Shown: positions 1 through 64,000 of the stretch, one piece after another | How positions within the stretch are numbered: position 1 is the stretch's first letter | How the letters are laid out: every line of letters starts with the position of its first letter | Assembly (NCBI RefSeq): GCF_947623445.1 | Contig: NC_135248.1 | Location: 1,488,001 to 1,552,000, forward strand | Source: Clavelina lepadiformis | Lineage: Eukaryota > Chordata > Ascidiacea > Aplousobranchia > Clavelinidae | Direction: 5' to 3' | Length of the DNA stretch: 64,000 nt | Made by a program: the position numbers and the translations under genes | Notes under the pieces: model-generated | Databases searched by the model: none | Told to the model about the DNA's origin: nothing | The model's input: only the letters and a program-made list of their open reading frames with translations

Positions 1-188
1 CGAGAGGTCATTGTTAAAGTCACCTAGAAATGGAGTTCTTCGAAATGAAATGAAGTTAATTAATCGGATCATCGTTTGTGCTGATTTAATTAAGCTTTTT
101 CAAACAGTTGCTTTTTGTTGGGGATTGCAAAAATTATACCGACTTATTCGAAAATGAATGAAATGATATTCAGTTGTTTATTTTTCAG

Positions 189-1052
189 GGTGTTGTTTTT
201 CTTGATGTCATAACAGAAAAAGAATATAACCCGCTTACACTACACAGTGCTTCAAGTCCCTTTGGGTTAAAAGCTCGAACGTGCCGCTTACACGATCCCC
301 TGCTGGTTTCAGAACGTCGTAGAATCGCGGAAGACAAAGTGAGATACTGTTTTGGAAACAATTTTCATTGTTTTGCTCCACACAAAAGAATTGTTACAAT
401 GTTAAGTAACAATGAATGATTGCTTAGGTCATAATTCGTTGTGAAACCGGAGAGGTCGAACCTGATAGCGTCGTTCTTGCCAGAAGACTTCCGCCAAGCC
501 CCCTCGTACCGCTTGGACGCCACGAGACAAACTGTTCCACCTGGCTTGCGATGTCTCTAATAGACATGGAGAGCCCAGAACGGAACCGGAGCAGGTTGGA
601 TTGAACTTTTTGTTATTTTTTGTCTCGAATTTAAACCTAGTTATATCGGCACAGATTCCAGCAGAACCGAACCCAAAACCTGATGAATAGTTATATTACA
701 GTAGTTCCGCAGTAGTAACAGCATCCGGGGTAGTTTAGTCGACAGTCAGTGTAGTTTACCATAGTTTACCCCGAATTTGTGGTTTTAGAATAGGCCTAAG
801 TACCAAACGGGATTATAACCTTCCAATTACGTTTCCAGGCTACGAATAACCCGAACATCCAACCTCGCCAATATTGACTTTTCGACGTGGAACAAAACGA
901 CCGCACCGGAAGTCGCTGACCGCGAGTTACGGATCCAAAAGCGAAGACGGTTCAATATTCCAACAACGAAGCCGTCGGCTTCAGTACTTGACAATGCGGG
1001 AAAAACCGCGCGCGTTCGATTCGCAAATCCTCCGGTGACAACGACTGCCTGA
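189..1052 (+). CDS. 3' part of unknown gene with C-terminal PP1-docking (RVxF-like) motif
   Basis: Three exons fit one frame: 189-338 (after a TTTTCAG acceptor, donor GTGAGA), 428-594 (after TTGCTTAG, ends before GTTGGA, two bases over) and 839-1052 (after TTTCCAG, ends in TGA). Phases match across both junctions, giving 176 residues. The 5' exons lie before the window. I do not recognise the family. The protein is basic and rich in Ser/Thr/Pro. Near its end is RVRFANP, the R/K-V-x-F pattern used by regulatory subunits to dock on protein phosphatase 1; this is a short motif and could be chance. AATAAA at about 1195 gives a 3' UTR of about 150 bp. Codon use and splice sites look normal. An alternative exon at 655-715 would end early at TAG 713-715, and I think it less likely. 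Confidence 0.55.
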
Positions 1053-1189
1053 GTGTTGTGACGTCACGAGTTTATTTTTCACTGTCTTCCACAATTTGTG
1101 CCAACATTGCAATACAAGCCTCGTGCCAAGCTCGCATTCATTGAGCAACAATGGAGAAAATCGTTGCTGTCCTTTGGAACAACGCTGTG

Positions 1190-1203
1190 TTTTATAAATA
1201 AAC
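1190..1203 (+). promoter_or_regulatory. Polyadenylation signal of the gene at 189-1052
   Basis: The sequence ATAAATAAACTC contains AATAAA about 145 bp after the stop codon of the upstream reading frame. Confidence 0.5.
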
Positions 1204-1220
1204 TCAACCGAAATGTCAAT

Positions 1221-3377
1221 CGCTTGTCTTTATCTACTAACTAAGACTTTATACTCAGTCCTCCCTACTCTTAGCTTGTTTCCTTTTTAGGCAAATCATT
1301 TAGCGTAGAACGCTCATTTCTCATTTCTCATTTTACCTTTCACATTTAGCTTATTTTCTATGTATTGTGTAGGTAGCTTTTTAATGCACCATGATGTTTC
1401 GTGGCGTTTTAGTAGCTAAGATAATTCCTTTCACCTTTACGGCCGCAATTGGCAAAGCTTTTAAAATCTGTTATTGTTTTAGTCTGAAACCTCTTCTATC
1501 AGTAAAATGCTGTGTTTAGAAATAAAGCAGTTATGTCATTATCACAGAGTTTTAAGCCGTGCCAGAATCTCCAGGCTCAGGTTTGGGTTTAATTCTGAAA
1601 ATACAATTCGGGCTGGATCCAAATTCATAGTCTACTCACACTCTGGCACATTTGTGTCGCAATTTCACTTTCTTTACACGCAAGCGCGCAGAATGCTAAA
1701 AACCTCCTACAGAAAACAAATCTCAACCTATAAAAGAACTACATCAAAAGATGAATTCGATTAATTCAGTAAATTTAACTCTCGGGCTTCTCGGCTCTTG
1801 GTTATAAAAATAAGCTTGGCCAGTTTAAAACTTTGAGTCACCAAGAAAAACTCTTATGTCGGTTCTAGCGTGCGCCAGTTTCTTAAAAATAAAACGTAAA
1901 AGCCGCCCACCTTGCATTATAATCTACCTTTCAGCTCTATGTCGTATCGTTGAAAGATGAGATTTAGAAAGAAAACTGCAAGAGTAGCATTCTAACATTA
2001 TCCTCCATTATAGGCTACACTCATAATTCGAACGCCATTTTCCCAACAGTGATATTTCCTGGCGCATGAAATCTGAAAAACTTCAAGAACCTACGTATAG
2101 CGCAAAGTAACCATCCCATTTTACTAGCAGATGGCATTGTTCTGTTGGCTCATACAGCACCGGAGTTTACGCGCCATCACTTTTGAAAACGTTTTTTGCG
2201 CCAAATAGGTGGCGACATATACATTTTCACGGTAAAAAGTTGGCCCATATCAGCTTCATTTTCCATGCACGTGTCGCGTGCGCTATAGATTGAGACGAAA
2301 CTTTAGTTCAAAAATAATCCATTACTAATATCATCGTTTGTTTGTACAAACAATGTAGCTCGTTATGTGCAGTCATCACAAAACAAGTTAAACACATCAT
2401 TAAAACAGTTTTCTTGAACACTCTCATGCGCCTTTACCTGTGACGACCTCGCAGTGCATTTGCCGCTACCTGGCAGTGTATCTTTGTTAGTAATACCTGT
2501 AATAGCGCCATCTACTTGAAATGCATTTAAGTGTCAATGGGCATAAGTTAGTGCGCTGTAAAATTCAAAATTACGCGCCATAAATATCTAACTCTACCCA
2601 AGGTGGCGGCGTAACGAGGTTATGATGCGTGTAAAAGATTTGAGAACAGTTTTAAGTTGTTCTTCGTTCCGTTTTATTACCCTGAAAAATTTAAACAACG
2701 AACGAAATAACCTAAATAATTGATAGTCAGGTTATCAACGATTTAGCAAGGGTGAACTGTCATCATTTAACCACTCGGGCACTCACTACGGTGGATTTGT
2801 TCAAGACTAAACAGAAATATTTTGGTAATTGTACCACGTATTAAGGGAAACAGATTTTATAAGACAGTGCGTTGTGTGCATGACCACTTATATAGGAATG
2901 CAGCCACAGCCTTGACGGAAATGAGCGGCGAGTGGTGAAGGATAATGAAGCGATGAATGGAAGCGGCAAGATTGCTAAAATAAAAAGTGATCAACCGGCT
3001 TACGTTTATTCTGATCCTTTATTTGATTATCTTGTATTATTCTTTTATCCTATATCAGTTACCTTGTCTTGATAAAATAAACCCGTAAATATTAACGAAA
3101 CATTGGCAATAGCTACTTTCTGCCTTACACCAGGCAAATATTTGTATTGTTGTCAATATGCCTGGAGGCAAACACAGCACTTCTACCTGTGACGCATTAT
3201 AGTCAAATACACAGCTGATGTGTTTCGTCAGAGCTGAGTTGCACGTGACAAATCAACAGTTTTAAATGAAGGGGGTAGAGTATTGTTTTCTTACCAATAG
3301 TTTTCTGGACATTTAACTTATGTTGATAGGTATAAAGTACTTGTTAAGATTTCTATTTTGACTATGCTACCGCCATG
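1221..3377. other. Intergenic, no gene recognised
   Basis: AT-rich sequence without a convincing exon. An 85-codon frame at 1507-1764 has no similarity I recognise and no splice or polyadenylation context. Around 2925-2985 a short GC-rich patch (GAGCGGCGAGTGGTGAAGG and following) resembles the left flank of the GC-rich repeats at 6.0 and 7.0 kb. Confidence 0.5.
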
Positions 3378-3520
3378 TGCTTTCTTGGTTGTGCGTTGTG
3401 ATTCGATTGTAGAGTATTACGTTCATGTCCATGGCTTTCTAAAATACAAGAGATTCTGCCGAACGTCTTATCGACTTAGCTTAGACCAATCAATAATACC
3501 ACGAGGGTAGCGATATTAAC
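3378..3520 (+). repeat. Left arm of ~140-bp inverted repeat
   Basis: This segment matches the reverse complement of 5267-5406 with scattered differences. Shared blocks include TGCTTTCTTGGTTGTGC, GTGATTCGATTGTAGA, CCGAACGTCTTATCGACTTA and AGCGATATTAAC. Similarity stops sharply at both ends. The arms flank the orphan frame at 3663-4358, as terminal inverted repeats would, but could also be two copies of a dispersed short element. Confidence 0.75.
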
Positions 3521-3662
3521 AACTTAATCAATAATTTCGACAGCAACCGCGTTACCCGCCAATCTGATCCTTTTTTGTCAGTTCTCTCAACCTTGAAAAA
3601 AGGGCGACAAAATAACTCAAGGATATGAAACACAGGTGAACGAGATTCTGTTCAGTCTACTT

Positions 3663-4358
3663 ATGAAGGTAACAATTCAGTGTTTTTGGAACTCGGTTGA
3701 AAGATATTCATTCGTTGTTGAAATGGAAGAATCGACAGCAGAAGTCCACTATTTTAGAGCACGGTTGGCAAAACGCGTGGTATGGTTAAAAAATGGAAAT
3801 GAAATTATTTACTCTTTAAACGAAAGCCTTGCCGAAAGTGTTTATTGGAAGTTGATTATTTGGCCAAGTGATGACGAATTTATCTGGGGAAGGATTCAAA
3901 AAATAAACAAGGGGAAGTCATTGTGGAAAGACGCTGTACAAGCAATCTATGGCTCGTTCACAAAACTTCAGTCTGTTAATCCAAGGAAGTTCAATAGCTT
4001 AAAAGATGAGTTTCAACCACAAAAGCTTCTCAATGCTGCTTTTACACTACGAGCAGATTATCTCGAAATACTTGAGGAGTGCGCAAACCGGAATCCCGAA
4101 GATGCAATTCCCGATGACAAACTGCCCGTAGGCACTAAAATAAGAACCGGAATAGTTAAGTTTGAGAAATCGTTGGTATGTGTTTATGGGTGGATGCAAT
4201 TCCAAGAACCGCCGATTTTAGAGGAATGCGTCAAGTACTTGAATAAGCAGTTTACTGTGGGCGGTAATATTCTGATTTGGATGAATTACTGCACTGACTT
4301 GCCACGTTGGGAAGGGTTTTGTGGTCGCCAACGAGACATTTCATATGACGAAATTTGA
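3663..4358 (+). CDS. Orphan single-exon protein, 231 aa, function unknown
   Basis: An open frame runs from ATG 3663 to TGA 4358, with AATAAA at 4382 and thus a very short 3' UTR. A later ATG at 3723 (context GAAATGG) is an alternative start, and possible acceptors (TTCAG) at about 3654 and 3682 mean it may be the last exon of a longer gene. No domain is recognised. The protein is soluble-looking and Trp-rich, with no signal peptide or membrane segment, and it ends in a polar, acidic tail. It sits between inverted repeats (3378-3520, 5267-5406), so it could be a passenger or transposon-borne gene, but I see no transposase motif. Confidence 0.5.
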   Translation: MKVTIQCFWNSVERYSFVVEMEESTAEVHYFRARLAKRVVWLKNGNEIIYSLNESLAESVYWKLIIWPSDDEFIWGRIQKINKGKSLWKDAVQAIYGSFTKLQSVNPRKFNSLKDEFQPQKLLNAAFTLRADYLEILEECANRNPEDAIPDDKLPVGTKIRTGIVKFEKSLVCVYGWMQFQEPPILEECVKYLNKQFTVGGNILIWMNYCTDLPRWEGFCGRQRDISYDEI

Positions 4359-4380
4359 CTCGATTTATTCGTCAATGTTT

Positions 4381-4387
4381 CAATAAA
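4381..4387 (+). promoter_or_regulatory. Polyadenylation signal of the orphan gene
   Basis: AATAAA lies 24 bp after the TGA stop of the frame at 3663-4358. Confidence 0.55.
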
Positions 4388-4389
4388 AC

Positions 4390-5266
4390 AAGCAGTTTTA
4401 TTGTGAGTTGTGTTGTTTAAGTGACCACAAACTACAAACAGTAAGAAATATTTTTAACATATAAATGTGTGTAGGCTTTTATGTAAACCAAAGCGAACGG
4501 ATTATCGAAAATCGATAACGAAAATCCTATTTGGATTTTCTACAAATTTGAAAAAAAGCTTTCGTAACAAGCATAAAAGTCTTAATGCCTCAGAATTCAC
4601 CAAATTGCTGAAGTTCTGTTTTTAAAACGTGTACAGAACGAACAGATGTTGTGACGATTTTGCTCCCCATAAGCGCCTTAACTTGACACGGTGAACCGTA
4701 CAGTTGCAGCATGAGTGAATACGAAATTATACAAAGTTTTACTTTAAGATGAAGCAGGAACTTATTTTCTGGGAGAGGACAGAGTGGACATATCTCCCTC
4801 AACTTCACTGCTTAACATAACTGTATTCTGTAGCTGTCGATAATATGCATATCAAACAAAGTTTGTCTTTTTCAAAGCTTTCTAGTAAATTTTAGGTTCC
4901 TGATATGAACTATATAATACATCATACACAAGAGCAAACCACTGTATTCATTGTTTGGCAAACAATCCGGTCGTTGCGCTGCGTTGGTTGTGTGTGTGCG
5001 GGGTGGTGTGTGTGCGGGGTTGTGGGCAAATGAATCATCAGTTTCGGTTCCTTCTACGCAATAGAAACGGCCTACTGCGTAGTCAGTACTAGGCGTAGGC
5101 CCAGTACTGTGTAGCCTACAGTACAGCAGTGGGCCACATTCAATGCAAATAGCCAATATGCAAACATCATAAAATATCCCGATTCGCTTTGGCCGTGAAG
5201 AAAATGATTTATGCTCACACATTGCTGTATTATTACAACCTATAGTGATAAAGTGGAATGGAATAT
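4390..5266. other. Intergenic, no gene recognised
   Basis: No exon is supported. A short GT-rich patch at 4988-5025 (TGTGTGTGCGGGGTGG repeated) is a simple-sequence remnant. The minus-strand frames here look fortuitous. Confidence 0.4.
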
Positions 5267-5406
5267 GTTAATATCGCTACTCTCCTGATATTATTGATTG
5301 ATTTAAGTCGATAAGACGTTCGGTAGAATCTCTGCCATGGAAAAAAACAGCCATGGAAAAGGACGCAATAGTCTACAATCGAATCACATTGCACAACCAA
5401 GAAAGC
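5267..5406 (-). repeat. Right arm of ~140-bp inverted repeat
   Basis: Its reverse complement matches 3378-3520 (see that entry). The two arms enclose about 1.75 kb including the orphan frame. Confidence 0.75.
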
Positions 5407-5997
5407 ACCGACCTAGAGATGAAAAAAACTAAACGAAATGTCATTGGTGTGCATTCGTGCTGTACAAACTCGGGCTAATCTACAACGCCATTTCCTAGTG
5501 CTATGGTCACCAGAAACCGGGCTCTAGCCAAGGATGGGGTTTCTTTTACGATGGGTTTCTTTTCCCATTCTCTTGATGTACAGCATTAAAGCAATTTTCA
5601 TTCATCAGTTGCTTGAACACACCACCTGCTCGTCTGCTTAATTTTCGCTTTTTCAACTTGTGTTTTATGGATTTAACTAATTATAGGTTTAGTGGACGTT
5701 GTAGTTGTTACCATTAAGTATTACCGTTATTTCTCTTGAGCGCGTATTAAGCCTTTTTGGCTTTGTCACTTTTTCATGTTCATAGGCGCGCATCAGTAAC
5801 AACTGGCTTGATTTTTCGTCCCCACCGCGCTTTTGGCGAAAAATAAAATGATTGATTGTAACAGATGCCAAGGGACAAATCAAATGGTGGAAAGAGGCTG
5901 CATGATGAGGCTCGCCATCAAATTGCTGCTTGCCACTTTCATTTACAACTTAGCCAAATGTTTTTCCCGCCTTAATATGCCATCGCTTGCAAATCAA

Positions 5998-6390
5998 TTA
6001 CGTAGCTGCCGCCGTGAGTGGTGAGTTAGCGGTAGGTCGTGTTGAGAGGCGGTAGAATATGGCGAATTTGGAATTTGAATATGCGCGGCGGCAAGAACAG
6101 TGAATTGTCGCCGCGACAAACATAATTGAATGTCGCCGCGGCAAACCTAATTGATTGTCGCCGCTGCAAGTACAGTGAATTGACGCGGCGGCAAGCGAGG
6201 AATAGAGGCGGCAAACTGACGGCGAACGATGAGTAACAATATAGTTTTTTAAATCTGCGTTGATTGATGCAGGGAGATTCGATGATAAAGTGGAAAACAT
6301 AAACTCAATTTAAAAGTGTTTTGATTGTTGAAATAACGGCTTGTTGCTATAAAAGATGGGGTCAAATAACCTGCATAAAGTGTATTTCGG
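5998..6390. repeat. Dispersed GC-rich-core element, copy 1
   Basis: A core of about five degenerate GCGGCGGCAA...GTGAATTG units (about 6085-6215) is followed by a ~180-bp unique arm. The arm is recognisably the same as 7640-7870: both contain GGCGAA(C/T)GATGA, GATAAAGTG, AAGTGTT and CGACTTGTTGCT-like blocks in the same order. It looks like a non-autonomous mobile element with an internal tandem repeat. Reading frames here are repeat artefacts. Confidence 0.6.
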
Positions 6391-6394
6391 AACA

Positions 6395-6895
6395 GTATGC
6401 ATACCGCAAGGCAAGTGTCACTACAGTACATGTTGGTTCATTAGAAAGTATAAAAAGGCAAGAAATGGACACAATACTTTGGATGGAGATGGACGTAATG
6501 CAAAACTATCTACTTGATTTGGAAGGTTAAGAAATTTACCAGTCCTTTTGGTAACTGAACGCAATACGTCATAAAGCTCCACGTGTTCTTCATTATCGTT
6601 TCATTTTTAGAACACAGCTTAGTAAAAATTTATTGCATTTTGTCTTTTTTCTGTCACGATACGTTTGTCCAGTTTGGAGAAATAATTATAACACTTCAAT
6701 TAGCCGGAATATATTTTACGCTTTAACTTTTTTGCTAAAGTTTGATATATATGTGTTTTAATAATTATAATTACAGCAAATATCATTGTTATTGATTTAA
6801 AAATACTGAACCTCTTTATGAAACTGGGTGATTATATTATCGCCTATAGCAGCTAGTGGTTAATTAAGGACTTATATTCTTAAAAATCGTTAAAA
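6395..6895. other. Intergenic, nothing recognised
   Basis: Strongly AT-rich spacer between the two copies of the GC-rich-core element. No exon, RNA gene or repeat is supported. Confidence 0.4.
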
Positions 6896-6899
6896 TTTC

Positions 6900-7870
6900 T
6901 TACCGCCACCCACTTCCTACATTGTGCCGCCGATGCCCATGATTGTTTCGCCGCGGTATTCTGACTCGGCGGCGAGCAATAAATGGAAGCGTCGAGTGGT
7001 CAAATGGCTGCGATAGTAGAACAGAGTCGCGGCGGCAACAACGCTGAATTGACGCGGCGGCAACAACGGTAAATTGACGCGCCCGCAGCAACGGTGAATT
7101 AACGCGGCGGCAAAACAACGGTGAATTGACGCGGCGGCAACAACGGTGAATTGACGCGGCGGCAACAAGGGTGAATTGACGCGGCGGCAGCAACGGTAAA
7201 TTGACGCGGCGGCAACAACAACGGTGAATTGACGCGGCGGCAACAAGGGTGAATTGACGCGGCGGCAACAACGGTGAATTGACGCGGCGGCAGCAACGGT
7301 AAATTGACGCGGCGGCAACAACGATGAAGTGACGAGGCGGCAGCAACGATGAATTGGTGGGGGGGCAAGTACAGTGAATTGGCGTGGCGGCAACAACGAT
7401 TAAGTGACGCGGCGGTAAGAACGGTGAATTGACGCGGCGGCAACAACGGTGAATTGACGCGGCGGCAGCAACGGTAAATTGACGCGGCGGCAACAACGAT
7501 GAAGTGACGAGGCGGCAGCAACGATGAATTGGTGCGGTGGCAAGTACAGTGAATTGGCGTGGCGGCAACAATGATTTAGTGACGCGGCGGTAAGAACGGT
7601 GAATTGACGCGGCGGCAAGTATAGTGAATCGAAGCCGCGGCAAGAGGTTGCACACTGCCGGCGAATGATAATTAACACTGCTTATTAAAATTTGTTTTGA
7701 TACATGAAGGTTCGGTGATAAAGTGATACCAATACACATTCAGAAGTGTTCTAACTGTAGTACCATTTACTACCATAACAACGACTTGTTGCTGAAAGAG
7801 ATGGAAGCTTATAAACTGCATAAGGTACAATATATTTAGGAACCGTAGGCTTAAACATACTGTATAAACA
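6900..7870. repeat. Dispersed element copy 2 with 25-bp minisatellite
   Basis: About 24 tandem copies of a 25-bp unit (GAATTGACGCGGCGGCAACA + ACGGT, with variants) fill about 7022-7640. The flanks match copy 1 at 6.0 kb. A larger multi-unit block is itself repeated: the run from about 7290-7425 recurs at about 7465-7600, including the rare GATGAAGTGACGAGGCGG variant. Because 25 is not a multiple of 3, all minus-strand frames stay open and cycle through the same peptide, giving false ORFs up to 279 codons. Confidence 0.85.
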
Positions 7871-7879
7871 ATATAAGCT

Positions 7880-10298
7880 CTATATCAAAATTAAGTTTTA
7901 AACTAGCATTTTGAAATGTTGCTTTGTCGTGTACCCCTGTCCCGATTCACTTTACGAACATATCAAACCTACAACGAATGTTGATATTTCATGCATGACA
8001 TAAACTAGGAATCGCTATGGACTAAAAGAGGACAATTGTACAGTGGTTCATCATAACAAAGACATTAAAACACTTAAAATCTCTTTGATTATAACAATAT
8101 TAAATATATGACATGTGATTTTCACAGTACTCCTGAAGTAGCAAGCTTATGCTTATGAAAGCTCGTGTCGAAATATATAAAGTTAATCTTAAGAGTGCCA
8201 AACTACATGCTGTTTCTTATTTTACAATAATATTAAAGTCTTACTTCAAGTATGCCCTGAGGATGCAAAAATCTATTAGCACATATTCGGTATAGGCCTA
8301 TGTATGCTGTGTGTGGAAATCTTAGTACTCTTCGTATTTACCAACATGCTTTTAAGAAAGTGTTAAAGTGTGAATGAAACAATCACACAGAGCTATAACC
8401 GTTGTAGACTAATAAACTCTTTTTGTTAGCTGTGTGGCCTCAAGGCCGTGTTTGATACAGAGATTGGTGCCGCCGTGTGTCATCCTGATTGGTCAAATAT
8501 TGCTTGCTTGATTAGCAAAAGCTAGAAAGTAGACGCATACTAGGCTACATTACGTTGAATGTTTGGCCTAATCTTTTTGTGCACGCATTTAAACTTTTTC
8601 TGTCATTCTATTTCTGTTTTGCCTAAGCTAACGGTAACCTTTGATATAACTAAAAACTTGCCTTCAAACCGCAGAGTAATCAACTTACTCAACTGGAAAG
8701 TTTGTAGTTGAAAATAGCAAAGAGCATTTTAACTACAGTACTATGAAACACAGTGCTGGGACCATCTCTGATTGGAATTAGTAATTACTGGTTACTTACC
8801 GTGACCTCAGCGCTGGAGCAGCAGTGCTTAAGAATAATAGAAATCACTTATCACAAACTACATCCAAATTTTTCGTATTACAAAAAATCATTTTTTCATT
8901 TAATATTTAAAAAACGTATCAAAACAGTATGTTTGGCTTAATGTTAATAAAACCGCTATTTGCTATCAATGACTTCTTAATAACAACAATCAAGATTATC
9001 CGTTTTAGCCTTTTTTTGCCCTTTAGAGTAAGATTTTTATGCTGTTTTTCAACTTGTGGATATAGAGAGGCTATGGTTGCGTACCTCATCAACTTACTAG
9101 GCTCGTTGACTGAAATTTCAATGTCTCAGTGAAAGCAGGAGGGATTGTTATTGAAAGTTTGCTGGTAACAATGACGAGAAGTACTTCATAACTACATACG
9201 AAGCTAGTTTATGAGAGGCTAAATCGTTTGACAAAGCCCAGAGTAAAGACAAAGATGAATTTTTTTTCTAAATATTGTTTTCAGGTAATTTTATGGATTT
9301 ATTTGTACCGCAGCTCATTTTACGAATGAAATTAGTTGTTTAAGTGAGTTTTGAGTAGGCAGCGTTTTTTACCGATTTAAAGTTTTGTAAAATTAATTCA
9401 ATATGTTGTATGCTGTGATCATCGCAATGTTATCGTAACGTACTGGTAAAAGCTTGAAAGTTGCCATGTCCTGCTATCCTAATCTTAATCTGTCCGTCTG
9501 TTGCGGCAGCAAAACAACTTATCCTGTCATGAACTCGTGCGTGCGAAGACAGAAATTTCGGTGTGATGATGTGCACTAAGGCCGTAATTCTTCGTTTATT
9601 TGTTAGAAATTAGCGTTCAAACAACCAGTTTCTCTTTGTTTGTTTATTATATTTGCATGAAAATAAAACAGGTTGGCGTGCATGTTGGTGAATCAAGTGC
9701 ATACAGGTCCCATAATTTCCATTGCAAATCAACAGTGCAATGTGTCGTACATGCATGTACGAGAAAAAACGTCACTCTGATGTGTTTTCTTCTATACCCT
9801 GATTAACAACACTAGTTTATGTTCAAGAGCCAAGTGTTGCTCAGGCAACAAAATTTGTCCTATCTGTTTATTTTATGAAAATCCGCAAGTGTTTGAGCAA
9901 CTTGCTAACAGATTGTTCAACCCTGTAGCCTACATACTTGTGTTACATTTTTGCTTTGGTTAATGACAGAAGCTATTACCTTTATAGTTATATTTGTCAT
10001 ATTTCAAATCTTAACAAGAGCAAGGTTCTTGAAATAACATACATATCATACTGTATATATATATGTTCAAATTGTGCAAATGCATAATCAATGATACCAA
10101 GTGTCCAAAGTAAATTTCAACTTACCTTATTTTGGCTGTTACAAACATACTGTGAGTCTGTTACTGTTTGTATGATGGCATGCGTGTATGTGTCTTCAGA
10201 CCACTTCTATCTAGTCTTGACATGTCCTGGTACTCGTATGTGTATATGTATATGATGTGATGTACTCGTACATTTATATCAACGTTATTGTGAAAACG
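7880..10298. other. Intergenic/upstream region of MRPS24
   Basis: AT-rich sequence with no exon I can support. The short frames (8753-8941, 8929-9132, 9600-9806) lack splice context or known similarity. The MRPS24 promoter must lie in the right part if exon 1 is correctly placed at 10299. Confidence 0.4.
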
Positions 10299-12026
10299 AT
10301 GTTGACGTTGCAGCTTGTATGTGTGAACAAAAATAATAATTAAGTTTTACTAGTTTGTATTCTTATTTTAAGAAATCGTTATTGTTGTATTAGAAGCATT
10401 ATGTAAACAGGTGTAACACTCAAATAGTTTTTATGCCCATTACAAGAAGGTGAGGATTAGAATTTTTAAAGCAGTTTGCTAAAACCATCATTGATGTGCA
10501 AATGAAGTTTTTCGTTGCTAATCATATAAAAGAAAATGCAGTCTCAAGTAGCACATTCAGTAGCTGTAGCACATTGTGGCAGCTTATTGGAGAAAAGTAG
10601 ACATTTTAGCTCAAATGCAAAGCTTGTACCGCAAGGTACTAGGTATTTAATTTAAAATAACCAAAGCATTACATCATTTACAAAGTCTATTTTAATTCAT
10701 TCTCAGCACATTCTAATGACAATATTCCAAAATATAATTGAACTACTATTCAGAAAAAACAAAAGCTGACACAGTTTATTTTATGTTTTATATGCTGAGT
10801 TGTTGTGTGGCGAATTTAGGCTGCTTTTGATTATAATCTATACTGATGTATGAAGTTATTAAAATAATGCGTCTTTTGGCTATATAAGGACTTTGGATAC
10901 CTATGTGTGGCGTTGTATTTGTTGATTGATAAATAATTTACAGTTATTTTGCTTGCAGAAGCTTTTCGTCACTTTGCGGACAAAGAATGTACCTAACAGA
11001 TGTTTTCATGTGACTCCAATGTGTGCAAAGGTGAGAGCATCTTTTTCTTATGAAATTGACCATGTTTACTTACTTATATGAACTTTAATACCAACAATGT
11101 TCTTTGATGATAACTTTAACATAATTCATGTTTAATCCTTTTCGGGTTTGCCTACTTACTTTAATACATTACTGCCTCCAGGAATGTTTTTCCGGTGTTA
11201 TTTTAGTTCATTTAGCAAAATGTAAACGTTTTTCATGGTTGTGTGCAAATTTTAATAAATTATGGAAAACCGATTCAATTACTTCAGGCAACAGCTGGAC
11301 GATATAAACTGTCCAAAATGAACAACAAGCCGCTCACTTACGATCAGGCATTCAAGCCTAATATGATTGGTGTGACGAAAGGATGGCAGTCATCGCACAC
11401 AGGTAGCCTATTAACATCACTTGAGGTTGTTGCAACCAAAAATTTTAATGCATTGTCAACTTCAAACCTGTAATCTCTTGTCTCTGCTCCTTTCCAGGCC
11501 ACCTCCACGATGAAGATGGTGCGTATGAGAGGATGTATGAAGACAGGTTCATTCGGAGGTTCATGGACGGAACATTTCACAGACTCATTCCATCTGGGCC
11601 AGGTAAGTTGTTACTACATTGGTGATATTACCATTATAAAGCACAAAGTGAAAATGTGCAGTATTTCATATAGTATGTTGAATTTTGGAATGCATTTTAT
11701 GTTGATTTGCATTTTTGCTTGTATCTTAGCTTCATACTTGTAATAGTTTGTGTTTTCTTTCCAAGTTCAACTCATTTAAAATATTGTCCCTACTACAAAA
11801 TCAAATTGCAATTTGTTGAAAACATCAAATTGTTTTTGTTACAGTTATTAAGCGTCGATGCAACATGATTGAAGTTGTCGCGCCAAGTTACACACCGAGG
11901 AAACTAGATGCGCTTCCGTTCCTTGTTTCTTATTCTGAAAGAATGCTTTCAGCAGTCCTGAAGTGTAATGTTAAAATTTATATCCATATCGTTTATAAGG
12001 AAGATATTGAATACAAATACATTTGA
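10299..12026 (+). CDS. MRPS24: Mitochondrial small ribosomal subunit protein mS24 (uS3m)
   Basis: This component of the mitochondrial ribosome small subunit is imported into the matrix. Exons 10959-11030, 11288-11402, 11498-11602 and 11845-12026 join in frame with GT-AG introns. They encode KPLTYDQAF, KGWQSSHTG, FIRRFMDGTF and the C-terminal DIEYKYI. These align in order with vertebrate MRPS24 (KPVTYEEAH, KGWLSLHTG, FLRKFMWGTF, ...YKYL). The segment FHVTPMCAK at the end of the first sure exon matches the human LHTSPVCAK region at the presequence cleavage site. Exon 1 is uncertain: ATG 10299-10316 followed by GTATGT is phase-compatible and gives a basic/hydrophobic presequence, for about 163 aa in total (human 167). 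A frame from ATG near 10536 is the alternative. The gene looks intact and single-copy here. Confidence 0.9.
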
Positions 12027-12859
12027 GCAAGATTTTCATCGAAGGCAATGAACACTTTCAATTTTACAAAATGTCATACATTGTCATATAAGAATGGCAT
12101 ATCGAGGAGGAATATATCCGTGAAAGAAATTTGAATGTAAAGTTTGAAACCTTTTATTTGAATGATATATGAAAACTGTTTTTAGTTTTTTCCCGTGTAG
12201 TATTGCGCCAACTAGCGGCCTGGTCGCAATTGTTAATAGATTGTTCGTGAAGTTCACTCCGAAGTTGTACATGACAAGTTGAGTCTTGTTGAATATTCTT
12301 ATCAGTTCATCTCAATGTAAATGCACAACCAGACTGAACAAGTAGCGCGTTGGTAACCGTTTACGTAACCCAGAGAAACGGGTCGCGAACTAAACAAGGG
12401 CCAAAAAATTATAGTACAACGTTTGATAGTACATAAGGAAATACAACGCACATAACATTATGGTTTCATCAGATCTTCCAAGTGATAGATCAGTCGAGTG
12501 TTGTTGAACATTGTCAGAATGTGCAACTTCCCAGTAATGAGGGTTAATTATAACAATTTACACAGTATTTTAATTTTGTTTGTTTGCCAACACCATCCAT
12601 GAAAAACGTTAGTTAACACTTGTTTCAAACACTATTTGAGCCTTGATTTTATGCTTTGCGTTTTCGGACAATTTATGGTCTCTAACACCAGTGATTTGTT
12701 GCCCTAATAGCGTCCACAATTCTGATGTTTTGCTCTGTTAAAGAATTTATACTCTTTGGTCATGGTACGATGCCCATAGTAGCTTTCACATTACTTTGTA
12801 AAGTTTGGTTAAAATTATTGAAGCAAAGAACATTAACGAACAACGATTTGCGGACAAAA
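12027..12859. other. Downstream of MRPS24, no gene
   Basis: No exon is recognised. The frames at 12084-12272 and 12725-12910 appear fortuitous. Confidence 0.4.
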
Positions 12860-13598
12860 CGCCTAAACACCCATTTTGTACAAACGTACAATAGATGTCG
12901 CATAACATGAATATTACCGGTCTCGGCTTATTAAGTTTATCCAAAGTCTACTTAATTTGACATACTAAAAGGTGTTCGTTTTCTAGCTGCAGTAGGTCTA
13001 ATCATGTCACAGAGCCAATAATAAATCAAGGCAATAGCAAAGCAATCATTTATGAAAACGGAGCATAAATCACGAACGGTTTGTCAAGTAGAGATACGAG
13101 CATTGCCATTTAACACCAAACCAGTTTTTGAAGTACAGGTATTTACCACCTACACAGTATATGTTGTAGTTCAGCAAAATTACAAAATATTCGTTCATTA
13201 GTAAATCTTCAATTGCACCAAGATATCACTAAAGTAAGAATTCATTGTTTGAAACGACATCTTTTAGGGTTTCCAGGACAAACATCGATCGTTCTTTTTA
13301 CATGTTGTTGTTTGATTTCTTCTAGTAGTTGAGCAGATGCTGAAGAATGGAGGTTGATTTGTAAGTAGCCTATGTAAGAAAAGCACACACTATGTTAATC
13401 GCCGTTAACTCAGACAAGTTAAAAAATAAGACCAAATTTTTGGTATTTCTAAGTAAAGAATTTTGTTCAGTTTGATTCTAGGTTAACAATTTTCAAACAA
13501 GCCACACTAAACAGTTGCCATTGATGCAAACAACTTTGACCTGAATAATTCAAGCCCATCGCTGTTTATTTTTCCATAAAAGCTGTATTTAACACGCC

Positions 13599-14607
13599 TT
13601 ACATAAAAACAAAAGATTTTCTGTGGTCGGTCAATTCAACCCAAGAACTTGCTAACTCAGATGTAGTTTGGGTCGTCCCGGGTCGAATGAACCTGACACC
13701 GAGTATTGCTCTCAACTCTTTACACCAAGCATTGATGGTTGCTTCCTTTGAGTCATAAATATACTTGACGTACAAAACCAAGGCGGGAGTCGCAATAAAC
13801 AGCAATTGGACTAAGAAAATTGCAGAAAAAATTCCGTTCATAACCAACAGACCTACAAAATGAATTTTTAAACTTCTAGCAAATCGCTAGCTAGACTATG
13901 GCAAATCACATTAACTTTACGTCACACTTACGCAACGTTACCTGCAATAATAACGACATTGAGTGCAATGTCCGCCAATGCGTAGATAGTAGCATAGTTC
14001 GAGCCGTGATTTTCTTTAACGACTGAGGTCAAGTTTGGATAAATGTTAGTGGCAATCAAGACAATTCCGATCGCAAGTGCAATAGTCTACGAATTTATGG
14101 AAAATAACCTGAATAACATAAGTGTCTCAGTAAATAATTAATCTGTGCTTACCAAGCATTACCTGAAAATATTGAACAAATTTGCTTGTTGTCATGCAAA
14201 ACGTTCTTTACGACACATGGAGTTGTGAAAAAACATTGAATCTTTATTCTTGTACAAACCTCAGAGAAAGTGGGAACAAGATTAATCCGACGGTAGTTTT
14301 GAACAAGCCCAATATTATTCCTATCCAAAGTCTAATTGGGAACGTAGGACGACTGCTCGTAGTAACCAACATAGTTGCCAAACTTTGCATATTTTCAATT
14401 GTTTGTGAAGAATTTACTAATGCAATTAGTAACATTGGGTCGAGAATGAAACTATCTGAAATAACAAGCTTTGAAAAATAAACTAATTCTAAGGATAAAT
14501 GGTATCTGGTTAAATAATTTGCACTTACTTGTTGCTGCTAGAAGATAGCAAGTGATAGACACCACGGAGAACACGATAACAAAAGCTGGTAAGTTGCTAG
14601 ATTGCAT
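13599..14607 (-). pseudogene. SLC18-like gene C1, truncated pseudogene
   Basis: Remnant of a vesicular-amine-transporter-like gene. Exon 1 is present (14607-14529, start MQSSN, donor GTAAGT). Exons 2-5 and the 5' part of 6 are missing: relative to C2 in unit 2, about 2.05 kb is deleted with the junction near 14385. The rest of exon 6 (to 14260), exon 7 (14108-13942) and exon 8 (13852-13599) follow. Exon 7 keeps the family's TM11 signature NYATIYALADIAL but has an in-frame TAG at 14089-14087 where C2 has TCG. Exon 8 is longer than in C2, with a ~45-residue polar tail that C2 has lost through a stop. Spacing and splice sites otherwise match C2. Confidence 0.85.
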
Positions 14608-15064
14608 TTCGTTACTTTACCAAGCTCCACTGGTATATTCCAGCTTTACAATCTTAATTTAAAACTCCTGAAAAACGAACTTGTAGTTTGTTGTAATCTT
14701 GACGTTTCTTCTAGTTTGTTTGTTAAAATTCTGGAAGGCAGTTTTACTCCAAGCATAATACTTTTAATGCCAAGTAAAATACTTTTAACACAAAGGTGGC
14801 ATAACTTTACTACACTGTAAAATCTCCCAAACTTAGCACACAAAGTCCTGGTCGCTAGAACCCTGAAAGCTTCAATCAAAAGATTTTTGTTTTAAAAATA
14901 TATGTAGAACTGCCAGCCTTGTTTGCAGTTAATTTCAAGGCAATTCTAAGGCTTTCAGCTTGACCTGGCAAACTCATCAGTCATCACCAACAACCGGTCA
15001 ACTACACCGAGGTGGTGAACTGAAACGCCAAATGCGAGGCATATGTTACTCGATGGAGAAGAGT

Positions 15065-15072
15065 CATCTCGC
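15065..15072. repeat. Left target-site duplication of hAT element
   Basis: CATCTCGC is repeated exactly at 18201-18208. Eight bases is the standard hAT duplication length. Confidence 0.9.
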
Positions 15073-18000
15073 CAGGACCGGATTAAGCTTTTTATGGGCC
15101 TGGGGCTCTATGATAGTCAGAGGCCTATTTTTTATTCTATTCGTTGTACTAAAAACTAACCACAATTGAAACGAAAAAAAAATATTAACACATAAACAAA
15201 GTATATATTTACTTTGTATGCACACATTCAAATGACGCATTTTCTGGATTTAGACAATGCAAAGCTCTTAATAATGTCATCGGTGTCTATTTTTTGCAAA
15301 ATGTCGTTTTCGATGCAGAGTATAGCTAAGGAATTCAACCTTTTCTGCCTCATAGACGAACGCAAATGATTTTTTACTCTTTTTAGTGCTGAAAATGAGC
15401 GCTCGCCAGAGCAATTAGAAATCATCAGACAAAGATAAAGCTTGAAAACAACCGATACATTAGGAAATGCATGCGCGAATTCATTTTCATTTATGAACTT
15501 AAACATCTGAATTTCTTTGCATTCACTGTTGAAATGGTGTTGTTTTATCAGTGTAGAAAAATGAATCATCTCCTCAGGCAATGACTCCTCCAGATCATCT
15601 GGATAATATTGAAGTAACGATTTCGCACTTGCTTCAATTTTGCAGTTAGACATGGTGTTCAATTCTATCAAAAACGAAAACTTTCTTTGGAGACCGTCGT
15701 AAGCTTCTAGTCGGGTTTTCATAGACGAAAGAATTTGGTCAATGATCGGCAGATATGAGTCTACTTTGAATCTGCTCAATGGATCAAGTGATGTGTCTTC
15801 AGATTCACCTTCGCTATCCAACCCTACTTTTCTTCTTTTCTTTCTTGAAATTTCTTCAGTGTAATGATGACAGCCACTTAATGCTTGACCTCTTCCTTTA
15901 AATGTTTGAAATTGGGGTCTGAGAAGTTGAATAAAGTTCTGTAGACCCTGAAGCAAATTTGTTGCCTTATTCAAAGTCATGTTGCTGTCCTGCAGAGCCT
16001 GACTCGTCTTATGGAACCGTTCCATTATGCACGACCATACCTCGACTAAAATACCAGTTTCAAGCTTTTTCATCGATGAAACAAAACCCCTGGCTGTTTC
16101 TTTAGTTTGATATGTTTCATCATTGTCATCAGATATTGCCGTCAAGACTTGAAGAACCGCTTGGTAACCTTTTCTTAGTGCATGTAGCGCATCATATCGC
16201 GCCTCCCAACGTGTATCAGACAAAGGCTTAATTGTTAGACATTTAAGTGGTTTCAGTGCATCAACAAGAAGATTCCACCTGTGTGTTGAAGCTGAAAAGA
16301 ATACATAGAGTCCTTGAACAAACATGAAAAAACGAACCGCGGATTGGCAACACTCAGCAGCACATTTTCCCACAAGATTCAAGGAATGTGCTACGCAAGG
16401 AATATATTCTGCTTGGTGGTTGCGTTCTTTTATTATAGCTTGCATACCTTTATATTTTCCGCTCATGTTAGCAGCGTTGTCATAAGATTGTCCTCGGAGA
16501 TCTTTCAAACTGATCCCATTGTATTCTATAAACTCCAAAAGTATATCAGCCAATTGGCGACCAGTGTGTCCACGGGTGGGCATAAATTTGACAAATCGTT
16601 CCACGGGACCATCAGGTAAAACATACCGAAAAATTATTGTTAACTGGTCAACATTTGCAATGTCAGGTGTTGAGTCCACGGACACTGAATAATACTTTGC
16701 TTGTTTTATTTCGGAAATAATAATATGTAATACTTTTGTTGCAATTGCGTCAATGAATTCCTCACATAGGCCTACAGTCGATGAGAAATACGAAACGTGT
16801 CCCTTGCCTTTGTTCACTCTCTTTTGAATATGCTCAGCAAGGAAAGTATCGTATTCTGCCAACAACTCCAAAATTCCAAGGAAGTTACCGTTTTGTGGAG
16901 AACCAACCCTCTCACTACTTCCGCGGAAGGCCAGCCCTCTGGATGATAGGAATTTTATCACGCTTAAAACTCGAGCTAATACTTTGCACCAATATTTTCT
17001 GTCAGATTCGTTTTGCTCTTCCAAATCTTTGCAAATGCTTCCTTTTTTTGCTCTTCGAAAGAAATATGTTGAAAGATAACTTAAGTGTTTGTTAGAAGAT
17101 TCGTGCCTGGCCAGGTCGCGTGGTGCATGTTTCCAGTCGCCATAACCAACTGATGCCAGCTGCAGCATGATTTTCTCAGAATCAGACGCAAAAAGTTTGC
17201 AAAAAAAGCAGTAAAGTTTCTTGGTTGAAGGCGAATAGCAAAACCATTCGCGTTTCACTATTTCGCCGTTTAATTGTTCTCGCCAAAATAGCGATTTAGA
17301 ACAACGCCGTTTAAATATATCGCCAGTAATACGTGTCTCTGAAGTTGAAAAATCTGCATCAAGATGTTGAAATTCTAAACTTCCTATTTGGCAGCAGTAA
17401 TCTCTCAGCTGGTCAGAAATTCCTCCCCAGCATCCAACATCCATGTCGTGTTGAATAGTTTCTTTTACCCCATGTGTTTCATCCTCAGCAACATTAGATG
17501 ACTTGGTTTTTAAATTTGGTTCCGATGAAACAATATTTATATGTGGCTCTGCAATACAGTCACTCGAAGTAGATGGTCGCAAAGCAGTTGCATTAGGCCT
17601 ACAGGACGTCGTTTCTGCAATGTTGCTTTTCGGTTCGCTTACAACATCAAAAAAATCAGTCACTTTTTTTGAACCTGCTACAACTTTTTTCAATTTAGCT
17701 TCTGCTTCTCTTCTAGATTTCTCCTTTTCCCAACCGCTTTTATACTTCTTCATTTTTATTTTTAAATTAATTTAGCCAAGCTAAAAACAAAACAACTAAA
17801 AACAATATGTTGCTATACTCTAGCCTAGACTATAGCAACAGCTACTCTAGCTACGCCTAGAGTCTCTAGGCGAGCTAGATTTAGATGACCCTATAGTGGT
17901 CTTTCGCTACTGCCTGCATGCGCAATATTGTTATGTGCGTTATTGCGAAATAAACTTGACTTGACTTGGCTACTAACAATCCTGCCTAACAGCCGAGAAA

Positions 18001-18200
18001 AAGCGATTGTTGCGTCATAGTGACCAGGTTGGGTTTTACAGTGCATGGACTGTGTTTTCAATAATAGCTGGGAGATTTGTATTAGCCTAGGCTACCTTAG
18101 TTGTTTCATTGACTTAGTGCAGTGGTGGGCCTATATTTGGGTGTGGACCTGGGGCTGCAGCCCCATCAGCCCCATCAGCCCCCGCCTTAATCCGGCCCTG
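15073..18200 (-). mobile_element. Complete autonomous-looking hAT transposon, 3128 bp
   Basis: The ends form imperfect terminal inverted repeats: CAGGACCGGATTAAG at the left and CAGGGCCGGATTAAG at the right on the opposite strand. The flanks carry an exact 8-bp duplication. The element holds one uninterrupted transposase gene. The corresponding site in unit 2 (about 40550, GTCACTCCGCGTCTGC) is empty. GGGGCT-rich subterminal repeats lie inside the right end (18140-18180). Confidence 0.95.
15228..17753 (-). CDS. hAT transposase, ZMYM1-like (TTF zinc finger, DUF4371, hAT dimerisation)
   Basis: An 841-residue open frame without introns, ATG at 17753. Domain order is as in the zinc-finger-MYM-type-1-like hAT group. 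There is a basic N-terminus, then a TTF-type zinc-finger region at about residues 145-240 with WFCYSPSTKKLYCFFCKLF and a later H-x-H-like SSNKHL. The DUF4371/RNase-H-like core (about 315-560) holds an acidic residue in YSVSVDSTPD, then YDNAANMSGKY, the hAT CxxH signature CVAH and DTRWEARYDAL. The C-terminal dimerisation segment begins near residue 779 (NCSGERSFSALKRVKNHLRS). It would bind the element ends and catalyse cut-and-paste transposition in the nucleus. No frameshift or stop is seen, so the element may be active or recently active. Confidence 0.93.
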   Translation of the reverse strand: MKKYKSGWEKEKSRREAEAKLKKVVAGSKKVTDFFDVVSEPKSNIAETTSCRPNATALRPSTSSDCIAEPHINIVSSEPNLKTKSSNVAEDETHGVKETIQHDMDVGCWGGISDQLRDYCCQIGSLEFQHLDADFSTSETRITGDIFKRRCSKSLFWREQLNGEIVKREWFCYSPSTKKLYCFFCKLFASDSEKIMLQLASVGYGDWKHAPRDLARHESSNKHLSYLSTYFFRRAKKGSICKDLEEQNESDRKYWCKVLARVLSVIKFLSSRGLAFRGSSERVGSPQNGNFLGILELLAEYDTFLAEHIQKRVNKGKGHVSYFSSTVGLCEEFIDAIATKVLHIIISEIKQAKYYSVSVDSTPDIANVDQLTIIFRYVLPDGPVERFVKFMPTRGHTGRQLADILLEFIEYNGISLKDLRGQSYDNAANMSGKYKGMQAIIKERNHQAEYIPCVAHSLNLVGKCAAECCQSAVRFFMFVQGLYVFFSASTHRWNLLVDALKPLKCLTIKPLSDTRWEARYDALHALRKGYQAVLQVLTAISDDNDETYQTKETARGFVSSMKKLETGILVEVWSCIMERFHKTSQALQDSNMTLNKATNLLQGLQNFIQLLRPQFQTFKGRGQALSGCHHYTEEISRKKRRKVGLDSEGESEDTSLDPLSRFKVDSYLPIIDQILSSMKTRLEAYDGLQRKFSFLIELNTMSNCKIEASAKSLLQYYPDDLEESLPEEMIHFSTLIKQHHFNSECKEIQMFKFINENEFAHAFPNVSVVFKLYLCLMISNCSGERSFSALKRVKNHLRSSMRQKRLNSLAILCIENDILQKIDTDDIIKSFALSKSRKCVI

Positions 18201-18208
18201 CATCTCGC
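18201..18208. repeat. Right target-site duplication of hAT element
   Basis: CATCTCGC, identical to 15065-15072. Unit sequence homologous to 40557 onward resumes immediately after. Confidence 0.9.
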
Positions 18209-20313
18209 GTCTGCAAGTTGAGTAATTTAAACGAAGAAAATTAAATTAGCACTCTGCTAGTTTTTTTGTGGGTGGCGCGAGTTAAATCTCTTTTGTCTTG
18301 CCGTCAGTGTTTTCGTATTGAGTATAACTTGTTTAGTCTAATTTAAAACCCTGTTGTAGGAGGTAACCTCCAAGATGTTAAGCCAACTTTTTATTGTTAC
18401 CTATTATCATGTGATACCACATGCGCGTCTGTAAGGTTTCGATTAGGTAGTGAATTAATATTTCAGAAATCAGAGAATTAATGAGGTTGTAGCCGAACTT
18501 GATCCAAGTCTAACATAGTCTCAATGCACATGTTGAATGCGTTGATAATGTAACGAAAAGTTTACGTTACTTGACGCAATTATCTTTCACCAGACTATAA
18601 TTACATTTAGAACCCCGCCGGGATTATATTCTACCATCAAAAGTACGTGGACAATATTTCTAAACGCACAAAAGTACCAGCTGTTAGAACACGAGGCATA
18701 TGTTGCCCATTAGAACGGTCAGTCACGCTGCACCGAGGTTGACCCTAATTAAACAAAGGGAATTCGAACAGCAGCCGGCGGCGTGTTTTTCAGTTCCTTC
18801 GACGAGCTGAAGTCAGTTCCAGTCTACCAGCCTTCTGATTCATTATTGCAGCACTGGGCAGATGTCACTTATTGGAACGGTCGATTGCCGACGCTGATTC
18901 TAGGTTAATCCTAATAACAGAGCTAGAACAGCAGTCAGCAACATGTGGTTTGCTTTTTCATGAAGTCTTTTCAAAGCCGGCAGATTATGGCACACCGCTC
19001 ACTGTGGTTGCTGAGACATGATGTCAGACTTTATCAGCTTCAGCTGCAGAATAAGTGTAAGGACGAATGACTTGTTTCATATACGCATGTAATAACGCTT
19101 GTACAGTTACTTTTAAGTCGCACTTTCAGACTGAAGCTGCAGGGTTTGTCAATTCGAAGGGATTATTTCACTGCATGTAGGTCACAAAGCATATCACCAA
19201 AGTTGATTTTAGGGTTTGATTGAAGTTAGATTTAGGTTACTACGTCATAACATTGGTTAACAAGGAACTGTTAAAAATAGTATCAAACGCACGCATTTTT
19301 GCCGGTAAAATAGTGGCAGCTTTGTCAATTTGGTTACTGCAACTGGTTATTTGCCGACAACCAGTTAAAATAGGTTACTGGTCTCAGACAGTGTTGCGGT
19401 CAGTTGTAATGTGTTATTTATTCTTCATCGTTGACTGTGAGAAGCCGAAAATATGATGCTACTTTTGTTATAGACTGGTCAAGTAAGAAATGTTTTAATA
19501 CCAATGGATTTTTGTATGAACGAAGTAATAGTATCATATATGTAAACCAAAAATTTCATTAATTTTCATTAAGTTTGAACAGTTATTGTGGAATGCAATA
19601 AAATCACGTACAAGATTAACAAGTATAGGCCCATGCTATTTTGTGGTTAATTATTATTTGCCGTTTATAAAGAAGTTTAGTAAATTAGAATATAGAAGTA
19701 AATTTTATAGTTACAACTTAATATTACATACATACATATACCGTTCAACGGGTGCCAGTCTATAGCCGCACACTGGTCTGTACCAGAACGGTGCTACTCT
19801 GTCAGAGAACGAGGAAAAAGCGCGGCGTCACGGTACTGCGCTGACCGTTATGGTTGTTATAGCGATGTCAAAGAAATATTTTAGTACCTGTGCGAGGCAA
19901 AAGCTGAAAAGTATGAAGATAAGCGCCTCAAAATTATTTGGTATTTGCGTCAGAATAAATGAGTGTTATTTCAAAAACGTAAATTTTGTTTTATGCTGTT
20001 ATTTTCAAAAAGAGATGATATATGCTGGTTTCAATGATTTTGTTGTGGTGTACTAAATCTATCCTGCACTTCGTACGATCTTAATCAACTATTAACAACA
20101 GAAGATTGAACCGACAGCATCGCGTCAAAGTCCGCGGCGCCGCGTTTTGTTCTCGATATATAACATGGCAGGACCAAACCAGTGTATGGCCAGGCTGGCA
20201 TCCCAACTGAACCAATTACAAATTGGTTTTGCAGAATCATTATTAAGTTAGCGAAGCTATTGTAAATACTGTACTAAGCTCGTATACCATTTACCCAAGG
20301 CAAAGAAAGAAGA
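18209..20313. other. Spacer between C1 and A1; conserved in unit 2
   Basis: No exon is supported. The whole stretch matches 40557-42666 closely. It contains an imperfect internal duplication: the block around 18690-18790 (GAACGGTC...GAACAGCAGCCGG) resembles 18865-18960 (GGAACGGTC...GAACAGCAGTCAG). A GC-rich patch lies at 19740-19900. The region before 20313 probably holds the A1 promoter. Confidence 0.5.
19738..19915. other. Conserved GC-rich block upstream of A1
   Basis: A ~175-bp GC-rich island in AT-rich DNA, matched at 42087-42262. A frame is open in the unit 2 copy but interrupted by TAG in unit 1 (TTTTAG for TTTCAG), which argues against coding. It could be a promoter element or an old repeat. 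No tRNA-type A/B boxes were recognised. Confidence 0.4.
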
Positions 20314-23203
20314 ATGCATTCCAATGAAAAAATATTCATGTTCAAAGTGTCTGCTGTGGTTGTCATGACTCTCGCTATGTCAATCAATTTCGGTCTTATG
20401 TCGATGTCGGGTAAGTGTTTGTTTTAATACCTGGGATTTTTCATCATTAAATGGGTGTTTATGTCCAAAACATTTGCAATCTCGTTATAATATTGTCCAT
20501 AATTGCACTGTCGAAGTTTTATACAAAACTTGGAAGACATGCAAAGGCGTCATGTCAGACTTTATCAAGCTGGCTAAAGGTTTTTGTCCAGTTCTTAAAA
20601 CAAAAATTTTCTTTAAATACACTTTACTGTAAACTATTTTTGTAGTTGATGTTGGGGTTTGATATCATGTGCTTGGATTACAATGCTAGGAATGCATCTG
20701 CTGCTTTAAGGCTCTAATTCTTTTGTTTTACAGCCCAGATTGTTCCAAAGATCTTTGGGGAAACCCCCATGACATGTGACCTGGACTTGACCAAAGCAAG
20801 CATTAACGATACCAGGTCAACAAACGTCACGTTGGGGTTGGAAACAGCAAATGTGTCATCTGCACAGCAAGTTGTCAGGCCACGAAGTTTAAAGAAAGAT
20901 GAAAAAGATTTTCCTTTCTTTGAAAACTTCAACAAAACCGCCATTTATACCGCTAAATCAATATTTCAAGCTTTTTCCAGTGTTGTCATAGGTCCAATCA
21001 TCGATAGATTCGGGCACAAGGTTGCAATGTATACAGGAACATTATATCTCTTCATAACTGCAATAGGTCGGTTACTTTTACCATTCTGCAGTAATCTATA
21101 TTTTTACATGTATGAAGTTCATTTACTCAGATCAACTCAACACTTTTTAACTCATTTCTTGCTTTTGCTTATCTCAGACAAATCTATAACAATGCTTTTG
21201 TTCAATTGGGGGGAAATTTTAATTTTGTTGGGTTAAGGGTAATATTAGTTATAGTGTTATTAGAACGAGTTAGTAACTCGTTCTTCAAAGTATAAGCTTT
21301 GGTACAACATTCTCTGAAGTCTAATCCACTTATCACTGTTTGATTTGTCTTATTATAACATCGGTTCCTTTCATGTGGATTCACTTGTACTCGTCTGCAT
21401 TGGCGACGTTTTTATGAAGAAGCGTCACCAAAACCATTTAATATTGTATCAGTTGAACTAAAACTGTTCATTTTAGGATTTGGCCTGAGCCAGAGTTACC
21501 CTGTTCTTCTTTTATCGGCCACTATACATGGCATTGGGTCTTCGTGTGTTACGGTAGGCGGGATGACTATGCTGGCGAAGACCTTCAACAGCAAAAAAGA
21601 ACGACGAAAAATATTTGGGCTGACCCTGGCATCAATAGCAGCTTCCATATCAGGTGGATACTGTGTTCAAGGGGTGTTTGTTAAACATGACAGCATTACA
21701 ATTTTATGCCTATTAATAGTTTGTTTGGTTAACACGGTTCAGACAACATCAACTTAGTAGAGTGTATTACATTACGTTGTTGCAAACTTGCAATGAAGGT
21801 GGGCTGGCAGTCTGGAGCGTACTGGAACCTGTTATCGCTACTACAAATGCAGCCACGTTGTTCGTCATTGCCGTGACGATGACTTCGCTCGGACTCTGTC
21901 AGCTTTTCCAAACTTATTTCGACACCAAAAAAGTTAAAAAGGTTACTACATTGATTGATATTTTGACTATATTAGGCATGCTTGTCTCTGTGAGATCGTT
22001 AGAGAATAAATTATAATCGTTGTAATAGGATAAGAAACCAAACGTATGGAAATTCCCGACACGCTTCCCCTTGCTAATGCTGGAAGCCCTTCTGTTACTT
22101 GGATTGGTGGTAGGAGTATTGTTCGGCGGATTTTCAAGCTGGTTAACTTGTCGTTTTATGTCATTTCCCGAATTAATTTCAGGTAAAACTAACAATATTA
22201 GCCTCTGCATTTTCATGCTTTAAATTCTCAGCTGTCTATGGTGTCTACATTACAGTCATTTGTTTGTAAAAAAAAAACTTGATAAGAAATTGTAGAGGTC
22301 AATTTCCGATTAGCCAAGGATTTTGCTACGAGAACTTTGGTTTAAAACGAGTTTAGGTTCTGATCAGTTATTTATTTACCAATTACTAGATTGCATTAAA
22401 GCTATAGTTTCAATTCCAAGCTTTAGAGACAAAATATCAAGTAGCTAAAACTCTAAGCAAAAGTTTCTCACACAAGTAATTTTATTTTTACAATGAATTG
22501 TTTCCAGGTACCGGTAAGGTTATTGTTTTTCTTCCTGCGTTTTTTGGGTTCCAGCTGACAGCAAGTTTGGTCCCTTATTCACCCCTTTCCAGTCACTATC
22601 TTTACCCGTTGACGATTGCGGCGCTGGGAATGGCCATCACTTGTTTGGGATTATTGGCAATAATACTTTCATCAAGGTTTAAATGTATTTTGATACAAAA
22701 AGGTTTAAAGATTGAAAAGTTGTCTACAAATTAAGAGTTTCTGAACGTTTTTATCACAATGAACTTGCTAGAGAGGCAAAGACATCAGTTCAAACGTACC
22801 GAGATATTGCTTCTTGTTCAGCCCATTCCACATCATTATCTGTTTGCTTGCTGTTGGCTGTGGATGTGGGTTGGTTGCCAGTTTTATTTATCCAATTTTG
22901 GCCTGGCTGGTAACAGTTAGTGGAATGTCAAACTACGGAACCGTATACGGATTGGCGGATGCTATCATCTGTGTTGGTTTTACTGCAGGTCACTGTCCGT
23001 AGCTATGACATAATGTGACTACTACTTACGCAGTAATGAGTAACTGTTGTTTGTTTGCAGGTATTTATGCCGCCGGTGCAGTCGTGCAGGCTTCGACCTA
23101 CGTCATATTGATATTGCTGTCTGCTTGTTTTTGCTTGTTGTACGCCACATTTATAGTGGTCGTGATCTTGTCGGTGGAACGAAAAGTTGATAAACAAATG
23201 TGA
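20314..23203 (+). CDS. SLC18-like transporter A1 (vesicular amine transporter family), 460 aa
   Basis: Proton-coupled MFS antiporter of the VMAT/VAChT type by similarity; the substrate is unknown. Eight exons: 20314-20410, 20734-21066, 21477-21653, 21799-21941, 22029-22182, 22508-22676, 22822-22988, 23061-23203; phases 1,1,1,0,1,2,1. Exon 1 encodes TM1. Exon 2 holds an N-glycosylation-rich luminal loop (several N-x-S/T), then TM2 with MFS motif A, GPIIDRFGHKVAMYTG (VMAT GPLTNRIGYHIPMFAG). Exon 3 has HGIGSSCVTVGGMTMLA, matching VMAT GIGSSFSSVAGLGMLA. Exon 7 has NYGTVYGLADAI, keeping the TM11 Asp that is essential in VMATs. The TM1 Asp of VMATs is Asn here (SINFGLM). The exon 2 donor (GTCGGT) is weak. 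Tail exons at about 23429-23468 and 23761-23852 may extend or replace the C-terminus after KQM. Confidence 0.85.
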
Positions 23204-23428
23204 GAAAAAATTTTGATGTAGTTTGGTAAAGTTTGACGTCAAACATTTTTTGTTACTAATGTCTCACTAGCTCTTAGTATGACATGTGCTATCGTAGGCT
23301 ACGGTCAAAAACGACAAAAGCCAAATGATGGTGGTAAATTGTCAGTAACAACTAGCAAAGCCACTAAAACTATAAAACAAGAAATAGGAATAAATTTATA
23401 GTTGCATTTAGAACCTCGTTGTTTGAAC

Positions 23429-23852
23429 ATGAGCAAAGAAACAGGAAACGATCCAAGGCTGAAACCGGGTAAGTGGCGGCCATAGCTCATTATAATAACG
23501 TTGACCACCCATTGGCACTTTTATCTTTATGAGATATGAATCACAACATAACAACAATCACGTAATATCATGACATATCATTTCATGATAATCACTTGGA
23601 AATTTTGCACAAAACTGAAATACTTCCCGAAACATAGCAAAAAAGTTGTAGTCTTTACAGTTTAAGCTGTATTTTTATTGTCAAGTTTATGGCGAATAAC
23701 AAACTTAATGCTTATAGTATGCTGGCTGCAAACAATCTAATATTAATCGCTATCTTTCAGCGTCAACTCAAAAGTCACGACAAGGGTCGTCAGCAACGTT
23801 TAAAAACTTGAGTGAGTTTTATTCAAGAAGCAACGAAAAGCTGAAGACATAA
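23429..23852 (+). CDS. Possible alternative C-terminal tail exons of A1
   Basis: After the A1 stop there are two exon-like segments: up to 23468 with a strong donor (GG|GTAAGTGG), and 23761-23852 after a strong acceptor (CTATCTTTCAG) ending in TAA. Read from ATG 23429 they give a 43-residue polar tail (MSKETGNDPRLKP then ASTQKSRQGSS...). Both splice sites and the frame are conserved in A2, where a 3-bp deletion keeps the frame. Phase 1 with a G|CG junction also fits tail exons at 51112-51146 and 58968-59074. I could not find an exon 8 donor in the right phase; a GTGAGA donor inside the exon 8 stop region would read the same exons in another frame, ending VSNV. A polyadenylation signal AATAAA is at 23953. 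Confidence 0.45.
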
Positions 23853-25087
23853 TTTCAAACAATGAGTCCTTGCTTCAGTTATGTGTTTACCCATGTCCTT
23901 GTGTGATAGCGTGCTTTTGCTATGAACGTTGTATTATATTGCGATTTTTGTGAAATAAATGAAACGTTACCACTAATAAAAAAACATTGCAAATGATTTG
24001 GGTATGCGAGTTTTCATAAATTTTTGTTTAATTTCTGTTTAAGATTGAGTTAACAATCCAGTGGGATGACATTATTGAGGTTGTGGTCAAATGCGTTGCT
24101 TTAATTACGAGACGATCTTTCTACATATTATATGATATAACCTGGTATTCCTGTTGCCTGAAGCAATTATATTTCACAAGATTACTCAATAAGTTAAAAA
24201 TCTAATCGAAAAAAGCTCTGGTATAATCTGACAATAAATCCATCAATTACGCCGAACGTATTTCTAAAAGCATAAAAACCTTTTACTTTAACGTCATTCA
24301 CTTCATCTTTATTGAGTACGCTTTATGTGGGTCATTCGAGTTTAACTTAAGTCGCTCACCACGTATCGTGAGATGGTCAGCGACTTAAGTTAACTGCGTA
24401 AGACTTTGCGTGTTATTAACTGCGCGTAACATAAGATTTTCATTTTCTTCAAATGTGGAGTTCAAAATAATTGATGCGTAACATTGAAAACCAAGTAAAA
24501 TTAAACTAAAGCAATTATTCTTCTTTACTCCGTAAAAAAAGGTTATGTGCTGCTCTCCCGTGGGAAATGTTTTGATGAGAGGCCTACAAGCTTGTAATCT
24601 AGAAAATAATCAATGTATTTCGACAATTTCTATTGTTAATTACAGAAGGTCGATAAAATCTTGCCATTCCGAGAGTAACTCGGAAAGTGTCTTTTTATAT
24701 TCAGTTTATTTAGCTTGCTGGTCACCAAACTAGAAAACAAGGAAATCGTTTGTTTTCATATGTCAAAGTGCTGGCGAAGACAATAACAGGAAAGCGATTG
24801 TTTTAAAACAAATAAAGTCCAAAACTCCTGCTCCAAAATATTTTTAAAAAGTAAAGAAAGTAAATGTCAAATTCTAACGCAAACGTTCAAAAATATAGTT
24901 TTCAATATTTATGAACAGTAATTTAATACTTCGTTTTCAGCTACTATTAAACTAAGTCAGTTACAATTATTTTGCTACAGAAGCTTCAACTTAAGATAAG
25001 GAGGCGAAGCAAAAATTTGTTCCAACTAAGCAAAAGATCAAAATGAGTTTCTAAGAACAAGCAGGAAGTAAGAAAATATTTCAAGCT
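23853..25087. other. A1 3' end and A1-B1 spacer
   Basis: Contains AATAAA (23953), an empty TTAA site at 24039-24042 that is occupied by a 451-bp element in unit 2, and a perfect 15-bp-arm palindrome (24342-24393). No other exon is supported; the frame at 24545-24733 also exists in unit 2 (47414-47602) but has no known similarity. Confidence 0.5.
24342..24393. repeat. Palindrome with 15-bp arms
   Basis: TTAACTTAAGTCGCT at 24342-24356 is exactly reverse-complemented at 24379-24393 around a 22-base loop that itself contains a partial dyad (CACGTATCGTG). The unit 2 copy at about 47207-47257 has one arm mismatch. It could be a regulatory dyad or a folded MITE relic. Confidence 0.7.
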
Positions 25088-26699
25088 ATGGTTATCGTGT
25101 ATCTGCTGATGATGATCGACTACGGTCTTTTATCGATGACATGTAGGTGCCGACTTTCAAACCTAATGTTTTAATTCCTAAAGTTCTTTGCCCTTTTTCT
25201 AAAAAGTCAAAAGCATTTTTGAAACCTGTCCATCTCGACACAGTATTACTAAATGCGGTTGCAATTTTTACCTTAATAATCTATTAATTCTTTAGTTTGC
25301 AATTTTGGTTCGCTGTTTTACAGTTTAGGTTTTTCAAGCCGACTTCAGCAATACTCACTTCATCTCGAATATAGACCCACGCAACGACATTAGTTTGTCG
25401 GCAAACGCTACGTCAGACACGACAGTTACAAACCTGACAGCTACAATGCAAGGCGTTACGCCACAAAATTTAAGAGATGACGAACATGCTATTCTAGCAA
25501 CACAGAATGTCCACCCTGCTGCAATTCTCGCTGTTAAACCATCAATTCAGTCAGTGGTTAACCTATTATCTGGTTCATTGATGGACAGGTCCGGATACGG
25601 TGTTCCTATGTTTGTAGGAACTTTGGCCCTTCTTTTAACTGCAATAGGTCTGTTGTGCTTCTTTGTTGTACAATTATCTGCTCATTCTCTTAGAATTATA
25701 TTAACAGCTGCATTTTGAAACACAATGTCTGTCTTTTCTTATTTTTTGTCGATTTGTACTCACTATTGTCCACTCTGCTGTTTGAACTCATGTGTGTGAT
25801 GGAAAGTTTGTTGTCAATGACTGAAAAGTTAAAATAATCTTTTAGAAGGTGTTGATAATTATTATTTTTTCATAGCTTAAGCTTAGATAAAACAACATTT
25901 TGAAAACCTAACGACTTAACATTATTTTGGTATTATAACCTACCTTTTTGTCATACTTAGTCACTCTTGTTGGGTCGCAACGAGAAAGACATCATAAGCC
26001 ATAAGGACAAGCTACAGATGCAACTTTACCTTGTTTCGATTAATCTATGAAAATGTTCATTTTCAGGTTATGGATTCGGCCAGTCGTACACTGTTCTACT
26101 CGTATCGGCCGCTCTACATGGCATAGGATCTTCATTTGTTACGGTGGGCGGGATGACCATGATGGCCAGGATCTTTAATGACAAGGAGGAAAGAGCAAAG
26201 AAGTTCAGGACGGCTTTGTCATCGGTGGCAATAGACATGACAGGTAGATGTTGTTGAATGGATATCTTCTCTATGTAACGTTATCTTTCAATGGAAAATG
26301 CAAACAAGTTGTGGAGTATACGAGGATAAGGACATTACAATTTTACATATCAATTTGTAAACTGCATAAGCATATCGACTCTCACAATGTAAATGTCATG
26401 TCTATTTCTTTTGAAGCTGGACCGGTATTCGCGAAAGGGGTGGACAGTTTTCAAGATAAAATGATACCGTTTTTTGTATTTGCCGTTTTGATAACTTTGT
26501 TCGGGTTCTGTCAAATTTTCTGCATCGGTCTAAAGATTGAAAGAGTGAGTAGGATTTTCATTGCTGATAATTTTCTGCGTTTTTTCAAGTATGTTGATTT
26601 TGTAATATTGGTACAAAAACTGGTCATCTGCATTAGAACAAGAAGCCAATGACCCTTTCGAAGTTACCCAATGTCAGCTGCATTCTGCTCGCTGTACAA
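25088..26699 (+). pseudogene. SLC18-like gene B1, pseudogene lacking its 3' half
   Basis: Exons 1-4 are recognisable: 25088-25142, 25324-25647, 26067-26243, 26417-26544, with the beginning of exon 5 from 26637. They align to B2 exon by exon with equal lengths. Two lesions are visible. At the start of exon 2 the second codon is TAG (25326-25328) where B2 has CAG. After about 26699 the rest of exon 5 and exons 6-8 are deleted (about 1.6 kb relative to 49544-51170). Exon 2 still encodes a glycosylated luminal loop and LLSGSLMDRSGYGVPMFVG (MFS motif A) and exon 3 HGIGSSFVTVGGMTMMA. An alternative acceptor TTTAG at 25328 would bypass the stop but puts exon 2 out of frame. Confidence 0.88.
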
Positions 26700-27423
26700 G
26701 AAAGCCGAAATTATGACATTTCAAACAATGATTCCTTACTTCGGTGATGTGCTTAACAGTGTCCTTGTGCAATTGCATGCTTTATTTACGAACCTCCCTT
26801 GTACATGATATTGAACTGTTTGTAAAGTTAAGCAAAAGATTAAAGTTTAATCGACAATATTCAAACTTTGCAAATGACTTTCGTGCAAGGGTTCCCTTGA
26901 ATTTCCTGTGTCATTGGCTTCATCTTACTCTGATTAATGCAAGGCTAGAAAGCAACACGCACGTCAGACAGCCTCGATATGAGTTTGCCCGGTTCCGAAT
27001 AGTAGGCCTAGACTTGTGACACACGTGGTGAGGGGCCATCGCTTCGGTAGGCCCACGTGCAATCGTAAACACATCGCTTAGTAATAGATAATTGGCTGTT
27101 GTCAAAATATTAAGCAAAATATTTTAAATGCTTGGGTCTACTTTTGAAATGGTTTGCTTGTCGATAAAATGTTTTCAACTATAGCTGTTGTCAATGTTTC
27201 ACAAACACTTGGAAACCATGCAAAGTGCATCTTAGTCCTGTCAAAAGCATTGAACCAAATAATTTTATGGTAGTTTTCGAAACGGTTCTTCAAATCAAAG
27301 GCTGCCATCGGTATATTTAGAAGGTGCAAATATTGTAAAGTTCTGTTTATTTTTGTTGTTGTCTGTGGAGGAAAGTAACATAAAATGCCATTCCAATGAT
27401 TGCGTGATAAAAGTTAAAACAGC
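26700..27423. other. B1-D1 spacer, near-identical to unit 2
   Basis: Matches 51171-51888 with only a handful of differences. It contains a GC-rich hairpin-like stretch at 27020-27060 (CACGTGGTGAGGGGCC...GGCCCACGTG). The frames here are open in both units merely because the copies are nearly identical. Confidence 0.5.
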
Positions 27424-27432
27424 AACTCCAAC
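27424..27432. repeat. Left target-site duplication of MULE
   Basis: AACTCCAAC, repeated exactly at 30197-30205. Nine bases is typical of Mutator-like elements. Confidence 0.9.
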
Positions 27433-28055
27433 GGTACTACGACACCTTATCGAAAGACACTTTATCGAAAGACACTTTATCGAACGACACCTGATCGAAA
27501 CGACAGCTGATCGAAAGACACTTTATCGAACGACAGTTAATCGAGCCGACAGTTGATCGAACGACACTTTATCGAAACGACAGCTGATCGAACGACACTT
27601 TATCGAACCGACAGTTAATCAAAACGACAGTTGATCGAACGACACTTTATCGAACCGACAGTTCAAGCAAGATTTTTGCGTGTTTCTCAAACATTGAAAC
27701 AATGAGCCATTGTGAATTGTGATGTGCGGTCTTTGTAATCGTGTGCATTAATGAATTGTGATGTATATATCATAAAGTTGACGATTTATATTTTATATCT
27801 ATATTTTATATTTGTATCATAAAGTGTTCGATTTCGCATGGCGGCCGGCCCGCCCACATATTAATAAGATATCACAAGAATACGCACGAGAATTACTAAG
27901 TACGAGATTGTCTGTACAGTAGACTAGACTAGTCATTATAGATACAAAGAGTAAGGAATTGAAGGCAAAATTTTATAGCAAGGGGCATGTCGCTGCCTGA
28001 CTTTTACACAAAGTAGCTTCTTGAAAGTAGTCTCTTGACCGACAGCGCAAAATAA

Positions 28056-28184
28056 ATGGCTTCGATGCTTGGTAGCACGTACACATGTGAACAAATATTT
28101 TCAACAATGAAATTCACGAAAAGCAAGCTAAGATCACGCATTTCCGACGCCTATTTAGAAAATGTTCTGGTTCTTGCTTCATGA
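28056..28184 (+). pseudogene. Captured hAT transposase C-terminal fragment inside MULE
   Basis: Forty-two codons (ATG 28056 to TGA 28184) read YTCEQIFSTMKFTKSKLRS... then a hydrophobic end VLVLAS. This is the C-terminal dimerisation segment of GTF2IRD2/EPM2AIP1-like hAT proteins (pattern CEQ-x-FS-x-MK). It is a different hAT group from the element at 15073-18200. The fragment fuses directly with the MULE transposase region in another frame, so it was picked up by the MULE or a hAT copy landed there and was then truncated. Confidence 0.75.
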
Positions 28185-29358
28185 ACACAGTCATCCACCA
28201 AACCCTGCACGTGTTATAGTTGCAAGAGCACAAGCCAGCATGCGAAATCGAGCAGTCAATTCAGATGAACGTACCTCAAACATTATTCAGAGCGAAACGC
28301 AGGATATATCCTTAGCCACCGCTGGTGCTCTCCCTAAAGCAACATCATTAAAGCGGATGATACAGCGAAAGCGCGTATGTCCAGAAGGAAACGGCTTGAT
28401 GGATGAACTCCGCGTGACACCGAGGGGAGAAGCCTTCGTTATCGAGGAAGACGATGAGAACGAATTCTATATGTTTGCATCTCAAAAGAATCTGGATATA
28501 CTGAACAACTGCGCTAATTGGTTTTGTGACGGTACATTTGATGTTGCCCCACTTGGATACCAGCTGTACACGATACACGCGCTGGTCGATGAAAATCGCA
28601 CGGTGCCACTCGTATACACCGTTACCGAGAACAAATCTGAAGCTGTGTACAATCGCATCTTTTGTTTATTGGAACAACAGCGACCAGGAATAGCCCCAGA
28701 AACCGTAACAATAGACTTTGAAATGGCAGCATATAATGCTCTTTCTTCCAGCTTCCCTCGGGCAGAAATTCTCGGCTGCCTTTTCCATTTTGGCCAATGT
28801 AGCTTCCGGAAAATTCAGGCTCTCTCTCTGCAGCGGTGGTTCAATGAAGATGCAGAGCACGCCCTTCGCATAAAATGCTTCCAGGCACTGGCATTCGTTC
28901 CGCCTGACGACGTTGTACAACGGTTCGAGGCCACGTTCAGTGACGACGATGAGCAGCACTTGTCTGAATACATTGACTATTTTGAAATTACTTGGATTGG
29001 ACGATTGTGTCGCAGGAATCGTCGTCAACCTCTATTTCCTATCCGGTGTTGGAATGTTTTCCACCGGGTTCAAGATGACCTTCCACGAACGAATAATAGC
29101 ATTGAAGGATGGCACAATGCGTTCAGCAAGCGTGTCTCATTATCCCATCCGACGCTTCGAAGACTCGTCAAAAAAATTAAGCAGGAACAAGGTTCCAACG
29201 AAATGTTAATTGAGCAATTGAGTGCTGGAATCGATGGCCCACCTCGGAAGAAGCGCTACGACGCTGTCAACCAACGGCTGAGGAGCATAGTTGAAAATTA
29301 TGACTCAACAAATATGGACATAAAAAGTTATCTTCGAGCAATTGCACACAACTTGTAA
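28162..29358 (+). CDS. MULE transposase, N-terminally truncated (398 codons)
   Basis: Transposase with the MULE DDE core: D123 in FCDGTFDVAP, D185 in TIDFEMAAYNA and E315 in NNSIEGWHNAF. The C-x2-H motif is C206-LF-H209 in GCLFHFGQC. These are all the canonical signatures. Upstream the family usually has a FLYWCH or similar zinc finger ending in a H-x-HPP motif; here the frame begins just at HEHSHPPNPARV, so the DNA-binding finger is missing. The first six residues come from the captured hAT piece read in another frame. The core is uninterrupted, ending at TAA 29358. Lack of the N-terminal finger suggests the product, if made, could not bind the ends normally. Confidence 0.88.
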   Translation: MFWFLLHEHSHPPNPARVIVARAQASMRNRAVNSDERTSNIIQSETQDISLATAGALPKATSLKRMIQRKRVCPEGNGLMDELRVTPRGEAFVIEEDDENEFYMFASQKNLDILNNCANWFCDGTFDVAPLGYQLYTIHALVDENRTVPLVYTVTENKSEAVYNRIFCLLEQQRPGIAPETVTIDFEMAAYNALSSSFPRAEILGCLFHFGQCSFRKIQALSLQRWFNEDAEHALRIKCFQALAFVPPDDVVQRFEATFSDDDEQHLSEYIDYFEITWIGRLCRRNRRQPLFPIRCWNVFHRVQDDLPRTNNSIEGWHNAFSKRVSLSHPTLRRLVKKIKQEQGSNEMLIEQLSAGIDGPPRKKRYDAVNQRLRSIVENYDSTNMDIKSYLRAIAHNL

Positions 29359-29492
29359 TTAAATGAATGCGATTGAAATGTGCACTTCGTCAGTTGTCGT
29401 GCTTTTAACAGTGCATGTTGTCAGTTCTTTTAATAAATTGTCGTTCTTTTAACAGTGCATATCGTCAGTTGTTTCAATAAATTGTGGATCTT

Positions 29493-29935
29493 TTAACCCT
29501 ATCCTAACCAGGCTCGCGAGTTTACTAAAAAAACTAGGTGTGGCCAACCCCGCACACACATTTGCAATCGTTAATTACTAGAAACCTATGCGTCGTAGAC
29601 TGATGAGATTATTACAGGTTAGTAGAAACATCATCTGGCTTCCTGTATACATCATAATTGTAAAACTAAAGAAAGTGAATTTATTGTAAATTAGGTATTT
29701 CTAAAAGTGACACATTTCTATAAATTCTTCTTGTTACGCCGCGCCCCCGCTGTGAAAAGAGAACGAAAAAGAATAGTTAGTCAAGTTATTGGTGCGTAAA
29801 TGAGTAATACGCTTCAATGCGGAGAGAGAGCAAAATTATATAAATATCACAATATCTCAAAAATTACAAAATCCAATTTTATCAAACAAACATGGACAGA
29901 TAACTGAACATCACAATGACCCATTGTTTCAATGT
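29493..29935 (-). mobile_element. TTAA-type non-autonomous element fragment nested in MULE
   Basis: Begins TTAACCCTATCC at 29493. Its reverse complement matches about 61770-62237, with shared blocks including TCCATGTTTGTTT, TTTTTGAGATATTGT, CTCCGCATTGAAGCG, TCATTTACGCACCA and GGCCACACCTAGT. Only one terminus is clear here. Confidence 0.65.
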
Positions 29936-30196
29936 TTGAGAAACACGCAACAAAAATCTTGCTTGAACTGTCGGTTCGATAAAGTGTCGTTCGATCAACT
30001 GTCGTTTTGATTAACTGTCGGTTCGATAAAGTGTCGTTTGATCAACTTTCGGTTCGATAAAGTGTCGTTCGATCAACTGTCGTTTCGATCAGGTGTCGTT
30101 TCGATCAGGTGTCGTTCGATTAAGTGTCTTTCGATAAAGTGTCGTTCGATTAAGTGTCGTTCGATAAAGTGTCTTTCGATAAGGTGTCGCGTCACG

Positions 30197-30205
30197 AACT
30201 CCAAC
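30197..30205. repeat. Right target-site duplication of MULE
   Basis: AACTCCAAC, identical to 27424-27432; unit sequence (AGCAAAAAGTG) resumes after it. Confidence 0.9.
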
Positions 30206-30568
30206 AGCAAAAAGTGATTGCAAAAGTATAACATTAGTTTTCGGTTTGCAGTTTGAAATTATATACTGTCCATTCACTATTGTGCCAAGGATGCGCTGTT
30301 CAAATACTTGCAGGATTTATCAATGAGCTTACTTGAAAACGTTTTGACGATACACACAAATTTTGCATTTCCACTTTTAGTGTTTTCATACAATTTCAGT
30401 TTTAATTTAAGTAATGCAGTACGACTGGAAAAATCGACTGTAATATGCATGAGTACGTTCTACGTAGTCATGTGAGCCTACATATGAATCGTAACGTATA
30501 CGTATTAGAAAAATTATTAGTTAAATTATTACAAAAATAAATTAATTATCAATAATATTCATTATAGT

Positions 30569-31214
30569 ATGAATTCCATACGGTTATTAATACAGGGATT
30601 TAAGCTAGGATTGCGAAACTCTGATCATAAGCGACTCTTGGTAAAAAAAATCAACATGATTTGGCTTGGAGAAAATAACAAAATGCCAGCTTTGCTTAAC
30701 GTGCTCTGTATTTTTTTCATCAACTTCGTCCTTCTGTCAACCATGGGTAAGTGCTGATTTTCAAACCTGAGAGTTTTTTCTTAAATTTAATTCACTGTGT
30801 TGTATTTCGTTTCAATATACTGTACCACACACATCAACTTAAAATTGAACAAACATCCTGGTAATGGATTGGTTCCAATTTACGAGACTCTACTAAGTAG
30901 AGTCTACCTCATACTAAGATCAGTAAACCAATTATACATTCACCACGCTCATTCATTTTATTGGTTACATGATAAGTTGTCGATTTGATTGATTTTTCAT
31001 CGAATCCATTTTATTTTCAATTTCAGTTATTCCGACCTTTCAGTGGAAAAATCACTTGGAGTTAAAACCATATGTGTACAATGCAAGCAACAACGGTATT
31101 ACAATGACCCACACCCACACCATTTACATAGATTATGGCTTTGCTATGGCCTTCATTTGTTGTTGGATCTGTGACATGATTACTGCAATTAGTAAACGAA
31201 CTCATGAGACTTAA
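30569..31214 (+). pseudogene. SLC18-like gene D1, two-exon remnant
   Basis: Exon 1 (to 30746, donor GTAAGT, phase 1) encodes a TM1-like segment LLNVLCIFFINFVLLSTM. Plausible starts are ATG 30569, 30656 or 30683. Exon 2 begins at 31027 and reads VIPTFQWKNHLELKPYVYNAS, plainly homologous to C2 exon 2 (IIPSVLWKSHLESNPYLYNAS). It then leaves homology and runs through a second hydrophobic stretch to TAA 31214, giving 121 codons. The MFS core is absent. It may be a decayed gene or a mini-protein. The unit 2 copy has a stop where this one has Trp (TGG 31164). Confidence 0.65.
30885..30905. repeat. 21-bp palindrome in D1 intron
   Basis: AGACTCTACT-A-AGTAGAGTCT is a perfect dyad; it is present identically in the D2 intron near 52583. 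It could be a hairpin or chance dyad. Confidence 0.5.
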
Positions 31215-31279
31215 ATGAAGAATATTAAGGACAGTGTTAATACGTCAAAATCGGTGGTATTATTTTTATACGAAATCTT

Positions 31280-31610
31280 TTGTACCGTGTATAAATTAGG
31301 TGCTTAGGCGTTTCGTTCACTCTCACTCTCCTAGCAGAGTACTTTTATCGTTTAGCGTACGTGGTCCTAGCCTGCCACTGGCAAGTTACAACCAAAATGT
31401 GGGGTCAGCCTACACCTAAAACGTTTTAAGCAGTTTTGCGGTTTTGAACTTTGTTTGCGGAATTATCTTTTCATTTGTTGTACCAATTATAATTGTGGAG
31501 ACAAGAGGGACGCTACAGATGGTGTAAGCTATTTCAGTTGGACAAAAACTTGTTTAGATTTTTATTCTCCCACTTCGTAAATTAATATGATAATATTTCT
31601 TGTGTGTGTT
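31280..31610 (+). repeat. Inverted counterpart of the C2 3' flank
   Basis: This stretch (GGTGCTTAGGCG..., CTGCCACTGGCAAGTTACAACC, GTGTAAGCTATTTCAGTTGGAC) matches the reverse complement of 36235-36490 downstream of gene C2, and the plus-strand copy at 53000-53280. It shows D is a C-type gene in opposite orientation. Confidence 0.65.
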
Positions 31611-31689
31611 TTATAGCCTGAGATTTTACAGCTTGACGTAAAACATTGAGCAAATGATTGATTTATGAATATGTATCACCTATACAGCG

Positions 31690-31855
31690 ATGCCCACGTC
31701 TGTAGAAGCTTCTTTTTTACGCAGTAACCAAGTAATAAAGAAGCCTAAAGATCATTCAAAAATATTGTTGAAAACATTAAATATTTATTGTGAAATTTCT
31801 TCTGAACATGTTAAAGCTTCTGTTTATAACGGCTGTAGTCTCCAATGGGTAACAG
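31690..31855 (+). pseudogene. Degenerate SLC18 exon 5-like segment of D1
   Basis: The frame has KKPK near its start and ends in LQWVTG before GTGAAA, as C2 exon 5 has AKQP... and LQWQTG at its donor. The hydrophobic core is lost. Copies lie at about 53396-53572 and 62597-62775. Confidence 0.5.
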
Positions 31856-31879
31856 GTGAAAATTGCAAAAGTTGAACCA

Positions 31880-34800
31880 TGATGTAAACGTTACAGTTTA
31901 CACGATGACTTGTACATCATATATACAAAAGGCTATGTAACATAGACACAACATTAGCATATACACGAAAAGGTTTAGAAAAAATCTATTCACGACATGT
32001 TTCATCCGCATCACAAATTCTCGTTACCTTTATTTATCTGAACATTGTGGACAAAGCACCTTTAAGGGTGCTGGGAAAACGGGAGTAATTATGACGTAAT
32101 TCAATTCCGTGTTCTACAGTTTTGTCGTGAAGCTGAGTTCAGTTAAGTCGGATCACGGCTGTAAGCAGGCACGCTTTGAAGCCATTCTTTTCATCAACTT
32201 CTGTTTTGGTATACCCGGTGTATCCATACCCTGTACAAGAAAAGAAGTTTAATGATGAAACGGATACGTCGAATTTTTTGTTGATGGCTTCTTCGTCAAT
32301 TGCCAATTTGTATTGGACTCCAGGTTGCGTTTTCGAGCCACAGTTTATACCAACAATTTGTTGGCATAGTTGCAAATTACATAATTACATTAAGGTTCGC
32401 CGGTTTGACGTCAAACTTTACCAAACTACATCAAAAAATATATTTTTCAGCTTCCTTTAAACTTCGTGTCGTGACGACACATTTGCAGTTGCCTACTCCA
32501 TCGTGGCGTTTGTTGTCCTGTTATCGTTAATGCTTGCTTTGGTCAAGGTGACTCACATATCATGGGGGTTTTTCCAAAGCTCTTTGGAACGACTAGGGCT
32601 ATAAAACAAAACACTTCAAGCTTTAAAGCAGTAGAAGCATTCCCAGCATCTGAACATGGTGGACAAAGCACCTTTAAGGGCGCTGGGAACGGGACAGTAA
32701 TTTAATTCCGTGTTCTAAAGTTTTGTCATGAAGCTGAGTTCAGTTAAGTCGTATCATGGCTGTAAGTAAGTAACCACGATTTGAAGCCATTCTTTTCATC
32801 AACTTTTGTTTTGGTATACCCGGTTCATCCATACCCTATTACCCTGTACAAGAAAGGAAGTCTAATGATGAAACGGATACTTCGAATTTTTTCGTTGTTG
32901 GCTTCTTTATCTATTGTCAATTGGACTCCAGGTTCCGTTTTGGAGTCACAATTTATACCACCAATTTGTTGGCAGGCTTGTCAACAATCGGCATAGTTGT
33001 AAATTACATAATTACCTTAAGGTTAGCCGCTTCGTCTGTAAGCACACTGAGTTGTAAGCAACTCCAGTTGCTTTGAGAGCCTATAGTGGTTAATCAATCT
33101 CGGTCAATGGTTGTCAAGGGAAACGTCGTTGGTGAAGGTGAAGTTATTAGTTGTTCTGTGCCAGGACAAATTCAGTGAAAAGACTGTTCCCTGACCTCCA
33201 GTCATTGGTTACATTGAAATTTATGCTACTGTCTATGTTTACCTGGTTGCAAGATCTGCGTTGGTTGTAGCGTCAGCTAGGCCAATAATAAGAAATACGT
33301 TGTAACATTGGGTTGCAGGCAGTTTAATTTGTTGTTGGTCGGCATTTTCATCATTATCATTTAGTCAGGATTTGTGATACGAAAAACCTATAATGCCAAC
33401 AGTTATAGTGCCACAAATATTGGCTCATAAACGGTCTATGATTTTGGAACCAACCCAACGTTGTTCCCATTCAACGTCATATTCCACCCTGCGTTGCAAT
33501 AAATGTTTTTCGCCTCTTCTATACTTTATGACGTAATTGTTTGCCAAGTTGAAGTCGAATTTATAGTCGGTGTCTGTAACGTGACGTTTGTCGACACATT
33601 ATACTCTGTCGCTATATTACCATTGTTGCTTGCGTTGTACAAATATGGATTTGACTGTAAAAGATTTTTCCACAGAACGGTCGGAATAACTGAAACTGAA
33701 AATAAATGGAATCGATGAAAAATCAATAAAATCGACAACTAATAATGTAATCAATAAAATGAATGAGCGTGGCTAACGTATGATTGGTCTCGTAAATTGA
33801 AACCAATTCAATTGCAGTATGTTTTTTCAATTTTAAGTGAGGTTTTGTGGATTTGAAACCATTCTTTTCATCAACTTCTGTTTTGGTATACCCGGTTCAT
33901 CCATACCCTGTACAAGAAAGGAAGTTTTATGATGAAACTGATACGTTGAATTTTCGTTGATGGCTTCTTTGTCAATTGTCAATTAGTATTGGACTCCAGG
34001 TTGCGATTTCGAGTCACAGTTTATACCAACAATTTGTTGGCATAGTTGCAAATTACATAATTACCTTAAGGTTCGCCGGTTTGTCTGTAAGCAGACTGTA
34101 TTGTAAGTAACCCCAGTTTCTTTCAGAGCCTATAGTTGTTAGTCAAACTCGGTTGTTGGTTGGCTTGTCGGTTGTCGTTACCCATCCGTAGGCAAATTGT
34201 AAACACGTCTCTCCTAAATTCCTGCTTCTTTAAAAGCACTTCCAGGGAAACATCGTTGGTGAAGGTGAAGTTATCAGCTGTGTTGTGCAGGGGCAGATTC
34301 AGTGAAAATTAATTTGTTGTTTGTCGGCATTTTCGTTATTACACGGTTTGTTATTCGTCATAAACTTTGACAATGTCTCATGAAGATAACAGTGCCAATG
34401 GGTCGTCAACATTATTATGAGCTATGGCCACCACATAGGCTACCCGGTTTCAGCCTGGGATCGTTTCCTGTTCATTTGCTCATGGTCAAACAACGTGGTT
34501 GTATGTGCAACTGTAAATTTATTCCTATTTCTTGTCTTATAGTTTTAGTGGCCGTGCTAGTTGTTACCAGCAATTTATCACCATCTTTTGGCTTTTGTCG
34601 TTCTTGACCCGTAGCCTACGTTAGCACATGTCATACTAAGAGCTAATGAGGCACTAGTAACAAAAAATGTTTGACGTCAAACTTTACCAAACTAGGCTAC
34701 ATCAAAAAATATATTTTTCAGCTTCCTTTAAACTTCGTGTCGTGACGACACATTTGCAGTTGCCTACTCCATCGTGGCGTTTGTTGTCCTGTTATCGTTA

Positions 34801-35455
34801 ATGCTTGCTTTGGTCAAGGTGACTCACATATCATGGGGGTTTTTCCAAAGCTCTTTGGAACGACTAGGGCTATAAAACAAAACACTTCAAGCTTTAAAGC
34901 AGTAGAAGCATTCCCAGCATCTGAACATGGTGGACAAAGCACCTTTAAGGAAGCTGGGAACGGGACAGTAATTTAATTCCGTGTTCTACAGTTTGGCCAT
35001 GAGGGTGAGTTCAGTTAAGTCGTATCATGGCTGTAAGTAAGTTACCACGATTTGAAGCAATTCTTTTCATCAACTTTTGTTTTGGTATACCCGGTTCATC
35101 CATACCCTGTACAAGAAAGGAAGTCTAATGATGAAACGGATACTTCGAATTTTTTCGTTGTTGGCTTCTTTTTCTATTGTCAGTTTGACTCCAGGTTGCG
35201 TTTTCGAGTCACAATTTATACCAACAATTTGTTGGCAGGCTTGTCAACAATCGGCATAGTTGTAAATTACATAATTACCTTAAGGTTATCCGCTTCGTCT
35301 GTAAGCACACTGAGTTGTAAGCAACCCCGGTTGCTTTCAGAGCGTATAGTGGTTAATCAATCTCGGTCAATGGTTGTCAAGGGAAACGTTGTAGGTGAAG
35401 GTGAAGTTATTAGCTGTTCTGTGCCAGGGCAAATTCAGTGAAAAGACTGTTCCCT
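31880..35455 (-). repeat. E block I: scrambled SLC18-type gene fragments
   Basis: Recurring minus-strand pieces. The 5' part of an A-type exon 2 with acceptor lies at about 32625-32450 and 34905-34735. An A-type 3' flank and tail exon lies at about 34700-34380, with a C-type exon 2 start (SVIPTVLWKN...NPYLYNAS) at 33738-33526. A polar tail-exon-like piece lies at about 32350-32180, 33000-32785, 34110-33860 and 35250-35055. In each A-derived pair exon 2 is cut near SLKEA and joined directly to sequence after exon 8, an internal deletion shared by all copies. A short plus-strand frame ending in GEGEVISC...GQIQ and TGA recurs at about 33180, 34305 and 35441. None is a complete gene. Confidence 0.75.
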
Positions 35456-35794
35456 GACGGCACATGCACAACAACAACAACAACATGGTTTCCAGCAAAG
35501 GAAATAAGAAAGCCGTCAACTGAGAAGGAATATCTAGCAAGTTTTTCTTTCTCCACGAGGTTCTCAACTGTCATCGGTTTTTGCTGAAAGAAGTCTCACC
35601 ACCTTCCATCTGCAAAGCAACCTAGCAAGGAAGGGGAAACCTAGTTACGTTTGAAAGCAAACCACTAAGGGTCGTCCCCGCTGTGACGAAACAACAACGT
35701 CGATTTTCCCACCTCCGGATCAATGATGAACTCCACCTTTCGTGGAAAGAAGCTTGTCCAACTCCAACCCCAGCGTACCCCGAGGGATTGTTGC
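35456..35794. other. Foreign insert between E block I and a C-type exon 1
   Basis: This stretch breaks an E repeat after GACTGTTCCCTGAC (other copies continue CTCCAGTC) and breaks into a C-type exon 1 at its right edge. It is more GC-rich than its surroundings and starts with (ACA)n repeats. The source is unknown and no target duplication was seen. Confidence 0.55.
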
Positions 35795-36449
35795 TAGATT
35801 GCATTTTGCTACTTCACAAAGCTTCACTGGTATATTCCAACTTTATAATCTTTACTGATTATGTCGTTAATTACACAGGATTAGTTTGAATTCTCATAAT
35901 GAAAAGGGGAACATGTTGACGGCACTAGTTATCCATCAACTATTGTTCAGTTGGATAATAATTGTGTTGGGAGCCGAGAATGATTTATAGTAAATATAAC
36001 GTTATGCACTAAAAAAGCGGTAAACAACAGATACGTAATTGCAACATCACAACATGGAAGAAAATGAAAACAGCGTCTTCCAGCCCAAAGAAAAGCTTTA
36101 GCCTACTTATCTTAGCAACATCGTTATGTGGCCTCAAATAAAATTTCGGACAACCTGTAAAATATCCATAAGAAAAATTGTCATATTAATTTATGAAGTG
36201 GAAGAATGCAGAACTAAACACGATTTTGTCCTACTGAACTAGCTTACACCACCTGAAGCGCCCTCTTATATCTGGAATTGTAACAGGTACCACACATGAG
36301 AGAATTCTGCAGAACATTTCATAAACGCAAAAATGCTCAAAACGTTTGAGTTGTGAGTTGGCCACATCTGTTTGGTTGTAATTACCCAGCGGCAGGCCAG
36401 AACCACATCCGTTACACATTTAACTAACTATGCTAGGAGAGTAAGATTG
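35795..36449 (-). pseudogene. Orphan C-type exon 1 and inter-unit spacer
   Basis: On the minus strand ATG CAA TCT AGC AAC at 35804-35790 with its upstream sequence (TATATTCCAACTTTATAATC region) repeats the C1/C2 exon 1 start, but is truncated after five codons by the foreign insert. About 35890-36230 has nothing recognised. 36235-36420 is the inverted counterpart of 31360-31560. Confidence 0.55.
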
Positions 36450-37267
36450 AATAAAGCGCCTAAACACCTATTTTGTCCACAATACAAAGGATTTCGCATA
36501 ACATCAATATCACCGGCGGATTAACTTTGTCCTATGTCCTTCATTTGACAAGGTGTTGGATTTCTAGCTGAAGTAGGCCTAATCATGTCACAGAGCCAAT
36601 AACAAATCAAGACAATAGCAAAGCAATCATTTATGGAAATAGAACACAAATCACGAACGGTTTGTGAAGTTAAGATACAAGTATTTTCATTTAACACCTA
36701 CACAGTATGTCTTGTAGTTCAAGAAAATTTTAAAATATTCCTTCATTAATAAATCATTCGATTGCACAAAGACATCACTCAAGTAAGAATTCATTGTTTG
36801 AAATGACATCTTTTACGGTTTCAAGCACAAACATCTATCGTTCTTTTTACATGTTGTTGTTTGATTTCTTCAAGCAGTTGAGCAGATGCTGAAGTATAGA
36901 GGTTAATTTGTAAGTGTGAAAAAAAGCACACACTACATTTTTCCCTGTTAAAAATACAATCAAGTTTTCGCCATTTTTAAATAAGTAATTTTGTTCAGTT
37001 ATTCTAGAATGACAATTTTCAAACAAGCCACACTAAACAGTTGTCATTGATGCAATCAACATCAATCTCATTAATTCCAGCTCATAGCAGTTTACTTTTA
37101 TATATAAGCTATACCTAACACGCCTTGCATAAAGTAAACAGATTTTCTGTGGTCGGTCAATTTAACCTAAGGACTTGTTAACTCAGATGTTGTTTTGTTA
37201 ACTTGATCAACCTGACACCGAGTTTTGCTCTCACCTCTTTACACTAAGCATTGATGGTTGCTGCCTT

Positions 37268-40169
37268 TCAGCCATATATAAACTTGACGTACAAAAGATA
37301 GGCGCAAGGCATGATTAACATCAGTACTGGGTAAATGCAAGTAACTGGTAAAATTCCGCTGGTAACCAACACACCTAAGAAATGCATTTTTTAAAAGTTT
37401 TGATAAGCAAATGGTGTAACTTCACGAAACACTTACGCAACGTTACCTGTAATAACACCGAAATTGAGTATAGGGTCCGCCAACGCGTAGACGGCAGCAT
37501 AGTTCGAGTCCTGATTTTTTTCAGCGAGTGACGTCAAGTTTGGATAAATGTTAGTGGCAACCGAGACAAACCCGATCATAAGTGTAATGGTCGACGAGTT
37601 TATGGAAAATAACCTGAATAACATAAGTGTCTCAGTATATAATCTGTGCTTAGCATGCATTACCTGAAAACAGGAAAGAACTTATTGGTATGCAAAACGT
37701 TCTTTACAACACATTGAGTTGTGAAAAAACACTGAATCTTTATTCCTAAACAAACCTCAACGAAAGTGGGAACGAAGTTAATCCGACGGTAGCTGTGAAC
37801 AAGCCCAATATTGTTCCCATCCAACGTCTGAGTGGAAACCTCGGACGACTGCTCATAATTGACAATCTAATTGCCAAGGCAATGCCACAAGAAAAGATAG
37901 CCAAAACTGGAACAAAAATACATTATAAAGCGGGGATGTATTCCTAAGAGTATCAAGTGAAAAAAGCTGCATGAATGTAGTCATACCTGTTTGCCACTGT
38001 AAGTCTACGCCAGATATTGACCATACTGAACATGACTCAGTTAGCGTTCCCAGCACTAAGCCTATTACAACCAGAATTACCCCAGCTCTTGAAAAGTCGT
38101 TGTCATTGAGCAAAGGCAATAAGGCCACAGGCTGCTTTGCCTAAAGCAGAAAAGTTAAGGAACAAAAGTCAAAGTGTTCAAACCACGAACGTTATAAATC
38201 ATGACAACAGACTAACTTTTTCATTCCTTTCAATCTTCGGAATATTAAAAAGCAGCAGGAATAAACCATGTAAAGCAATCAAGGCAGTAACAATGCAAAG
38301 TTTTACAATTTTATCTTGAAAAGTTCCCACAATATCCTCACTCCATGGTACGACTTTTAATCAAAATAGGGTATTGTTACATAATAGCTACAGCCTATAA
38401 TACAAAGCAACTGTTATTATTGAAGCAATGTAAAAAGCGATGGTAAACTGCAATGTCATAATTGTCGTATACGTATACTTGATAATTGATTTGATTTCCT
38501 TCAAGTAACAAAATTGAATTCAACGTCAATGCTTTTTCGCAATTCTGAACCTACTTGCCACTCGAAGTAATATTGATGACAAAGACAATCTAATCACGTG
38601 TCTTCTTTGATTCTTGTCGGTGACAGTACTGACCAGCATGGTCATCCCGCCCACCACGTTACATGAAGCACCGATGCCTTGAATGGCGACCGATACAAAT
38701 AGGGCAGGGTACGACTTGGCCAGTGCAAAACCTGAAATGTAAACAAGTTTAAATTTTTTGTAAATGTAATAAAACGTTTCTATGACGTTCATGAGTATCC
38801 TGGTTGGCAACATAATTTCAATCAAATAGGTCTAAACGTATTAGTCACAAATTACGAAAGAAGGTGACCAAAACTAACATAATTTAGCTTTGAATTCACC
38901 AGACTGAACGTGGTTGTTATAAAAATGAAAACTTCTTCATATGACCTCAGATACTTGTACAATATAAACAGTAGTAGAGCAAAACCTACCTATGGCAGAT
39001 AACGACATAACAACGGTCCCAGCAAACATGGGAACCTTGTATCCGATCCTGTGAATCAATGGACCAACAAACATATCAGTAACGACTTGGACGGCCATTT
39101 TGCAGATAAAAATGGAGGAAATTTTCACACCCTGCGTAGCGATGAACGCTTTCCTCGCGTCTTCCATGCTTTGTAACATATCACCTTCGATCGTTGCAAT
39201 ACCGTTATTGCTTGCATTGTATAAATATGGATTTGACTCCAAATGACTTTTCCACAGGACAGACGGAATTATTGAAACTGAAGACAAAATGTAATCAATA
39301 AAAAATCAATAAAATCGACAACTTAAAGTAATCGAACAGACGAATGTGGGTGGTGAACTTATAATTGGGTTCATATATGATTGTAGTATGAAATAGATTT
39401 AATAGAGTTTCGGAAATTGAAACCAATTAGTTTCCAGTATGTTGTTTGGAGTTTAAAAGGGTTTATGGAATGAAGCAAAATGGAATGTAAAGATTCAAAC
39501 TAAACCAAAAGAAATCCTTTTTAGTTAACTTGCGTTTGATCCGGATTAATTAACTGTGGTAGTATTACATGATTTTATTATTAAAATCCGAAACAACAAG
39601 ATTTCGCGGCAGACATTGTTGGAAATATGAATTGGGCGACAACCATCTACAATTCTACATCTTGCCTCATGACAATGGTTATGCGCTGCCTGATCAATTG
39701 AAAAATAGGCGGTAATGGCAAATATTAGCATCGCAAAGGGGGTGCTGAATGTACAAAGCTCAGGGCGCACTGATGTGCTATGCAGATTACGTCATAGGAC
39801 AATAACACTAGGCTAACCCCACAATTCAATTGATTCTTAGAATTGTCGGGATACCGCAGCGTCACGAGATTTGTTTCACGAACCTTTCAGTGACTGCTCA
39901 AAACCTTTTTGTATGGCACCGACGCACTTTGCATATTTTCAATTGTTTGCGAAGAATTTGCAAAACAATAATTGTTTACTAATTATTAGTAGCATTGGGT
40001 CGAGAATAAAACTGTTTCTGATAAAGCTTTGAAAATAATAACTAATTCTAAGGATTAAAAGACTCAGGATAAGGATAGTTTTGCACTTACTTGTTGTTAT
40101 TGAAAGATTGTAAGTGAGAGACAAAACGCAGAGCAAGATAACCACACCTAGTGTGTTGCTAGATTGCAT
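37268..40169 (-). CDS. SLC18-like transporter C2, 419 aa
   Basis: Eight exons on the minus strand: 40169-40091, 39277-38990, 38731-38555, 38353-38217, 38140-37987, 37906-37756, 37613-37447, 37374-37268; phases 1,1,1,0,1,2,1 as in A and B. Key motifs are VGPLIHRIGYKVPMFAG (VMAT GPLTNRIGYHIPMFAG), QGIGASCNVVGGMTMLV (TM4) and NYAAVYALADPI (TM11, Asp kept). The luminal loop has YNAS. The first ATG in frame is MQSSN. Exon 4 uses a donor 12 bases beyond that of B because the old GTGAGT site has changed; the new one is GTTAGT and the frame holds. The last exon ends at TGA 37268 where C1 reads on for about 45 residues, so the cytosolic tail is shortened. It could be functional or newly decaying. Confidence 0.8.
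38818..38989. other. Intron 2 of C2
   Basis: Intron between exons 2 and 3 (38732-38989), canonical GTAGGT donor and TTTCAG acceptor on the minus strand. Nothing else seen. Confidence 0.5.
39278..40090. other. Long intron 1 of C2
   Basis: At about 810 bp it is the longest C2 intron. The part near 39925-40090 is also present next to C1 exon 1; the remainder is lost from unit 1 by the deletion. No gene is recognised inside. Confidence 0.5.
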
Positions 40170-42666
40170 TTTGCTACTACACAAAGCTTCACTGGTATAT
40201 TCCAACTTTATAATCTTAACTTAAAACTCCTAAAAAACAAACTTGTAGTTTGTTGACGCTGTTTTACATCAAGCATGATGCTTTTAACACAAACGTGTCA
40301 TAACTTGACTACACTGTAAAATCTCCCGAACTTAGGACACAAAGTCCTGGTCACTAGAAATCTAGAAGCTTCTGTCAAAAGATATTCCTTTTAAAAACGA
40401 ACGTACAACTGTCTGCCTTGCAGTTAATTTCAAGGCAATTCTAAGGCTTTAAGCTTGACCTGGCAAACTCATCACCGACAACCGGTCAACTACACTGAGA
40501 TGGAGAACTGAAACGCCAATTGCGAGGCATATGTTACTCGATGGAGAAGTCACTCCGCGTCTGCAAGTTGACTAATTTAAACGAAGGAAATTAAATTAGC
40601 ACTCGGCTTGTTTTTGTGTGTGGGGCGAGTTAAATCTCTTTTGTCTTGCCATCAGTGTTTTCGTTTTGAGTATAACTTGATTAGTCTAATTTAAAACCCT
40701 GTTGTAGGAGATAACCTCCAAGATGTTTAGGTAACTTTTTATTGTTACTTATTATCATGTGATACCACATGCGCGTCTGTAAGGTTTCGATTAGGTAGTA
40801 AATTAATATTTCAGAATTCATAGAAATTAATGATGTTGTAGTCGACCTTGATCCAAATCTAACATAGTCTCAATGCACATGTTGAATGCGTTGATAATGT
40901 AACGAAAGGTTTACGTTGCTTGACGCAATTATCTTTCACAAGATTATAATTAAGTTTAGAACCCCGCCGGGATTATATTCTACCATCAAAAGTACGTGGA
41001 CAATATTTCTAAACGCACAAAATCTACCAGCTGTTAGAATACGAGGCATATGTTGCCCATTAGAACGGTCAGTCACGCTGCATCGAGGTTGACCCTAATT
41101 AAACAAAGGGAATTCGAACAGCAGCCGGCGGCGTGTTTTTCAGTTCCTTCGACGAGCTGAAGTCAGTTCCAGTCTACCAGCCTTCTAGCTCATTATTGCA
41201 GCACTGGGCAGATGTTACTTATTGGAACGGTCGATTGAAGACGCTGAATCTAGGTTAATCCTAATAACAGAGCTAGAACAGCAGTCAGCGACATGTGGTT
41301 TGCTTTTTCATGAAGTCTTTTCAAAGCCGACAGATTACGGCACACCGCTCACTGTGGTTGCTGAGACATGATGTCAGACTTTATCAGCTTAAGCTGCAGA
41401 ATAAGGGTAAGAACGAATGAGCTGTTTCATATACGCATGTAATAACGCATGTACAGTAGCTTTTAAGTTGCACTGTCAGACTGAAGCTGCAGGGTTTGTC
41501 TATTGGAAGAGATTATTTCACTGCATGTAGGTCACAAAGCATATGACCAAAGTTCATTTTAGGGTTTGATTGAAGTTAGATTTAGGTTACTACGTCGTAA
41601 CATTGGTTAACAAGGAACTGTTGAAAATAGCATCGAACGCACGAATTTTTACCGTGAAATAATCGCATCTTTGTCAATTTGGTTACTGCAACTGGTGATA
41701 TGCCGACGACCAGTTCAAATAGGTTACTGGTATCAGACAGTGTTGCGGTCAGTTGCAATGTGTTATTTATTCTTCATCGTTGACTGTGAGAAGCCAAAGT
41801 TATGGTGCTACTTTTGTTATAGACTAGTCAAATAAGAAATGTTTAATACCAGTGGATTTTTGTATGAACAAAGTAATACTGTAGTATCATATATGTAAGC
41901 CAAACGTTTCATTAATTTTTATCAAGTTTGAACAGTAATCGTCGTATGCAATGAAATAACCACAAGGGTAACAAGTATATGTTATTTGTAGTTAATTTTT
42001 TAATGCAGTTTATAAAGAAGTTTATTAAATTAGAATTTAGAAGTAAATTTTATACTTTGAAGTTATTATTAGGCCTACATACATATATACCGCTCAACGG
42101 ATGCCAGCCTATAGCCGCACACTGGTCTGTACCAGAACGGTGCAACTCTGTCAGAGAACGAGGAAAAAGCGCGGCGTCACGGTACTGCGCTGACAGTTGT
42201 GGTTGTTATAGCGACGTCAAAGAAATATTTCAGTACCTGTGCGAGGCAAAAGCTGAAAAGATGTGGTATTTGGTTGAGACTAAATGAGTGTTGTTTCAAA
42301 TAAGCAACTTGTGTTTTATGTAGTTTTGTTTTATTTTGTTATTATCAAAGAAGAAGAATATATGCTCATCTCAATGGTTGTGTTGTGGTGTACTGTATAT
42401 ATTCTGCATTTCGTACGATCTTAATCAACTATTAACAATGGCAGACAGAAACGACAGCACCGCGTCAAAGTCCGTGGCGCCTCGTTTTCTTCCCGATATT
42501 TAACATGGCCCGACCAAACCAGTGTACGGCCAGAATAGCATCCCAACTGAACCAATTACAAATTCGTTTTTCTGAATCATTAAGTTATTAAGCATGTAAG
42601 CATTAAGTTAAGCTATCGTAAATACTGTACTAAGCTCGTAGATCATTTACCCAAGGCAAAGAAAGA
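40170..42666. other. C2-A2 divergent intergenic region
   Basis: Both genes are transcribed away from this region, which therefore should hold both promoters. It includes the empty site of the hAT insertion at about 40545-40560 and the GC-rich conserved block at 42087-42262. No exon is supported; the 102-codon frame at 41979-42287 is interrupted in unit 1. Confidence 0.5.
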
Positions 42667-45548
42667 ATGCATTCCAATCAAAAACTATTCATGTTCAAAG
42701 TGGTTGCTGTGGTTATCGTCACTCTCACTATGGCAACCAATTTCGGGCTTCTATCGATGACGTGTAAGTGTTTGTTTTAATACCTGGGATTTTTCAGCAT
42801 TTAATGAGTGTTTATGTCCAAAACGTTTGTAATCTCGGTACATTGTCAGTAATTGCACTGTTTTTTTTATAAACAACTTGGAAGACATGCAAAGGCGTCA
42901 TGTCAAACTTTATCAAGCTAGCTAAAAGTTTTTGGGAAGTTCTTAAAACAAAAAATGTCTTTAAATACGCTTCACTGTAAACCATTTTTGTAGTTGATGT
43001 TTGGGTTTCATATCATGTGCTTGAATTACAATGCTGGGAATGCTTTAAAGCTTCAAGTTTTTTGTTTTACAGCCCTGGTCGTTCCAAAGAGCCTTGGGAA
43101 ATCCTCCATGATATGTGAATCAGACTTGACGGAAACAAGCATTAACGGTACCAGGACAACAAACGCCACGTTTGGGTTGGCAACTGTAAATGTGTCGTCT
43201 GCACAGCAAGTTGTCACGCCACGAAGTTTAAAGGAAGCTGAAAAAGATTTTCCTTTATTTGAAAACCTCAACAAAGCCACCATTTATGCTACTAGATCGA
43301 TATTTCAAGCTTATTCCAGCGTTGCCATAGGTCCAATCATCGACAGATTCGGGCACAAGGTTGCCATGTATGCTGGAACCGGATTTCTCTTCATAACTGC
43401 AATAGGTCGGTTACTTTTACCATTCTGCAGTAGTCTATATTTTTACATATATGAAGTTCAATCACTCAGATCAACTCAACACTTTTTCAAACTCATTTTT
43501 TACTTTTGCATAACTCAGACAAATCTACAACAACGCTTTTGTTTAATTGGGGGCAAAATTTAATTTGTTCGGTTCAGGGTAAAGATTAGTTTAGTCATAT
43601 TAGAATGAGTCAGTGACTCGTTCTTCAAAGTATAAGCTTTGGTACAACATTCTCTGACGTCTAATCCAGTTAACACTGTTAGATTTGTCTTGGTCTAACA
43701 TCGGTTCTTTTCATGTGGATTCATTTGTACTGGTCTGCATTGGCGACGTTTTTATGAAGAAGCAGAAGAAAAAAATCATTTAATATTGTTTCAATTGAAC
43801 TAAAAACGTTCATTTTAGGATTTGGCCTGGGCCAGAGTTACCCTGCTCTTCTTGTATCGGCCACTATACATGGCATTGGGTCTTCATGTGTTACGGTAGG
43901 CGGGATGACTATGCTGGCGAAGACCTTCAACAACAATGAAGAACGAGGAAAAATATTTGGGCTGACTATCGGGCATATCGACTATCTGACTATTTGGGCA
44001 TCGGTAGCAGCTTCCATATCAGGTGGATACTGTTCAAGGGGTGTTTGTTAAACATGACAGCATTACAATTATGTGCCTATTACTAGTTTGTTTGGTTAAC
44101 ACCGTTCAGACAACATCAACTTAGTAGAGTGTATTACATTGTTTTGAAGGCGTGCTGGCAGTCTGGAGCGTACTGGACCCTGGTAACTCTACTACAAATG
44201 CAGCCACGTTTTTCGTCATTACCGTGGCTATAACTTTGCTCGGACTCTGTCAGCTTTTCCACAATTATTTGGACACCAAAAAAGTTAAAAAGGTTAATGC
44301 ATTGATTGATATTTTGACTGTATTAGGCATGCTTGTCTCTGTGAGATCGTTAGAGAATAAATTATAATCTGTATTAGGATAAGAAACCAATCGTCGTGTG
44401 GAAATTCCCGAAACACTTCTACATGCTAGTGCTGGAAGCCCTTCTGATACTTGGATTGGTGGTAGGAGTATTGTTCGGCGGATTTTCAAGCTGGTTAACT
44501 TGTCGTTTCATGTCATTTCCCGAATTAATTTCAGGTAAAACTGCCATTATTAGCCTATATGCATTTTCATGTATAAAAAATCTCAGCTGTCTATGTTGTC
44601 TACATTACAATCGTTTTTTGTAAATAAACTTGATAAGAAATTGTGGAGGCCAATTTCCGATTAGCCAAGGATTTTGCTCCGAAAACTTTGGTTTAAAATG
44701 AGTTTAGGTTCTGATCAGTTATTTAGTTACCAATTACTAAATTGCATTAAAGCTATAGTTTCAATTACAAGCTTTAGAGACAAAATATCAAGTAGCTAAA
44801 ATTCTAAGCCAAAGTTTTTCACACAAGTGATTTTATTTTTACAATGAACTGTTTCTAGGTACCAGTAAGGTTTTTGTTTTTCTTCCTGCGTTTTTTGGGT
44901 TCCAGCTGGCAGCAAGTTTGGTCCCTTCTTCGCCCCTCTCCTGCCACTTTCTTTTCCCGTTGATGATTGCGGGAATGGCCATCATTTCTTTGGGACTGTT
45001 GGCAGTAACACTTTCATCAAGGTTTAAATGTATTTTCATTCAAAAAGGTTTAAAGATTGAAATTTTGTCTACAAATTGATAGTTTCTGAACATTTTTATC
45101 ACAAGGAACTTGCCAGAAAGGCAAAGATATCAGTTCAGACGTACCGAGATATTTTTTCTTGTTCAGCCTATTCCACATCATGATCTTTTTGTTTGCTGTT
45201 GGCTGTGGTTGTGGGTTGGTTGCCAGTTGTGTTTATCCACGCTTGGCCAGGCTGGTAGCAGTTAGTGGAATGTCAAACTACGGCACCGTATACGGATCGG
45301 CGGATGCTATCATCTGTGTTGGTTTTACTGCAGGTCACGAGCCGTAGTTATGACATAATGTGACTACTATTTACGCAGTAATGAGTAACTGTTGTTTGGT
45401 TGCAGGTATTTATGCCGCCGGTGCAGTCGTGCAGGCTTCGAGCTACGTCATATTGATGTTGCTGTCTGCTTGTGTTTGCTTGTTGTACGCCACATTTATA
45501 GTGGTCGTGATCTTCAAGGTGGAACGAATAGTTGATAAACAAATGTGA
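42667..45548 (+). CDS. SLC18-like transporter A2, 468 aa
   Basis: Eight exons: 42667-42763, 43073-43405, 43819-44022, 44150-44292, 44378-44534, 44859-45021, 45167-45333, 45406-45548. All junctions keep frame. Exon 2 has an N-glycan-rich luminal loop and GPIIDRFGHKVAMYAG; exon 3 HGIGSSCVTVGGMTMLA; exon 7 NYGTVYGSADAI. Compared with A1, exon 3 has a 27-bp in-frame insertion (GLTIGHIDYLTIWAS for GLTLAS), exon 5 one extra codon and exon 6 two fewer. The TM1 acidic residue of VMATs is Asn here too (ATNFGLL). Possible tail exons lie at 45773-45812 and 46159-46247. It lies head-to-head with C2. It looks intact. Confidence 0.85.
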
Positions 45549-45772
45549 GAAAAAATTTTGATGTAGTTTGGTATAGTTTGACGTCAAACATTTTTTGTTA
45601 GTAGTGCCTCATTAGCTCTTAGTATGACATGTGCTAACGTAGGCTACGGTCGAGGACGACAAATCCAAATAATGGTGATAAATTGCCAGTAACAACTAGC
45701 ATTGCCACTAAAATCATAAGACAAGAAATAGAAATAAATTTATAGTTGCATTTAGAACCGCGTTGTTTGAAC

Positions 45773-46247
45773 ATGAGCAAAGAAACAGGAAACGATCCCA
45801 GGCTGAAAACGGGTAAGTGGTGGCCATAGCTCATTATAATAACGTTGACGACCCATTGGCGCTGTTATCTTTATGAGATATGAATCACAACATAACATAA
45901 TGTCATGACATATCTTTACAGTTTAAGTTGAGTGTTCCATATGAATCACAACATAACAATCACGTAATGTCATGACATATCATTTCATGATAATCACATG
46001 GAAATTTTGCACAAAACTGAAATACTTCCCGAAACATAGCAAAAAAGTTGTAGTCTTTACAGTTTAAGTTGTATTTTTATTGTCCAAGGTTATAAGAATA
46101 ACAAACCTAATGTTTATATTATGCTGCAAACAGTCTAATATTGCTCGCTATCTTTCAGCGTCAACTCCAAAGTCACGACATCTGTCAGCAACGTTTAAAA
46201 ACTTGAGTAAGTTTTATTCAAGAAGCAACGAGAAGCTGAAGACATAA
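45773..46247 (+). CDS. Possible alternative C-terminal tail exons of A2
   Basis: Counterpart of the A1 tail exons: ATG 45773 to donor at 45813 (GTAAGTGG), then 46159-46247 ending TAA. A 3-bp deletion relative to A1 leaves the frame intact. The link to exon 8 is unresolved. Confidence 0.4.
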
Positions 46248-46420
46248 GTTCAAACAATGAGTCCTTGCTTCAGTTATGTATTTAACCATGTTCCTGTGCG
46301 ATAGCGTACGTTGCATGATATTGCGATTTTCCTGAAATAATTCAAAAGTTTTCGCTAATAAAAAGACATGGCAAATGATTTGGGTATGCGAGTGTGTATA
46401 AATTGTTGTTCAATTTCTAT

Positions 46421-46424
46421 TTAA
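46421..46424. repeat. TTAA target site, left
   Basis: TTAA, duplicated at 46876-46879; single copy at the unoccupied site 24039-24042 in unit 1. Confidence 0.8.
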
Positions 46425-46875
46425 GGGGTCATGACCCATTTGAAAGAGATAGGCTTTTCAATGCAAAGTACATTAAATCAAGACGCTACTGTCGCAAATT
46501 CACATCATAAACCTACACTGAATTTTGGCTTGCAACTACATCTAGGTTATGACTGTCTGCAGTCTTAATTTGGACAAAATCCATGTACTCGGTTTTCTAT
46601 AACAGCTACCTAAACTTTACAGCAAGTTTTAAACTTAAAAATTCAGCACAAATTCTCCAAAAAAGCAAAAAGTCAAACCCACAAAAAATGTACAACTTAG
46701 CCTAGACCTGCGACCAGCTACCGCCAAAATAACAACAAAACTTGTTCACAGCGACGTCACATGCGCATTGGACCGGAAAATTTCTTACTTTTTTTAATAT
46801 GACGCATTGAGTACGAACACGTAATAATCACTGTGTTGCCGGCTCAAAATTGTCTTTATATTGGGAAGTGAGCCC
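46425..46875. mobile_element. 451-bp non-autonomous TTAA element (piggyBac-like)
   Basis: Present only in unit 2. It is bounded by TTAA on both sides, with short imperfect inverted ends (GGGGTCAT... at the left, GGGCTCAC... reversed at the right). It has no reading frame. Flanking sequence is collinear with unit 1 on both sides. Confidence 0.8.
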
Positions 46876-46879
46876 TTAA

Positions 46880-47956
46880 GGATGAGTTAACAACAATGCA
46901 GTGCGATGAGATTATTGAGGTTGTGGTGAAATGCGTTACTTTAATTATGAGACGATCTTTTCTACATATTTACTCTATATTAAATTAAAAGCTTTAATAA
47001 TATAACCTGGTAGTCATGTTGCCTGAAGCAATTATATTTCACAAGATTACTCAATAAGTTAAAAATCGATCGAAAAAAGCTCTGTTATAATCTGACAATA
47101 AATCCATCAATTACGCCGAACGTATTTCTAAAAGCATAAAAACCTTTTACTTTAACGTCATTCACTTCATCTTTATTGATTACGCTTTATGTGGGTCATT
47201 CGAGTTTAACTTAAGTCGCTCACCACGTATCGTGAGATGGTCAGCGACTTAAGTAAACTGCGTAAGACTTTGCGTGTAACTAACTGCACGTAAAATAAGA
47301 CTTTTATTTTCTTCGAATGTGCAGCAAAGTTCAAAATAATTGATGCGTAACATTGAAAACCAAGTAAAATAAAACTAAAGCAATAATTCTTCTTTACTCC
47401 GTAAAAAAAGGTTATGTGCTGCTCTCCCGTGGGAAATTTTTTGATGAGATGCCTACAAGCTTGTAATCTAGAAAATAATCAATGTAGATCGACAATTTCT
47501 ATTGTTAATTACAGAAGGTCGATAAGATCTTGCCATTCAGAGAGTAACTCGGAAAAAGTCTATTCATATTCAGTTTGTTTAGCTTGCTGGTCACCAAAGT
47601 AGAAGACGAAGAAATAGTTTGTTTTCATATGACAAAGTGCTGACGAAGACAATAACAGGAAAGCGATTGTTTTGACACAAATAAACTCCAAAACTCTTGC
47701 TCCAAAAGATTTTTAAAAAGTAACGACAGTAAATGTCAAATTCTAACGCAAACGTTCAAAAATATAGTTTTCAATATTTATGAACAGTAATTTAATATTT
47801 CGTTTTCAGCTACTATTAAACTAAGTCAGTTACAATTATTTTGCTACAGAAGCTTCAACTTAAGATAACGAGGCTAAGCAAAAATTTGTTCCAACTCAGC
47901 GAATTATTAAAATGAGTTTCTAAGAAGAAGAAGGAAGTAAGAAAATATTTCAAGCA
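46880..47956. other. A2-B2 spacer
   Basis: Homologous to 24043-25087, including the palindrome near 47207-47257. No gene is supported. Confidence 0.45.
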
Positions 47957-49936
47957 ATGTTTATCGTGTATCTGCTGATGATAATCGACTACGGTCTTTT
48001 ATCGATGACATGTAGGTGCCGATTTTCAAACCTAATATTTTAATTCCTAAAGTTCTTTGTCTTCTTTCTAAAAAGTTGAAAGCATTTCTGAAACCTTTCT
48101 ATCTGGACACAGTTTTACTAAATGCAGTTGCAATTTTTACCTTAATGAACTATTAATTCTTTGATTCCTAATTTTCATTTCCTGTTTTACAGTTCAGTTT
48201 TTTCAAGCCGACTTCAGCAATACTCACTTCATCTCGAATACAGACCAACGCAACGACATTAGTTTGTCGGCAAACGCTACGTCAGAGACGACAGCTACAA
48301 ACCTGACAGCACCAATACAAGGCGTTACGCCACAAAATTTCAGAGATGATGAACATGCTATTCTAGCAACACAGAATGTCCACCCTGCTGCAATTTTCGC
48401 TGTTAAACCAGCGGTTCAGTCGGTGGTTAACCTATTATCTGGTTCATTGATTGACAGCTTCGGATACGGTGTTCCTATGTTTGTAGGAACTTTGGCCCTT
48501 CTTTTAACTGCAATAGGTTGGTTGTACTTCTTTGTTGTACAATTATCTGCTCATTCTCTTAGATTAACAGCTGTATTTTGAAACACAATGTCTGTCTTTT
48601 CTTATTTTTTGTCGATTTGTACAAACTATTGTCCACTCTGCTGTTTGAACTCATCTGTGTGATGGAAAGTTTGTTATTGACGGCTGGAAAGTTAAATTAA
48701 TCTTTTAGAAGGTGTTGATATTTCTAAGGTATTTCGTCATAACTTAAGTTTAGATAAAACAGCGTTTTGAAAACCTAACGGCTTCACATTATTTTGATAT
48801 TATAACCTACCTCTATTTTATTGGTTCGCAACGAGAAAGACATCATAAGGACAAGCTACAGAAGCAACTTTACCTTGTTTCGATTAAACTATGAAAATGT
48901 TCATTTTCAGGTTATGGATTCGGCCAGTCTTATTTTTTTCTACTTGTATCGGCCGCTCTACATGGCCTAGGATCTTCATTTGTTACGGTGGGCGGGATGA
49001 CCATGATGGCCAGGATCTTTAATGACAAGGAGGAAAGAGCAAAAACGTTCAGAACGGCTTTGTCATCCATGGCAATAGGCATGACAGGTAGATGTTGTTG
49101 AATGGATATCTTCTCTGTGTAACGTTATCTTTCAATGGAAAATGCAAACAAGTTGTGGAGTATACGAGGATAAGGTCGTTACAATTTTACATATCAATTT
49201 GTAAACTGCATAAGCATATCGACTGTCACAATGTAAATGTCATGTCTATTTCTCTTGAAGCTGGACCGGTATTCGCGAAAGGGGTGGACAGCTTTCAAGA
49301 TAAAATGATACCGTTTTTTGTATTTGCCGTTTTGATAACTGTGATCGGGTTCTGTCAAATTTTCTGCATCGGTCTAAAGATTGAAAGAGTGAGTAGGATT
49401 TTCATTGCTGATAGTTTTCTGCGTTTTTTCAAGTATGTTGATTTTCTAAGATTGGTACAAAAACTGGTCATCTGCATTAGAACAAGAAGCCAATGACCCT
49501 TTCGAAGTTACCCAATGTCAGCTGCATTCTGCTCGCTGTACAAAGTTTGATGATAACTGGATTCGTGTTAGGTGTGTTAATTGGCGGATTTCCAGACTTG
49601 TTGATGCGTCGTTTAAAACCCTCCAAATGGGAACTGGGTATGTAGTCTTAAAAGCATATTTATGCTTAAACTTTTCAGCAGTTTATTACAGTTACTCGCA
49701 TGTTTTGTGTAAATATTAAATCTATTTTCTAGTAGCTAGCAAACTTTTGCATTTAGTCAATTCTGCTACGCTTAAGATGGTGAGCTCCTTTTGTTAATAT
49801 GGGACTCGACATGTATAAAATTTGAATGATTACGTAATATGTTCTAAACTACAGTTAAGTGAACTTTAGGTTTGTTGTTAATCAAAGCAAAATAGGTACA
49901 ATAATCCTCTACCAAATGAAATGGTAATACTTACTG

Positions 49937-49979
<43 letters not shown>

Positions 49980-50811
49980 CGTGTGCTTATATACTTATAA
50001 CAGGTTTGCTGCGATTAACTAAGTAGCTTAGCAAGACACTTTATCATAAACTTAGCGTTCAAACTGGAGCACCTAAATGCCAAGCTAATGAGAGATCCAA
50101 TTTAAATCTGGTAAATAATTAATCAGCGTATTTTTATATGTAACTGTACGTAGGTGATGTTTTTTTATACGGGATTGTTGGATTCGAGTTGTCAGCCATT
50201 CTGATCCGCAAACTTCCTTTCAATAACTGGCCTTGGATAGATACAGTGATGGGAATGGTGATTCTCTTTATCGGATTAATTATGTTGACACTTTCGCCAA
50301 GGTTCAAAGTTTTTATTGAGATAAAATTGTTTGAAAAAATTACAGATTTTGTCTAGAAACTTTTGAATATTTTTTGTCGTCAGTAATTTACACGAAACAA
50401 CAAATAATTAATCAATTCCAACTTATTTCCTTTTGTCAGCTTTTTGTTCATAACTGTCCCCACAATTGGTTATGGGATTAACTTTATTACCGGTAGTATT
50501 TATCCCGACTTGCCTTCGTTGCTTGAAGCTAATCATAAATCCCATTACGGGACCGTCTTTGCACTTGCGGATTGTGGCTTCAGCATTAGTTTCGCTGCAG
50601 GTAATATTTAGTAAATGTGACGTTAAGCTATACGATTGGCTAGGCATCAATTTAAAAGTTATGTTTATTTTAAGGTCTCTTGTGTTATTGCGCAATCCTG
50701 ACCACTTCAAACTTCCACTATGTCATGTGGATGATGGGGTTTATGTGCATGGTGCACGCCACGTGTAACCTTGTGTTCTGGAATTTGAGGAAACCGCAAT
50801 CGGCAGTATAA
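47957..50811 (+). CDS. SLC18-like transporter B2, 428 aa
   Basis: Intact counterpart of B1. Exons: 47957-48011, 48193-48516, 48911-49087, 49261-49388, 49481-49637, 50154-50301, 50440-50600, 50675-50811 (TAA); phases 1,1,1,0,1,2,1. TM1 is short and keeps an acidic residue (LLMIIDYGLLSM), at the place of the TM1 Asp that binds amine in VMATs. Exon 2 has a Thr/Asn-rich luminal loop and LLSGSLIDSFGYGVPMFVG; exon 3 HGLGSSFVTVGGMTMMA. Exon 5 ends KWELG (VMAT KWQLG), and exon 7 has HYGTVFALADCG with the TM11 Asp. Of the three genes it keeps most of the VMAT charge pattern, so an organic-cation or amine substrate is a reasonable inference. A further tail exon is possible at 51112-51146. Confidence 0.87.
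49938..49985. repeat. (TA)n(TG)n microsatellite in B2 intron 5
   Basis: A run of TA dinucleotides changes to TG/CG dinucleotides. Unit 1 has lost this region. Confidence 0.9.
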
Positions 50812-51111
50812 AAAGTAAACGCGGAGAAAGGGTCTTATGCACTTTGATAAACTACTGGGTACACACTAGTATAAGCTTTGTACGGTATATACAAGGTTTG
50901 TATACACGTGCCGCTAAGGGTCAGCAACGCGATAACACTGAAATAAAGAAATATTTAACAACAGAAATAAGAAGTTGGTCGAAGGTTTTCTTGTAAAACC
51001 AAAAGTTTCTTCATACTGTCTCAGTATATGATAAATAATACATACTGCATAGTGTTGTTACTCTACTTAAGTTATGTTGCTTGCTCTGTGATATTAATCT
51101 GTGTCATTTAG

Positions 51112-51146
51112 CGGCTCCAAAAGTTCCAACAACAACGTTTAAATAA
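51112..51146 (+). CDS. Possible tail exon of B2
   Basis: After GTCATTTAG the sequence reads (G)CG GCT CCA AAA ... TTT AAA TAA, 11 residues ending TTTFK. Phase and position match the A tail exon and the exon at 58968. It may be only 3' UTR of B2. Confidence 0.3.
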
Positions 51147-52266
51147 TGATTTTTGTCGTGGAAGCTCGAAGAAAGCCGAAAATATGACATTTCAAACAAT
51201 GATTCCTTACTTCGGTGATGTGCTTAACAGTGTCCTTGTGCAATTGCATGCTTTATTTACGAACCTCCCTTGTACATGATATTGAACTGTTTGTAAAGTT
51301 AAGCAAAAGATTAAACTTTAATCGACAATATTCAAACTTTGCAAATGACTTTCGTGCAAGCGTTCCTTTGAATTTCCTGTGTCATTGGTATCATCTTACT
51401 CTGATTAATGCAAGGCTAGAAAGCAACACGCACGTCAGACAGCCTCGATATGAGTTTGCCCGGTTCCGAATAGTAGGCCTAGACTTGTGACACACGTGGT
51501 GAGGGGCCATCGCTTCGGTAGGCCCACGTGCAATCGTAAACACATCGCTTAGTAATAGATAATTGGCTGTTGTCAAAATATTAAGCAAAATATTTTAAAT
51601 GCTTGGGTCTACTTTTCAAATGGTTTGCTTGTCGATAAAATGTTTTCAACTATAGCTGTTGTCAATGTTTCACAAACACTTGGAAACCATGCAAAGTGCA
51701 TCTGAGTCCTGTCAAAAGCTTTGAACCAAATAATTTTATGGTAGTTTTCGAAACGGTTCTTCAAATCAAAGGCTGCCATCGGTATATTTAAAAGGTGCAA
51801 ATATTGTAAAGTTCTGTTTATTTTTGTTGTTGTCTGTGGAGGAAAGTAACATAAAATGCCATTCCAATGATTGCGTGATAAAAGTTAAAACAGCAACTCC
51901 AACAGCAAAAAGTGGTTGCAAAAGTATAACATTAGTTTTCGGTTTGCAGTTTGAAATTATATACTGTCCATTCATTATTGTGCCAAGGATGCGCTGTTCA
52001 AATACTTGCAGGATTCATCAATGAGCTTACTTGAAAACGTTTTGACGATACACACAAATTTTGCATTTCCACTTTTAGTGTTTTCATACAATTTCAGTTT
52101 TAATTTAAGTAATGCAGTACGACTGGAAAAATCGTCTGTAATATGCATGAGTACGTTCTACGTAGTCATGTGAGCCTACATATGAATCGTAACGTATACG
52201 TATTAGAAAAATTATTAGTTAAATTATTACAAAAATAAATTAATTATCATAAATATTCATTATAGT
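51147..52266. other. B2-D2 spacer with empty MULE site
   Basis: Near-identical to unit 1 flanking sequence. The single AACTCCAAC at about 51895-51903 is the unoccupied MULE target. No gene is supported. Confidence 0.6.
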
Positions 52267-52864
52267 ATGAATTCAATGCGGTTATTAATACAGGGATTTA
52301 AGCTAGGATTGCGAAACTCTGATCATAAGCGACTCTTGGTAAAAAAAATCAACATGATTTGGCTTGGAGAAAATAACAAAATGCCAGCTTTGCTTAACGT
52401 GCTCTGTATTTTTTTCATCAACTTCGTCCTTCTGTCAACCATGGGTAAGTGCTGATTTTCAAACCTGAGAGTTTTTTCTTAAATTTAATTCACTGTGTTG
52501 TATTTCGTTTCAATATACTGTACCACACACATCAATTTAAAATTGAACAAACATCCTGGTAATGGATTGGTTCCAATTTACGAGACTCTACTAAGTAGAG
52601 TCTACCTCATACTAAGATCAGTAAACCAATTATACATTCACCACGCTCATTCATTTTATTGGTTACATGATAAGTTGTCGATTTGATTGATTTTTCATCG
52701 AATCCATTTTATTTTCAATTTCAGTTATTCCGACCTTTCAGTGGAAAAATCACTTGGAGTTAAAACCATATGTGTACAATGCAAGCAACAACGGTATTAC
52801 AATGACCCACACCCACACCATTTACATAGATTATTGCTTTGCTATGACCTTCATTTGTTGTTGA
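52267..52864 (+). pseudogene. SLC18-like gene D2, two-exon remnant with earlier stop
   Basis: Exon 1 52267-52444 and exon 2 from 52725, nearly identical to D1 (two substitutions in the 178-bp exon 1). A TGA at 52862-52864 replaces the Trp codon of D1 and cuts the second hydrophobic segment. Confidence 0.65.
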
Positions 52865-52999
52865 ATCTGTGACATGATTACTGCAATTAGTAAACGAACT
52901 CATGAGACTTAAATGAAGAATATTAAGGACAGTGTTAATACGTCAAAATCGGTAATATTATTTTTATACGAAATCTTTTGTACCGTGTATAAATTAGGT

Positions 53000-53580
53000 G
53001 CTTAGGCGTTTCGTTCACTCTTACTCTCCTAGCAGAGTTCATTAAATGTTTATTGTAGGTGGTCCTAGCCTGCCACTGGCAAGTTACAACCAAAAAATTG
53101 GAGTCAGCCTACACCTCAAATGTTTTAAGCAGTTTTGCGTTTATGAAATTTTTTTGCGGAATTATCTTTTCATTTGTGATACCAATTATAATTGTGGAGA
53201 CAAGAGGGACGCTACAGATGGTGTAAGCTATTTCAGTTGGACAAAAACGTGTTTAGAATTTTATTCTCCCATTTTGTAAATTAATATGATAATGTTTCTT
53301 GTATGTGTTTTATAGCCTGAATTTTTACAGCTTGACGTAAAAAATTAAACAAATGATTGATTTATGAATATGTGTCACTTATTCAGCGATACACACGTCC
53401 GTAGAAGCTTCTATTTTACGCAGTAACCAAGTAATAAAGAAGCCTAAAAATCATTCAAAAATATTGTTGAAAACATTAAATATTTATTATGAAATTTCTT
53501 TTGAACATGTTAAAGCTTCTGTTTATAACGGCTGTAGTTTTCAATTGGTAACAGATGAAACTGCAAAAGTTGAACCATGA
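53000..53580 (+). pseudogene. D2 downstream remnants (C-type flank and exon 5-like piece)
   Basis: 53040-53280 repeats 31360-31610. 53396-53572 is the degenerate exon 5-like segment with more damage than at 31.7 kb. Confidence 0.5.
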
Positions 53581-53689
53581 TGTCAACGTTACGATTTACA
53601 CGATGACTGGTACATCATATATACAAAAGGCTATGTAACATAGACACAACATTAGCATATACACGAAAAGGTTTAGCAAAAATCTATTT

Positions 53690-54230
53690 TCGACATGTCT
53701 CATCCGCATCACAAATTCTCGTTACCTTTATTTATCTGAACATTGTGGACAAAGCACCTTTAAGGGTGCTGGGAAAACGGCAGTAATTATGACGTAATTC
53801 AATTCTGTGTTGTACAGTTTTGTCGTGAAGCTGAGTTCAGTTAAGTCGGATCACGGCTGTAAGCAGGCACGCTTTGAAGCCATTCTTTTCATCAATTTTT
53901 GTTTTGGTATACCCGGCTCATCCATACTCGGTACAAGAAAAGAAGTTTTATGATGAAACTGATACGTTGAATTTTCGTTGGTGGCTTCTTTGTCATTTGC
54001 CAATTAGTATTGGACTCCAGGTTGCGTTTTCGAGTCACAGTTTATACCAACAATTTGTTGGCAGACTGAATTGTAAGTAAACCCAGTTGCCTTCAGAGCC
54101 TATAGTTGTTAGTCAAACTCGATTGTTGGTTGGTTTGTCGGTTAGGTTTAGGGTGAAGTTATCAGCGGTGAAGAACATCGTTGGTGAAGGTGAAGTTATC
54201 AGCTGTGTTGTGCAGGGGCAGATTCAGTGA
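53690..54230 (-). repeat. E block II, leading partial repeat
   Basis: Head piece (GAACATTGTGGACAAAGCACC) and minus-strand tail-exon-like piece as in E block I, followed by the GEGEVISC...GQIQ frame. Truncated relative to the 2.2-kb repeats that follow. Confidence 0.6.
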
Positions 54231-54236
54231 AAATTA

Positions 54237-56446
54237 ATTTGTTGTTTGTCGGCATTTTCGATATTACACGGTTTGTTATTCGTCATAAACTTTGACAATA
54301 TCTTATGAAGATAACAGTGCCAATGGGTCGTCAACTTTATTATGAGCTATGGCCACCACATACCCGGTTTCATCCTGGGATCGTTTCCTGTTCATTTGCT
54401 CATGGTCAAACAACGTGGTTGTAAATGCAACTATAAATTTATTCCTATTTCTTATCTTATGGGTTTACTGGCTGTGCTAGTTGTTACTGGCAATTTATCA
54501 CGATTATTTGGCTTTGTCGTTCTCGACCGTAGCCTACGTTAGCACATGTCATACTAAGAGCTAATGAGGCACTAGTAACAAAAAATGTTTGCCGTCAAAG
54601 TTTTCCAAACTAGGCTACATCAAAAAATATCTTTTTCAGCTTCCTTTAAACTTCGTGTCGTGACGACACATTTGCAGTTGCCTACTCCATCGTGGCGTTT
54701 GTTGTCCTGTTATCGTTAATGCTTGCTTTGGTCAAGGTGACTCACATGTCATGGGTGTTTTTCCAAAGCTCTTTGGAACGATTAGGGCTATAAAACAAAA
54801 CACTTCAAGCTTTAAAGCAGTAGAAGCATTCCCAGCATCTGAACATGGTGGACAAAGCACCTTTAAGGGCGCTGGGAACGGGACAGTAATTTAATTCCGT
54901 GTTCTACAGTTTTGTCATGAAGCTGAGTTCAGTTAAGTCGTATCATGGCTGTAAGTAAGTAACCACGATTTGAAGCAACTCTTGTCATCAACTTTTGTTT
55001 TGGTATACCCGGTTCATCCATACCCTGTACAAGAAAGGAAGTCTAATGATGAAACGGATACTTCGAATTTTCCAAGTTGCGTTTTGGAGTCACAATTTAT
55101 ACCAACAATTTGTTGGCAGGCTTATCAACAATCGGTATAGTTGTAAATTACATAATTACCTTAAGTTTAGCCGCTTCGTCTGTAAGCACACTGAGTTGTA
55201 AGCAACCCCAGTTGCTTTCAGAGTCTATAGTGGTTAATCAATCTCGGTCAATGGTTGTCAAGGGAAACGTCGTTGGTGAAGGTGAAGTTATTAGCTGTTC
55301 TGTGCAGGGGCAGATTCAGTGAAAAGACTGTTCCCTGACCTCCAGTCGCTGGTTACCTTGAACTTCGGCTGCTGACGAGGTTTGCCTGGTTTCAAGACCT
55401 ACATTGGTTGTAGCGTCAGCTAGGCCAGTAATAAGAAATTTACACACGTTGTAACATTGGGTTGCAGGCAGTTTCATTTGTTGTTGGTCGGTATTTTCAG
55501 CTGTGTCATTTAATAAGGATTTGTGATACGAAAAACCTACAATGCCAACAGTTATAGTGCCACAAATATTGGCTCATAAACGGTCTATGATTTTGGAACC
55601 AACCCAACGTTGTTCCCATTCAACGTCATATTCCACCCTGCGTTGCAATAAATGTTTTTCGCCTCTTCTATACTTTATGACGTAATTGTTTGCCAAGTTG
55701 AAGTCGAATTTATAGTCGGTGTCTGTAACGTGACGTTTGTCGACACATTACACTCTGTCGCAATATTACCATTGTTGCTTGCATTGCACAAATATGGATT
55801 TGACAGTAAAAGATTTTTCCACAGAACGGTCGGAATAACTAAAACTGAAAATAAATGGAATCGATGAAAAATCAATAAAATCGACAACTAATAATGTAAT
55901 CAATAAAATGAATGAGTGTGGGTAACGTATAATTGGTTTCACTGATCTTTGTATAAAGTTACATTTGCAGCATGTTTGTTCAATTTTAAGTGAGGTTTTG
56001 TGGATTTGAAGCCATTCTTTTCATCAACTTCTGTTTTGGTATACCCGGTACAAGAAAGGAAGTTTTATGATGAAACGGATACGTCGAATTTTTTGTTGAT
56101 GGCTTCTTCGTCAATTGCCAATTTGTATTGGACTCCAGGTTGCGTTTTCGAGTCAGTTTATACCAACAATTTGTTGGCATAGTTGCAAATTACATAATTA
56201 CTTTAAGGTTCGCCGGTTTGTCTGTAAACAGACTGTATTGTAAACAACCCCAGTTTCTTTCAGAGCCTATAGTTGTTAGTCCAACTCGGTTATTGGTTGG
56301 CTTGTCGGTTGTCGTTACCCATCTGTAGGCAAATTGTAAACACGTCTCTCCTAAATTCCTGCTTCTTTAAAAGCACTTCCAGGGAAACATCGTTGGTGAA
56401 GGTGAAGTTATCAGCTGTGTTGTGCAGGGGCAGATTCAGTGAAAAT
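54237..56446 (-). repeat. E repeat, tandem copy 1 (2.2 kb)
   Basis: Almost identical to 56447-58680, offset about 2.21-2.23 kb. On the minus strand it holds, from right to left: a tail-exon-like piece, a C-type exon 2 start (55887-55675), another tail-exon-like piece, an A-type exon 2 start (about 54825-54650) and an A-type 3' flank and tail exon (about 54600-54300). There is no complete gene. Confidence 0.85.
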
Positions 56447-58680
56447 TAATTTGTTGTTTGTCGGCATTTTCGTTATTACACGGTTTGTTATTCGTCATAA
56501 ACTTTGACAATGTCTCATGAAGATAACAGTGCCAATGGGTCGTCAACATTATTATGAGCTATGGCCACCACATAGGCTACCCGGTTTCAGCCTGGGATCG
56601 TTTCCTGTTCATTTGCTCATGGTCAAACAACGTGGTTGTAAATGCAACTGTAAATTTATTCCTATTTCTTGTCTTATAGTTTTAGTGGCCGTGCTTGTTG
56701 TTACCAGCAATTTATCACCATCTTTTGGCTTTTGTCGTTCTTGACCCGTAGCCTACGTTAGCACATGTCATACTAAGAGCTAATGAGGCACTAGTAACAA
56801 AAAATTTTTGACGTCTAACTTTCCCAAACAAGGCTACATCAAAAAATATCTTTTTCAGCTTCCTTTAAACTTCGTGTCGTGACGACACATTTGCAGTTGC
56901 CTACTCCATCGTGGCGTTTGTTGTCCTGTTATCGTTAATGCTTGCTTTGGTCAAGGTGACTCACATATCATGGGTGTTTTTCCAAAGCTCTTTGGAACGA
57001 CTAGGGCTATAAAACAAAACACTTCAAGCTTTAAAGCAGTAGAAGCATTCCCAGCATCTGAACATGGTGGACAAAGCACCTTTAAGGGCGCTGGGAACGG
57101 GACAGTAATTTAATTCCGTGTTCTACAGTTTTGTCATGAAGCTGAGTTCAGTTAAGTCGTATCATGGCTGTAAGTAAGTAACCACGATTTGAAGCAACTC
57201 TTGTCATCAACTTTTGTTTTGGTATACCCGGTTCATCCATACCCTGTACAAGAAAGGAAGTCTAATGATGAAACGGATACTTCGAATTTTCCAAGTTGCG
57301 TTTTGGAGTCACAATTTATACCAACAATTTGTTGGCAGGCTTTTCAACAATCGGTATAGTTGTAAATTACATAATTACCTTAAGTTTAGCCGCTTCGTCT
57401 GTAAGCACACTGAGTTGTAAGCAACCCCAGTTGCTTTCAGAGTCTATAGTGGTTAATCAATCTCGGTCAATGGTTGTCAAGGGAAACGTCGTTGGTGAAG
57501 GTGAAGTTATTAGCTGTTCTGTGCAGGGGCAGATTCAGTGAAAAGACTGTTCCCTGACCTCCAGTCGCTGGTTACCTTGAACTTCGGCTGCTGACGAGGT
57601 TTGCCTGGTTTCAAGACCTACATTGGTTGTAGCGTCAGCTAGGCCAGTAATAAGAAATTTACACACGTTGTAACATTGGGTTGCAGGCAGTTTCATTTGT
57701 TGTTGGTCGGTATTTTCAGCTGTGTCATTTAGTAAGGATTTGTGATACGAAAAACCTACAATGCCAACAGTTATAGTGCCACAAATATTGGCTCATAAAC
57801 GGTCTATGATTTTGGAACCAACCCAACGTTGTTCCCATTCAACGTCATATTCCACCCTGCGTTGCAATAAATGTTTTTCGCCTCTTCTATACTTTATGAC
57901 GTAATTGTTTGCCAAGTTGAAGTCGAATTTATAGTCGGTGTCTGTAACGTGACGTTTGTCGACACATTACACTCTGTCGCAATATTACCATTGTTGCTTG
58001 CATTGCACAAATATGGATTTGACAGTAAAAGATTTTTCCACAGAACGGTCGGAATAACTGAAACTGAAAATAAATGGAATCGATGAAAAATCAATAAAAT
58101 CGACAACTAATAATGTAATCAATAAAATGAATGTGTGTGGGTAACGTATAATTGGTTTCACTGATCTTTGTATAAAGTTACATTTGCAGCATGTTTGTTC
58201 AATTTTAAGTGAGGTTTTGTGGATTTGAAGCCATTCTTTTCATCAACTTCTGTTTTGATATACCCGGTTTATCCATACCCTGTACAAGAAAGGAAGTTTT
58301 ATGATGAAACGGATACGTCGAATTTTTTGTTGATGGCTTCTTCGTCAATTGCCAATTTGTATTGGACTCCAGGTTGCGTTTTCGAGTCAGTTTATACCAA
58401 CAATTTGTTGGCATAGTTGCAAATTACATAATTACCTTAAGGTTCGCCGGTTTGTCTGTAAACAGACTGTATTGTAAACAACCCCAGTTTCTTTCAGAGC
58501 CTATAGTTGTTAGTCCAACTCGGTTATTGGTTGGCTTGTCGGTTGTCGTTACCCATCTGTAGGCAAAATGTAAACACGTCTCTCCTAAATTCCTGCTTCT
58601 TTAAAAGCACTTCCAGGGAAACATCGTTGGTGAAGGTGAAGTTATCAGCTGTGTTGTGCAGGGGCAGATTCAGTGAAAAT
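56447..58680 (-). repeat. E repeat, tandem copy 2 (2.2 kb)
   Basis: Same content and order as 54237-56446, with few substitutions and small indels (for example the extra 15 bp near 58265). This was the most recent duplication in the window together with the 26.7-31.2 / 51.2-52.9 kb pair. Confidence 0.85.
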
Positions 58681-58734
58681 TAATTTCTTGTTTGTCGGCA
58701 TTTTCGTTATTACACGGTTTGTTATTCGTCATAA

Positions 58735-58900
58735 ACTTCGACAATCGCTGTTTGGCTGTTTGGATCGCGGTCGGCATTTAGACAATCGCTGTTTGGAATG
58801 TCGCTCACTTGATTACGTCGCTATTATGAAGTCGCCATTATGACAGTCGCTGTTTTGACAGTCGCTATCCTGCCTGGATGCCAGTTTTGCTAGGTCTGAC
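58735..58900. repeat. Degenerate ACAGTCGCT-type tandem motif
   Basis: Several spaced copies of (A/T)GACAATCGCTGTTTGG, CAGTCGCTATT and related words. It resembles the style of the MULE termini (short spaced motifs), so it may be a worn end of another MULE-like element, but no partner end is seen. Confidence 0.4.
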
Positions 58901-58967
58901 TGAGACGGCGAACAACATATCGTAAGTATATTTATGACATACATTCAAATTATCTTCTATATTGCAG

Positions 58968-59074
58968 CGTCTGCCCAGCTACCTAGGTTGCCTGCCAGCA
59001 ACCTCAAAAACCATCTAAAAACAATGATCGGTGTTTCTGTTGGACGCCCTAAAAGATGTCATTTCAAGCAATGA
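58968..59074 (+). pseudogene. Isolated SLC18-type C-terminal tail exon
   Basis: After CTATATTGCAG an exon reads (G)CG TCT GCC CAG ... and ends at TGA 59074, 36 codons, starting ASAQLPRLPASNLKN. It matches the A1 tail exon (ASTQKSRQGSSATFKN) in phase and pattern; the next ~40 bp also match 51171-51230. No upstream exons remain. Confidence 0.45.
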
Positions 59075-59205
59075 AATCTTACTTCGGTGACGTCTTTGTG
59101 CTGCATGATTTATTAATGGACGAATATTTTACAATTTTCTTGAATTACAACAACTACAATCGTTCATGTTCTAACGTTGTCCGCCGCTTTCATAAATATT
59201 GTAGT

Positions 59206-59213
59206 GTCATCAT
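59206..59213. repeat. Left target duplication of MITE
   Basis: GTCATCAT, repeated exactly at 59445-59452. Confidence 0.85.
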
Positions 59214-59444
59214 CAATGTTCCCTCTAATTTTTCACGAGTCTGAGCAAACACAGTAACCCCCTGAGCAGTCCTTTGGACAACTGTGAGCAACATCAGACG
59301 TGCCATGTGCGCACCGTGGCCATTATTATGCGTTTATTTTATTTTCAATACAGGTTGGATTTTTTTTCTTGTGGGCAGCACAGATTTTCTGTGCGCGGAG
59401 ACCGTGTCAGCAGTGCGCATTTGCGCAGCTTAGAGGGAACATTG
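59214..59444. mobile_element. 231-bp hAT-type MITE
   Basis: Perfect 15-bp terminal inverted repeats (CAATGTTCCCTCTAA and its complement) and an exact 8-bp target duplication. Internal sequence is non-coding. The CA-TGTTCCCTCTAA end is a familiar hAT terminus type, different from the full hAT at 15 kb, so its transposase is elsewhere. Confidence 0.92.
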
Positions 59445-59452
59445 GTCATCAT

Positions 59453-60200
59453 TAATTTGCTTGATAATGGTTTTGTGATCTGACAACTTCAGCTTGTGGA
59501 CATTGACTTTGTCATGAATAACTGGCTGTGCATGGGAAAACACGCAAATTAATGAATGAAAACTTTCTACTTCTAGTATGTCGAATGCAATAGAATTTAA
59601 ACATGCTTGATACGTCGGGAACAGTGACATCCATGTTAGGCGAAATCCTTTGTACAACATATAGCAGATGGCGTTTAGGTACTACGAGAAACAGTACTTC
59701 ATAGAGATGCCTTTGTACTGGGTATCTTTTAGCGCACAATTAATTTCAAAGTCGAAGCTATTTTGGTGAAACAAACACACGTTTAATTGTGCATTTTGCC
59801 GTTTCGAAAATTACGGTCTATTTTCCTATGCATATTTTATACTTTAATTCATCTCGGGGCCACGTAAGGATGTTGCCGAGTATTTTAAACCTTTCTGTGC
59901 GCTGAATAGCTTCATGTAATTAATTACCTGGGAACCGGTGCTATTTGATCACGGAATTTCCAATGGTCACATGAAAATAAACTTCAGTGTTTATACCTGC
60001 TTGGTTATAGTTTTGCAACAAAATGACTCAATGATTTACAGAAACATACTACATTTTGTATTGACATACAAAAAAACACAGTCAATTTACAACCACGTCA
60101 CAGAAATCAATAAAATAACTGGTTGATGTCATATTTGTGATGAATAGCTATTAAAGATAGACTGTGAGGCAGCGCACAAAAATAAGCGGTACAATTTTAC
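59453..60200. other. Intergenic, nothing recognised
   Basis: AT-rich sequence with no exon or repeat that I can support. Confidence 0.4.
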
Positions 60201-60207
60201 CAGCGGG

Positions 60208-60567
60208 ATGGCTTCTCACCGCATAAGGTTTCGTTATCTTTATTTATTGTACATTGTAGACAAAGCACCTTCAAGGGAGACCGGAACGCTACTGTACTGT
60301 AATTATGACGCGTGTCATCTGTCATCGCCCTGTCCTTCAGTTTGTCATTGTGCTGAAATAATCACCTCCAAACGTTTTAGTTCGGTTCCATCTATCTTTG
60401 GCTTGTACGAGTATGTCAGTCAGGCAACAAGCACATCTCCTACTTTAAACGTTTTGTTACTTGTTTCCTGGCTGACAGTTACTGTCTTGACTTTGTATTT
60501 TTCCAGAGACTTCATAATCACCGGGAAATATTTCTTCCAATTTATTTTGCATGTTTCATTTCTATAG
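60208..60567. other. Progenitor-like copy of the E head piece; 119-codon plus frame
   Basis: The start (CACCGCATAAGGTTTCGTTATCTTTATTTATTG...GACAAAGCACCTT) matches the heads of the E repeats (about 32000, 53700, 62910), where the frame is broken. On the plus strand it encodes a Cys-rich stretch and one hydrophobic segment (NVLLLVSWLTVTVLTLYF). On the minus strand it would be the 3' UTR of the exon at 60603-60775, with a reversed AATAAA at about 60240. I favour the UTR reading. Confidence 0.35.
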
Positions 60568-60602
60568 ATGTTCGCATTACGAACAGGCTGGCCATACGTG
60601 CC

Positions 60603-60775
60603 TTAATACATGTAATCATAGTGTGCGGATTTTGGACCCAAAGCTTCACTAGGTGGAATGACAGGTTTATTTGCTGGTTGAATTATTGACCGGTCGAGAG
60701 TAAGTTGATTTTTTTGCCAGTTTGAATTCTCAACGGATACGCCTGCTTTGCCGAGTGATTCTTCTTTGTTACTTC
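60603..60775 (-). CDS. Probable last exon of an unidentified minus-strand gene
   Basis: After a GTTTGTACCAG acceptor the minus strand reads (G)GA AGT AAC AAA ... to TAA at 60603: 57 residues, polar, ending SAHYDYMY. Phase 1 entry equals that of the SLC18 tail exons. Related but decayed pieces recur on the minus strand of every E repeat (for example near 32180-32350 and 63100-63250), next to SLC18 fragments, so it is probably a cytosolic tail of an SLC18-type gene. Upstream exons are not found here. Confidence 0.4.
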
Positions 60776-60909
60776 CTGGTACAAACATAACCAATGCAAG
60801 AGAATAAAGAAGTTAAAAGTCATTTAGTTAAATTTGCAAGTCCTCAAATAAATTCAAGCATTACGTGTTCATTACAATAGGCCTACACCGTATTTGGAAT
60901 ATCGCCCGT

Positions 60910-61375
60910 CTAAAACAATAAGACATCTTGAATAAGAACAATTTCACGAAAAGGAAAGCAAACAAATTTAAAAGAAAATATTGCTAAATCATTGAATTTA
61001 TTTGGGTTAACTATGCAGTGAGTTAAGTATGTTTTTAATTTATGGTAAGACCAAACTCCACATGCAATGAGATTGAAGGGGGGCGTCCCAAAAGTTATTA
61101 CTTTATGAACGCCGACGTTACTTGGCAGTTCTTTGGCGTCAGGATCGGGTAAAAATTCAAAATTTTGAACCATTGATACAAGAAAAAATAATAACATATT
61201 TCAAGCCAGTTGTTCACTTAAACATTTTCAGGCACCAAAACCAAAGGGAATCATTCGCTTTGACCAAACAAAGTTTCTATTTCCGTCGATGAAGCGTCCG
61301 GGATCAAATTTATCCGGTAGGTGCCAGTAGTCTGGGTCGAGGTGAATTGCCCAGATTGCGCAAATGACGCATCTT
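60910..61375 (-). pseudogene. Cytochrome P450 (CYP2-like) last-exon pseudogene
   Basis: From an acceptor at 61375 the minus strand reads the P450 C-terminus: AIWAIHLDPDYW (conserved N-IW-A-HDP-W region), PDKFDPGRFID, then SKRMIPFGFGA. At the haem-binding signature FGxGxRxCxG the Arg codon is TGA and the Gly is Ser (GA*KCLSEQLA), and a second TGA replaces an Arg seven residues on. Both stops are consistent with CGA to TGA changes. After them the frame continues, NFEFLPDPD and FNLIACGV, like the end of CYP2 proteins. The haem-ligand Cys codon is intact. Earlier exons are absent: transposon sequence begins within about 150 bp upstream. Confidence 0.88.
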
Positions 61376-61670
61376 CTGTAAACGCTTCAACAAACAATTT
61401 TTGCTATTTTTTGTAGGCCTATACGATTTATGCTTGTGTAAATACTGGTGTTTTAAGTTTTTTTTTAATTACAGCGCCGTTACTTCGAAAGCGTGCAACC
61501 AATCAACGCGCAAGAGGCGTAACCAGGGCTTTGGAGCCGGAGCCGTGCATTTTCAACGGAGCTGGAGCTCTACGTGAAATTCAAATGGAGCTGGAGCCAG
61601 TTGTTTGAAAAATAGTTTCGGCTCCGATGTATTTCATAAGATTTAAGATGCTCGATGAAAAAAGACTTAA

Positions 61671-62237
61671 CCCTATTTTCACTAGATGTGGCTTCTCCTG
61701 CACACAGTCACAGAAAAACGTGGCGTAGGCTACAGTTGCATTGTTTGCTGTAGAAACTTGAAATTTGGTGACTTTTCCTAACAAATGTTCAGCTATCTGT
61801 CCATGTTTGTTTTTTAAAGTTGGAGTTTGTAATTTTTGAGATATTGTCATATTGTCATATTTTCATAATTTTTCTCTTTCTCCGCATTGAAGCGAATCGT
61901 TTTCGTTTACTCATTTACGCACCACTAACTCGAGTAACTATTCTCTTGCGTTCTCTTCTCGCGGTCAGCCGTTTTTCCGCACAGCGGGGGCACGGCGTAA
62001 CAAGAAAAATTTCTAGAAATGTATCACTTGTGGAAATACTTAATTTACAATAAATTCACTTTCTTTTGCTTTACAATTATGATGTATACAGGAAGCCAGA
62101 TGTTTTTTCTACAAACCTGTCAAAATCCGATCAGTTTACGACGTATAGTTTTCGAGTAAGTAACGATTGAAAATGTGTGTGCGGTGTCGGCCACACCTAG
62201 TGAAAATGGCAAAGTCGTGAACCCGGTATGGATAGTG
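61671..62237. mobile_element. 567-bp TTAA non-autonomous element
   Basis: TTAA at 61667-61670 and 62238-62241 flank inverted ends: CCCTATTTTCACTAGATGTG at the left and, reversed at the right, CACTATCC... with CCATTTTCACTAGGTGTGGC slightly inside. The block is shared with 29497-29935 inside the MULE. Confidence 0.7.
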
Positions 62238-62432
62238 TTAATAGAGGTAATATAATTCCTTCGTACGAATGGTTTATGAAACACTTCTTTGTGCAGAAAT
62301 AAATGTTTTGTGTTCATTGATTGTGTTGTTTTGTTTGTGATTATTTTGAAAAGTTAGATATTCCAAATTGAGCGTTTATTCTTAAACTTCAGTTTTTGAC
62401 GTAATGGACCCGGAACAGTGGTATCAATGAGC

Positions 62433-62467
62433 TTCGGAGCTGGAGCTGGAGCTGGAGCTGGAGCCGT
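62433..62467. repeat. (GGAGCT)n hexanucleotide repeat
   Basis: Four or more consecutive GGAGCT units, with the same word scattered at 61530-61600. Confidence 0.8.
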
Positions 62468-64000
62468 AAATTAATATGATAATATTTCTTGTATGTATTT
62501 TATAGCCTGATTTTTTTCATCGCTGAAACGATGCACAGCTTGACGTAAAACATTGAACAAATGATTGATTTATGAATATGTGTCACCTATACAGCGATGC
62601 ACACGTCCGTAGAAGCATCTATTTTACGCAGTAACCAAGTAATGCAGAAGCCTAAAGGTTATTCAAAAATATTGTTGAAAACATTAAATATTTATTGTGA
62701 AATTTCTTCTGAACATGTTAAAGCTTCTGTTTATAACGGCTGTAGTCTCCAATGGGTAACAGGTGAAACTGCAAAAGTTGAACCATGATGTCAACGTTAC
62801 GATTTACACGATGACTGGTACATCATATATACAAAAGGCTATGTAACATAGACACAACATTAGCATATACACGAAAACGTTTAGCAAAAATCTATTTTCG
62901 ACATGTCTCATCGGCATCACAAATTCTCGTTACCTTTATTTGAACATTGTGGACAAAGCACCTTTAAGGGTGCTGGGAAAACGGCAGTAATTATGACGTA
63001 ATTCAATTCCGTGTTCTACAGTTTTGTCATGAAACTGAGTTCATTTAAGTCGTATCACAGCTCTAAGTAGTCACGCTTTGTAGCCATTCTTTTCATCAAC
63101 TTCTGTTTTGGTATACCCGGTACAAGAAAAGAAGTTTATTGATGAACCGAATACGTAGAATTTTTCGTTGTTGGCTTCTTCGTCAATTGTCAATTTCTGT
63201 TGCATTCCAAGTTGCGTTTTCGAGTCACCGTTTATAACAACACTTTGTTGGCTGCCTTCTCTATAAGCAGGTCGAGTTGTAATCCCAGTTGCATTTTTGG
63301 AGATCCTGTAGTTGTTAATCAAACTCGGTTATTGGTTGCCTTGTCGGTTGTCGTTACCCATCTGTAGGCAAAATGTAAACACGTCTCTCCTAAATTCCTG
63401 CTTCGTTGAAAGCACTTCCAGGGAAACAACGTTGGTGAAGTTATCAGCTGTATTGTGCAGGGGCAGATTCAGTGAAAATTAATTTGTTGTTTGTCGGAAT
63501 TTTCGTTATTACACGGTTTGTTATTCTTCATAACTTGTCAACATAAGGCTTGTCAACAATCGGCATAGTTGTAAATTACATAATTACCTTAAGGTTAGCC
63601 GCTTCGTCTGTAAACACACTGAGTTGTAAGCAACCCCAGTTGCTTTCAGAGCCTATAGTGGTTAATCAATCTCGGTCAATGGTTGTCAAGGGAAGCGTCG
63701 TTGGTGAAGATGAAGTTATTAGCTGTTCTGTGCCAGGGCAAATTCAGTGAAAAGACTGTTCCCTGACCTCCAGTCGTTGGTTACATTGAAATTTATGCTA
63801 CTGTCGATGTTTACCTGGTTGCAAGATCTGCGTTGGTTGTAGCGTCAGCTAGGCCAATAATAAGAAATATGTTGTAACATTGGGTTGCAGGCAGTTTAAT
63901 TTGTTTTTGGTCGGTATTTTCATCAGTATCATTTAGTCAGGATTTGTGATACGAAAAACCTACAATGCCAACAGTTATAGTGCCACAAATATTGGCTCAG
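62468..64000 (-). repeat. E block III (runs off the window)
   Basis: Begins TAAATTAATATGATAATATTTC as at 31580 and 53277. It then has an exon 5-like remnant (62597-62775), the head piece (62920-63060), a tail-exon-like minus piece (63322-63071), the GEDEVISC...GQIQ plus frame (63750), and sequence equal to 33190-33430. Similarity continues to the window edge, so a further SLC18 unit may follow. Confidence 0.75.

What the first reader, a model, noticed from the sequence alone, without database searches (positions are those of the whole stretch)
22822..23203. A1 versus A2: nearly all coding differences change amino acids
Comparing exons 7 and 8 of A1 (22822-22988, 23061-23203) with A2 (45167-45333, 45406-45548) by eye, I count about 16 amino-acid replacements and only about 2 silent changes. 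Exon 2, with the luminal loop, is likewise replacement-rich (roughly a third of residues differ), while the shared upstream non-coding DNA appears less diverged than exon 2. The splice sites and the reading frame are nevertheless kept. This pattern suggests diversifying selection on substrate specificity or luminal loops; pseudogene drift would also add silent and frame-breaking changes.
Basis: partly seen in the sequence, partly recalled or inferred. Interest (0 to 1): 0.8.

Follow-up and report, generated by a model that had tools for sequence, protein, structure and literature searches.

The report
Fast-changing duplicated vesicular-transporter-like genes

Summary
The counts are right: exons 7-8 of A1 and A2 differ in 18 codons, 16 replacing and 2 silent, with splice sites and frames intact. 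The excess is weak: P=0.10. Whole-gene dN/dS is 1.16 by counting (95% 0.79-1.85) and 1.49 by likelihood (P=0.06). Coding DNA (10.1%) and introns (9.7%) diverged equally.

I added six further A copies from the same genome. Codon site models first gave strong "positive selection" (P 5e-4 to 5e-6), but introns share the same rate variation. Allowing for it leaves P=0.04 and 0.026 and 0.009; a neutral simulation gives 0.07.

Plain drift is rejected: over eight copies 1 stop against 16.8 expected; charged residues in helices 9 against 19.6 (P=0.006).

These are SLC18 (VMAT)-like genes in a recombining birth-and-death cluster. Sites matching the VMAT2 pocket are conserved (3 of 20 vary), so substrate diversification is not supported. 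Luminal loops have the highest ratios, untested. Modest positive selection remains possible.

The parts
20314..20410 (+). A1 exon 1 (start ATG, first membrane helix)
   Evidence: open frame, donor GT; omega 1.95 by counting, 3.24 by likelihood, P=.19
20734..21066 (+). A1 exon 2 (luminal loop 1 and next helix)
   Evidence: 70% protein identity to A2; dS .184 dN .148
21477..21653 (+). A1 exon 3
   Evidence: A2 has a 27-nt in-frame insertion here
21799..21941 (+). A1 exon 4
   Evidence: Nd 13, Sd 1, ML P=.059 uncorrected
22029..22182 (+). A1 exon 5
22508..22676 (+). A1 exon 6
22822..22988 (+).
   Evidence: 10 replacing and 2 silent codons against A2
23061..23203 (+).
   Evidence: 6 replacing and 0 silent codons against A2
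42667..45548 (+). A2 gene, eight exons 42667-42763, 43073-43405, 43819-44022, 44150-44292, 44378-44534, 44859-45021, 45167-45333, 45406-45548; 468 aa
43819..44022 (+). A2 exon 3 with a 9-residue insertion (next to A1 residue 194, aligned to VMAT2 225) found in 1 of 8 copies
18206..23553 (+). Copy 1 of the duplicated block holding A1; pairs with 40556-45897
   Evidence: 88.8% identity over 5416 columns
25088..26699 (+). B1, broken neighbour gene: stop in exon 2; the match to B2 ends inside exon 5 (26699 = 49543) and resumes beyond B2 exon 7 (26698 = 51169)
47957..50600 (+). B2, seven open exons; no exon 8 recognised in 50601-51300
37268..40169 (-). C, intact SLC18-like gene, eight exons, 419 aa
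   Evidence: two further open copies

Best explanation
A1 and A2 are two intact members of a recently expanded, recombining tandem cluster of SLC18 (VMAT-like) membrane transporter genes. Selection keeps the open frame and the hydrophobic helices, and probably the sites matching the VMAT2 pocket (shown statistically, the pocket weakly). At most other positions amino acids change at about the neutral rate, with at most a modest excess. Ectopic recombination or gene conversion and birth-and-death turnover mix, break and replace copies (shown from mosaic and broken copies). The replacement-rich look of exons 7-8 is what near-neutral missense change gives, since about three quarters of random coding changes are replacing, in a small sample from the pair with the highest ratio of 28. 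That the proteins still transport something, and what, is inferred and unknown.
For: dN .112, dS .097 and introns about .10 agree; N against introns Fisher P=.59, S against introns P=.76. Among five intact copies variable sites are 20.7% (codon positions 1+2), 19.6% (position 3) and 19.7% (introns), with the same gamma shape in all coding sites and introns.50 and .51. With gamma, omega=1 is not rejected (2dlnL 2.5 five copies, 0.7 eight) and fits as well as M2a without gamma (-3576.29 against -3576.13). Frame constraint: stops expected 16.8 on the eight-copy tree, observed 1; 14.8 on the tree of the five copies picked for being open, observed 0 (600 simulations); frameshift-size gaps expected 7-9 in A1/A2 coding, observed 0. 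Missense filter: 9 charge-changing helix columns against 19.6 expected, P=.006; pocket 3 of 20 variable against 166 of 434, P=.035. Mosaic: A6 is 1-3% from A2 in the 5' part, then 1-4% from A1 and A4 over exons 3-8. Broken relatives: A4, A6, B1, B3, B5.
Against: If missense is filtered in helices and pocket yet the total is at or above neutral, something must add replacements elsewhere. An a-priori partition gives omega 1.47 at non-conserved sites (P=.009); M2a+gamma against M1a+gamma gives P=.04 and .026; replacing changes exceed non-coding expectation 1.21-fold with flanks included (P=.028; 1.10-fold and P=.18 with introns alone) and 1.49-fold in exons 1-2 (P=.004); variable sites cluster somewhat more in coding than in introns (dispersion 1.58 against 1.36 in 21-base windows). 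The pocket contrast is not significant within helices alone (3 of 17 against 88 of 250, P=.19). No expression or population data.
Confidence: 0.56

Rival explanations
1. Real diversifying (positive) selection acts on a fraction of A-gene sites outside the substrate pocket, for example loops, helix ends and the C-terminal tail, and offsets purifying selection so that the mean ratio is about 1.1-1.5.
For: M1a against M2a P=5.5e-6 (8 copies), 1e-5 (5 intact copies), 5e-4 (A1, A2, A7, A8 only); still significant after masking multi-nucleotide codons and gap neighbours (P 6e-4 to 4e-5) and with equal codon frequencies (P 2e-4); M7-M8 P=1e-7 and M8a-M8 P=2e-6; the largest statistic in 75 recombining M1a null simulations was 8.3 against 23.1 observed; with gamma still P .04 and .026; a-priori partition omega 1.47, P .009; neutral-spectrum simulation ratio 1.27 at non-conserved sites, P .07; frame kept and helix charges depleted.
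Against: Rate variation of the same size is present in introns; omega=1+gamma is not rejected by one ratio; pairwise tests are not significant; overall neutral-spectrum ratio 1.13, P=.14; the C-terminal tail, richest in changes, has pS as high as pN (.29 each).
Confidence: 0.35
2. Diversifying selection specifically on substrate specificity or on the luminal loops.
For: Luminal loop 1 has 50% variable sites and pooled pN/pS 1.12; the small luminal loops 1.30, against .82 in helices; replacing changes in exons 1-2 exceed the intron expectation, P=.004; A1 residues 41 and 42 are high-posterior sites.
Against: Sites aligned to the VMAT2 pocket are conserved (3 of 20 variable, pooled ratio .45); exon 2 silent divergence is also high (dS .184); small luminal loops have only 31% variable sites and a low pS (.071); 16 of 18 high-posterior sites are outside loop 1. 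The class ratios were not tested for significance.
Confidence: 0.13
3. Unconstrained pseudogene drift of both copies.
For: Overall omega and rates equal introns; sister copies A4 and A6 are broken, as are B1, B3, B5.
Against: 0 stops and 0 frameshifts in A1/A2 against about 5 and 7-9 expected; 1 stop against 16.8 in eight copies; helix charges depleted.
Confidence: 0.03
4. A1 and A2 are divergent haplotypes or an assembly duplicate rather than paralogues.
For: Colinear blocks with divergence from 1.4% to about 13% could mix alleles and copies; no read data.
Against: Eight copies at distinct places, seven along about 170 kb of one 15.7 Mb contig and one on another contig, some with unrelated 5' flanks (A5, and A3 further upstream).
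Confidence: 0.04

Closest known systems
SLC18 family: VMAT2/VMAT1 and VAChT (MFS, proton-coupled vesicular amine transporters)
   Same: All 16 solved-structure hits for A1 are VMAT2, VMAT1 or VAChT (best E 2.8e-31); MFS_1 domain; long loop after helix 1 with N-x-S/T sites (sequence); D426, W318 and Q142 kept in five intact copies and K138 in four
   Different: Residues aligned to VMAT2 D399, E312, R189, N305, Y341 and Y433 are A, F, A, G, F and F in all five intact copies. D399A made VMAT2 inactive and E312D abolished transport in PMC11405867 (passages read)
Rapidly evolving tandem gene families (for example rodent Mup/Esp, PMC3477143; only the listing and start of abstract seen)
   Same: Tandem copies with fast protein change (here)
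   Different: Here a transporter-like membrane protein with clear exchange between copies; the seen abstract start says gene conversion played little part in its families. Positive selection is not established here

Membership tests
SLC18 / VMAT-like MFS transporter | Sequence homology across most of the fold to VMAT/VAChT | tested here: met
   A1 81-444 to VMAT2 113-466, E 2.8e-31; four-sequence profile E 3.4e-57
SLC18 / VMAT-like MFS transporter | MFS domain | tested here: met
   PF07690 E 3.3e-17 (A1) and 1.4e-16 (A2), above cut-off
Functional monoamine/proton antiporter (VMAT) | Acidic and polar pocket residues E312, D399, N305, Y341 (roles read in passages of PMC10770148 and PMC11405867) | tested here: not met
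   F, A, G, F in all five intact copies
Functional monoamine/proton antiporter (VMAT) | D426 | tested here: met
   D404 in all five
Functional monoamine/proton antiporter (VMAT) | TM1 Asp33 (recalled) | tested here: inconclusive
   HMMER alignments do not reach TM1; A has N, B2 has D, C has T in the likely column
Gene under positive selection | omega above 1 significantly, gene-wide | tested here: not met
   P=.06; five copies omega 1.22, P=.13 and 1.24 with gamma, 2dlnL 2.5
Gene under positive selection | Site class with omega above 1 after control for rate variation | tested here: inconclusive
   P .04.026.009.07
Pseudogene | Stops or frameshifts at the neutral rate | tested here: not met
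Any of the above | Transport activity, expression | not testable with these tools
   none

The most novel reading that the evidence does not exclude
An animal lineage has expanded a VMAT-like transporter that has lost the amine-handling residues, and positive selection, helped by gene conversion between copies, is diversifying its loops, helix ends and tail, while frame, helix hydrophobicity and the sites matching the VMAT2 pocket are held fixed. This would suggest selection on partners, regulation or escape rather than on substrate.
Probability: 0.3. Interest if true: 0.5.

Novelty: new member of a known kind. Interest (0 to 1): 0.35.

Why it matters
It shows a transporter-like family in which truncation and helix-charging changes are removed while other amino-acid changes pass at about the intron rate, and it says where to look next (non-pocket sites, luminal loops). 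It is also a caution: ordinary codon site models gave P~1e-5 here, mostly because they ignore rate variation that the introns share.

Tried and rejected
Pairwise dN/dS per exon: exon 8 P=.033 and exon 4 P=.059, uncorrected over eight exons, not accepted.

M1a/M2a and M7/M8 without rate variation: very significant, rejected as decisive because gamma alone fits as well and introns show the same heterogeneity. The 75 M1a null simulations contained recombination blocks but no rate variation, so they do not answer that point.

Conserved-site class defined by B2=C only: no significant difference (23 of 120 against 57 of 234 variable, P=.29); with VMAT2 added as a third vote it is significant (61 of 198 against 108 of 256, P=.014). 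Both are reported.

Polarising A1/A2 replacements with B2/C: 27 A1-derived, 17 A2-derived, 5 both, 52 unresolved; no asymmetry claimed.

B copies as a control: omega of the 15 pairs is .51-1.37; for the three pairs of open copies .82 (B2-B4).60 (B2-B6).53 (B4-B6). dN lies below intron divergence in two (.039 against .084.037 against .085) and equals it in the third (.008), but dS in the first two is also below introns (.047.062), so the contrast with A is weak. C copies differ by only 1-2% (omega .78-.94, dN .012-.019 above introns .004-.013).

Limits of my own tests. The five intact copies were picked for being open, so their zero stops are partly by choice; the eight-copy figure (1 against 16.8) is the fair one, though it counts A4 exon 6 and A5 exon 1 as present and does not count stops downstream of the A4 deletion. 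In the multiple alignment 3 of 9 coding gap intervals of the five copies are not multiples of 3 (1, 5 and 11 columns; introns 31 of 38), although every exon length stays in frame. Pocket positions come from passages of PMC10770148 and PMC11405867 except K138 and Q142, which are recalled; without these two, 2 of 18 vary. Helix borders are recalled VMAT2 boundaries. High-posterior sites come from the model without gamma. Rows set aside: A5 exon 1, A4 exon 6, A4-A6 from intact-copy tests, codons split by introns (from then on), gapped codons.

Literature: searches found 0 papers; none of the 9 titles or the 12 listed (of 339) is on this family. Three papers were opened for passages only: PMC11405867, PMC10770148, PMC10959523 (no match for the terms).

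Loci L054-L058 were fetched and not analysed; loci L001-L028 and L035-L053 came with searches and were not read. Script failures: division by zero, partial output; only 4 simulations finished, not used; environment error, no result.

Full report
What was checked. I rebuilt both models from the window: eight exons each, GT/AG at every junction, 460 and 468 residues, no internal stop. Exons 7-8 differ in 18 codons, 16 replacing and 2 silent, so the eye count is exact. The whole coding sequence differs at 101 of 458 aligned residues, with Nd 109 and Sd 30.

Is it more than chance? About 76% of coding sites are nonsynonymous, so mostly replacing changes are expected without constraint. Using substitution rates from introns and flanks of the same pair, 21 changes in exons 7-8 should give 4.8 silent and 14 replacing codons; two or fewer silent codons occur in 10% of runs. 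Against intron rates these exons carry 18 replacing changes where 22 are expected and 3 silent where 8.5 are expected. Whole-gene omega is 1.16 (bootstrap 0.79-1.85) by counting, reached by 7% of neutral runs, and 1.49 by a GY94 fit, P=0.06 against 1. Intron divergence is 9.7% and coding 10.1%. In exon 8 coding divergence (4.9%) is below intron 7 (8.3%). On the other side, replacing changes over the whole gene are 1.10 times the intron expectation (P=.18) and 1.21 times when flanks are included (P=.028), and in exons 1-2 they are 1.49 times the intron expectation (P=.004) with silent changes 1.29 times.

What the genes are. All 16 solved-structure matches of A1 are SLC18 transporters, led by VMAT2 at 2.8e-31, and both proteins carry the MFS domain. 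Positions aligned with VMAT2 D399, E312, R189, N305, Y341 and Y433 hold A, F, A, G, F and F in all five intact copies; D426 is kept. In passages of PMC10770148 and PMC11405867, D399 and E312 are described as central to amine binding or proton coupling, and D399A or E312D lose transport. So these are SLC18-like proteins that very likely do not work as monoamine transporters (inference). Their substrate is unknown.

The surroundings. The window is C9:1488001-1552000 of an unnamed 209 Mb genome. Exon 2 of A1 finds eight full-length A copies: seven on C9 between 1.509 and 1.680 Mb and one on C3, plus 28 short relics, many 2.0-2.2 kb apart. I fetched the six copies outside the window. Five of eight are open (A1, A2, A3, A7, A8); A4 lacks most of exon 6, A6 has a stop at codon 111, and A5 has lost the common exon 1 and 5' flank. 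A6 is a mosaic: 1-3% from A2 over the 5' part, then 2-4% from A1 and 1-3% from A4 over exons 3-8. Three C copies are open. Of six B copies, B1, B3 and B5 are broken and B2, B4 and B6 are open over the seven exons compared. This is birth-and-death with recombination between copies.

Family-level selection tests. Omega over the 28 pairs of A copies runs from 0.59 to 1.19, and A1-A2 is the highest. My own codon site models (GY94, F3x4, own tree for exons 1-2 and for exons 3-8) gave M1a against M2a P=5.5e-6 for all eight copies, P=1e-5 for the five intact copies, similar with four blocks, and P=5e-4 for A1, A2, A7 and A8 alone. The result survived masking of codons with multiple changes and of gap neighbours and equal codon frequencies. 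Among 75 null data sets with recombination the largest statistic was 8.3, against 23.1 observed.

Why I do not accept that as proof. These models assume one underlying rate along the gene. Adding gamma rate variation lets omega=1 fit as well as M2a did (lnL -3576.29 against -3576.13), and M2a then beats M1a only at P=0.04 (five copies) and 0.026 (eight). Introns of the same five copies show the same heterogeneity (shape 0.51 against 0.50 for coding) and the same share of variable sites (19.7% against 20.3%), though variable sites cluster slightly more in coding. So most of the apparent signal is rate variation shared with non-coding DNA, as mosaic ancestry would produce.

What remains. Sites were split in advance by agreement of at least two of B2, C and VMAT2, without looking at A. 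With gamma, omega is 0.96 at conserved and 1.47 at other sites, and the latter exceeds 1 at P=0.009. An earlier split on B2=C alone showed no significant difference (P=.29). A simulation with the empirical mutation spectrum and rate variation gives 1.27 times the neutral ratio at the other sites (P=0.07) and 1.13 times overall (P=0.14). This is suggestive, not conclusive.

Constraint is nevertheless real. Neutral evolution makes 16.8 stops on average along the eight-copy tree, and one is seen; no run of 600 gave one or fewer. For the five copies picked as open, 14.8 are expected and none is seen. Charge-changing columns in helices are 9 against 19.6 expected (P=0.006), while outside helices they are as expected (26 against 22.5). 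Pocket-aligned sites vary in 3 of 20 cases against 166 of 434 elsewhere (P=0.035); within helices alone this contrast is not significant (3 of 17 against 88 of 250, P=0.19).

Where the changes are. The 18 sites with posterior above 0.8 (from the model without gamma, so a ranking only) are A1 residues 41, 42, 146, 148, 187, 255, 262, 264, 307, 331, 379, 383, 389, 451, 453, 455, 456 and 458. Two lie in luminal loop 1 and five in the C-terminal tail. Pooled pN/pS by class is .82 in helices, 1.01 in cytosolic loops, 1.12 in luminal loop 1, 1.30 in the small luminal loops.99 in the tail and .45 in the pocket; the neutral simulation mean is about .83. So luminal loops rank highest, without a test of significance, and the substrate pocket lowest.

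Control families. Of ten pairs of intact A copies, nine have dN within 20% of intron divergence; A2-A3 is lower (.045 against .076). Open B pairs have lower omega (.53-.82), but dS is low too in the two more diverged pairs and changes are few, so the contrast is weak. C copies differ by 1-2%, too little to judge.

Verdict. The count is right and the anti-pseudogene argument is right. Diversifying selection is possible (I give about one in three) but not shown by this pair, and substrate diversification is disfavoured.

Noticed in passing
window 32437-32590, 34708-34861, 54626-54782, 56845-56998 (minus strand) and 24 further places on C9 1.55-1.67 Mb: 28 short relics of A exon 2 (75-78% identity), many spaced 2.0-2.3 kb: a macrosatellite-like array carrying a dead transporter fragment; four copies in this window.
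   Followed up: partly
L032 (C9:1658200-1664200): A6 is a recombinant gene: A2-like upstream and through exons 1-2, A1/A4-like from about intron 2/exon 3 onward, and carries a stop at codon 111.
   Followed up: yes
L031 (C9:1614400-1620400): A5 keeps exons 2-8 open, but its promoter side and exon 1 are unrelated to the other copies (about 50% mismatch), as if a breakpoint fell just before exon 2.
   Followed up: partly
window 26698-27432 and 51169-51903: 735 bp at 98.6% identity next to blocks at 87-92%: recent conversion or a younger duplication at the B gene 3' end; copy 1 lacks the 1.6 kb that holds most of B exons 5-7 in copy 2.
   Followed up: partly
window 27439-27715 and 29911-30189: Inverted arrays of short repeats flank a 399-aa open frame (28159-29358) that looks like a transposase (recalled resemblance, not searched): probably a mobile element inserted between the copies.
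   Followed up: no
window 15228-17771 minus strand: An 847-aa open frame that looks like a hAT-type transposase (recalled resemblance, not searched).
   Followed up: no
window 13700-14700 minus strand: D, a relic resembling gene C: an exon-1-like stretch followed by parts like exons 6, 7 and 8, with nothing like exons 2-5 seen between (read by eye; matches).
   Followed up: partly
G000 C9:1.37 and 1.70-1.74 Mb, C7:1.12-1.13 Mb, C6:15.28 Mb, C9:13.73 Mb: More SLC18-like exons at 27-55% identity to A1, so the family is larger than this cluster.
   Followed up: no

What the first reader, a model, noticed from the sequence alone, without database searches (positions are those of the whole stretch)
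22822..23203. A1 versus A2: nearly all coding differences change amino acids
Comparing exons 7 and 8 of A1 (22822-22988, 23061-23203) with A2 (45167-45333, 45406-45548) by eye, I count about 16 amino-acid replacements and only about 2 silent changes. Exon 2, with the luminal loop, is likewise replacement-rich (roughly a third of residues differ), while the shared upstream non-coding DNA appears less diverged than exon 2. The splice sites and the reading frame are nevertheless kept. This pattern suggests diversifying selection on substrate specificity or luminal loops; pseudogene drift would also add silent and frame-breaking changes.
Basis: partly seen in the sequence, partly recalled or inferred. 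Interest (0 to 1): 0.8.

Follow-up and report, generated by a model that had tools for sequence, protein, structure and literature searches.

The report
Fast-changing sea-squirt vesicular-transporter gene pair
In the light-bulb sea squirt, two neighbouring copies of a gene related to the transporter that loads brain amines into vesicles have gathered protein-changing mutations about as fast as changes in their introns yet keep intact reading frames, which likely marks a young, loosely constrained gene family that may be diversifying at some sites rather than a clear case of positive selection.

Summary
The counting is right: exons 7+8 of A1 and A2 differ by 16 replacement codons and 2 silent codons. 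The statistic is weaker than it looks. Neutral change here would already be 70-72% replacement, and 18 replacement to 3 silent nucleotide changes is not significant (p=0.13). Over 458 codons dN/dS is 1.22 (NG86) or 1.49 (ML, p=0.06). Exon divergence (10.0%) about equals intron divergence (9.8%). Pseudogene drift is nevertheless rejected: no frameshift or stop in either copy, 3 of 3 exon indels in frame against 2 of 12 intron indels, and the A2 protein recurs letter for letter on another Clavelina contig. The genes are SLC18/VMAT-like transporters in a tandem array with at least three subfamilies on chromosome 9 of Clavelina lepadiformis; the A subfamily has lost VMAT2's D33, R189, E312 and D399. 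Site models give modest support for a dN/dS>1 class in exons 3-8 (p about 0.03 once rate variation is allowed), little in exons 1-2. Verdict: a real, functional, fast-evolving young family; diversifying selection suggested, not shown.

The parts
20314..20410 (+). A1 exon 1 (start codon, TM1 by alignment)
   Evidence: ORF, GT donor, phase 1; exon present in 7 of 8 A copies
20734..21066 (+). A1 exon 2 (luminal loop and next helices, by alignment to VMAT2)
   Evidence: VMAT2 match begins at residue 81
21477..21653 (+). A1 exon 3
21799..21941 (+). A1 exon 4 (acceptor revised from 21758 to 21799)
   Evidence: phase-1 join gives SGGLAVWS, as in listed proteins P0001, P0003-P0006
22029..22182 (+). 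A1 exon 5
22508..22676 (+). A1 exon 6
22822..22988 (+).
23061..23203 (+).
23412..23468 (+). A1 predicted alternative exon 9
   Evidence: in frame with the exon 8 donor; 19 residues identical to P0001
23761..23803 (+). A1 predicted alternative exon 10 to stop (492-residue form)
42667..42763 (+). A2 exon 1
43073..43405 (+). A2 exon 2
43819..44022 (+). A2 exon 3, with a 27-base in-frame insertion
   Evidence: also in P0007
44150..44292 (+). A2 exon 4
   Evidence: sequence; position
44378..44534 (+). A2 exon 5 (one codon more than A1)
44859..45021 (+). A2 exon 6 (two codons fewer)
45167..45333 (+). A2 exon 7
45406..45548 (+). A2 exon 8
45756..45812 (+). A2 predicted alternative exon 9
46159..46198 (+). 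A2 predicted alternative exon 10 (three bases shorter than A1's, still in frame)

Best explanation
A1 and A2 are two intact tandem copies of an SLC18/VMAT-like transporter gene whose replacement changes have built up at about the rate of their introns while frame and splice sites were kept; the likely cause is recent duplication with loose amino-acid constraint, probably plus diversification at a minority of sites. Shown: homology, gene structure by sequence, dN about equal to dS and to intron divergence, frame constraint. Inferred: the protein transports something across a vesicle or plasma membrane; a constrained core is balanced by relaxed or mildly diversifying sites, mainly in exons 3-8; exchange between copies (A6 is a mosaic) reshuffles variants. 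The substrate is unlikely to be a classical monoamine handled as in VMAT2, because the residues at D33, R189, E312 and D399 are all replaced.
For: SLC18 homology: VMAT2 E 2e-30, Pfam MFS_1. Five of eight A copies have open frames through all eight exons (A1, A2, A3, A7, A8). A1-A2: dN 0.118, dS 0.085, intron K 0.109; exons 10.0%, introns 9.8%. Frame: 0 of 3 exon indels shift frame, 10 of 12 intron indels would; 5.2 stops and 9.4 frameshifts expected under neutrality, 0 seen. A2 protein identical to P0007. Site models, exons 3-8: M2a over M1a p=3.4e-4 at constant rate, p=0.028 with codon-rate variation; 0 of 37 neutral rate-varying and 0 of 32 M1a simulations reached the observed 15.98. Constraint somewhere: dN/K has a CI wholly below 1 in 3 of 30 comparisons (A2-A3 exons 1-2 and all, A2-A7 exons 1-2) and wholly above 1 in 1 (A1-A3 exons 3-8). 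Mosaic A6: trees.
Against: Whole-gene site test with rate variation is not significant (p=0.16) and its null fits dN/dS=1 everywhere. The constant-rate test is inflated: 11 of 37 neutral rate-varying runs passed 5.99, maximum 15.68. Only 3 codons reach posterior 0.9: A1 residues 42 (exon 2), 451 and 455 (exon 8 tail, where A7 and A8 have indels), so no clear set of sites in exons 3-7. Three of eight A copies are damaged (A4, A5, A6), and the listed A7 protein P0009 is only 300 residues. B copies also have dN/dS 0.58-1.16, so A is not unique. No expression data were seen; no listed protein is identical to A1 (nearest P0001, 28 of 460 residues different).
Confidence: 0.62

Rival explanations
1. 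Strong diversifying selection on substrate specificity or luminal loops drives most A1-A2 differences.
For: Exons 7+8 16:2 codons; whole-gene silent deficit 30 of 139 against 40.9, one-sided p=0.024; ML dN/dS 1.68 in exons 3-8 (p=0.069), and among 10 pairs one significant in exons 3-8 (A7-A8 1.86, p=0.035) and one in exons 7-8 (A1-A3 7.8, p=0.007), uncorrected; dN/K 1.60 (1.07-2.48) for A1-A3 exons 3-8; site class with dN/dS 2.0-3.8 in exons 3-8; for exons 1-2, M8 over M8a p=0.049 (five copies) and 0.040 (eight copies).
Against: A1-A2 dN/dS not significantly above 1 in any region; exon and intron divergence about equal; exons 1-2 M1a/M2a p=0.25 and no gain at all once rate variation is allowed; support in exons 3-8 drops with rate variation.
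Confidence: 0.27
2. Pseudogene drift: A1 and A2 are dead copies and the ratio is simply neutral.
For: dN about dS about intron divergence; sister copies A4, A5, A6 are damaged.
Against: No stops where 5.2 are expected, no frameshifts where 9.4 are expected; splice sites kept; A2 protein identical on another contig; the alternative C-terminal exons are also in frame.
Confidence: 0.04
3. Copy exchange (gene conversion) lowers silent divergence locally and makes the ratio look high in exons 7-8 without selection.
For: Local divergence varies: introns 3 and 4 5.5% and 4.7%, introns 1 and 2 11.0% and 12.2%; A6 groups with A2 in exons 1-2 and with A1/A4 in exons 3-5 and 7-8.
Against: Conversion removes replacement and silent differences alike, so alone it does not raise dN/dS; exon 8 has 7 replacements and 0 silent changes beside 8.3% in intron 7.
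Confidence: 0.07

Closest known systems
SLC18A2 / VMAT2 (vesicular monoamine transporter 2)
   Same: Sequence match over residues 81-445 of the A1 query (E 2e-30); D426 equivalent kept in 8 of 8 A copies, K138 in 7 of 8 (Arg in A2).
   Different: R189 to Ala, E312 to Phe, D399 to Ala in 8 of 8 A copies; D33 to Asn in the 7 copies that have exon 1 (sequences, aligned). In VMAT2 these residues line the cavity (PMC10959523, passages seen).
Clavelina VMAT-like proteins P0013/P0014 (P0014 on a contig of chromosome-7 size)
   Same: Same family, closer to VMAT2 (P0013 E 6e-73).
   Different: Keep the D33 equivalent, with R189, E312, D399 as Pro, Asn, Thr; 35% identical to P0007/A2.
Tandem, rapidly evolving detoxification or chemosensory gene arrays (recalled, no call)
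   Same: Birth and death of copies, mosaics, dN/dS near 1, damaged copies among intact ones.
   Different: Here the family is SLC18, usually few-copy (recalled).

Membership tests
SLC18 (VMAT/VAChT) transporters | Significant sequence homology to solved members | tested here: met
   16 of 16 PDB sequences at E<=1e-3 are VMAT1, VMAT2 or VAChT, for A1 and for A2=P0007
SLC18 (VMAT/VAChT) transporters | 12-helix MFS fold | tested here: inconclusive
   Pfam MFS_1 57 bits over residues 103-379; AlphaFold2 model unusable, mean pLDDT 39
SLC18 (VMAT/VAChT) transporters | VMAT2 cavity residues D33, R189, E312, D399 | tested here: not met
   Asn, Ala, Phe, Ala in the A copies
SLC18 (VMAT/VAChT) transporters | VMAT2 residues K138 and D426 | tested here: met
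   Asp in 8 of 8; Lys in 7 of 8, Arg in A2
SLC18 (VMAT/VAChT) transporters | Proton-driven uptake of amines into vesicles | not testable with these tools
   needs a transport assay
Positively selected gene pair | dN/dS significantly above 1 | tested here: inconclusive
   A1-A2 ML: all 1.49, p=0.062; exons 3-8 1.68, p=0.069; exons 7-8 2.37, p=0.14; exons 1-2 1.20, p=0.56
Pseudogene | Stops and frameshifts at the neutral rate | tested here: not met
   0 of each between A1 and A2 against 5.2 and 9.4 expected

The most novel reading that the evidence does not exclude
A lineage-specific array of SLC18-fold transporters in Clavelina has dropped the monoamine/proton site and is diversifying its transport path for other compounds, for example the animal's own alkaloids, with neighbouring units sharing exons by splicing so that damaged copies (A4, A5) still contribute to proteins.
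Probability: 0.15. Interest if true: 0.7.

Novelty: new member of a known kind. Interest (0 to 1): 0.35.

Why it matters
A 16:2 replacement-to-silent count is not, on its own, evidence of positive selection; intron divergence and indel frame give a cleaner reading: function kept, protein evolving near the neutral rate. The family is a compact natural set (eight A copies found, five with open frames) of VMAT-related proteins without the canonical acidic residues, useful for asking what SLC18 proteins do once the amine site is gone and how young transporter arrays diversify.

Tried and rejected
Structure: AlphaFold2 on 12 aligned proteins gave mean pLDDT 39; no fold search was run, so where variable sites sit relative to the cavity is open. 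A whole-genome protein search for all SLC18-like genes did not complete (below), so genome-wide copy number is unknown; the DNA search found 9 places, one of them only an exon-8 piece, and its counts are lower bounds. First pairwise ML runs stuck at dN/dS=1.00 for some pairs; redone with other starts, and only those dN/dS values are used. The first exon 4 start (21758) was moved to 21799. In one search the rows for D33 and N34 used wrong positions and are not used; D33 was read. Constant-rate site tests (p 3e-5 to 4e-4 for exons 3-8 and joint) were downgraded after allowing codon-rate variation and simulating nulls (37 of 60 and 32 of 60 planned runs finished; the simulated rates came from the whole-gene fit, not the exons 3-8 fit). 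Dropped or missing rows: A4 exon 6 and A5 exon 1 read as missing in the eight-copy analysis; the set of five intact copies was chosen after seeing which are broken; C comparisons cover exons 2, 3 and 7 only, C1 exon 7 only, and one pair (C1-C4) was too short. Literature: searches for SLC18 expansion in tunicates gave 3, 2 and 0 papers, seen as listings, none on point by title; a search for three-letter residue names gave 0. That is not proof of absence: most subscription journals are not held.

Full report
What and where. The window is bases 1,488,001-1,552,000 of contig C9 (15,725,681 bases) of a 209.06-Mb genome in 95 contigs. Homologous proteins on a contig of exactly that length are named Clavelina lepadiformis; the genome note gives chromosome 9 as 15.73 Mb and 210.1 Mb in 102 scaffolds (PMC10884593, passages seen). 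The held copy differs slightly from that assembly (95 against 102 sequences; C3 25,734,561 here, 25,736,969 in the protein listing). A1 (20314-23203) and A2 (42667-45548) are eight-exon genes by sequence, intron phases 1,1,1,0,1,2,1, all GT-AG, encoding 460 and 468 residues. Exon 8 also holds a donor overlapping the stop codon that would lead to two further in-frame exons, giving 492 and 499 residues, an ending seen in P0001-P0004 and P0006.

Family. A1 matches Pfam MFS_1 and, among solved structures, only VMAT1, VMAT2 and VAChT (16 of 16 sequences, best E 2e-30). I found eight A copies: A1-A7 on C9 within about 175 kb, A8 on C3. Five have open frames (A1, A2, A3, A7, A8); A4 has a 110-base deletion in exon 6, A5 lacks exon 1, A6 has a stop in exon 2. 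Six B and six C copies or pieces of the same family lie among and beside them. Against VMAT2, R189, E312 and D399 are Ala, Phe and Ala in 8 of 8 A copies, D426 is kept in 8 of 8 and K138 in 7 of 8; D33 is Asn in the 7 copies with exon 1. In VMAT2 these residues line the cavity and are thought to take part in proton coupling (PMC10959523, passages seen). A VMAT2-like monoamine/proton antiport is therefore unlikely for A; that is inference.

Observation.

Is it selection? For A1-A2, 28-30% of neutral coding changes would be silent. Exons 7+8: 3 silent of 21 against 5.8 expected, p=0.128; all exons: 30 of 139 against 40.9, one-sided binomial p=0.024, but the ML ratio test gives p=0.062 and the NG86 bootstrap P(dN<=dS)=0.155. 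Intron yardstick: exons 137 of 1374 (10.0%), introns 144 of 1468 (9.8%); dN/K 1.08 (0.84-1.39) overall, 1.26 (0.87-1.84) for exons 1-2, 1.12 (0.78-1.66) for exons 3-8. Over 30 comparisons (10 pairs, 3 regions) the CI of dN/K lies above 1 once (A1-A3 exons 3-8) and below 1 three times (A2-A3 exons 1-2 and all; A2-A7 exons 1-2). Among the 10 pairs of intact copies ML dN/dS over the gene is 0.82-1.49, none with p<0.05; one of 10 reaches p<0.05 in exons 3-8 (A7-A8) and one of 10 in exons 7-8 (A1-A3), uncorrected.

Is it decay? No. With 139 coding changes 5.2 stops would be expected and none is seen (P=0.005); from 10 frame-shifting intron indels 9.4 are expected in the coding sequence and none is seen (conditional binomial p=0.002). 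All three A1-A2 exon indels are multiples of three, against 2 of 12 in introns (p=0.022). The A2 protein, with its 9-residue insertion, is identical to P0007, listed on a contig of 1,942,587 bases; whether that is another individual I do not know. Frame selection with mean dN/dS near 1 implies a mixture of constrained sites and sites free or favoured to change.

Site models. With constant rate and one tree for each of two blocks, five intact copies, M2a beats M1a in exons 3-8 (p=3.5e-5; 26% of codons at 3.6) but not in exons 1-2 (p=0.25, though M8 over M8a gives p=0.049 there); eight copies give the same picture (p=4.6e-5 and 0.21; M8/M8a 0.040 in exons 1-2). With a local tree per exon the exons 3-8 result is p=3.4e-4; allowing two codon rates it falls to p=0.028, to no signal in exons 1-2, and to p=0.16 for the whole gene. 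Simulations: 0 of 37 (neutral, rate-varying; maximum 15.68) and 0 of 32 (M1a) reached the observed 15.98, but 11 of 37 passed the nominal 5.99, so the constant-rate test is inflated. Only residues 42, 451 and 455 of A1 reach posterior 0.9. I read this as suggestive.

Comparators. B pairs: dN/dS 0.58-1.16, none of 15 different from 1. C pairs: 4 of 14 significantly below 1 (0.44-0.56, all four involving C5), none significantly above; other C pairs scatter from 0.62 to 1.82. So dN/dS near 1 is not special to A1-A2; young pairs in all three subfamilies scatter round 1, which fits relaxed constraint after duplication. Exchange between copies is visible: A6 groups with A2 in exons 1-2 and with A1/A4 in exons 3-5 and 7-8, exon 6 being unresolved (trees).

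Verdict. Ordinary in kind, unusual in degree: a young transporter array evolving near the neutral rate in protein while keeping frame. Diversifying selection is possible, not established.

Noticed in passing
32403-34668, 34373-34707, 54298-54625, 56510-56844 (and on to C9 about 1,674,000): A tandem repeat unit of about 2.0-2.3 kb carries, in reverse orientation, A-gene pieces (A1 20683-20912, intron 1 end to exon 2, joined to A1 23211-23537); 28 such places in the 222 kb read, 4 in the window, one cut short; the exon-2 part carries stops. Possibly a satellite born from an A-gene fragment.
   Followed up: partly
C9 about 1,563,000-1,620,000 (loci L011-L016): Listed C. lepadiformis isoforms seem to combine units: P0003 (X5) A4-type 5' and A3/A5-type 3' parts, P0004 (X1) A3-type then A4-type, P0006 (X4) an exon 1 identical to A2/A3/A6 with A5-type remainder. 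Real cross-unit splicing or a prediction artefact.
   Followed up: partly
25088-26699 and 47957-50727: B-type SLC18-like copies downstream of A1 and A2; B1 was found only for exons 1-4 and part of 5, B2 for exons 1-7 plus a short last exon.
   Followed up: partly
13943-14104 and 37451-39236 (minus strand): C-type SLC18-like copies in reverse orientation; C1 was found only as an exon-7-like piece with a stop, C2 for exons 2, 3 and 7.
   Followed up: partly
7028-7643: Direct tandem repeats in the self-comparison, not characterised.
   Followed up: no
43819-44022: A2 exon 3 has a 27-base in-frame insertion absent from the seven other A copies but present in P0007.
   Followed up: partly
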